Shown here in pieces: positions 1 to 34,479 of a stretch of 34,479 bases of DNA. Numbering within the stretch: position 1 is the first letter of the stretch; each line of letters starts with the position of its first letter. The DNA is taken from assembly GCA_030248885.1 (NCBI GenBank), contig JARCMD010000119.1:1-34479 (forward strand), read 5' to 3'. Position numbers and translations under genes: made by a program. The notes beneath the pieces were generated by a model, which worked only from the letters and a program-made list of their open reading frames with translations, made no database searches and was not told the origin of the DNA. Source of the stretch: Leptolyngbyaceae cyanobacterium MP9P1.79 (GTDB taxonomy: Bacteria; Cyanobacteriota; Cyanobacteriia; JARCMD01).

Positions 1-213
1 TAGCATCTTCCAATAAAAACTGCTTTGGTATGCGATTCGGATGGGGATACAATGCTTGTCCACAAAATTTATAAAGTTTCGGTCAAGTTTGTCACTAAGT
101 CACTAATTTTGCCGGAAACGTTCGTCTCCCTCTGATCAATGGGTTAACTAGACGTTTCAGGTGTTGCACTCTACCTCAGCCAGGCTTTGCCATCATTACT
201 GAGGGGATTTTTT

Positions 214-747
214 GTGAAAATAGAGTTTAAAATTAGGCTCTTACGCTATTTGAAGCTAAGAAATCCAGAAACAGGATTTACACTCATTGAGTTGTTGGTG
301 GTGATTGTGATCATTGGGGTTTTAGCTGCGGTCTCCCTCCCCTCTTTTTTGGGTCAGGCGGCTAAAGCTCAACAGTCCACTGCCAAAGTTTATGTAGGTT
401 CTATGAACCGAGCGCAGCAATCGTACTATTTAGAAAACACAGCATTCTCACCCACTGTAGATTTCCTAGGTTTGGGAATTCCAACTCAAACGAAGACCTA
501 CGAGTTTGCGATCGACATCAATACCACTGGTACAGATATCTTTGTCTTAGGACACGGTAAATCGCTGCAACCCCACCTTAAGCCCTATGTAGGTATGGTA
601 GGACTGATTACTGTCGCTGGTGATGGGGTGCCCATTATGCCAGCCATCTTGTGTGAAACCGATCAGTCAAGGGTGGGTTTAGCGCCTACTCCAGTTTATG
701 GAACTGTCCTGATTTGTGGTGCCAACTCCCGTGCGATCGATAAATAA
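214..747 (+). CDS. Type IV pilin-like protein (cyanobacterial G/H pilin family)
   Basis: This is a 177-residue prepilin-like protein, probably a minor pilin or pseudopilin of the type IV pilus/secretion machinery at the inner membrane and cell surface. A 21-residue basic leader ends in Gly and is followed by FTLIELLVVIVIIGVLAAV, the classical PilD cleavage site (G|FTLIE, with the +5 Glu) and hydrophobic N-terminal helix. The segment after the helix (QSTAKVYVGSMNRAQQSYYLEN) resembles the cyanobacterial type IV pilin-like G/H family, whose members have about this length. A GTG start at 214 is chosen because GAGGGG lies 7-8 nt upstream; a TTG at 187 is in frame but has no such site. There is no pil operon next to it, so it is a stand-alone pilin gene, which is common in cyanobacteria. 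The specific role (motility, adhesion or DNA uptake) cannot be told from sequence. Confidence 0.88.
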   Translation: MKIEFKIRLLRYLKLRNPETGFTLIELLVVIVIIGVLAAVSLPSFLGQAAKAQQSTAKVYVGSMNRAQQSYYLENTAFSPTVDFLGLGIPTQTKTYEFAIDINTTGTDIFVLGHGKSLQPHLKPYVGMVGLITVAGDGVPIMPAILCETDQSRVGLAPTPVYGTVLICGANSRAIDK

Positions 748-898
748 GTCCTGAATTTAATAAAACCTCTACCAAAACTCCGAATTTTTCAAGTATCCAG
801 AAATGAGTCTAGAAGACTTCTAACTTGAATAATAGTGTAGGGCGATCGTCAACCTGTATACTTAAGGGCGATGTGCGGTCAATAGGGAGTATGGGGTT

Positions 899-1744
899 GT
901 GCAATCAATGATTTTAGCCATTGGGATGACACTCCTGGTCAGGTTGCAGAGGATGGCGCAGCGGTTTGTCCGATCGCTCACAATCTGGGTGTTGTTGGGA
1001 TCGGCTCTGCTGCTGTCCGGTTGCGTCAAATACGATGTGGGCATTCACATTGACAGTCCCAATCAGGGCGAAATTGTACAGCGCATTCAGCTAGGGGAGC
1101 GGCTCACCTCCTTCAGCAGCACTACGGCTGATCAGTGGCTAGGAACGCTAGAGCGTCGGGCTAAGCAACTTCACGGTAAAACCCGGCGATCGAATCAGGA
1201 GATAGTCGTCACGATTCCCTTCACAGATGGCTCTGATTTAGCAACGAAGTTTAACGAATTTTTTAATCCCATCTCCCAACGCAAGACTAATGGCAAACCT
1301 GGGGCGGGTGGTTTTGCCGATTTACCTGATTTGAAATCTCACCTGACGCTAACCCAGAGTAACTTTTTGCTGTTGGTGCGCGATCGGTTGCGTTACGACA
1401 TTGACCTCCGTCCCTTGGGGGTCATCGCTGCCAATGGCAATGTTTTGGTTAGCCCTGGCTCCTTGCTTGACCTGAAACTTCACCTCACTACGCCGTGGGG
1501 GGCGAGTAGTGTAGATGCAGCAAACATCCACCAACGGGGACAGCGTATCGCTTGGGTTCTCAAACCTAGCGAACTGAATCACCTAGAAGCCACCTTCTGG
1601 CTCCCCAGTCCCCTCGGTTTAGGGACGTTGTTGATTGTTCTTTTAGTGGCAGGTGGGCTGTATTGGCGGGGGCGATCGGTGCTACCTGCGATCGTTTCCT
1701 CATCCCCCTCCATTCCTGAAGCTCAATCGATTAGCCATCAATAA
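899..1744 (+). CDS. DUF3153-type membrane lipoprotein
   Basis: This 281-residue protein matches, from memory, the cyanobacterial DUF3153 family of unknown function. The N-terminus is a lipoprotein signal: a basic stretch around residues 15-25, a hydrophobic core, then a lipobox LLSGC with Cys42 as the lipidated residue. After it comes KYDVGIHIDSPNQGEI, a start typical of this family. A second hydrophobic segment at about residues 239-257 (LGLGTLLIVLLVAGGLYW) is followed by Arg and a short tail, so the protein may be anchored at both ends with its bulk outside the cytoplasm. The GTG start at 899 has GGGAG 9 nt upstream; ATGs at 908 and 926 are alternatives that keep the signal. It is monocistronic in appearance. 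No enzymatic motif is seen and no function is proposed. Confidence 0.78.
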   Translation: MQSMILAIGMTLLVRLQRMAQRFVRSLTIWVLLGSALLLSGCVKYDVGIHIDSPNQGEIVQRIQLGERLTSFSSTTADQWLGTLERRAKQLHGKTRRSNQEIVVTIPFTDGSDLATKFNEFFNPISQRKTNGKPGAGGFADLPDLKSHLTLTQSNFLLLVRDRLRYDIDLRPLGVIAANGNVLVSPGSLLDLKLHLTTPWGASSVDAANIHQRGQRIAWVLKPSELNHLEATFWLPSPLGLGTLLIVLLVAGGLYWRGRSVLPAIVSSSPSIPEAQSISHQ

Positions 1745-1888
1745 TCCCCTCTTGACGAGGTTTCTGTAACTGAAACGCGGTGTAGCGACCCTATAAGTTT
1801 GCAGAAACCTTTGACGATGGTATTGGAGTTTAGAATTTACATTTTTGAGAAATCTTCTATTTCTCGAAAATGTTGGTAATGGTCAGAT

Positions 1889-1953
1889 CCCAAAAGGGGA
1901 GAGGGGAGAGGGGCTGGGGGATGAGGGCAGACTTTAAGTTACACATCGCCTTA
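1889..1953 (+). repeat. Twin-hairpin MITE-like repeat, truncated copy (copy 1)
   Basis: The segment CCCAAAAGGGGAGAGGGG ... GGGGGATGAGGGCAGACTTTAAGTTACACATCGCC matches the right-hand part of the full copy at 15692-15836, including the inner side of its terminal repeat (AGTTRCACATCRCC). The left half and left terminal repeat are missing, so this is a decayed copy. Confidence 0.65.
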
Positions 1954-1979
1954 CAGATTAGTAGCAGTAAGTGAGCAGC

Positions 1980-2007
1980 ACTAAAAACTCAAAACTAAAA
2001 ACTAAAC
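1980..2007 (+). repeat. Heptanucleotide tandem repeat (ACTMAAA type)
   Basis: Four head-to-tail heptamers can be read: ACTAAAA, ACTCAAA, ACTAAAA, ACTAAAC. Short tandem heptamers of this composition are known in cyanobacteria as STRR sequences. Related runs occur at 8110-8130, 8251-8278 and 10677-10697 in this window. Confidence 0.6.
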
Positions 2008-2177
2008 ACAGTCCCCCTAACTGATCAGAAACTTCTGCAAAGCTGCACTAATGGCTTACCTCAGAGCATGAGTTAAGTTTTTTATCCTGTAAGCTGTAAT
2101 ACTTGACCAGATGCCTCTTTACTCCTAGCATCAAGCGTGAAAAGACAATCATCTAGCTTTTAGCTGAAGGAGATAGT

Positions 2178-2780
2178 ATGAAAAGGCTTGGAGCATTACT
2201 GTTGGTTGGGATTTCTAGTTTGTCGTTGTCTGCGATCGCCCAGAATGCGCTGAAAAAAGGACAGGACTTGGTGGCTCCCCTACGTCAAGGAGGCCACGTT
2301 ATTTTGATTCGCCATGCAGCCAGTAATAAAAGTCAGGAAGATGCCGCGAAGGTTGACCTGAATAACTGCAATACCCAACGGAATCTGTCCCGTGAGGGCA
2401 GAATCGACGCTCGCCAGATTGGTCAGGGAATCGATACCCTACAAATTCCGGTTGGCAAGGTTTTCTCCAGTCCCTTTTGCCGCGCCATGGATACAGGCCG
2501 CCTGGCCTTTTCTCGGGTTGAACCCTCTCGGTCGTTGAATTATGTCACCAACTCTAGCGCAGACGAGAAAAAAGCGGCCTCAATGCTGAAGCCATTGCTG
2601 TCCAACCTGCCCGCCACCGGAACGAATACCATTCTGATTTCCCACAGCACCAATATCAAAGCAACCTTGGGGTTTGTTCCTGAAGAGGGAGAAGCTCTGA
2701 TCTTTAAGCCAGAAGGGAATAGCAAGTACGAACTTCTGGGCCGGATTCGCGCCCAGGAGTGGAGCAGCATGACACCCTAG
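2178..2780 (+). CDS. Exported histidine phosphatase superfamily protein
   Basis: This 200-residue protein begins with a signal peptide (MKRLGALLLVGISSLSLSAIAQ), likely cleaved near residue 21, so it should act in the periplasm or outside the cell. The RHG-type motif reads VILIRHAAS, with Arg45 and the phospho-accepting His46. A second conserved Arg is in SSPFCRAMDT (Arg102), the second catalytic His is in ILISHSTN (His156), and acidic residues follow at 169-170. Together these complete the histidine phosphatase active site. Its small size and layout fit the phosphoglycerate-mutase-like branch of unspecified phosphatases. A strong ribosome-binding site (AAGGAGATAGT) precedes the ATG. The substrate is unknown. 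The neighbouring genes give no clear functional link. Confidence 0.88.
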   Translation: MKRLGALLLVGISSLSLSAIAQNALKKGQDLVAPLRQGGHVILIRHAASNKSQEDAAKVDLNNCNTQRNLSREGRIDARQIGQGIDTLQIPVGKVFSSPFCRAMDTGRLAFSRVEPSRSLNYVTNSSADEKKAASMLKPLLSNLPATGTNTILISHSTNIKATLGFVPEEGEALIFKPEGNSKYELLGRIRAQEWSSMTP

Positions 2781-2839
2781 ACGATTTCTGAGACTATTTT
2801 TATCTGGGTCTGAAGTTCTTGCTTTGAAACCCCTTATGA

Positions 2840-2879
2840 AAGCTCCTACTTCCTCGTGATCTTGGGGAGGTAGGGGCTT
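2840..2879. terminator. Hairpin between convergent genes (possible terminator)
   Basis: AAGCTCCTACTTCC (2840-2853) pairs with GGAGGTAGGGGCTT (2866-2879) in a 14-bp stem with two G-T pairs and a 12-nt loop. It sits between the convergent phosphatase and hydrolase genes. Neither side has a long T run, so termination is only plausible. Confidence 0.4.
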
Positions 2880-2948
2880 CTCGATCGCTACCAACTATAT
2901 TGCTTGTTGGTCAGTGCGATCGAACCGCTGAGCTATGTCAATTGTGCT

Positions 2949-3875
2949 CTACTGGGCAACTTGGGTAATGGGTTCAACGATTAGGTCTGACATCCAGTGG
3001 CGAATCAACTCGTTTACTTGGTCTGGAACTTCGTCATGGGGGCAGTGTCCTGCCCGCAGAAAATATTCTGTTAACTGAGAATAGTGCTGCTGAAACTTGA
3101 GCGATCGAGTCTGGGCGCTAATCCAGGGGTCAGCTTCGCCCCACAACAACAGCAATGGGCACTGCATTTGTTTCAACAACACATCCACTTTTTCACCTTG
3201 AGGATTGCTGAACATGGAAGCGAACACCTCTGCTGCACCAGGATCACAGGACGGGCGGTAGATTTCGTCTACAAGCTGGTCTGTGATCGCACTCTGATCT
3301 AAATAGACCTTTTGCAAGGTTTGGCGAATCACCCAGGGCTGACGGAGGTATTGAAACAATATAAACTTAGCCCATGGTTGGCGAAATAGCCCTCGCATAA
3401 AGCTGCCAAACATCTCGCGGATTGGATCAGGCTTGGGAGGCTCAACTTGAATCTCGGTAAAGGGGCCGGCGCTGTTGAGTAGCACCAATCCGGCGACAGA
3501 TTCAGGGCGCTGAGCAGCAACACACAGGCAGGTATACCCACCCAGGGAGTTCCCTACCAGCACGACAGGTTGGCCAATCACAGTGGTGATGAAGTCGTGG
3601 AGTTGGTCGCGCCATAGGTCACCGCCGTAGGTCAAATTTGGTTTCGCCGATCGTCCAAAGCCCAGAAGATCGATCGCCCACACCTCAAAGTCCGATCGCA
3701 ACCCAGCTATGGTTTTGCGCCAATGGTCTGTGGATGCCCCAAAACCGTGGACTAGCAGCAACGGAGGGCGCTGGCTGTGAGATTCACCAATCTTGACGTA
3801 GTAGACAGCCTGATCGCGCCAAGACCAGTAGGTGCCAGGAAGCGGAGCGGTGGAGAGAACTGAAGCAGTCTGCAT
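2949..3875 (-). CDS. Alpha/beta-fold hydrolase
   Basis: This 308-residue protein is a serine hydrolase of the alpha/beta fold. The oxyanion region is LLLVHGFGAS (residues 39-48). The nucleophile elbow is VGNSLGG with Ser110, the acid is Asp249 in WGEADPW, and the base is His277 in RAGHCPHDE, giving a complete catalytic triad. The start YWSWRDQAVYYVKIGE and the block WAIDLLGFGRSAKP resemble the cyanobacterial/plastid group that includes pheophytinase- and chlorophyll-dephytylase-like enzymes. That is a family resemblance, not proof of substrate. There is no signal peptide, so it is cytoplasmic or associated with thylakoid membranes. It is transcribed alone on the minus strand, convergent with the phosphatase gene. 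Other ester, lactone or haloalkane substrates remain possible. Confidence 0.85.
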   Translation of the reverse strand: MQTASVLSTAPLPGTYWSWRDQAVYYVKIGESHSQRPPLLLVHGFGASTDHWRKTIAGLRSDFEVWAIDLLGFGRSAKPNLTYGGDLWRDQLHDFITTVIGQPVVLVGNSLGGYTCLCVAAQRPESVAGLVLLNSAGPFTEIQVEPPKPDPIREMFGSFMRGLFRQPWAKFILFQYLRQPWVIRQTLQKVYLDQSAITDQLVDEIYRPSCDPGAAEVFASMFSNPQGEKVDVLLKQMQCPLLLLWGEADPWISAQTRSLKFQQHYSQLTEYFLRAGHCPHDEVPDQVNELIRHWMSDLIVEPITQVAQ

Positions 3876-4236
3876 AACTCAAGCAGAAAATGAAGGATAT
3901 TTGTTAACTATTGTATCGTTCTCTCAGGATCTCTGGGCTGGTTTTGCTTTGCTATGGGTTCGTCTTGGCTCAAGAATATAAAATTCCCACTACCTAGGAA
4001 TTGATTTAGCTACAATCCCTCTTGGACATACTTTCTCAATGCAACTGTTTAAAGCGACTGGTAACTACTCAGCCTACCCTCACCCTAAATCCCTCTCCCT
4101 GGGGAGAGGGACTTCAATCCGGCTCCCCTTCCCCCACTGGGAGAAGGGGCTGGGGGATGAGGGCGGCTCGACATTGAGTTAGCAGCCTGAGTAGTTACAG
4201 CGACTGATTCAGTGGGCACTTCAATGGTGATTACAA
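3876..4236. other. Intergenic region carrying a complete inserted repeat
   Basis: These 361 bases lie between a minus-strand hydrolase and a plus-strand lipoprotein gene, so they must hold two promoters, which I cannot place with confidence. The right half is occupied by a repeat insertion with target duplication (4053-4206). A 13-bp tandem duplication covers the start of the next gene. Confidence 0.6.
4053..4206. mobile_element. Twin-hairpin MITE-like element with 8-bp target duplication (copy 2)
   Basis: The element proper is 4061-4198 (138 bp). It starts GTAACTACTCAG and ends CTGAGTAGTTAC, a perfect 12-bp terminal inverted repeat. It is flanked by the exact direct repeat AGCGACTG at 4053-4060 and 4199-4206, the expected footprint of a transposition event. 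Inside are two hairpins of the kind CCCTCTCCC/GGGAGAGGG and CCCCTTC.../GGGAGAAGGGG. There is no open reading frame, so it would be a non-autonomous element mobilised by a transposase elsewhere. Its relatives are at 1889, 5241, 8145, 15692 and 31880. Confidence 0.75.
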
Positions 4237-4680
4237 ATGGTGATTACAGTGACAACAAGTACAGTAACAAGACCCGTCCTGTGGTTCAGTGTCATCCTCT
4301 GCTCGCTGGCCTTGACGGGATGTATGAATCCGGCGCGATCGGACAATGATCTTAACCCCAACTCATCCACTGCTTCGATCGCTCGCCCCAATGTCCAAGC
4401 TACCCCTATTCAAACTCTCCAACAACGCCCTGACCTCAACAATCCGGTTTACCTCGAAGGTGAAGTCGGGCAGCAAGCTCCATTTGTGGGTTCCAGAGCC
4501 TACGAACTGCGGGACGCTACGGGCACCATCTGGGTTGTGACTAAAGCTAAGCCAATGCGATCGGGGAGTCGTGTTTTAGTCAAGGGGCAACCCCGCTACC
4601 AAACTGTTGCCAGTGGGGGACAACAAACTCAGGAGCTTTACCTGGACGCGCAGGAACAGTGGACAGAGGAAACAAAATAG
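4237..4680 (+). CDS. Small lipoprotein with OB-fold-like domain
   Basis: This 147-residue protein has a lipoprotein signal with lipobox LALTGC, Cys29 being the lipid site, followed by a Ser/Asn/Pro-rich linker to about residue 60. The C-terminal part (PVYLEGEVGQQAPFVGSRAYELRDATGTIWV ... RVLVKGQPRYQ) has the alternating strand pattern of an OB-fold, as in small nucleic-acid- or ligand-binding domains in cyanobacterial lipoproteins; this is fold inference only. The downstream NUDIX gene starts 2 nt after the stop, so the two genes are probably translationally coupled. The start lies in a 13-bp tandem duplication (4223-4235 and 4236-4248) that creates a second, out-of-frame ATG at 4224. There is no strong ribosome-binding site. 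Function is unknown. Confidence 0.75.
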   Translation: MVITVTTSTVTRPVLWFSVILCSLALTGCMNPARSDNDLNPNSSTASIARPNVQATPIQTLQQRPDLNNPVYLEGEVGQQAPFVGSRAYELRDATGTIWVVTKAKPMRSGSRVLVKGQPRYQTVASGGQQTQELYLDAQEQWTEETK

Positions 4681-4682
4681 CG

Positions 4683-5147
4683 ATGACTGATAGTGCGGAT
4701 GAGATGAAGTACGAAGTGGAGGTGGCGATCGCCATCTTGCACCGTGATGGACAATTTCTGATGCAATTACGGGACGACATTCCCACGATCGCCCACCCTG
4801 GTCACTGGGGCTTCTTTGGGGGACACATCGAACTCGGTGAAACCCCAGAAATCGCGCTGCGTCGAGAACTGCTAGAGGAAATTGGCTATGCCGTCACTGA
4901 CGTGACTAAACTCGGCCGCTATCCCGGACTTAAAGCCATGCGCCACGTTTTCCACGCTCCCCTTACCGTTGACCTGACATGTCTTGTTTTACGAGAAGGG
5001 TGGGATCTGGCTCTCCTAACTCCCACGGATATTCAACGCGGATATCACTACTCAACTCGAGCAGGTCAGACCAAACCCTTAGTTGAAGCCGCACAAAAGA
5101 TTCTCTTGGAGTTTATCGGCTTAGGGGAAACATCGACTTTTAAGTAA
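4683..5147 (+). CDS. NUDIX hydrolase
   Basis: This 154-residue protein hydrolyses a nucleoside-diphosphate-linked substrate, judging from a perfect NUDIX box at residues 47-69: G-x5-E-x7-REUxEExGU, read here as GHIELGE ... RRELLEEIGY. The first strand VEVAIAILHRDGQFLMQLRDD and the block HWGFFGGHIE are typical. Residues after the box are short and give no subfamily signature, so mutT-like 8-oxo-dGTPase, ADP-sugar or mRNA-cap-like activities cannot be separated. The ATG at 4683 is chosen because it lies just after the upstream lipoprotein stop (4678-4680), with GAGGA about 12 nt before it; a GTG at 4659 would overlap that gene. It is cytoplasmic and probably the second gene of a two-gene unit. 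Confidence 0.9.
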   Translation: MTDSADEMKYEVEVAIAILHRDGQFLMQLRDDIPTIAHPGHWGFFGGHIELGETPEIALRRELLEEIGYAVTDVTKLGRYPGLKAMRHVFHAPLTVDLTCLVLREGWDLALLTPTDIQRGYHYSTRAGQTKPLVEAAQKILLEFIGLGETSTFK

Positions 5148-5813
5148 GAATACTTCGGACAGTTGTTATGGAGGTGCTGGAAACCCTGTTGTACAGCCAC
5201 TATAGACCCTCACTGTTCGGCTGAGCGCTCACGTCGAAGCCTAAATCTCTCTCCCAAGAGGAGAGAGGGACTTCAATCCGGCTCCCCTTCTCCCGTTCTG
5301 GGAGAAGGGGTTGGGGGATGAGGGCTAGCGATCGCAAAGGGGAATGTAGGAGCAAAGTATATTCTTCGAGAAGCAGGCTACGACAGCTAAGCTTTGGAAT
5401 TGGTCAAAAATTACTGCCTGAATGCTTTGCCTATGCAGGGGTAAAATCTTTCTCAGAAATCTCCTGGGTATACAGCTTAGTCTGGGTTCCGACCCAACCC
5501 GACCCTTGGGGGTGATCCCCCAAACCCCCTTCTGGATGACGAGACGCTTCCCCCAGACCCCCTCCGAAAGGCTTAATTGTGGGAGGAAGAAAGCGCTTCG
5601 CTTTGCCGGGGATGCAAGGGTCGTAACGATAAGAGATCGATCGCACCTCTATTCCAGTTTCGATCATGTCGGCACCCGCTTCAGAAGTCGCAGATTAATC
5701 AATGACCATCTGGATAAGGTGGGCAGAGCAAAGGTTGCCCATCTTGTAAGTTTTGAGCCACGATTTGTGTTGCTAAAAGTTCCTAAACCTTACTATTTGC
5801 CCTTCAGTCTTAT
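5148..5813. other. Long intergenic region with repeat debris
   Basis: Reading frames through these 666 bases have no recognisable protein content and cut across repeat sequence. The region holds a twin-hairpin repeat copy (5241-5325) and a strong G/C hairpin TTGGGGG-TGAT-CCCCCAA (5506-5523) inside a stretch of CCCC/GGGG-rich repeat-like sequence. A small palindrome AAAGCG-CTT-CGCTTT lies near 5590. The NUDIX gene and the minus-strand dipeptide-epimerase-like gene converge on it, so it is a decay zone between 3' ends. Confidence 0.55.
5241..5325 (+). repeat. Twin-hairpin repeat, internal part (copy 3)
   Basis: CTAAATCTCTCTCCC ... GAGAGAGGG forms the first hairpin and CCCCTTCTCCC ... GGGAGAAGGGG the second, followed by TTGGGGGATGAGGGC. 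The order and linker (ACTTCAATCCGGCT) are the same as in the 4061-4198 copy. No terminal inverted repeats remain. Confidence 0.65.
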
Positions 5814-6902
5814 TCAAGGCTTTAAAGATGCACTGGCACTTCTCAGGATTACCCCCAATCCTGGTGAGGTGGGGGGCAGGAGATAGCCATCTTGGAAAGG
5901 GGCACCCACGAACGGATCATCCACTAAATTGAGATGACTATCGAGATTCAGGTAGTTGGCAAGGGGCGCAAGGTGGGCGGCGGCTGTGTTGGTCAAGGTG
6001 CTATCTGAGGAACAGTTCAACAAAATCTTTAATCCATAGGACTGGGCAGTGTGAATCATGCGCCGCGCTTCACTGAGTCCGCCACAGCGCATTAAGTTAA
6101 TTGTGATGCCATGCACCCGATCGCCTAAGGACACAATATCTTCAGGGGTGTTGCAACCTTCGTCTACGAAAATTGGTACAGGAGAGGTGCGGTAAAGCTG
6201 GGACAATTCATCCTTATATCCCTTGGCGATCGGTTGCTCTAGGTAACTCACGCCTTGCTCAGCCAACCAATAGCTCATTTCGATCGCATCCTGCACGGCC
6301 CAGCCCCCATCGGCATCAACGCTCACCTGCGTAATTTGGGGAGCCGCTGTGCGAACCGCCACGAACATGGCTTGGTCTGCGGCAATGCCAGCCGGACTGC
6401 CAAGTTTCACCTTGAGGGCGTGGATTTCTCGCCGAGGCGAGTTGACGGTGCCGCGCCCCAGCCATGCCTTCACCCGCTCCTGGGCTGCTTCTGGGGAACT
6501 GATGCCGATCGTGACAGCATTGGGACAAATTCGATCGCGATCCAAACCCCAGACTTGCCACAGGGGTAAGCCGACTCGCTTGCCTAGCCAATCCTGGAGG
6601 GCAATATCCACCGCCGCCCTGGCTGCCGCTGGCACCTGGGTTTCCACCAACATGCGATCGATCCGCTGTCGTTCTAAGGGACTTAAGGAGCGGAGCAGAA
6701 ATGCCATCTTTTGCAGGGAGCGGGCGATCGTCTGGGTGGATTGGCGACCCTCTCCGAGCGCGATCGGGGAAGCCTCTCCCCAGCCTTCGATCCCTTCATC
6801 CTCGATCCGTATCCAAATATTCGTTGTTTCCCCAGTGATGCCCTGATGGGTTCTCAAGGGAATGCGTTGATGTACCGTAAACGTCTGCACCTGAATTTGC
6901 AT
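5814..6902 (-). CDS. Enolase-superfamily protein, dipeptide-epimerase-like (muconate-lactonizing subgroup)
   Basis: This 362-residue protein has the two-domain layout of the MLE/dipeptide epimerase subgroup. The N-terminal capping domain (1 to about 125) includes IRIEDEGIEGWGEASP. The barrel carries the KxK catalytic motif at Lys164/Lys166 (LKVKLG). The three metal ligands are Asp196 (VDADGGW), Glu222 (LEQP) and Asp247 (VDEG). The C-terminal block ending AAAHLAPLANYLNLDSHLNL resembles L-Ala-D/L-Glu epimerases, which recycle murein peptides. Oddly, where that family usually has IKLxKxGG with the opposite catalytic lysine, this reads INLMRCGG (Asn269, Arg272), and the usual ES pair reads DS (300-301). 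It may therefore be a divergent epimerase, a cycloisomerase or an o-succinylbenzoate-synthase-like enzyme. It diverges from natF with 101 nt between the starts. Confidence 0.75.
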   Translation of the reverse strand: MQIQVQTFTVHQRIPLRTHQGITGETTNIWIRIEDEGIEGWGEASPIALGEGRQSTQTIARSLQKMAFLLRSLSPLERQRIDRMLVETQVPAAARAAVDIALQDWLGKRVGLPLWQVWGLDRDRICPNAVTIGISSPEAAQERVKAWLGRGTVNSPRREIHALKVKLGSPAGIAADQAMFVAVRTAAPQITQVSVDADGGWAVQDAIEMSYWLAEQGVSYLEQPIAKGYKDELSQLYRTSPVPIFVDEGCNTPEDIVSLGDRVHGITINLMRCGGLSEARRMIHTAQSYGLKILLNCSSDSTLTNTAAAHLAPLANYLNLDSHLNLVDDPFVGAPFQDGYLLPPTSPGLGVILRSASASLKP

Positions 6903-7003
6903 GATGAACAGAAAATGTGCGAAAGACTGGATTCATGGATAACTGCATCGTATGCTGGCATTCATTAGATGGATTTGTATAGATAGTGCATATAGGTCAA
7001 TCG

Positions 7004-8074
7004 ATGAAAAAAATTCAATGGAAGTTTATTTTGGCAGGATTGCTGCTAATCTTGCCGCTGGCAGGATGTGTAACTGATGTGCCTGCACCCTCGTCATCCT
7101 CAGCCGGAACAGCCAACAGCCAACAAAGCCGCTTAGACACGGTTCTCAAGCGCGGCAAGCTAATTTGTGGCGTGAGTGGCGAGTTGCCGGGGTTCAGCTT
7201 TGTCGAGCCTGATGGCAAATATTCTGGGTTGGATGTAGATGTGTGCCGATCGATCGCCGCCGCCCTGTTCGACAATCCAGATGCAGTGGAATTTCGCAAA
7301 CTAAGTGCCAAACAGCGGTTTCCAGCCGTGCAATCGGGGGAAGTGGATATTCTGAGCCGCAACACTACCTTCACCGTTCAGCGCAACACCGAACTCAATC
7401 TAGACTTTGCTCCCGTTATTTTCTATGACGGACAGGGACTAATGGTGCGAAAAGATAGCACTCTCAATACCTTGGCAAGCCTCAAAAACCGCTCTATCTG
7501 CGTGCAATCGGGCACTACGACTGAGCAGAACTTGGCAGACCAGATGCGGCAGCGTAATATTCCCTACACTTCCGTTGTCTTTGATGATGTCAATATTACC
7601 TTTGGTGCTTATACCGAGGGTCGGTGCGATGCCATTACTGCCGATCGCTCTGCCCTAGTTTCCCGGCGCTCCTCTTTTCAAAAGCCAGATGACCACATCG
7701 TTTTGCCCGATTTGCTCTCCAAGGAACCCCTAGCTCCTGCGGTTTCCAGTGGTGATCCCCGGTGGAGTAATGTGGTGAAATGGACAATTTACACGCTGAT
7801 TAATGCTGAGGAGTTGAACATTGATTCTAAGAACGTGACGCAATTCGCCACTAGCAATGATCCCGTGGTGAAACGCTTCCTGGGGGGGGAGGGCAATTTT
7901 GGCAAAAAGATGGGCATTCCCAACGACTTTGCTGCCCGGATTATCAAGCATGTAGGCAACTATGGTGAGGTGTACGATCGCAACTTGGGGAAACAGACCA
8001 AACTCAAGCTCGATCGGGGACTCAACAACCTCTGGAACAAAGGCGGCATCCTCTACTCCCCACCCTTTCGCTAG
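7004..8074 (+). CDS. natF: Amino acid ABC transporter substrate-binding lipoprotein (NatF/AapJ/BztA family)
   Basis: This 356-residue protein captures amino acids outside the inner membrane for import. The signal peptide MKKIQWKFILAGLLLILP ends in lipobox LAGC (Cys22), so it is lipid-anchored. The mature part begins TVLKRGKLICGVSGELPGF and continues GKYSGLDVDVCRSIAAALF, the signature of the general L-amino acid binding proteins AapJ/BztA. Its relative NatF belongs to the cyanobacterial N-II system for acidic and neutral amino acids. The domain extends to about 330 residues, as expected. ATG 7004 is preferred over an in-frame GTG at 6986 because it gives a standard signal peptide. Gene order natF-natG-natH-ATPase matches the known Anabaena natFGH-bgtA arrangement. 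The gap to natG is filled by repeats. Confidence 0.88.
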   Translation: MKKIQWKFILAGLLLILPLAGCVTDVPAPSSSSAGTANSQQSRLDTVLKRGKLICGVSGELPGFSFVEPDGKYSGLDVDVCRSIAAALFDNPDAVEFRKLSAKQRFPAVQSGEVDILSRNTTFTVQRNTELNLDFAPVIFYDGQGLMVRKDSTLNTLASLKNRSICVQSGTTTEQNLADQMRQRNIPYTSVVFDDVNITFGAYTEGRCDAITADRSALVSRRSSFQKPDDHIVLPDLLSKEPLAPAVSSGDPRWSNVVKWTIYTLINAEELNIDSKNVTQFATSNDPVVKRFLGGEGNFGKKMGIPNDFAARIIKHVGNYGEVYDRNLGKQTKLKLDRGLNNLWNKGGILYSPPFR

Positions 8075-8109
8075 TTCTTAGTGCAGGCTGGCAGAATAGG
8101 TGGGCAGCA

Positions 8110-8130
8110 CTCAAACCTCAAACCTCAAAA
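8110..8130 (+). repeat. Heptamer repeat, left arm
   Basis: CTCAAAC, CTCAAAC, CTCAAAA head to tail. The matching right arm is at 8251-8278, on the other side of the twin-hairpin element. Confidence 0.65.
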
Positions 8131-8144
8131 CGTAAAGTGCTAAC

Positions 8145-8250
8145 CTGCCCTCATCCCCCAGCCCCTTCTCCCAGTGGGAGAAGGGGAGCCGGATTGAAGT
8201 CCCTCTCCATAGGGAGAGGGATTTAGGGTGAGGGTAGGCTGAGTAGTTAC
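8145..8250 (-). repeat. Twin-hairpin MITE-like repeat (copy 4), inside the nat operon
   Basis: In the opposite orientation to the 4061-4198 copy, it holds the 11-bp stem CCCCTTCTCCC-AGT-GGGAGAAGGGG (8162-8186) and the second stem CCCTCTCC/GGAGAGGG (8201-8220). It ends GGCTGAGTAGTTAC, the same terminal repeat as the 4061-4198 copy. The left terminus is degraded. Confidence 0.7.
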
Positions 8251-8278
8251 CTCAAAACTCAAACCTCAAAACTCAAAG
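8251..8278 (+). repeat. Heptamer repeat, right arm
   Basis: CTCAAAA, CTCAAAC, CTCAAAA, CTCAAAG directly abut the end of the twin-hairpin element. Confidence 0.65.
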
Positions 8279-8312
8279 CTGCACCACCCCTTTCCCCCAC
8301 ATCTACTACCCC

Positions 8313-9446
8313 ATGCCCAAATTCTGGCGAATTGCCCTTCAAGGTCTGTTGCTCGTCCTCGTTGTGGGGACGATCGCCCTGCTGTGGCACAACCTGACCG
8401 CTAATTTGCAGCAACAATCCAGCCAGACCACCCGGCTGGGATTCGACTTTCTGCGGGAAGAGGCCAAGTTTAATATTGGGGAAGCAGCCATTCCCTATCA
8501 GCCTTCTGATTCCTACGGCCGTGCCATCTTAGTTGGGCTATTGAATTCCCTGAAGGTGATTGCGGTGGGGATCGTGTTGGCAACAACCTTGGGAGTCACG
8601 GCGGGGATCGCTCGGCTCTCGAATAATTGGTTGCTCCAAAAAATTGCTCTATTCTACGTAGAAGTTCTCCGCAATATTCCTTTGTTGCTGCAATTGTTTT
8701 TCTGGTACTTCGCCTTTTTCCTCAGCTTCCCCAAAGTTGAGCAGCGGCTGCAACTTCCAGGAGCGATTTATTTAACCAAAAGCGGCATTTGGCTACCGTG
8801 GTTGCAGGCAACCTCGGCCACGGGCACTTGGTTGATTTGCTGGATTATTGGTGGAGTAGGGGCAGGCTTCATCCTCTATCGACAACGGCAGACTTTGCGT
8901 CCTTGGACAGTCCTACAAGCGGGGGCAGCGATCGTCGCCCTTAGCCTGTTGGCCCTGCTGATCACCCATGGTTTGCCGCTGCAATTCGATGTGCCCCAGG
9001 TGATCGACAATTTCCAGATTCAAGGCGGGCTAAAGCTTTCCCCTGAGTTTGCCGCGATCACCACGGGGTTAAGCGTCTACACTGGCACGTTCATTGCCGA
9101 AGTGGTGCGATCGGGCATTCAGGCGGTTCCCAGAGGGCAATGGGAAGCGGCCCAGTCCCTCGGACTTTCGCCCAACGTCGTCATGGGCACCGTCATTTTT
9201 CCCCAGGCACTCCGCACAATTTTGCCGCCCCTGTCCAACCAATATTTGAACCTGGCCAAAAACTCTAGCCTCGCGGTTGCCGTGGGCTACCCCGATGTCT
9301 ACTCCATTTCAGACAGTATGAACAGCCAAACCGGTCGTCCAGTGGAAGCCATGCTCGTGATTATCGTGACCTATTTAACAATTAGTTTGACCCTTTCGGT
9401 CTTAATTAATCTGTACAACCGTAGCGTCCAAATTGTGGAGCGCTGA
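8313..9446 (+). CDS. natG: Amino acid ABC transporter permease (NatG/AapQ/BztB family)
   Basis: This 377-residue inner-membrane permease forms half of the translocation pore. A first membrane helix (about 10-28) is followed by a loop. The His/Glu/Gln-type permease domain then runs from GRAILVGLLNSLKVIAVGI (about 69-87) to the end, with helices near 113-137, 172-188, 203-219, 250-268 and 346-367. The EAA cytoplasmic loop that docks on the ATPase is EAAQSLGLSPNVVMGTVIFPQALR at about 279-301, split here by position rather than copied from a database. The long insertion between helices (about 140-245) is typical of AapQ/BztB, which are larger than ordinary amino acid permeases. The stop is 4 nt before natH, so the two permease genes are tightly coupled. 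No convincing ribosome-binding site precedes ATG 8313. Confidence 0.88.
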   Translation: MPKFWRIALQGLLLVLVVGTIALLWHNLTANLQQQSSQTTRLGFDFLREEAKFNIGEAAIPYQPSDSYGRAILVGLLNSLKVIAVGIVLATTLGVTAGIARLSNNWLLQKIALFYVEVLRNIPLLLQLFFWYFAFFLSFPKVEQRLQLPGAIYLTKSGIWLPWLQATSATGTWLICWIIGGVGAGFILYRQRQTLRPWTVLQAGAAIVALSLLALLITHGLPLQFDVPQVIDNFQIQGGLKLSPEFAAITTGLSVYTGTFIAEVVRSGIQAVPRGQWEAAQSLGLSPNVVMGTVIFPQALRTILPPLSNQYLNLAKNSSLAVAVGYPDVYSISDSMNSQTGRPVEAMLVIIVTYLTISLTLSVLINLYNRSVQIVER

Positions 9447-9450
9447 ACCC

Positions 9451-10647
9451 ATGTCTCAACTGCCTTTGTCCCAGTCCGAAGCGCCACCCGCCCCGATCGC
9501 CCTCAATGGTGTGGCGTGGATGCGGCAAAACCTGTTCAATTCCTGGTTCAACAGTGTGCTGACGGGGATTTGTCTGGTCTTGATTTATCTAGGAGTTCGA
9601 GGAGCAATCACTTGGCTGTCCCAGGCGCAATGGCAGGTGTTGCAGGTTAATCTTAAGTTGTTCTTCGTGGGATTTTATCCCCCGGAATTGGTATGGCGGT
9701 TGTGGTTGATCCCCGCCTTAGTTGCAGGGCTAGGCGGACTATCGGGAAGCCCGTTTGCTCCAACTTCAAAGCGGGGACTTCAAGGAATTGCGATCGGCTT
9801 TCTGCTGTTTGGTGTCCTGGTTCTGGCGCTTCCCCTATCCTGGTCTTCCCGCCTCTGGCTTCTGGGGATCAGTCTGCTGGCTGCAATTGGATTTGGCACA
9901 GGACAAAAGATCCCCGCTCTTGCATCCTGGTTGCCGTGGCTTTGGGTACTGTCCTTTCCGGTTGTGCTGTGGCTAATTGGCGGTGGATTGGGGCTGAAAT
10001 CCGTCGAGAGTAGTATGTGGACAGGGCTGCTACTGACCCTACTCCTAGCTGTGGTGAGCATTTTTCTGGCGTTCCCGTTAGGCGTGTTGTTGGATCTGGG
10101 ACGACGGAGCGATTTACCTGTGGTTCGATCGCTCAGCACCCTTTACATTGAAATCGTGCGCGGCTTACCCCTGATTGGGATTCTGTTCATCGCCCAGGTG
10201 ATGCTTCCCCTGTTTCTGCCCCAACGCATCCGCCCCGATCCCCTGATTCGCGCCATTGCGGGATTGGTGATTTTCAGTGCGGCATATCTAGCAGAAGTGA
10301 TGCGGGGTGGTTTGCAATCGATCCCCAAGGGACAAGGGGAAGCGGCCAAAGCTTTGGGACTCAGTTCACCCTTGACCATGCTGCTGATCGTGTTGCCCCA
10401 GGCACTCCGCAATGTGTTGCCTGCGATCGTCGGTCAGTTTATTTCCCTGTTTAAAGATACTTCACTCCTGGCTATTTTCTCCCTGGTTGAGTTAACCGGT
10501 GTGTCGCGATCGGTGCTTGCCCAACCTGAGTTCCAAGGACGCTACGCCGAAGTTTACCTATTTGCAGGGGCGCTTTACTGGGTCTTCTGTTACTCCATGT
10601 CCCAAGCCAGTCGGCGCTTAGAGCGATCGGGAGCCAGTAGACGGTGA
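9451..10647 (+). CDS. natH: Amino acid ABC transporter permease (NatH/AapM/BztC family)
   Basis: This 398-residue inner-membrane permease is the partner of NatG. It has a membrane helix at about 30-52, further hydrophobic helices near 77-180, then the permease domain from SMWTGLLLTLLLAVVSIFL onward. The EAA loop reads GEAAKALGLSSPLTMLLIVL followed by PQALRNVLP, and the VEIVRGLPL-like motif appears as IEIVRGLPLIGILF. Length and organisation fit AapM/BztC. ATG 9451 is chosen because GGAG lies 10 nt upstream and it follows the natG stop by 4 nt; a GTG at 9433 would overlap natG. The next transporter component, the ATPase, is more than 500 nt away beyond hairpin-rich DNA, which is unusual for this gene set. 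Confidence 0.88.
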   Translation: MSQLPLSQSEAPPAPIALNGVAWMRQNLFNSWFNSVLTGICLVLIYLGVRGAITWLSQAQWQVLQVNLKLFFVGFYPPELVWRLWLIPALVAGLGGLSGSPFAPTSKRGLQGIAIGFLLFGVLVLALPLSWSSRLWLLGISLLAAIGFGTGQKIPALASWLPWLWVLSFPVVLWLIGGGLGLKSVESSMWTGLLLTLLLAVVSIFLAFPLGVLLDLGRRSDLPVVRSLSTLYIEIVRGLPLIGILFIAQVMLPLFLPQRIRPDPLIRAIAGLVIFSAAYLAEVMRGGLQSIPKGQGEAAKALGLSSPLTMLLIVLPQALRNVLPAIVGQFISLFKDTSLLAIFSLVELTGVSRSVLAQPEFQGRYAEVYLFAGALYWVFCYSMSQASRRLERSGASRR

Positions 10648-10676
10648 CATTAGTGCAGCTTCAGTTAGGTGGATTG

Positions 10677-10697
10677 TTTTGAGTTTTGAGTTTTGAG
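10677..10697 (+). repeat. Heptamer repeat (TTTTGAG)x3
   Basis: Three perfect TTTTGAG units. The reverse complement, CTCAAAA, is the same heptamer as at 8110-8278, so one STRR type flanks both ends of the natGH permease pair in opposite orientation. Confidence 0.7.
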
Positions 10698-10808
10698 TGC
10701 TACCCACTTACTTATGTCAGCCTGCGGTAGTATCACCCATCGTTGCCAAGTCTGATGTATTGCAGCCTTCGCCCGACGCATACTACGAACGGCTCTCCCG
10801 ACTTGTCG

Positions 10809-10840
10809 GTGAAAAGAGTATCTCTCGATACTCTTTTCAC
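10809..10840. repeat. Perfect 14-bp stem palindrome
   Basis: GTGAAAAGAGTATC (10809-10822) and GATACTCTTTTCAC (10827-10840) are exact reverse complements around a TCTC loop. On the plus strand it is followed by TCCTGTAAAAATT, so it might act as a terminator or attenuator after natH, though the T run is absent. Confidence 0.75.
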
Positions 10841-10865
10841 TCCTGTAAAAATTCCAGAGTGTTAA

Positions 10866-10904
10866 GGACTCTTGCTGATAAGTGACACTTATCAGCAAGA
10901 GTCC
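10866..10904. repeat. Perfect 39-nt palindrome
   Basis: GGACTCTTGCTGATAAGTG (10866-10884) and CACTTATCAGCAAGAGTCC (10886-10904) are exact 19-bp inverted repeats around a single A. RNA from either strand would fold into a long perfect hairpin. It lies 25 nt after another perfect palindrome. Confidence 0.8.
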
Positions 10905-10937
10905 AGGAGAGATCTACGAACTTGATAAGGTGGGTTC

Positions 10938-11100
10938 TTAGAAGATTTCTGAGAAAGATATGAATGCTGTAGGGACAAAGCATCCGGCAAATAAGCCCTT
11001 GAATCAACAGAAGGTCATTGCCCGGATGCTAAGTGCAAAGCACACGCTACGCGAACGCCCTTCCGGTGCCTGGTATAAATTTTTCTGGAAATCTCCTTAA
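10938..11100 (+). repeat. 163-bp interspersed repeat, copy 1
   Basis: The ends are TTAGAAGATTTCTGAGAA and TTCTGGAAATCTCCTTAA, imperfect inverted repeats. The core AGAAGGTCATTGCCCGGATGC and the block CACACGCTACGCGAACGCCC recur in the copy at 30283-30445, which lies in the opposite orientation. The start of the ATPase reading frame extends into this repeat, which argues for a later true start. Confidence 0.65.
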
Positions 11101-11158
11101 TTGTCATAGCCCTACGTTTAGCAGCCTCCCATCTACCCAAATGTCACAGGACACAACC

Positions 11159-11899
11159 ATGTCAGACTTACCGCCCGTTCTCATCGCTGAAAATGTCCAC
11201 AAATGGTACGGCAAATTCCATGCTCTGCGGGGAGTGTCGCTCACGGTGGACAAGGGAGAAGTGGTCGTATTGATGGGGCCATCGGGATCGGGCAAATCCA
11301 CCTTTATTCGGACGTTCAATGCCTTAGAGGATTATCAGAAAGGACGGATTGAAGTCGATGGCACCGTCTTGGCGCACGACCTGCGGAATGTGGATGTGGT
11401 GCGGCGCGAGGTGGGCATGGTGTTTCAGCAATTCAACCTGTTTCCTCACCTGACCGTGCTGCAAAATGTGACCTTGGCTCCGCGCTGGGTGCGACGCTGG
11501 ACGCAAGCTAAGGCAGAGGAGGTCGCCCTACAATTGCTAGAACAGGTGGGCATTGAGGAGCAGGCGCAGAAATACCCTGGACAACTTTCGGGTGGGCAAC
11601 AGCAGCGGGTGGCGATCGCCCGTGCCTTGGCGATGCAGCCCAAAATTATGCTGTTCGATGAGCCGACCTCTGCCCTTGACCCAGAAATGGTGCGGGAAGT
11701 ATTGGATGCGATGCGATCGTTGGCTCAATCTGGCATGACAATGGTGGTGGTTACTCACGAAGTCGGATTCGCCAAGGAAGTTGCCGATCGTATTATTCTG
11801 ATGGATGCTGGCACCTTGGTTGAAGAAGCGACTCCCACGAACTTTTTTCAAAACCCCCAAGCCGATCGCACCCGCCAATTTCTCTCCCAAATTCTGTAG
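11159..11899 (+). CDS. bgtA: Amino acid ABC transporter ATP-binding protein (BgtA/AapP/BztD family)
   Basis: This 246-residue cytoplasmic ATPase powers amino acid import through NatG/NatH. All nucleotide-binding motifs are present: Walker [10 protein letters not shown] (40-48), Q-loop Gln90 in MVFQQFNLF, signature LSGGQQQR (143-150), Walker B IMLFDEP (163-169) and switch His200 (VVTHE). The length matches the family. ATG 11159 has AGGA 7 nt upstream; ATG 11141 is an alternative, while longer starts run into a repeat element. In Anabaena, as known, BgtA serves both the N-II (NatFGH) and basic amino acid systems. The wide separation from natH here would allow independent expression, consistent with an ATPase shared among transporters. 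That sharing is inference for this organism. Confidence 0.9.
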
Positions 11900-11963
11900 C
11901 CCATCCTGAAATCCCATCCATGCGAAGAACTATAGTTTGGGCTGTCTTCAAAATTTTAACGTT

Positions 11964-12956
11964 ATGATTCATCGCCTAAAACGAGTGTTATCCCGCCTCA
12001 AACTGCCCCGCATTCAATTAGCGAGTTTCTTTGCCGTCATCCTCCTAGGTTTAGTTTGCCTCGGTAGTTTGCTTGTCACCCCTAGGGAACCCGGAAACGC
12101 AACCACCCCTGATCCCCCAGTATGGGTGGCGTTGAATCAGGCTGACATGACTTCCCCGATCGCCGCTAACGATCCCTACCGCATGTTGATTGCGCCTTGT
12201 AAAACAGACAAAGAGGCCCATAGTGAGACAGCGATCCCCACCCAGGTCTTGGCTGCTCAAACGAAGCAAGCCCGTAGCGCCGCTTATGTCCCCCGGCAAG
12301 CCATCGCCCCTGCTTCTCCCACGAATTATGGCTTCCGCTACACCCAGGATATCTACGGCAACCCGCTGACCAATGAGCCGATTATTGTGCTGCACGAAAC
12401 CGTGGGATCAGCCAGCAGCGCCCTTAACCTGTTTCGGACTCCCCACCCCCGCGATGAAGACCAGGTGAGTTACCACAGCTTGATCGCCGCAGATGGCACC
12501 ATCATCTACGTTGTGCCGCCTGACTACAGAGCCTTTGGAGCCGGCAACTCTGCCTTTAGGGGGTCCAAGGGTGATGAAGCAGTGAAGACTAATCCCAAGT
12601 TTTCATCCTCTGTGAACAATTTTGCTTACCACATTTCTCTAGAAACCCCACCTGATGGCGCAAATAACAATCGGGGGCACAGGGGTTACACGACTGCTCA
12701 GTACAAATCCCTGGGTTGGCTAGTTGCAAGAACTGGGGTGTCCGATGCCAGAATTACCAGACACAAAGTTGTCGATCGTTCCAATTCCAGAAGCGATCCC
12801 CGCACCTTTAATCAGCAAAAGTTTCTGAAGAGTCTCCGCAGCTACCCCCGTGTGGATGCGATCGGGTTGAAATGTGCCGTGCTACCCCAAAATCTCAAGC
12901 CTGCACAACATCGCAAACCCAATGCCAACTCCGGCGGCAATGGTGTAGGACAGTAA
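11964..12956 (+). CDS. N-acetylmuramoyl-L-alanine amidase (Amidase_2 type), membrane-anchored
   Basis: This 330-residue protein is predicted to cut the lactyl-amide bond between N-acetylmuramic acid and L-alanine in peptidoglycan. A basic N-terminus and helix at about 17-38 (LPRIQLASFFAVILLGLVCL) form a signal anchor, followed by a Pro/Thr-rich linker. The amidase_2/PGRP-type domain runs from about 120 to 295. The zinc ligands appear to be His144 (IVLHETVG), His267 (ITRHKVVD) and Asp278 (NSRSDPRTF). The supporting motif VSYHSLIAADGTI is typical. ATG 11964 is chosen over an upstream TTG at 11937 because it starts with a basic n-region. It follows the ATPase gene by 64 nt and may be co-transcribed. 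A role in wall turnover or cell separation is likely, but the exact substrate is unproven. Confidence 0.85.
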   Translation: MIHRLKRVLSRLKLPRIQLASFFAVILLGLVCLGSLLVTPREPGNATTPDPPVWVALNQADMTSPIAANDPYRMLIAPCKTDKEAHSETAIPTQVLAAQTKQARSAAYVPRQAIAPASPTNYGFRYTQDIYGNPLTNEPIIVLHETVGSASSALNLFRTPHPRDEDQVSYHSLIAADGTIIYVVPPDYRAFGAGNSAFRGSKGDEAVKTNPKFSSSVNNFAYHISLETPPDGANNNRGHRGYTTAQYKSLGWLVARTGVSDARITRHKVVDRSNSRSDPRTFNQQKFLKSLRSYPRVDAIGLKCAVLPQNLKPAQHRKPNANSGGNGVGQ

Positions 12957-13030
12957 GTCTAACCAATGCCAGAGGTCACTTCAGTTTTGGCAACTTAAGC
13001 TGAAATTAAAGATAGCTTAAACGGGTTAAA

Positions 13031-13210
13031 ATGACGATGCAAAACCCCTATGTAGTGCTGCTATTAGTGGGCATTTTGGTGTTAATGATTCTTTCTCCTT
13101 TTGCTGGGTTAGCAACATTAATGATGATGTTATTCATCAGTGCAATTGTGTTAGCTGTACAGACATTGATTCAAATTTTGTTAGTTGGCGATCGGACTGA
13201 CGCTCAATAG
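13031..13210 (+). CDS. Small hydrophobic membrane protein (59 aa)
   Basis: An open frame from ATG 13031 to TAG 13208-13210 encodes 59 residues. It begins MTMQNPYVVLLLVGILVLMI and continues with a second hydrophobic helix (AGLATLMMMLFISAIVLAVQ) and a short polar tail ending GDRTDAQ. Two transmembrane helices joined by a SPF turn are predicted, with almost no loops. An alternative start is ATG 13037. The ribosome-binding site is weak (GGG about 7 nt before). It follows the amidase gene by 74 nt on the same strand. The clean helix pattern and clear stop suggest a real small protein, but I do not recognise a family and propose no function. Confidence 0.55.
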   Translation: MTMQNPYVVLLLVGILVLMILSPFAGLATLMMMLFISAIVLAVQTLIQILLVGDRTDAQ

Positions 13211-13220
13211 ATTTAGAGTA

Positions 13221-13283
13221 GGGGCGAAGCATTGGGCCGATCGCCTCTGTAAATGTCCAAAAATCCTTGCCCCAATGCTTCGC
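13221..13283. repeat. GCGAAGCATTGGG inverted repeat, copy A
   Basis: GCGAAGCATTGGG (13224-13236) and CCCAATGCTTCGC (13271-13283) form perfect 13-bp arms around a 34-nt spacer containing CGATCGCC. Elements with this GGGGCGAAGCATT start are, to my knowledge, widespread in filamentous cyanobacteria. Confidence 0.7.
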
Positions 13284-13404
13284 ACTCAGCGTAAAGCCAC
13301 ACAACCCAGAATGATAAGGGCAAAGAGGATGAGGGCCCTTTGGATTTAATCCCAAAAGGCAAAGCGATTATCCTGGAAGGCTGAAGCGATGCTATGTCCC
13401 GGAA

Positions 13405-13467
13405 GGGCGAAGCATTGGGGCGGTCACCTTTGTGAGCATTGAAGATCGTTTACCCAATGCTTCACCC
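13405..13467. repeat. GCGAAGCATTGGG inverted repeat, copy B
   Basis: GGGCGAAGCATTGGG (13405-13419) pairs with CCCAATGCTTCACCC (13453-13467) at 14 of 15 positions. The total span is the same 63 nt as copy A, but the spacer differs. Confidence 0.7.
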
Positions 13468-13524
13468 CTACAGGGAAACTATTTTATGTTATTGAATCCC
13501 CGATCGTAAGTCAGTGCTATTCCA

Positions 13525-15633
13525 TTAAAGATGGCTCTGATAGGGGTTGGTGAGTTTGCCTAACTGTTGGGTAAGCAAGCTGAGGAATAGACCCACATCG
13601 GTTACTACACCCACAGATTCGATCGAGCCACGATCGCTCAGCTTGGTCACCACCGCTGGATTAATGTCCACACACACCATCTTTACTCCCGCCGGGGTCA
13701 TATTGCCCACACCGATCGAGTGCAGCATCGACGACAGCATCAGAATCAGGTCAGCCCCTTGGATCAGGTGAGCATAGTCGGCTTGGGCTTCCAGCAGATC
13801 CATTTCGGTGTCAGGCAGGGGCCCGTCGTCGCGGATTGAGCCAGCGAGGGAAAACGGCACATTATGACGAACGCACTCGTAGAGTACGCCACTGGTGAGG
13901 ACTCCTTGCTCCACCGCTTGAGCGATACCGCCACAGCGCCGAATCGTGTTGATTACCTTCAGGTGGTGGCGGTGACCGCCTTGGACAGAGACTCCACGCT
14001 TCATATCCATGCCCAGGGAAGTGCCCATAATGGCTTGCTCAATGTCGTGGACGGCGATCGCATTGCCGCCCAGCAACGCCTGCACATAACCTTCCCGAAT
14101 CAGCTTCGCCAAATGTTCGCCGCCGCCGGTGTGAATCACCACGGGCCCCGCTGTCACAACCACCTTGCCGCCCTGATCCCGAATCTGACGCAATTCCCAA
14201 GCAATTTGCTCGACCACCAGTTCCACCCGGCGTTCACTGGAAACCCCCGATCCCATGAAGCTAAACTCTTGGGTGTTGCGCTGTTCCCGTGATTCCACCT
14301 TCCGCACCGTGCGGATGCCCTCCACACCAACAACGACTCGATCGTCCACCTGCAAATCTCGCAGCAACTTACACTCTGCCATCAGCCCTTGGGGAGTCTG
14401 CGCCACCACGATCGCCGCATCCATTCGCTGCGCCTGCACCTTCACCCACTGATCCTGGACGCGCACCTCTGTTGGATAAATCGTGGTTCCATAAAAATCT
14501 TCGGGAGCTACACCTGTCTGAACACAGACCTCTAGGTGAACGTCGCAAATCTCTTGGGGTGGCGGTACAGCACCCAAGTCGATGAGTTGCACCATAATCA
14601 ATTCCATGATTTCGTGGGAGGGCGCAGACACCTTCACATCTGCGGCCGAGGTGCTTTGCCGCTGCTCTCCCAGGTTGAAGTTCAGCACCTGAAAGCTGCC
14701 TCCCGCTTCCACCACTACATCCAGCGCTTGATTGATTAACCCAGAATCCAACAGGTGACCTTCCAAGCGAATGGTGCGGCTCTCGACAGCGGCGATCGCC
14801 CTCACCTCAGACACCACTGGCTCCGTCACCCGCAGAGTGAGACATTTCGCCGCGCCCCCCGCTTTCAGAAACTCGGTCAGGGGCGTTTCCACAATTTGAA
14901 ACCCAACCTGGGTGAGACGCTGGCGCAACTCATCACTCACTTTGTTGACAATAACGATCGATCCCACGTTGACAGCATTACAGGCGAAGTTGACTGCATC
15001 CAGTTCGCCGATCGCAATTCGCTTCGCCCCTGGCACCCGCATTTCAATCAAGCGATTGGAGTAACCATCAAAGGCAGGCGGGTAGTAGAGCAAGTAGCCA
15101 TCTTGCAGAGGACAAAAACACGTATCCAGGTGATAGAAGCGCTCATCCATTAGCCGCAAGGACAGCACCTCTGTATCCAACCATTCTGCCAAATAGGGGT
15201 GGGAATCCAGCTCAGAGCGAAAGCCATACCCCGCCCACAGCCAGCGCCCTTCCCGATCGAACAGAGCATCTCCCGCCCCTTCAAAGGGTAAATCTTTCGG
15301 CAACTCGTAGACCGTGAAGTCTTTTTCCAAGAACCACTCCTTGAAGAAGGGTTCTTCGCCCTGCCGTTCTTTGTGGTAAAAGCGACTCAGAACCACCGTT
15401 TTGCCCAACACCAACCCTGCGTTAGCCGTGAACACCATATCTGGCACTCCTTTCTGGGGAGTTACGAGATCCACAATGGCGTGTTCCTTCAGCACATGAA
15501 AGAGTTGCTGCCACTGCTCTGCGGCGCGATCCTGGGATGATTTGTGAATATTTCCTTCCATCCACGGATTGATTACATAATCCACATCGTAGTGATCAGG
15601 AGGGCACATTAAGAAACGCATTGAGGAGTTCAT
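13525..15633 (-). CDS. argZ: Arginine dihydrolase / bifunctional ArgZ-AgrE
   Basis: This 702-residue protein belongs to the cyanobacterial ArgZ/AgrE family. Its N-terminal amidinotransferase-fold domain (about 1-285) hydrolyses arginine to ornithine, CO2 and two ammonia in the cytoplasm. The start RFLMCPPDHYDVDYVINPWMEGN is diagnostic. Candidate active-site residues are Asn22, Asn71, Glu118 (PFEGAGDAL), His168 (YHLDTCF) and Cys264 (AAKCLTLRV). With the ATG at 15633 the Glu, His and Cys numbers agree with those I recall for Synechocystis ArgZ, which supports this start. The C-terminal half (about 290-702) is the LOR/SDH-like region that gives AgrE its ornithine cyclodeaminase (proline-forming) activity, with NAD-binding segments such as GGKVVVTAGPVVIHTGGGEH. 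An upstream ATG at 15705 lies within a repeat element and is unlikely. It suggests use of arginine or cyanophycin nitrogen. Confidence 0.9.
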   Translation of the reverse strand: MNSSMRFLMCPPDHYDVDYVINPWMEGNIHKSSQDRAAEQWQQLFHVLKEHAIVDLVTPQKGVPDMVFTANAGLVLGKTVVLSRFYHKERQGEEPFFKEWFLEKDFTVYELPKDLPFEGAGDALFDREGRWLWAGYGFRSELDSHPYLAEWLDTEVLSLRLMDERFYHLDTCFCPLQDGYLLYYPPAFDGYSNRLIEMRVPGAKRIAIGELDAVNFACNAVNVGSIVIVNKVSDELRQRLTQVGFQIVETPLTEFLKAGGAAKCLTLRVTEPVVSEVRAIAAVESRTIRLEGHLLDSGLINQALDVVVEAGGSFQVLNFNLGEQRQSTSAADVKVSAPSHEIMELIMVQLIDLGAVPPPQEICDVHLEVCVQTGVAPEDFYGTTIYPTEVRVQDQWVKVQAQRMDAAIVVAQTPQGLMAECKLLRDLQVDDRVVVGVEGIRTVRKVESREQRNTQEFSFMGSGVSSERRVELVVEQIAWELRQIRDQGGKVVVTAGPVVIHTGGGEHLAKLIREGYVQALLGGNAIAVHDIEQAIMGTSLGMDMKRGVSVQGGHRHHLKVINTIRRCGGIAQAVEQGVLTSGVLYECVRHNVPFSLAGSIRDDGPLPDTEMDLLEAQADYAHLIQGADLILMLSSMLHSIGVGNMTPAGVKMVCVDINPAVVTKLSDRGSIESVGVVTDVGLFLSLLTQQLGKLTNPYQSHL

Positions 15634-16098
15634 GGTAGATGTCAGGGTAAATTGAGGACGGGTGCAGTTAGATTTAGATAGTTTGTCAGAATAGGTGATG
15701 TGCAACTTTCCCGAACCGCCCTCACCCCAACCCCTCTCCCAAAAGGGGAGAGGGGCTAAGACTCAGATCGGCTCCCCTTCTCCCAGTGGGAGAAGGGCGG
15801 GGGGATGAGGGCAGACTTTAAGTTGCACATCACCTAAAACTATGGTTAAGAAACTAGGGGTGCGAATCAAACGTGTAGAGGTAAGAAAAACATTAACGTT
15901 CTATTCTATTACGCTCTAGTCCTCAGAGTGCCAATCCCCAAAATGATTGGGAAGGAAAAGAAGTAGGGCGATCGATCCCGTTAGTAATTTTATGAAAACC
16001 AGTTCCTGCTAGGATCTAGGGCGTGAATGGGCCATGGGCGAGAACTGAAACAGGATTGCTCAGATCCCGGTAGTCAATAACTGAACCCCAATAACTAA
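15634..16098. other. Divergent intergenic region with a complete MITE-like element
   Basis: These 465 bases between the divergent argZ and TPR genes must carry both promoters. A complete twin-hairpin element (15692-15836) sits only about 60 nt upstream of the argZ start, so any argZ promoter is either within it, downstream of it, or displaced by it. The remainder (15837-16098) shows no gene or clear regulatory motif to my eye. Confidence 0.55.
15692..15836. mobile_element. Twin-hairpin MITE-like element with perfect 16-bp terminal repeats (copy 5)
   Basis: The element begins TAGGTGATGTGCAACT and ends with its exact reverse complement AGTTGCACATCACCTA. The inside holds CCCTCACCCC, the hairpin CCCCTCTCCC...GGGGAGAGGGG, the hairpin CTTCTCCC-AGT-GGGAGAAG and GGGGATGAGGGC. 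The outermost TA on each side could be a TA target duplication, as made by IS630/Tc1-type transposases. There is no coding sequence. Confidence 0.78.
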
Positions 16099-17025
16099 AT
16101 GGTAAGACGAGTTGTCGGTAAGCAATGGCAGCAGTGGCAAGCGATCGGGCTACTGAGTTTGGCTCTGGGCAGTGGAATCGGCTGGGGCGCATCTCAGCCA
16201 GTGTTTGCTCAGTCTATCCTTCCACAACTGGCTCAGAATCCTGGGGCCGAGCAATGGTTCAACCAGGGGCTACAATTTATTCAAGCTGGGAAAGTAACCG
16301 AGGCTGTGGCCGCTTTTCGCCAAGCCACCCGCCTTAATCCCGCAATGGCCGTTGCCCACTACAATCTGGGGCTGGCGCTCCGGCAGCAGGGCAAGCTCCA
16401 ACTTGCCGCCGATGCATTTTATCAAGCTGCCCAAGTTGATCCCCAATTTGCCCTGGCCTTTGCCAATTTGGGGGCGGCGCTGCTGGAGGGCAATAACCTG
16501 GAGCAAGCGGGGGCTTATTTGCAACGGGCGATCGAACTCAACCCCAGCCTCGGCTTAGCCCACTACAATCTAGGGCTAGTTCTAGAGCAGCAGGGAAACT
16601 TAGAACGCGCTACAAATTCCTTCCAGACAGCGAAAAGGCTCAGTCCCCAAGCGTCTGAACCCGCCTATCACCTGGGTTTGATTTACCTGAAGCAAAACCG
16701 CATTCAGGAAGCCACGGAGGAATTTCGTCAAGCCATCAAAATTACCCCGAAATACCCGGAAGCTCAATACAGTCTCGGATCTATTTTATTTAACCAAGGT
16801 GATTTTGCTGGGGCCCTCACGGCGTTTCGGCAATCTGCCCAGTCCAATTCCAACTACGCCAATGCCTACTACGGCGCAGGACTAACCTTTTTACGGCAAG
16901 GGCTTTATAAAGATGCCCTGCAAGTGTTGCAGTATGCCAAAGAGCTATATGCCCTGCAAGGAAATACGGAATGGGCCGCAAAGGCAGACCAGCAACTCCA
17001 ACGGGCACGAACCCAAGCGAAATAG
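16099..17025 (+). CDS. Exported TPR-repeat protein
   Basis: This 308-residue protein starts with a signal peptide (basic MVRRVVGKQW, hydrophobic core, likely cleavage after VFA/Q near residue 37), so it is periplasmic or outer-membrane associated. Residues 48-287 are seven consecutive 34-residue tetratricopeptide repeats. These have the usual pattern (for example AHYNLGLALRQQGKLQLAADAF and AHYNLGLVLEQQGNLERATNSF) and LNP/VDP/ITP turns at each repeat end. TPR arrays mediate protein-protein binding, and there is no catalytic domain. The partner cannot be deduced from context: the gene is alone, divergent from argZ and 86 nt before an unrelated NYN gene on the same strand. A structural or scaffold role, as in pilus or envelope assembly, is possible but not shown. 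Confidence 0.85.
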   Translation: MVRRVVGKQWQQWQAIGLLSLALGSGIGWGASQPVFAQSILPQLAQNPGAEQWFNQGLQFIQAGKVTEAVAAFRQATRLNPAMAVAHYNLGLALRQQGKLQLAADAFYQAAQVDPQFALAFANLGAALLEGNNLEQAGAYLQRAIELNPSLGLAHYNLGLVLEQQGNLERATNSFQTAKRLSPQASEPAYHLGLIYLKQNRIQEATEEFRQAIKITPKYPEAQYSLGSILFNQGDFAGALTAFRQSAQSNSNYANAYYGAGLTFLRQGLYKDALQVLQYAKELYALQGNTEWAAKADQQLQRARTQAK

Positions 17026-17111
17026 CAGCTAGATGGCTTGAAGTATTTGTTTGAGCAGACTAAGAGTGTTCATCTAAGTTCATGCTCAAATAGCAGCACA
17101 TCTAGAGAAAT

Positions 17112-17858
17112 ATGCAACCATCAGAATCAAAAATTGCATTACTGATTGACGCGGATAATGCCCCTGCACTGAAGATTAATGCAATCCTATCTGAGATTGC
17201 CAAATATGGAGTCGCCAGTATCCGTAGAGCTTATGGGAATTGGAAGAATCCTACTTTGAAAGGTTGGGAGGATTGTTTGCATGAGAATGCTATTCGGCCC
17301 GTACAGCAGTTTGACTATACAAAGGGAAAGAATGCAGCAGATGCAGCTTTGATCATTGATGCAATGGACTTGCTATATACCCAAAAGTTGGATGCTTTCG
17401 CAATTGTTTCAAGTGACTGTGATTTTACGCCATTAATCACGCGGATTTTGACTAATGGGTTACGAGTCTATGGGTTCGGAGAGAAGAAAACACCCTTGCC
17501 TTTTATCAAAGCCTGTTCAGTATTTTTACATCTGGAGACTATTGATCAAACGGTTGACCCCGAAATCTCAAAAGTTGCTGCAAGTGTTAAGAAACCGGGT
17601 AAGGAATTGAAACAGGACACACAACTAATGAATCTACTCAGAGGTGCCGTCTCTAGTACTCAACATGATGATGGGTGGTCAAGTTTAGGCGAGGTTGGCG
17701 CACATATCAGAAATCAGGCATCGTTTGAATCACGCAACTACGGATATGCCAAATTAAGCGGTATGTTTGAGGCAATCGACTTATTTGAGATTCAGAGAAA
17801 AAACAACTTGGTCTGCGTGAGAAACAAGCAAAAGGACAATACTGCTCAAAAGACATAG
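17112..17858 (+). CDS. NYN-domain (PIN-like) protein with C-terminal OST-HTH/LOTUS domain
   Basis: This is a 248-residue, two-domain, putative RNA-processing protein. Residues 8-145 are an NYN domain, a PIN-like ribonuclease fold. The metal-binding acids are Asp13/Asp15 in LLIDADNAP, Asp77 and Asp83 in AADAALIIDA, and Asp102/Asp104 in IVSSDCDF, all retained. Residues about 168-237 (DTQLMNLLRGAVSSTQHDDGW ... YAKLSGMFEAIDLF) fit an OST-HTH/LOTUS domain, which in other proteins binds RNA, including G-rich RNA. It differs from LabA, which lacks this tail. The gene reads more A/T-rich than its neighbours and contains no GCGATCG motif, unlike the flanking genes, which hints at later acquisition. 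It ends only 3 nt from the convergent dnaG stop. The RNA target is unknown. Confidence 0.85.
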   Translation: MQPSESKIALLIDADNAPALKINAILSEIAKYGVASIRRAYGNWKNPTLKGWEDCLHENAIRPVQQFDYTKGKNAADAALIIDAMDLLYTQKLDAFAIVSSDCDFTPLITRILTNGLRVYGFGEKKTPLPFIKACSVFLHLETIDQTVDPEISKVAASVKKPGKELKQDTQLMNLLRGAVSSTQHDDGWSSLGEVGAHIRNQASFESRNYGYAKLSGMFEAIDLFEIQRKNNLVCVRNKQKDNTAQKT

Positions 17859-17861
17859 CGA

Positions 17862-19904
17862 TTAACTCATGCTTACTTCAGCTTCAGTTTTAGGAGTTTC
17901 AGCCAGTTCTGTCATCGTGACTTGGCGTTGTTGATCTAGGGCTTCCAGATAGCGTCGTTCGTCATAAAAAAGTTGGTGAAACTTGAGAGCTTCCGCGTTT
18001 AGTTCTGCATATAACTGTTCAATTTGTAGCTCTGACGGTTCCTGGCTCTCGTTTTGGTTCAGGAATTTTTCTAGGCAAGTGATAATTGAGTTAATAGTTT
18101 GCTCCGACCAAACCTTTACTAAATGGCGACAGCGTTTTTCAGAACTAATCCGCTCTAGACTGGCAGCGGCTACCCGCATATCCAGAGTCGGTCTAGAGAT
18201 ATCCAGTTTAGTTTTTTCATTCAATTCCAAAATATGCATGACTTGGGACATTTTTTGAGGAAAGTCGGTGAAGCGATCGTGTAACTGGGCTAATAAATCT
18301 GGGGTGAATGCATTCCGATCGCCTCGCTGTTCCCCCATCCGCTGCTCCTCCTGTTCCTCAATTGCTAAAATTTGTTGCCATAGAAATCGATGGTGGGAAA
18401 GGCTAAACTCCAGATCCCGTTGTTTCAGCGTTTCCACGACCTCAGGGCGGTAGCTGGGACAATGCACGTAAATGCTCAATAGCTGCGCTTCAGCCGCTTC
18501 CCTGAGGGTATAGTCCCCCGGCTTTTCCCACTTCTGGGCCCGCCCGTGCCAGCGTTGTCCCTTTACTTGGGTACGCAGGTCAGTTTCCAGTTGCAGCGCT
18601 ACCCGCGCCTCGCCTTGGCTTAGAAGTTGGGCGCAGTGATGGATGTAGTGGGTTCGCAGGGGCGCGTTGGGGAGATTGCCCAAGAGTTTGACGATCGCCT
18701 GCACCCCTTGCTGAAATTGGTCAGCTTGCTTCAGGTCTTGTCCCTGGAGCGCTTGTTGAATTTGCCAGTCTAGCCACAGGGGAGCGTGGGCTAGCACCTC
18801 CTGGTAATCAGCCGCAGTCCGGGTTTTGAGAAATTCATCGGGGTCTTTTCCTTGGGGCAAATTGAGAATGCGGAGGCTGACCTGTCCCTGGTAGGCTAGG
18901 GCGGCAACTTCCCCGATCGCCCGCTCTGCTGCCTTGGTTCCCGCTGCATCGCCGTCAAAGTTGAACACAATGTTTTTGGACTCGGTGTAGCGCAGCAATT
19001 GCCTGACCTGAGCGACACTCAACGCCGTCCCCATTGATGCCACCACATTGGTGATCCCCGCCGCATGGAGCGCGATCGTGTCAAAATATCCCTCCACCAC
19101 GATCGCCTGGTCTTGTTTGGCAATTTGTGTCCGAGCCTTATCTAGGGCGAACAATGTTTTACCCTTGTCAAACAAATCTGTTTCAGGAGAATTGAGGTAC
19201 TTGGGCTGTTCATCTCCTAGGGATCTGCCGCCATAGCCAATCACCCGCCCCTGTAAGTCATGGATAGGAATGATCAGCCGATCGCGGAACCGATCGTAGT
19301 AGCCCGCCCCACCCTTACGCGGCACAATCAACCCCGCCTGCTCCACCAGTTCCACCGGATAATACTTTTGCTCCACCAAATACCCATGGAGCGTCTCCCA
19401 GCCAGGGGGAGCATAGCCAATTTGAAACTGCTGAATCGTTTCCTGACTCAACTGGCGGCTGTGTTGCAAATATTCGAGAGCCGCTTTGCCCGCCGCTTGA
19501 CGCAGAGCATGTTCAAAAAAGCGCGTCGTGAGTGCCAGAATTTCGTAGAGTTGCTCCCTGACCGATAGCTGACGCTGTAATTCCTGCCGCTGCTCTGGTT
19601 CCAGGGTCTTCACTGGCACCTGGTAACGCTGAGCCAGATCCAGCACCACATCCCCAAAGGATTCCTTCCCCAGTTCCATCAGGAACTTGATCGCATTGCC
19701 CCCCGCACCGCAACTAAAGCAATAGTAAAACTGCTTGCTAGGACTGACGCTAAAACTGGGAGATTTGTCGTCGTGGAAGGGACACAACCCCACAAAATCC
19801 TTCCCCTGCTTCCGCAACACCACATGCTCAGATACCACATCCACAATGTCGGTACGTTGCTTGACTTCTTCAACAGTGTCGGGGTGCAAACGAGGGGTGC
19901 TCAT
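17862..19904 (-). CDS. dnaG: DNA primase DnaG
   Basis: This 680-residue protein synthesises RNA primers at the replication fork. The N-terminal CHC2 zinc finger has Cys41, His44, Cys62 and Cys65 (GLCPFHDDKSPSF ... YCFSCGAGG). The basic RNA polymerase motif is FRDRLIIPI (about 206-214). The Toprim metal site includes Glu271 (VVEGYFD) and Asp317/Asp319 (FNFDGDAAG). The C-terminal region (about 430-660) is the helical helicase-binding part. It is longer and more Gln/Glu-rich than in E. coli, as usual for cyanobacteria. A possible later start is not needed, since the MSTPRLHPDTVEEVKQRTDIVDVV beginning is canonical. It is encoded alone and not in the sigma-factor operon of enterobacteria. Confidence 0.97.
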   Translation of the reverse strand: MSTPRLHPDTVEEVKQRTDIVDVVSEHVVLRKQGKDFVGLCPFHDDKSPSFSVSPSKQFYYCFSCGAGGNAIKFLMELGKESFGDVVLDLAQRYQVPVKTLEPEQRQELQRQLSVREQLYEILALTTRFFEHALRQAAGKAALEYLQHSRQLSQETIQQFQIGYAPPGWETLHGYLVEQKYYPVELVEQAGLIVPRKGGAGYYDRFRDRLIIPIHDLQGRVIGYGGRSLGDEQPKYLNSPETDLFDKGKTLFALDKARTQIAKQDQAIVVEGYFDTIALHAAGITNVVASMGTALSVAQVRQLLRYTESKNIVFNFDGDAAGTKAAERAIGEVAALAYQGQVSLRILNLPQGKDPDEFLKTRTAADYQEVLAHAPLWLDWQIQQALQGQDLKQADQFQQGVQAIVKLLGNLPNAPLRTHYIHHCAQLLSQGEARVALQLETDLRTQVKGQRWHGRAQKWEKPGDYTLREAAEAQLLSIYVHCPSYRPEVVETLKQRDLEFSLSHHRFLWQQILAIEEQEEQRMGEQRGDRNAFTPDLLAQLHDRFTDFPQKMSQVMHILELNEKTKLDISRPTLDMRVAAASLERISSEKRCRHLVKVWSEQTINSIITCLEKFLNQNESQEPSELQIEQLYAELNAEALKFHQLFYDERRYLEALDQQRQVTMTELAETPKTEAEVSMS

Positions 19905-19928
19905 ACTTCTAACCAGTTTTATATTGCC

Positions 19929-20930
19929 TTAACCTCTGAGCGCTTTGGAAAATTGAATTTCCGATCGCCTCACATCTTGGAACAGATCCGCATCTTCCAT
20001 GTGAAATGCACAAATATCACAATACTGTCGTCCCATTCGTCCTGAAAAATAGGCATGAATTTCTTCAAGCGTATCTGAGTTATCAGTCTGTGTTGACAAC
20101 ATCAAATCGCCAAGATTATCGTAAATCAACAAATACTTATAGTTGAGTTCTCTAAACAGTTCAAAAACGAGCAGATTGTTGTCATTTTGCTGAGCCAAAA
20201 AGAATGGATCATACTCAAAAAACACAATTGGCTTTGCACTCACCAGAAAGTCGATCGCTCCCCGCAAGATTTTGCAATCGAAACCATCCGTATCAATTTT
20301 GATCATCTTAGACACCAAGAAGCTAGGTCGTTCCTGCAAAACATCAGATAGCCTTTCAATTTTGATCATCACGTCTGATGTTTGATCTAAACTCGCTTGA
20401 TTGGCATCTTGATTGATGTGAGCAGTCCCACCATCTCGACTAATCAAACTTTTGATCTCCAACGTTGATTCACCCACATAACACTTGGCAAGCTCAACAT
20501 CTGTGAATAGAGCTTTGTTGCCTTCTAAAATTGGATAAAATTGCTCATCTCCCTCAATACAAAGGATGGGAAAATAAACCTCCTTTCTCAGCAGGGCGAT
20601 CGAATCTCCAATATTTGCCCCCACATCAATAAACCTTAAATCCTCATATTTTTGCTTAGCATGTCTAGCAATTCTCACTAAATTCAGAGAGTAATAAGGA
20701 TACTTCTTAAGAATAAATGGTAATTGGTGGGAAAGCGGAATTGATAGGGGAAAGCCTCCAACACTATAGGTAACAAGTGGGTCATTGAAACTCTCAACCA
20801 TCACTGTGAGTAGTCGATTAAAAATTTTCGTCTTGAATCTATCCATGGGACTATTGACTGATGCATTTAGAACTTGCCCATGTATAGTCTGAGCAAAGTC
20901 ATGCATTAGTGTTTTTTGCGGTTCTTTCAT
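19929..20930 (-). CDS. FkbM-family SAM-dependent methyltransferase
   Basis: This 333-residue protein has the FkbM methyltransferase fold. SAM-binding motif I is FIDVGANIGDS (100-110), motif II includes CIEGDEQFYPILEGN (124-138), and the family-typical KIDTDGFDCKILRGA is at 211-225. Members methylate sugars or natural-product hydroxyls. In surface-polysaccharide loci they modify glycans. It follows, on the same strand, the Wzt-like ATPase gene, which makes a glycan substrate the best guess. A probable terminator lies between them, so co-transcription is doubtful. No glycosyltransferases are in the window. The Shine-Dalgarno sequence is not evident. It reads more A/T-rich than dnaG, in common with the neighbouring transporter gene, as is usual for surface-polysaccharide genes. 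Confidence 0.85.
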   Translation of the reverse strand: MKEPQKTLMHDFAQTIHGQVLNASVNSPMDRFKTKIFNRLLTVMVESFNDPLVTYSVGGFPLSIPLSHQLPFILKKYPYYSLNLVRIARHAKQKYEDLRFIDVGANIGDSIALLRKEVYFPILCIEGDEQFYPILEGNKALFTDVELAKCYVGESTLEIKSLISRDGGTAHINQDANQASLDQTSDVMIKIERLSDVLQERPSFLVSKMIKIDTDGFDCKILRGAIDFLVSAKPIVFFEYDPFFLAQQNDNNLLVFELFRELNYKYLLIYDNLGDLMLSTQTDNSDTLEEIHAYFSGRMGRQYCDICAFHMEDADLFQDVRRSEIQFSKALRG

Positions 20931-21013
20931 TGTTTGGAGGAGAAAATTTTATGAGATTTCATACCTACGTCGCGCTTCTCTAATTAGCCTTCCCTAATCT
21001 ATTAGCTTTCTTT

Positions 21014-21035
21014 AAGAAAGGCTCATTTCTGAGCC
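21014..21035 (-). terminator. Probable terminator of the Wzt-like gene
   Basis: On the minus strand this reads GGCTCA-GAAA-TGAGCC followed by TTTCTT, a 6-bp stem closed by a GNRA tetraloop with a pyrimidine run. A second short stem overlaps the run. It lies between the wzt-like stop and the fkbM start. Confidence 0.55.
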
Positions 21036-21175
21036 ATAACATTTAAAGGATTCCACATTAAGGTGTTTCTTAATCTTGCACTATAGATAAAAGAGGTTGA
21101 GTGGGTTTTGCCTAGAGAAATGAAAGCTTCTATAATCGAACAATTAACTCATGATTAACTGTTGAAACCTATGCG

Positions 21176-22447
21176 TCATAACTCCGTCTCTACACTCCAT
21201 TGACAGTTGGCAAATACACAACCGTAATCCATACCTTCATACAGTGAAAACTCAGAACCCCTGTCAGTAATTGTAAACTTACAAGCACCTTCTATTAGAT
21301 CAAACATTTGAACGTTAGGAACAGAGACAGCTAGCATGAATGTGTATTGTCCAGGAGTCAAAAGGTTTTTAGGCAGCATAACTTTAGCGACGAAGCTATC
21401 CTCTCGTATCCTCGAAATCAGTTTGCTTAATAAGACTTCACTCGTGAAAATTTTGCGATCGTATTGATCCGTCAGCACGATCGCCAGAACGACATCACTG
21501 TTAAATCGATTGACGTTGTAATGTATTTCCAATTGAACTTGTTCGTCATGACCAAATTCTGAAGTAGAAAGACCAGCAACATTCGTAGTAATCGCCTTAC
21601 CAATATAAATATCTTTTCCTGAGCAATCTAAGTTCAACGCAATAAATTGATTGCTCTCCCCAAAAGTGACTTTCTGCATATAGGCTGCAATGACTTCTTT
21701 GATGTCTCCTTGCTCTGAAATTTGTCCTTTTTCTAACAGAATTCCTTGATTACATAGCTTGGCGATGGTACCCATTTGATGACTCACAAAAACTACCGTT
21801 CTGCCTTCAGAACTTACATCTTTCATCTTCCCCAAACACCGTTGTTGAAACTTGCTATCGCCCACCGCTAGGACTTCATCAACAATTAAAATTTCGGGTT
21901 CTAAATGAGCCGCAACCGCAAATGCAAGGCGAACATACATCCCTGATGAATAGCGTTTAACAGGTGTATCCAAGAATTTTTCTATTTCTGCAAACTCGAC
22001 GATTTGATCGAATTTCGACCTAATCTCCACCCTACTCATGCCAAGAATAGCACCATTGAGATAAATGTTTTCCCGCCCGCTGAGTTCCTGGTGAAAGCCT
22101 GTGCCCACTTCTAAAAGACTGGCGACCCGACCTTTAATTGCAATAGAACCCGCTGTTGGTTCTGTGATTCGGCTCAAAATTTTGAGTAGGGTAGATTTTC
22201 CTGCCCCATTATGGCCAATAATCCCAATCCGATCGCCCTGTTTAATTTCAAATGACACATCTTTAAGTGCCCAAAATACTTCTTGGTCTCGACTAATCTT
22301 GTTTTCACCAAGCGGTTGCAGCAACGTTTGCCTTAGATTAGTTGCAGCTTGTACGATCGAATCTTGCAACGTTTTATAAGCCTGTCGTTGACGACCGATC
22401 GCATATTGTTTACTTAAATTATTAACTCGAATTGCCGTATCAGACAT
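21176..22447 (-). CDS. Polysaccharide ABC transporter ATP-binding protein (Wzt-like)
   Basis: This 423-residue cytoplasmic ATPase is of the type that exports O-antigen, capsule or teichoic-acid-like glycans. Walker A is GHNGAGKST (78-86), the signature is YSSGMYVRLAFA (166-177), Walker B is ILIVDEVLAVGD (186-197) and the switch is His223 (FVSHQ). The short 20-residue insertion before Walker A and the RVASLLEVGTGFHQELSGRENIYLNG block are typical of the Wzt/TagH/KpsT-like group. Residues about 265-423 form a C-terminal beta-rich domain resembling Wzt carbohydrate-binding domains, which read the modified end of the glycan. The partner permease (Wzm) is not next to it: upstream lie 816 bases without a gene and then an unrelated kinase. 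The neighbouring FkbM methyltransferase might supply a terminal methyl mark. Confidence 0.88.
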   Translation of the reverse strand: MSDTAIRVNNLSKQYAIGRQRQAYKTLQDSIVQAATNLRQTLLQPLGENKISRDQEVFWALKDVSFEIKQGDRIGIIGHNGAGKSTLLKILSRITEPTAGSIAIKGRVASLLEVGTGFHQELSGRENIYLNGAILGMSRVEIRSKFDQIVEFAEIEKFLDTPVKRYSSGMYVRLAFAVAAHLEPEILIVDEVLAVGDSKFQQRCLGKMKDVSSEGRTVVFVSHQMGTIAKLCNQGILLEKGQISEQGDIKEVIAAYMQKVTFGESNQFIALNLDCSGKDIYIGKAITTNVAGLSTSEFGHDEQVQLEIHYNVNRFNSDVVLAIVLTDQYDRKIFTSEVLLSKLISRIREDSFVAKVMLPKNLLTPGQYTFMLAVSVPNVQMFDLIEGACKFTITDRGSEFSLYEGMDYGCVFANCQWSVETEL

Positions 22448-23263
22448 AATTAAAAGCTCTACCTCAACGACATCGTTAGTTAATTAATCAACGTGACTTC
22501 CTAACATTGACGCTAAACCATATCAGCAAATGCGGAAGTATTAGACACCGATCATCAACACCACTTCTATAAGTGCCATTAAAAGGGTGTGATCAAAAGT
22601 GATGGCGATGTTTTTTCAAAAATCCTGCAAGGTATCATGCATGTCAATAACGACATGGACAAGAGTATGCCCTGAATTGGGAAAATGATAATCACTTGCG
22701 ATCATCTCAAACTCTCAACCCAAGCATCTTCGCATGGGGTTTTCAGGGATTGTTTTGATTTAAGACATTTGGTAATTATATTCTCAACACCACGCTTTTC
22801 TGTAAGGCTGTCTTGAATTCCATAAGAGGCTATTTGAAAAGCTAACCCCCACCAAATTTTTCCTAGTCGAAACGTTAGAAACAATACCTTGTAGATTTAT
22901 CTAAACTTTTGTGACTTTTCAAGGAACTAGTAGGGAGAATGATGGGTTGAATGTGAATTGAGTAACTATCCTCTCTTTTTTGCCTCCTTGCAAGTCCTTT
23001 TGTCCTCCTCGTGAGGAAATTAAGACTTGGTGACAATCACAAAATTGAAGTAGAGTATGAGGCTAATCTCTAGCTAAGTACGATGAGGGAGATAATACTC
23101 CTTAAGCTAGATGAAAAGTGGGTGAAAATACTCGTAAAGCTTCACTGAATCTTAATTTGCAAGGATTAATGTAGAGATGAGAGTATGCCTCGACCTATGA
23201 AGAATTCAATAAATTCTACTCATACCATCAACATCAGTTTCTGATTCATTAAGCGAGATAGCT
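22448..23263. other. 816-base region without a recognised gene
   Basis: This divergent region between the Wzt-like gene and the histidine kinase is A/T-rich with few GCGATCG motifs. A 60-codon open frame at 22702-22884 on the minus strand has no recognisable family. A nested inverted repeat at 22991-23029 (CAAGTC ... TCCTC-CTCGT-GAGGA ... GACTTG) could fold in RNA upstream of the kinase gene. A missing wzm-like permease might have been lost here, but I see no remnant of it. Promoters were not placed. Confidence 0.5.
22991..23029. promoter_or_regulatory. Nested inverted repeat upstream of the histidine kinase
   Basis: Outer arms CAAGTC (22991-22996) and GACTTG (23024-23029) enclose inner arms TCCTC (23003-23007) and GAGGA (23013-23017). 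It lies about 235 nt before the kinase start. It could be a leader-RNA fold or chance; no known RNA family is recognised. Confidence 0.25.
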
Positions 23264-24463
23264 ATGAAGGGTGGCAGGCAAGAACTAAGTTTAAGAGTAA
23301 ATCTATCAGATTACAAACAGGAAAATTGCCACAGTGGTGGTTCCTCCGCACTCCATCCTACTGGTATTAAATCTACTAATGTCAGACCTACTGATAATGT
23401 CAGACCTACCGATATCAGAAGCGTTTGTCAGTTTCAACTGGAGCAATTAGCAGCCCAGTTGCCGACGATCGCCCTCTTGCTGGTTTACCGAGATGAAGAG
23501 AGAAGCCAGCCCCAGTCGGTGAGTTACTACGCCCGTCAACCATCTAGCTGTGACTCGCTTATTTTGTATTGCCTGGAAGCAGAAAGGCAACTGGTGGATG
23601 GATTAGCCCCGTTGCAAGTCAGTGAGTTAGCGGCAGTTGGGAAAGACTATGGCTACATCTGCCCCCTAAGTTCTAACAGGGTAGAGTACTTGCTTCTGTG
23701 TACCTACGGGTCACTCTCTACAAATCAAATCTATCAAATTGAACGCTACGCTCAACTACTGTCCTATGGACTGATAAGCCATCAAGAGCGCTGTCATCAA
23801 CGGGCTAAGATCCAGCTTCTGGAGCATGTGCTGCAACGCACCGAGCATCAGCTTCGTAATCCTTTGGCAGTGATTAATCTATATGCCGAAAACTTGCGGT
23901 TGCAACTGCCCCAAGGCATTCTGCAAGAACAGGTGGAACTCATTCAGAAAACGGCTGGCGACATGAGTAACCACCTCTCCAGTCTAATTTCCTGTGGGCA
24001 ACAGGGAAATCTGCGGATTGGTTTGCATGACCTGAAAGAGATTTGGGTCGAAAGTATCCAGGATCTTCAACCCTGGCTCCAGGAAAAGGAGTTGCAGGTT
24101 CATTACCCCGAATCAACGGTAATGTTGGCGATCGATCGCTGGCAAATGAAGCAGGTACTCAGCAATCTGCTAAACAATGCGATTCACTTTAGTCCATTGC
24201 GAGGAACAATTACCTGTACCTGGCAACAGTTCGGGCAGGAGGTGTTGATCGAAATTGCTGATCAGGGGGTTGGGTTGTCTGAGGCAGATTTGCAACAGGC
24301 CTTCACGCCCTTTTACTCTCGTCGTCCGGGAGGAACAGGGTTGGGATTGTCCATTGCCAAAAAAATTATTCTGGATCATCAGGGACATCTGTGGGCAAAA
24401 AATATTCCTGAGGCTGGGGCCCAGTTTTCATTTACTCTACCCCGCCTAAAAGCTTGTTCCTGA
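23264..24463 (+). CDS. Soluble histidine kinase
   Basis: This 399-residue cytoplasmic sensor kinase has no membrane segment. Residues 1-50 are polar and include a tandem NVRPTD repeat coded by an 18-bp DNA duplication (23378-23395, 23396-23413). Residues about 53-180 form an uncharacterised input region with GAF-like character (QLPTIALLLVYRDEE ... YGYICPLSSNRVEYLLLCTYG). The phosphoacceptor is His195 in RTEHQLRNPL. The HATPase domain shows the N box (LSNLLNNAIHFSP, Asn301/305), G1 (DQGVGL, Asp333) and G2 (GGTGLGLSIAK). All catalytic features are intact. The next gene, 161 nt downstream, is its likely response regulator, and a Pvc16-type gene follows, all on one strand. The signal sensed is unknown. 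Confidence 0.88.
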   Translation: MKGGRQELSLRVNLSDYKQENCHSGGSSALHPTGIKSTNVRPTDNVRPTDIRSVCQFQLEQLAAQLPTIALLLVYRDEERSQPQSVSYYARQPSSCDSLILYCLEAERQLVDGLAPLQVSELAAVGKDYGYICPLSSNRVEYLLLCTYGSLSTNQIYQIERYAQLLSYGLISHQERCHQRAKIQLLEHVLQRTEHQLRNPLAVINLYAENLRLQLPQGILQEQVELIQKTAGDMSNHLSSLISCGQQGNLRIGLHDLKEIWVESIQDLQPWLQEKELQVHYPESTVMLAIDRWQMKQVLSNLLNNAIHFSPLRGTITCTWQQFGQEVLIEIADQGVGLSEADLQQAFTPFYSRRPGGTGLGLSIAKKIILDHQGHLWAKNIPEAGAQFSFTLPRLKACS

Positions 24464-24624
24464 GAGGGCGGTTTTAAGAAAGCTGCGTTAAACACTGAAA
24501 CTGTTCTTTTGTAAAACTTTTTTGGATCAATTCCTCCTGCTTCTGTTGGCTGACGCTTTGACTTGGGAAAACTTTTGCTAGTAGTTAGGAATTCTAAGGC
24601 GAGACTCTTAAGGTGGATAAAAAT

Positions 24625-25302
24625 ATGATTTCAACCCAATCCATCTCTGTGCTTTTAGTGGATGATGAGCCTTGCTTCCGTAAGGGTTTACAGACGCTGT
24701 TAGGGTTTTACAGCACGAATGGTGAGTTAGGCTTTGAGGTTGTGGGAGAAGCGACTTCTGTAGAGCAGGCTTTAAAGGTGGCTGTAGAGCAACGTCCTGC
24801 TCTGATTTTGCTGGATTTGGAGTTGCCCCAAGGAGATGGCATTGGGGTTCTGTTGCGCCTTGCAGAGTTGTCCTATCGAGGTAAGGTCATTGTGCTGTCG
24901 GGGCATCGAGAGGATGAGTGGGTGTTTCGAGCGATGCAGGCTGGGGCCTGTGGGTATATTTTTAAGGACTGTGTGGCAACCCAACTCTACGAAGCCATCA
25001 AGATTGTGATCAATAATGAAATTTATCTGGCTCCTGATGTGGCAACGCGCTTTTTTCGCCTGTTCCATTTCTATGCAGGGCATTCTCTCCAAGCTCAGCA
25101 CGCGATTTACTTGACGGAGCGAGAGCGGGAAGTGCTGCATTGGCTGGTTCAGGGAGCGTCTAATGAACATATTGCTAGCCATCTCTACATTACGATCGCT
25201 ACGGTCAAGGCTCACTTGACGGCAATTTTTGAGAAGCTGAAGGTGACCAGTCGCACTCAGGCGATCGTCAAAGCCCTCAAGCTTGGCTTAGTCTGTGCCT
25301 GA
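24625..25302 (+). CDS. NarL/FixJ-type response regulator
   Basis: This 225-residue DNA-binding regulator is the likely partner of the preceding kinase. In the receiver domain (about 7-130), the acidic pocket is Asp13/Asp14 (LLVDDEP), the phosphorylated residue is Asp64 (ILLDLELP) and the conserved Lys is Lys114 (YIFKD). The LuxR/NarL helix-turn-helix is at about 160-220 (LTEREREVLHWLVQGASNEH ... ITIATVKAHLTAIFEKLKV). ATG 24625 is chosen because AAGGTGG lies about 9 nt upstream; a GTG at 24613 is in frame but lacks a site. It likely activates transcription, and the adjacent Pvc16-like gene is a candidate target or co-transcribed partner. A small hairpin covers its stop codon. Confidence 0.92.
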   Translation: MISTQSISVLLVDDEPCFRKGLQTLLGFYSTNGELGFEVVGEATSVEQALKVAVEQRPALILLDLELPQGDGIGVLLRLAELSYRGKVIVLSGHREDEWVFRAMQAGACGYIFKDCVATQLYEAIKIVINNEIYLAPDVATRFFRLFHFYAGHSLQAQHAIYLTEREREVLHWLVQGASNEHIASHLYITIATVKAHLTAIFEKLKVTSRTQAIVKALKLGLVCA

Positions 25303-25317
25303 TGATGGGTTCATCAG
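25299..25317 (+). terminator. Small hairpin over the response-regulator stop codon
   Basis: CTGATGA (25299-25305) pairs with TCATCAG (25311-25317) around TGGGT, and the TGA stop is inside the stem. A TTGTCTCTT stretch follows. It could weakly attenuate transcription into the Pvc16-like gene 60 nt on; it is weak evidence. Confidence 0.3.
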
Positions 25318-25362
25318 TTGTCTCTTACTCCTAATCAATCTCTATCCACTAATTAGTAACTG

Positions 25363-26625
25363 ATGAGCAATTATCTAGCGATCGCTACAGTCACCGCGAC
25401 CCTGCAACGACTTTTACAGAGTTCGATTCAGGCTGATGTGGATGGCTCCAGGGTGACAACCCTGCGTCCTGACAAGCTCGGCAGCAGTGGAACTCCTGAA
25501 GCCGGAGTAAATCTCTATCTCTACGATATTTTGTTGAATATTGCTCGCCGTAACAGCGATATTGCCGGCCGCTACCACGAGCAGGGTTCAGCAAAACGTC
25601 CCCATTCCGCCGTAGACCTTTACTACTTGGTCAGTTGCTATGGCAATGACAATGAACTCGAACCTCAGCGCTTGTTGGGAAGTGTGATTCGTACCTTCAC
25701 CACCTATCCCACGATTACCCCTGAGATGGTGCGGGAGGCGATCGTTGATCCTGTTTACAACTACTTATCTGAGTCCAATGTCGCCGATCAGCCTGAACCG
25801 CTTTCCGTCTCCTGCATTGACTTGGGGATCGAAGACTTATCCCGGATTTGGTCGGTCTTTTTTCAGACCCCCTACATTCTGACCACGGCCTACAAAATTA
25901 GTGTGGTGACGATCGAAAGTGACATTATGCCTAAGAAGTCCTTGCCTGTTCGCAATATTCAACAGCGTCTGATCCCCAATCAACCACTGATTGAAAAACT
26001 CATGGCGGTTCAGGAAGGGGACGCTTCCCAGTGGCGCACAGAACCAGGACAGTTGTTCGTGTCCACCAGCACGGTTATTATTCGGGGCAAGCAATTGCGA
26101 GATGAGGTCACCCAGGTGCGGGTGGGAGAGGCAAAGGTGGTTGTCCAAGAGGTCAGCCCTAATCAAATCAATCTGTCTCTAGCTTCTGTGCCGGTTGAGG
26201 CGCTACAGGCAGGGGCGCAAAGCCTCCAGGTCATCCATCCCAATCGCGGCAGTGAGTCTAATGTGATGGCGTTTGTGTTGCTGCCAGTGCTGATGGATGT
26301 GGCGGTGAGCCATGTGGAAGCGGAGAGCAGTGAGGGGCGATCGGCTGAGGTGACTGTGCAAGTTAGCCCCAGGGTCGGAAAATCCCAGCGGGTCGTTCTC
26401 ATACTCAATGAAGCCTCGCTGGATAATCCAGAAGCGTACACGTTTACTGTTCTACCTCCAGAGGACAGTAGTGCCACTCTATCGACAATCATTACAGGGG
26501 TTAAACCTGGTAGTTATTTAGTGCGACTCCAGGTGGATGGAGCGGAAAGTTTGCTGGCAGTGGATATGGATAGCGACAGTCCTACCTTTGACCAATACAC
26601 GGGGCCAATTTTGCACATTTCATAG
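25363..26625 (+). CDS. Pvc16/DUF4255-family protein (contractile injection system cap-type)
   Basis: This 420-residue protein has an N-terminal DUF4255 (Pvc16_N) domain at about 6-195, with the family-typical order YLAIATVTATLQRLL, GVNLYLYDILLNIARRN, VDLYYLVSCYGND, RLLGSVIRTF and SRIWSVFFQTPYILTTAYKISVV. In phage-tail-like contractile injection systems this domain belongs to the protein that caps or terminates the tail tube and sheath. Residues about 205-420 are beta-rich. They contain an IPT/TIG-like stretch (VSTSTVIIRGKQLRDEVTQVRVG) and a second Ig-like segment, seen in the longer cyanobacterial forms. It is co-directional with a kinase and regulator pair, but no sheath, tube, baseplate or AAA+ gene lies next to it. 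The following gene is convergent, only 10 nt away. It may be an orphan, or work with a cluster elsewhere. Confidence 0.83.
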   Translation: MSNYLAIATVTATLQRLLQSSIQADVDGSRVTTLRPDKLGSSGTPEAGVNLYLYDILLNIARRNSDIAGRYHEQGSAKRPHSAVDLYYLVSCYGNDNELEPQRLLGSVIRTFTTYPTITPEMVREAIVDPVYNYLSESNVADQPEPLSVSCIDLGIEDLSRIWSVFFQTPYILTTAYKISVVTIESDIMPKKSLPVRNIQQRLIPNQPLIEKLMAVQEGDASQWRTEPGQLFVSTSTVIIRGKQLRDEVTQVRVGEAKVVVQEVSPNQINLSLASVPVEALQAGAQSLQVIHPNRGSESNVMAFVLLPVLMDVAVSHVEAESSEGRSAEVTVQVSPRVGKSQRVVLILNEASLDNPEAYTFTVLPPEDSSATLSTIITGVKPGSYLVRLQVDGAESLLAVDMDSDSPTFDQYTGPILHIS

Positions 26626-26635
26626 GGGGCATGTC

Positions 26636-29587
26636 TCAGCTTAAAAGCGAGGGGTTCAGACGGGGAGCAAGGTTTGGGAGATTGGCCAGCGAGAGCGATT
26701 TTTGTTGATGACTACAGAGGAATTGGGTAGCTAGTTCCGCAGAGAGGGGCGGGCTGAATAGGTAGCCTTGAATTTCTGTGCAGTGGAGCGATCGGAGCAA
26801 GTCTAGCTGGGTCTGGGTTTCCACTCCCTCTACCACAACCGTTAAATTGAGTCCACGTCCCAGAGTCAGGATGGCACTGATGATAGCGGCATCTTCTGAG
26901 CCAGCAGCCAAATCCTTGACGAAGGATTGATCGGTCTTGAGGGTGTGTAGGGGAAATTTCTTTAAGTATGCTAAAGAGGAATAACCAGAGCCAAAGTCGT
27001 CCATGGCAATTTGCACTCCCATTTTCCGGAGGCTTTGCAGCATATCACTAGCAAACGTCACGTTCTGCATCACCATGGTTTCGGTGATTTCTAGCTCTAA
27101 ATATTGCGGGTCTAACCCTGTGTCTGCCAATGCTTTGGCAACTTGCTCAACGAGGTTGGGTTGCTGGAATTGGCGGGCTGAGAGATTGACAGAGATGCGG
27201 AGTTTGGGAAGTCCCTGGTCTTGCCAGAGTTTGTTTTGGGCGCAGGCGGTTTGCAGAATCCACTCCCCGATCGGCACAATCAGTCCGTTTTCTTCAGCTA
27301 AGGGAATGAACGTTCCTGGGGAAATGAGACCGATTTCTGGGTGTTGCCAACGCACCAAGGCTTCCACACAGCCGACCTGGTGGGTGTGAATATTGACTTG
27401 AGGTTGGTAGTGGACAACAAATTCCCGGCGCGCCAGGGCGTGGTGCAGTCGGTTTTCCAAAGCTAGTAGCTCTGAGGCTTGGAAGTTGATGTCTGGGGTG
27501 TAGAGTTGATAGCTATTGCGTCCCTGTTCCTTGACTCGATATAGGGCGGCATCGGCGTGTTTCAACAGGGTTGGGACATCTTTGCCATGGTGCGGATAGA
27601 GGGCAATGCCAATGCTGCTGGTGATATAAAGCTCGTGTCCTTCTAGGTGAAATGCGGGTTTGAGCGCACTCAAAATGCGCTGGGCGATCGTCGTCACATC
27701 GTCTAACTCAATAATATCTGGCAGGAGCAATGTAAACTCATCGCCGCCCCACCGAGCCACCAAATCTCCCTCGCGGAGGCAATCAGTCAACCGTTCAGCA
27801 ACGTATTGCAGAAGTTGATCTCCGATCGCATGTCCTAGAGTGTCATTGATCGTTTTGAAGCGGTCTAAATCCAAAAACAGAACAGCTAGCATTTGTTGAT
27901 GACGACGGGCGCTGCTGATGGCGGCGGGGAGCCGATCGCTGAACTGCACTCGGTTGGGTAAGCCTGTCAGCAAGTCGTGGTGGGCCTGGTAGCGAATGGT
28001 TGCCTCGGCGATCTCGCGCTTCAGGGCCCCGCCAATGCTGGCAGCCATGGCAATTAAAATTGACTTTTCGCTTTTGAACCAGTGGCGATCGGGACGGGAA
28101 TCATCAAACCCCACCCAGCCCCAAAACTGGTCATCGATCAACAGAGGCACCATCAGTAGAGAGAAAATCCCATAGTGTTGCAACATTCCTTGGCTAGCTA
28201 GGGGAAATTCGTCCACTGTGGCACTGACCGAAATTCCCTTGGCTAGGGTGTCATACCAGTAGCATTCAGGAGCGGCGGCGGCATCTGGGTCATTGGGTTG
28301 CAGAGTTTTGAGACTGGTGTAAATTTGCTCCTGCACATCGGGGCGCTTGAGCAGGGGCGCGATCGGGGGGCGAGTCCATTCAAATCGCATCTGGACAGGC
28401 ACTTTACCCGAACCCAGGAGGGAAAGATTTTCGTAGATGTAGACGCGATCGACATTGGCGGCAATTCCCAGAGTGGCGAGGGCTTGGCCGATCGCCTGAT
28501 CACAGTGGGGATTTGTCAGCAGATAGTGGGTTGCCTCCGCCACACCCTGCAACAACTGATCTCGCTTGTGGAGTTCAGCTTCGGCTTGCTTCCGCACGGT
28601 GATATCTTCCACTGTGCCCTCGTAGCCCACAAGTTGCCCGCTGGAGTCTCTGATGGTGCGCGCATTTTCCGAGATCCAAATCACCACTCCATCCTTGCGA
28701 TAGATTTGAGACTCGAAGCTCCTCACGGCATCCTGTGATCGCAGCAGTTCCCGAAACTCGGTGCGGCGATCGGGATCAACGTATAACTGGTGTTCAATGT
28801 CCGTCAGAGTGTTCATCAACTCATCTGGAGAGCCATAACCATAGATCTTCGCCAGCATTGGATTGGCGGCTAAATAGTGCCCCTCTGCTGAGGTTTGAAA
28901 AATCCCCTCGACTGCATTTTCAAAAATGCTGCGATATTTTTGCTCCTCTCGGCGCAGAGCAACTTCAACCCTGCGCCGCTCATGCATTTCGATCGACAGC
29001 GACACAAAATCTGCCATTGAACTCGCAAAGTTCTGCTCTTCTAAGGTCCACTGGCGGGGGGAACAGGTTTGCTCATGACACACAACGCCAATGGTTTGCC
29101 CGGCGCGACGAATGGGGGCAGCCAGGAGAGAGGTAATACCCAGAGGCCGCAAGTAGTCCGTCAGAAAGTCTTTGGTGCGGGGATCGATGCAGGCATCATG
29201 GGCGGCGATCGTCCGGTCTTCCTCTAAGGCGGTGAAGTAAGCAGGATGATCAGCAATGGCGATCGTTAGCCCATTCAAATGCACTCCAGTGTTCTGCTGG
29301 AATAAATCAGCACAGAGAATGTCAGTCCGGGCAGCGTTGTAAAGCCACACACTGGCATTTACTTTCAACGTGTGGGCAGCCGCTTCTGTCACATCTCGCA
29401 GGGCGGCGTTCAAATCACCTCGGTTAGTCGCTTGCTTTCTGGCAAGTTCCACCAGCACCTTGTTTTGCTGCCGGAGTTGTCTCTCACTGTCTCGCAACGC
29501 TTTGGCAGATTGGCGATTGGATTGGTGAGGAGGTTCGAGGCGTTCTGGAGAATTCAACGTTTTGACAAGTTCTAACGGGTTCAACAT
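26636..29587 (-). CDS. GAF-PAS-GAF-GGDEF-EAL cyclic-di-GMP signalling protein
   Basis: This 983-residue soluble protein makes and/or degrades cyclic di-GMP. A short coiled coil (about 25-55) is followed by a GAF domain (about 57-200), a PAS/PAC (about 213-335), a second GAF (about 345-525), GGDEF (about 530-700) and EAL (about 708-960). The cyclase site is intact (GGDEF at 614-618), with an inhibitory RxxD site REGD five residues before it. The phosphodiesterase motifs are also intact: EAL (742-744), NLSARQF, ELEITET, DDFGSGYSSLAYL, KTDQSF, EGVET and QGYLFSPPL. Either or both activities are possible. In its GAF domains I do not see an obvious bilin-binding Cys-His motif, so light sensing is not supported. 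It is transcribed alone. Confidence 0.93.
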   Translation of the reverse strand: MLNPLELVKTLNSPERLEPPHQSNRQSAKALRDSERQLRQQNKVLVELARKQATNRGDLNAALRDVTEAAAHTLKVNASVWLYNAARTDILCADLFQQNTGVHLNGLTIAIADHPAYFTALEEDRTIAAHDACIDPRTKDFLTDYLRPLGITSLLAAPIRRAGQTIGVVCHEQTCSPRQWTLEEQNFASSMADFVSLSIEMHERRRVEVALRREEQKYRSIFENAVEGIFQTSAEGHYLAANPMLAKIYGYGSPDELMNTLTDIEHQLYVDPDRRTEFRELLRSQDAVRSFESQIYRKDGVVIWISENARTIRDSSGQLVGYEGTVEDITVRKQAEAELHKRDQLLQGVAEATHYLLTNPHCDQAIGQALATLGIAANVDRVYIYENLSLLGSGKVPVQMRFEWTRPPIAPLLKRPDVQEQIYTSLKTLQPNDPDAAAAPECYWYDTLAKGISVSATVDEFPLASQGMLQHYGIFSLLMVPLLIDDQFWGWVGFDDSRPDRHWFKSEKSILIAMAASIGGALKREIAEATIRYQAHHDLLTGLPNRVQFSDRLPAAISSARRHQQMLAVLFLDLDRFKTINDTLGHAIGDQLLQYVAERLTDCLREGDLVARWGGDEFTLLLPDIIELDDVTTIAQRILSALKPAFHLEGHELYITSSIGIALYPHHGKDVPTLLKHADAALYRVKEQGRNSYQLYTPDINFQASELLALENRLHHALARREFVVHYQPQVNIHTHQVGCVEALVRWQHPEIGLISPGTFIPLAEENGLIVPIGEWILQTACAQNKLWQDQGLPKLRISVNLSARQFQQPNLVEQVAKALADTGLDPQYLELEITETMVMQNVTFASDMLQSLRKMGVQIAMDDFGSGYSSLAYLKKFPLHTLKTDQSFVKDLAAGSEDAAIISAILTLGRGLNLTVVVEGVETQTQLDLLRSLHCTEIQGYLFSPPLSAELATQFLCSHQQKSLSLANLPNLAPRLNPSLLS

Positions 29588-30282
29588 TTCACTGGGAGCA
29601 GACCGCTGGCGAGATGACCTGTGGATTTTTAATTTTGAGATATATTAAGTATGGGCAGTCTGGTATCATACCTTGACCCCAAGCCTAATGCTTAACTAGC
29701 TGAGGGGTTCTAGGGATTAAGCAAGGAAATTAAGTTCCAGCGATCGATTCTGTAGCTAGGAAAGATCCGCGTCTTTGAGGCAGAGCAGATCTAGTAGAAG
29801 GCATTTGACAAGGGATGATGCAACCCTACCCAATCCAAGACCCTCAGCGTGCCCGATCGCAAACCTTCAACCCTAGGGTGAGAATGCCATGAGAAATATG
29901 CTGCCCCACTTCAGCACTTTCCCAGGGTGTTGTCATAAGAGCAATTTCAGCCTTGAGGAAGCTGATCACTCCAGATTGACGAATAGATAAATGGTTAAGG
30001 GGTTTCACCCATTGTTGTCACTCATTAGCGAATACTCATTGGCAAATATTTAACAAACCCCTATTTCACCCCAAATTGCTGCTGAGTCTATGTCAAAGGA
30101 TATAGATGCTTTCTGACCTAAAGCTAAAGATTACCCAACCCCTAGAAAATACAGACGCGAAGTGTTGATGGAAACCAATTCTTTAATATAAGCTTAAGAA
30201 CCATAAACTTTTAGCAACAAATCACACAAAATCACACCATATCCCTGCTGATTTGGGTAATAAATTGGGTCGAGTTGCGACG

Positions 30283-30445
30283 CTAAGGAGATTTCCAGAG
30301 AAGGTTATACCAGGAACCATCAGGACGAAGTATCCGGGCAATGACCTTCTGGTTAATTCCAGGGCTGATCTGCCGGAGTCCAAGTGCAAAACACACGCTA
30401 CGCGAACGCCCCTACAGCGGTAGCGTTTTCCCAAAAATCTCCTAA
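30283..30445 (-). repeat. 163-bp interspersed repeat, copy 2
   Basis: The ends CTAAGGAGATTTCCAGAGAA and AAAATCTCCTAA are imperfect inverted repeats. Read in reverse complement, the 10938-11100 copy aligns to this one at both ends and in the core GTATCCGGGCAATGACCTTCTG. The sub-block CACACGCTACGCGAACGCCC, however, sits in the opposite arm. Confidence 0.65.
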
Positions 30446-30480
30446 ATAATCTTAAAAGGAGAGTTCTTAAACATAAAAAT

Positions 30481-30511
30481 CGTAGGGTCAGAGCATCGCT
30501 CTGACCCTACG
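30481..30511 (-). terminator. Probable rho-independent terminator of eno
   Basis: CGTAGGGTCAGAGC (30481-30494) and GCTCTGACCCTACG (30498-30511) are perfect 14-bp arms around ATC. Read on the minus strand, downstream of eno, the hairpin is followed by ATTTTTATGTTT. The palindrome may itself be a dispersed repeat that now serves as terminator. Confidence 0.65.
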
Positions 30512-30554
30512 CATGTGATATTTAGCGGCAGGATTTGATCGCGTCTCAGGTCAC

Positions 30555-32025
<1,471 letters not shown>

Positions 32026-32123
32026 ATTATTTGTCGCTATTCAGAATACGCTCTTCAGGATACGTTCTAACGTAGCGATTACGACTTGATATTAAGGATC
32101 TCTCGCGATTTTCTCGACGCAAA

Positions 32124-34265
32124 CTACCCTTTGACGATCGCCCCAAAATCTGCCAAAACACGGGCATGATTTCGGAGCAACCCCAGCAAATTCAAGCGGT
32201 TCTGGCGCACATCGGGGTCGCTATCCATCACCAACACACTATCGTCTCCGTCAAAAAAGCGGCTAACTGTGGGAGCAATTTGGGCTAGGGCAGTTACCAG
32301 TTTTTGATAATCTCGCGTCGCTTGGGCCGCTTGAGTTTGGGGAGCGAGGTGGACGAGCGCTTCGTAAAGGGCTTGCTCTGAGGGTTGCTGGAAGAGGTCG
32401 GGGCGGATGAGGTTGGAGTCGAGGTGCTGGGTATCCAACGTTCCTTGAGCGGCTAAGCGCGTGGCGCGGTTGACCGTTTCGTAAAGGGTTGCCAGGGTGC
32501 CGTTGTTGCGGAGCGTTTGCAGAAAGAGGGCCCGATCGCGCACATCTCGTAAATCGTACAACGCCCGTTCTGCATACTCTGGGTCATTTTCTCCTAAAAC
32601 AGCGTTTACCAAGTCGTAATCGATCGCCCGATCGTCTTGGAGCAAACTCCGTAAACGCTGGAGGAAGAAATCATGCAAGGCCGCAATCAGGGAAGCTTCC
32701 ACCGTCCGTGTTTTCGCCACATCTGCCCAAACCAGATGCAAAAGCTGGTGCAGATTGAGCGCCAGATCAGCCGTCCAGGTAATATTCAACACAGCATTGG
32801 CGGCTCGGCGCAGGGCAAAGGGATCGGAGGAACCCGTCGGTAACATTCCCAGGCTAAAAATGCTCACCAAGGTGTCGAGGCGATCGGCCAGCCCCACTAC
32901 TTGCCCTATAAGGGATTGGGGCAAATGATCCCCGGCTCCCTTGGGTAGATAATGCTCCACGATCGCAGTGGCCACAGCTTCCGGTTCTCCACTGGCCAGG
33001 GCATATTTTTGCCCCATCACCCCTTGCAATTCTGGGAACTCGCCCACCATTTGAGTCACGAGATCCGCTTTGCACAGTAACGCCGCTCGTTGAATGTAGG
33101 TCTGCTCTGTCTCACTGAGGTGAAGTTGGGTGGCGATCTGTCCCGCAATTTTCCCCAAGCGATCGACCTTGGCCCGCACTGATCCCAGGTCTGCTTGAAA
33201 GGTGACGGACTCTAAGCGATCGACATAGGTGGCTAAAGGAACCAGGCGATCGGCATCGTAGAAAAATCTGCCATCCGCCAGCCGCGCCCGAATCACTCGC
33301 TCATTACCAGCAGCGATGATGGCTGATTTGGCGGGATCACCGTTGGAAATGGTGATGAAGTAGGGCAATAATTCCGTGGAACCTTCGCTTTTGAGGACGG
33401 GGAAGTAGCGCTGATGGCTCTCCATTTCGGTGGTGACCACTTCTGGCGGCAAGGTCAAAAACTCTGGGTCAAATTTGCCGACGATCGCCGTGGGATATTC
33501 CACCAAATTGGTCACTTCCGCCAAAAGGCTGGGGGAAACAACTGCCCACCCCTGAATCGACTCAGCCGCCGCCGTGGTTTGGTGCTGAATCTGGCTCCGG
33601 CGTTGGCTGGGATCAACCTCTACATAGGCATTCCGCAAGGTTGTGTCATAGTCTGCGGCGTGGGCGATCGACACGGGTTGGGGATGCAAAACGCGGTGCC
33701 CTTGGGAAATTCGATCGCTGGTGAGGGTGACGCTGCCGTTGTGTAAGGTGACGGGCAAAATTTGGTCATCCAGGAGCGCCACGAGCCACCGAATCGGGCG
33801 GGAAAACTTCAATTCCCCATCTCCCCACCGGGCGAACCGCTTGCCCTCTAATCCTGTAATCCATTGGGGCACTAGTCCGCTCAGGATTTCGGCTACGGGG
33901 CGACCGGCGATCGTCCTCCGCACAAACACAAATTCGCCTTTGTCTGTGGGTCGAATTTCCAACGCTTCCAATGGCACCCCTTGCTTTTGGGCAAATCCGA
34001 TCGCCGCTTTGGTGGGTTGGCCATTTTGAAAGGCGGCTTGAGCGGGTGGTCCCTTAATCTCTTCATCCTGGTCTGGCTGTTGTGTCGGCAAGCCAGCGAT
34101 GACCACGGCGAGGCGGCGGGGCGTACCGTAGTAGTCGATCGCTTCTGTGGTGAGGTGCCGATCGCTCAGGCTCATGGGCACACTCGATCGCCACTGCTCC
34201 AAGGCTTCCCCCACAAAGCTGGCTGGTAATTCCTCTGTCCCCACCTCAAGCAAAAATGTTGCCAT
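32124..34265 (-). CDS. glyS: Glycyl-tRNA synthetase beta subunit
   Basis: This 713-residue cytoplasmic protein is the beta chain of the heterotetrameric bacterial glycyl-tRNA synthetase. It begins [17 protein letters not shown], the diagnostic start of the family. Other family blocks are [50 protein letters not shown] and [19 protein letters not shown]. An HD-like helical domain follows in the middle ([22 protein letters not shown]), and a DALR-type anticodon-binding domain is at the C-terminus (about 600-710). The length is normal. The alpha subunit gene glyQ is not adjacent, as in other cyanobacteria where the two are separate. The gene is on the same strand as eno, but a MITE-like element fills the gap. 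Confidence 0.97.
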
Positions 34266-34380
34266 AGTGCCGCCCCTTCAACCCCACCTCGTCAGCTAAT
34301 CTTCCCAGTCTACCTTGCATCCCCAACCCTAGAAGTGTCAGTGTAAAAAGGCGAGGATAAGGAGGCTCAACTCATGTCAG

Positions 34381-34402
34381 ACAAGGGGCTTAAGCCCCTT
34401 GT
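34381..34402. repeat. Perfect 22-nt palindrome
   Basis: ACAAGGGGCTT and AAGCCCCTTGT are exact reverse complements with no spacer. It lies about 115 nt upstream of the glyS start. Palindromes with this AGGGGCTTAAGCCCCT core are often seen dispersed in cyanobacterial genomes, sometimes as terminators; no strong T run follows here. Confidence 0.6.
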
Positions 34403-34479
34403 TGCATAGAACTTTATAGAGAATTGGGATTGCTGTTATGTTCAAGGCTTGCTGGTGCTGTTTTACGTTGATTTGCCTA

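What the first reader, a model, noticed from the sequence alone, without database searches (positions are those of the whole stretch)
23264..26625. Two-component pair linked to an orphan injection-system cap protein
A soluble histidine kinase, a NarL-type regulator and a Pvc16/DUF4255 protein lie on one strand in one probable unit. No sheath, tube, spike, baseplate, AAA+ or DUF4157 gene is in the following 8 kb, which is housekeeping and c-di-GMP coding on the other strand. Either this unit controls a contractile injection system elsewhere, with the cap produced under signal control, or the Pvc16 protein has been recruited to a separate function. Its beta-rich C-terminal extension could be an adaptor.
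Basis: partly seen in the sequence, partly recalled or inferred. Interest (0 to 1): 0.62.

Follow-up and report, generated by a model that had tools for sequence, protein, structure and literature searches.

The report
Switch for a scattered bacterial syringe
Three genes thought to be stray turn out to be the conserved control half of a cyanobacterial contractile "syringe" whose other genes lie elsewhere in the genome, and three of those distant gene groups carry the same conserved promoter tag, so the control circuit can be tested directly.

Summary
In detail: kinase (23264-24463), NarL-type regulator (24613-25302) and Pvc16_N+TIG protein (25363-26625) lie on one strand, with no injection-machine gene on the rest of the contig. 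The trio is not an orphan. In many cyanobacteria HK-RR-Pvc16 sits divergently beside the cap-sheath-tube operon of a contractile injection system (CIS). In this draft genome that locus is split: cap-sheath-tubes on C137, baseplate on C74, spike on C145, a solitary AAA+ on C445, and the trio in the window. I found a conserved promoter element in these operons: the dyad T(C/A)GAC-N4-G(T/G)C(T/G)A, with a -10-like TAnnnT exactly 38 bases from the dyad's start in 26 of 29 non-redundant cap/sheath leaders. A scan of the window's whole genome gives three hits at one mismatch or fewer; all lead CIS operons (sheath, baseplate, spike). In 22 other genomes all 13 exact hits lead CIS structural operons. 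Best reading: the pair switches on a dispersed CIS in trans, and the Pvc16-TIG protein is a second cap-type component. Binding by the regulator is inferred, not shown, and its co-occurrence with the site follows phylogeny. Geller 2021 already reported regulators and kinases beside such systems; I found no earlier description of the promoter element.

The parts
23264..24463 (+). Soluble histidine kinase, 399 aa: variable N-terminal alpha/beta domain (residues about 51-150, no Pfam match), HisKA (23843-23986), HATPase_c (24140-24445); phosphoacceptor H195
   Evidence: ORF; Pfam; alignment of 20 orthologues with invariant H195 and N305; model; Foldseek matches to histidine kinases
24613..25302 (+). 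NarL/FixJ-type response regulator, 229 aa: receiver (24649-25002, D68) and GerE/LuxR-type DNA-binding domain (25111-25275); proposed activator of the CIS promoters
   Evidence: ORF; Pfam; 49-76% identity among CIS-linked orthologues
25363..26625 (+). Pvc16_N (DUF4255)-TIG protein, 420 aa; proposed second cap (tail-terminator) component of the CIS
   Evidence: Pfam; conserved beside CIS operons; cap fold
25387..25953 (+). Pvc16_N domain (cap fold)
   Evidence: Pfam residues 9-197; Foldseek matches to cap proteins 9qgn, 7b5i, 7adz_0A, 6j0f
26065..26622 (+). C-terminal tandem Ig-like beta-sandwich domains (TIG about 235-294, second about 302-420)
   Evidence: Pfam TIG; AlphaFold2 model with pLDDT about 90-97 over residues 231-420; Foldseek matches to tandem Ig/FNIII proteins
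23190..23205 (+). Possible degenerate half-site TCGACCTATGAAGAAT, 74 bases before the kinase start; second half not conserved, inconclusive
   Evidence: (4 mismatches), sequence
26636..29587 (-). PAS/GAF/GGDEF/EAL protein that lies where many relatives have the AAA+ CIS gene; not part of the unit
   Evidence: comparison

Best explanation
The trio is the regulatory half of a cyanobacterial contractile injection system (closest by sheath to the Streptomyces cytoplasmic CIS) whose gene cluster has been split in this genome. The soluble kinase phosphorylates the NarL-type regulator on an unknown intracellular cue. The phosphorylated regulator binds, as a dimer, the dyad T(C/A)GAC-N4-G(T/G)C(T/G)A. 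The dyad centre lies about 43 bases before the predicted transcription start, next to a TAnnnT -10 box, which is the position of a class II activator. By this it switches on separate operons in trans: cap-sheath-tube (C137), baseplate (C74) and spike (C145). The Pvc16-TIG protein made with the regulator is a second cap-type protein of the same machine, alongside the short Pvc16_N protein that heads the sheath operon. Shown: linkage, conserved residues, folds, the split locus, and the shared promoter element and its genome-wide specificity. Inferred: that this regulator is the binder, that it activates, the transcription start, and the cap role of the TIG protein.
For: Conserved linkage: in 19 of 65 named loci with at least 6 kb of upstream sequence the order is HK-RR-Pvc16, and 17 of those 19 have the sheath operon within 10 kb. 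Own CIS scattered but largely present: sheath (PDB 8bky E 4.8e-115), short cap protein (9gts E 6.4e-18), tubes, gp25, Baseplate_J, Tail_P2_I, CIS_tube, VgrG-like spike, DUF4280, and an AAA+ at 58% identity. Promoter element: found upstream of nearly every cap/sheath operon with a neighbouring regulator, 29/32 against 5/20 without; TAnnnT at offset +38 in 26 of 29 non-redundant sites. Own genome: the operator pattern has one exact match, at the C137 cap/sheath operon; the operator + -10 pattern has two exact matches (C137, C74) and one at 1 mismatch (C145 spike operon, not used to build the pattern). Other genomes: all 13 exact hits lead CIS structural operons, and five VgrG leaders plus an eCIS_core gene appear among the 1-mismatch hits. 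A second split genome (G172) carries the element on its distant sheath, baseplate and spike operons. Four of five genomes with a site but no regulator beside it hold an orthologue elsewhere, three of them with an adjacent kinase.
Against: No binding or expression data. The regulator-site co-occurrence is confounded by ancestry: independent-pair tests have at most 4-7 usable pairs and are not significant, and significance disappears when sheaths are clustered at 75% identity. Three genomes (L107, L108, L118) carry a close orthologous kinase-regulator pair but no site at their sheath, and one (L093) has a site without a detected orthologue. In the own genome the number of hits at up to 2 mismatches (4) is below that of the reversed-pattern control (7), so the case rests on where the hits fall. 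The trio's own leader and the AAA+ gene lack the full element.
Confidence: 0.72

Rival explanations
1. The conserved promoter element is real and coordinates the CIS operons, but another regulator (for instance a global LuxR-type or stress regulator) binds it; the neighbouring kinase-regulator pair is only a linked passenger or regulates something else.
For: Co-occurrence of regulator and site follows phylogeny. Genomes L107, L108 and L118 have the pair without the site, and L093 has the site without a detected orthologue. Other NarL-type paralogues exist in these genomes.
Against: The regulator gene is commonly the gene next to the operator. Pseudanabaena keeps the regulator (without an adjacent kinase) exactly where it keeps a perfect-dyad operator. 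Four of five site-only loci had the orthologue elsewhere in the genome, and G093 has it beside its sheath.
Confidence: 0.17
2. The Pvc16-TIG protein was recruited to a separate function and is no longer a CIS part; the trio is an independent signalling unit.
For: It is separated from sheath and AAA+ in this genome; it carries Ig-like domains absent from the single-domain Streptomyces cap; no sequence match to solved cap proteins at single-sequence level.
Against: Most relatives keep it beside CIS operons. Its N-terminal domain folds like cap proteins. In 23 of 48 sheath loci neither a short cap gene nor an adjacent kinase is in view and this is the only Pvc16 protein seen there. The Anabaena CIS has a two-protein cap, Cis16A and Cis16B (PMC8894136).
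Confidence: 0.12
3. The split is an artefact of a draft or mixed assembly: the genes are contiguous in the real genome or come from different organisms.
For: 552 contigs, about 89% complete; the baseplate and spike operons run off their contig ends at the 3' side.
Against: Window trio, sheath operon and AAA+ gene are each flanked on both sides by unrelated genes inside their contigs, and the 5' ends of the baseplate and spike operons too. Contamination is estimated at 1.41%. Split loci also occur in other genomes, e.g. G172.
Confidence: 0.06

Closest known systems
GerE/LuxR-type regulators and histidine kinases beside eCIS loci (Geller et al. 2021, PMC8213781)
   Different: As far as the text I searched shows, no operator, no promoter spacing and no unlinked operons under one control. 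Here the pair has separated from the operons and the promoter element is retained on them.
Streptomyces coelicolor cytoplasmic CIS (PMC10066040, PMC12237407; PDB 8bky, 9gts)
   Same: Closest solved sheath (E 4.8e-115) and cap (Cis16, 9gts, E 6.4e-18) to this genome's C137 operon; tube, spike, baseplate and AAA+ components also present.
   Different: The Streptomyces cap is one protein; here a second, TIG-bearing Pvc16_N protein exists. Genes dispersed rather than in one cluster.
Anabaena thylakoid-anchored CIS with Cis16A/Cis16B cap (PMC8894136, PDB 7b5i)
   Same: Two cap proteins in one system; fold match of the TIG protein's N-domain to 7b5i.
   Different: Anabaena sheath All3325 is a more distant match (E 1.5e-52). 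The paper text has no mention of a kinase or response regulator.
NarL/FixJ-family response regulators acting as class II activators
   Same: Receiver + GerE domain organisation; a dimeric dyad site next to a -10-only promoter is the expected layout (family knowledge).
   Different: The 14-bp dyad TMGAC-N4-GKCKA and its CIS targets were not found described in the library searched.

Membership tests
Two-component system (soluble HisKA kinase + NarL-type regulator) | HisKA with phospho-His, HATPase_c with N and G boxes | tested here: met
   Pfam; H195, N305 and G-box residues invariant in 20 orthologues
Two-component system (soluble HisKA kinase + NarL-type regulator) | Receiver with phospho-Asp and Lys, plus GerE DNA-binding domain | tested here: met
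   Pfam; D68 and K118 invariant
Two-component system (soluble HisKA kinase + NarL-type regulator) | Phosphotransfer between the pair | not testable with these tools
   Only linkage shown
Pvc16/DUF4255 cap (tail-terminator) proteins | Pvc16_N domain above the curated cut-off | tested here: met
   150.6 bits against cut-off 27
Pvc16/DUF4255 cap (tail-terminator) proteins | Cap fold | tested here: met
   Foldseek: 9qgn_A, 7b5i_AA, 7adz_0A (TMt 0.67), 6j0f_A
Pvc16/DUF4255 cap (tail-terminator) proteins | Located at the distal end of the particle | not testable with these tools
   Needs purified particles
Contractile injection system of the Streptomyces/IId-like lineage | Sheath, tube, cap, baseplate, spike and AAA+ genes in the genome | tested here: met
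   C137, C74, C145, C445:
Contractile injection system of the Streptomyces/IId-like lineage | Structural genes in one cluster | tested here: not met
   Spread over at least five contigs, the 5' end of each CIS operon flanked by unrelated genes:
Contractile injection system of the Streptomyces/IId-like lineage | Sheath closest to that lineage | tested here: met
   8bky E 4.8e-115 against All3325 of Anabaena E 1.5e-52
Anabaena thylakoid-anchored CIS | Cis13 transmembrane anchor and Cis19 crown | not tested
   Not searched
Class II activator regulon of the window's regulator | Shared dyad at fixed spacing to a -10 on the target operons | tested here: met
Class II activator regulon of the window's regulator | Regulator and site co-occur independently of ancestry | tested here: inconclusive
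   29/32 against 5/20 in all loci, but at most 4-7 independent pairs, not significant
Class II activator regulon of the window's regulator | Physical binding of the regulator to the dyad | not testable with these tools
   Needs gel shift or footprint

The most novel reading that the evidence does not exclude
Many cyanobacteria run a contractile injection system as a true regulon: one soluble two-component system reads an internal cue and fires unlinked cap-sheath, baseplate, spike and cargo promoters through one conserved class II operator, so the machine works even after its gene cluster has broken up.
Probability: 0.6. Interest if true: 0.7.

Novelty: new variant of a known kind. Interest (0 to 1): 0.58.

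Why it matters
What controls cyanobacterial contractile injection systems is unknown; even the well-studied Anabaena system has no described regulator in the paper read here. A named kinase, regulator and 14-bp operator with fixed promoter spacing make the question directly testable by gel shift, reporter and knock-out. They also give a DNA signature that finds the scattered CIS operons and candidate cargo genes of a genome without gene linkage: it pointed to the spike operon here and to an eCIS_core gene in a relative.

Tried and rejected
Order-level search held only the own genome. Single-sequence PDB search with the Pvc16-TIG protein found nothing, and a profile search gave only weak cap hits; fold comparison was needed. 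An early guess that the 820-aa protein beside some sheath operons is a baseplate gene was wrong: it matches a PBP-like family and is not a CIS structural gene. Exact-arm dyad counting gave a weak signal (at most 4 sequences); shared k-mers gave the strong one. No full operator was found upstream of the kinase, only a possible half-site. I considered that the motif is itself a -10 element (TCTAAT) and rejected it: the baseplate version reads GCGAAT and the TAnnnT at +38 is conserved in both. Simple sigma-70 and terminator scans of 22400-26700 gave no clear operon boundary. The phylogeny-aware test of regulator-site association lacked power.
Full report
WHAT IS THERE. Pfam gives HisKA + HATPase_c, Response_reg + GerE, and Pvc16_N + TIG. 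Gaps are 149 and 60 bases. The window is the complete contig C361 of a 4.89-Mb, 552-contig draft, about 89% complete. Downstream lie a GGDEF/EAL protein and housekeeping genes on the other strand, as stated. The kinase's H195 and the regulator's D68 and K118 are invariant among orthologues, so both look functional.

NOT AN ORPHAN ELSEWHERE. I fetched 20-kb neighbourhoods of 40 relatives of the Pvc16-TIG protein and 80 named loci from a GTDB species set. The recurring layout is two divergent halves: leftward, a short Pvc16_N gene, sheath, one or two tube genes, a gp19-like gene and two small genes; rightward, kinase, regulator, Pvc16-TIG, then often an AAA+ gene. It occurs in Nostoc, Trichormus, Cylindrospermum, Trichocoleus, Symplocastrum, Acaryochloris, Phormidium and others. 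Of 65 named loci with at least 6 kb upstream, 53 show a sheath gene within view. Of 19 with the exact order HK-RR-Pvc16, 17 have the sheath operon. Pseudanabaena keeps the regulator but has no adjacent kinase.

THE CIS OF THIS GENOME IS SCATTERED. The second Pvc16_N gene heads a cap-sheath-tube operon on C137. Its sheath is closest to the Streptomyces coelicolor CIS (8bky, E 4.8e-115; Anabaena All3325, E 1.5e-52), and its short cap protein matches Streptomyces Cis16 (9gts, E 6.4e-18). gp25, Baseplate_J and Tail_P2_I lie on C74. The AAA+ protein (58% identical to the one next to Pvc16-TIG in a relative) stands alone on C445. CIS_tube, gp19, a VgrG-like spike and a DUF4280 gene lie on C145. Trio, sheath operon and AAA+ gene have unrelated genes on both sides; baseplate and spike operons have unrelated genes at their 5' ends but run off their contigs at the other end.

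A CONSERVED PROMOTER ELEMENT. The intergenic region between the divergent halves shares a sequence far beyond shuffled controls: ten-mers in 16 of 20 regions, against at most 3 in shuffles. It is TCGACCAAAGTCTAATAACC or, in Pseudanabaena, TAGACTAAAGTCTAATAACC, whose first 14 bases are an inverted repeat of TAGAC/GTCTA with four bases between the arms. It points towards the cap/sheath operon, often 72-80 bases before the first codon (longer leaders in Nostoc and some others). In 26 of 29 non-redundant sites a TAnnnT box starts exactly 38 bases after the start of the element; in the other three it is within one base. With a start about 12 bases after that box begins, the dyad centre falls near -43, the place of a class II activator (inference). 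A variant TCGACYTTTGGCGAATAG occupies the same place before gp25 in nine other genomes at 2-3 mismatches to the sheath-type pattern.

THE ELEMENT MARKS THE SCATTERED OPERONS. In the window's genome the operator pattern has one exact match, the C137 cap/sheath operon. The operator + -10 pattern has exact matches only at C137 and C74 and one further match at one mismatch, at C145, which turned out to be the leader of the spike operon. C137 and C74 informed the pattern; C145 did not, and was an independent success (my estimate of a chance hit within 300 bases upstream of that operon: below 1e-4). Fairness: the reversed-pattern control gives 7 hits at up to 2 mismatches against 4 real ones, so it is the location and not the number that counts. 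In 22 other genomes there are 31 hits at up to one mismatch (control 20). All 13 exact hits precede CIS structural genes; of the 30 hits returned as loci, 23 precede CIS structural genes (sheath/cap, gp25, VgrG or CIS_tube) and one an eCIS_core gene. Six genomes with no regulator in view at their CIS locus (G251, G304, G072, G188, G141, G351) gave none; whether they hold an orthologue elsewhere was not tested for all of them. G015 and G236 also gave none. A second genome with a split locus, G172, has the element on its distant sheath, baseplate and spike operons.

IS THE WINDOW'S REGULATOR THE BINDER? The regulator gene lies beside the element in most loci. In loci with the regulator in view 29 of 32 have the element, against 5 of 20 without. 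Of those five, four genomes proved to hold an orthologue elsewhere, three of them with an adjacent kinase. Against: L107, L108 and L118 have the pair elsewhere but no element at the sheath, and L093 has the element but no orthologue found. The presence-absence pattern is clade-bound: too few independent pairs exist for a test, and clustering at 75% identity removes significance. I hold binding by this regulator as likely, not shown.

THE PVC16-TIG PROTEIN. A model built on 48 homologues (mean pLDDT 83) has a cap-fold N-terminal domain (matches 9qgn, 7b5i, 7adz_0A, 6j0f) and two Ig-like domains. The Anabaena CIS cap is made of two proteins, Cis16A and Cis16B (PMC8894136), whereas the Streptomyces cap is one (PMC12237407).

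WHAT IS KNOWN. Geller et al. 2021 (PMC8213781) reported GerE regulators near 25.8% of eCIS loci and kinases upstream of some, and proposed a two-component control. The linkage is therefore known in kind. In the library searched I found no operator, no promoter architecture and no case of control over dispersed CIS operons. Subscription papers and preprints are not in that library.

VERDICT. Interest is moderate to good because it turns an unknown (how cyanobacterial CIS are controlled) into a concrete circuit with a 14-bp operator that standard assays can test.

Noticed in passing
L254 (C145) 11534-12793 -: A sigma-70-family factor gene (regions 1.2, 2, 3, 4) lies directly upstream of the spike operon leader, with the operator between them; possible additional control layer.
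   Followed up: no
L167 (C103) 10119-12530 +: Homologue of an ~800-aa kinase-like/PBP_like_2 protein that sits next to CIS genes in several relatives (such as L087); may be a CIS-associated protein.
   Followed up: partly
L003 (C137) 13849-15201 +: In the window's genome an Amidase_3 + Glucosaminidase protein occupies the divergent position beside the cap gene where relatives have the kinase; a cell-wall lytic enzyme next to a CIS operon.
   Followed up: no
L119, L123, L127-L129, L132, L139-L141, L149: Pseudanabaena-type loci keep the regulator and a perfect-dyad operator but have no adjacent kinase and no short cap gene.
   Followed up: partly
L289 3481-3524 and 3782-5521 +: An operator + -10 match at one mismatch precedes a 579-aa eCIS_core (DUF4157) protein gene, a candidate cargo under the same control.
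   Followed up: partly
L135, L138, L142, L146, L148, L152: Relatives of the Pvc16-TIG protein occur in records labelled as non-cyanobacterial (Gemmatimonadota, Armatimonadetes, Opitutae, Verrucomicrobia, archaea), most of them next to a different sheath type and the AAA+ gene.
   Followed up: no
L090, L091, L092 (between regulator and Pvc16 genes): In Laspinema three or four genes on the other strand lie between regulator and Pvc16-TIG, so the two can be separated.
   Followed up: no
window 19929-22447 -: FkbM-type methyltransferase and Wzt-type ABC ATPase genes, probably surface glycan export, border the trio on the left.
   Followed up: no
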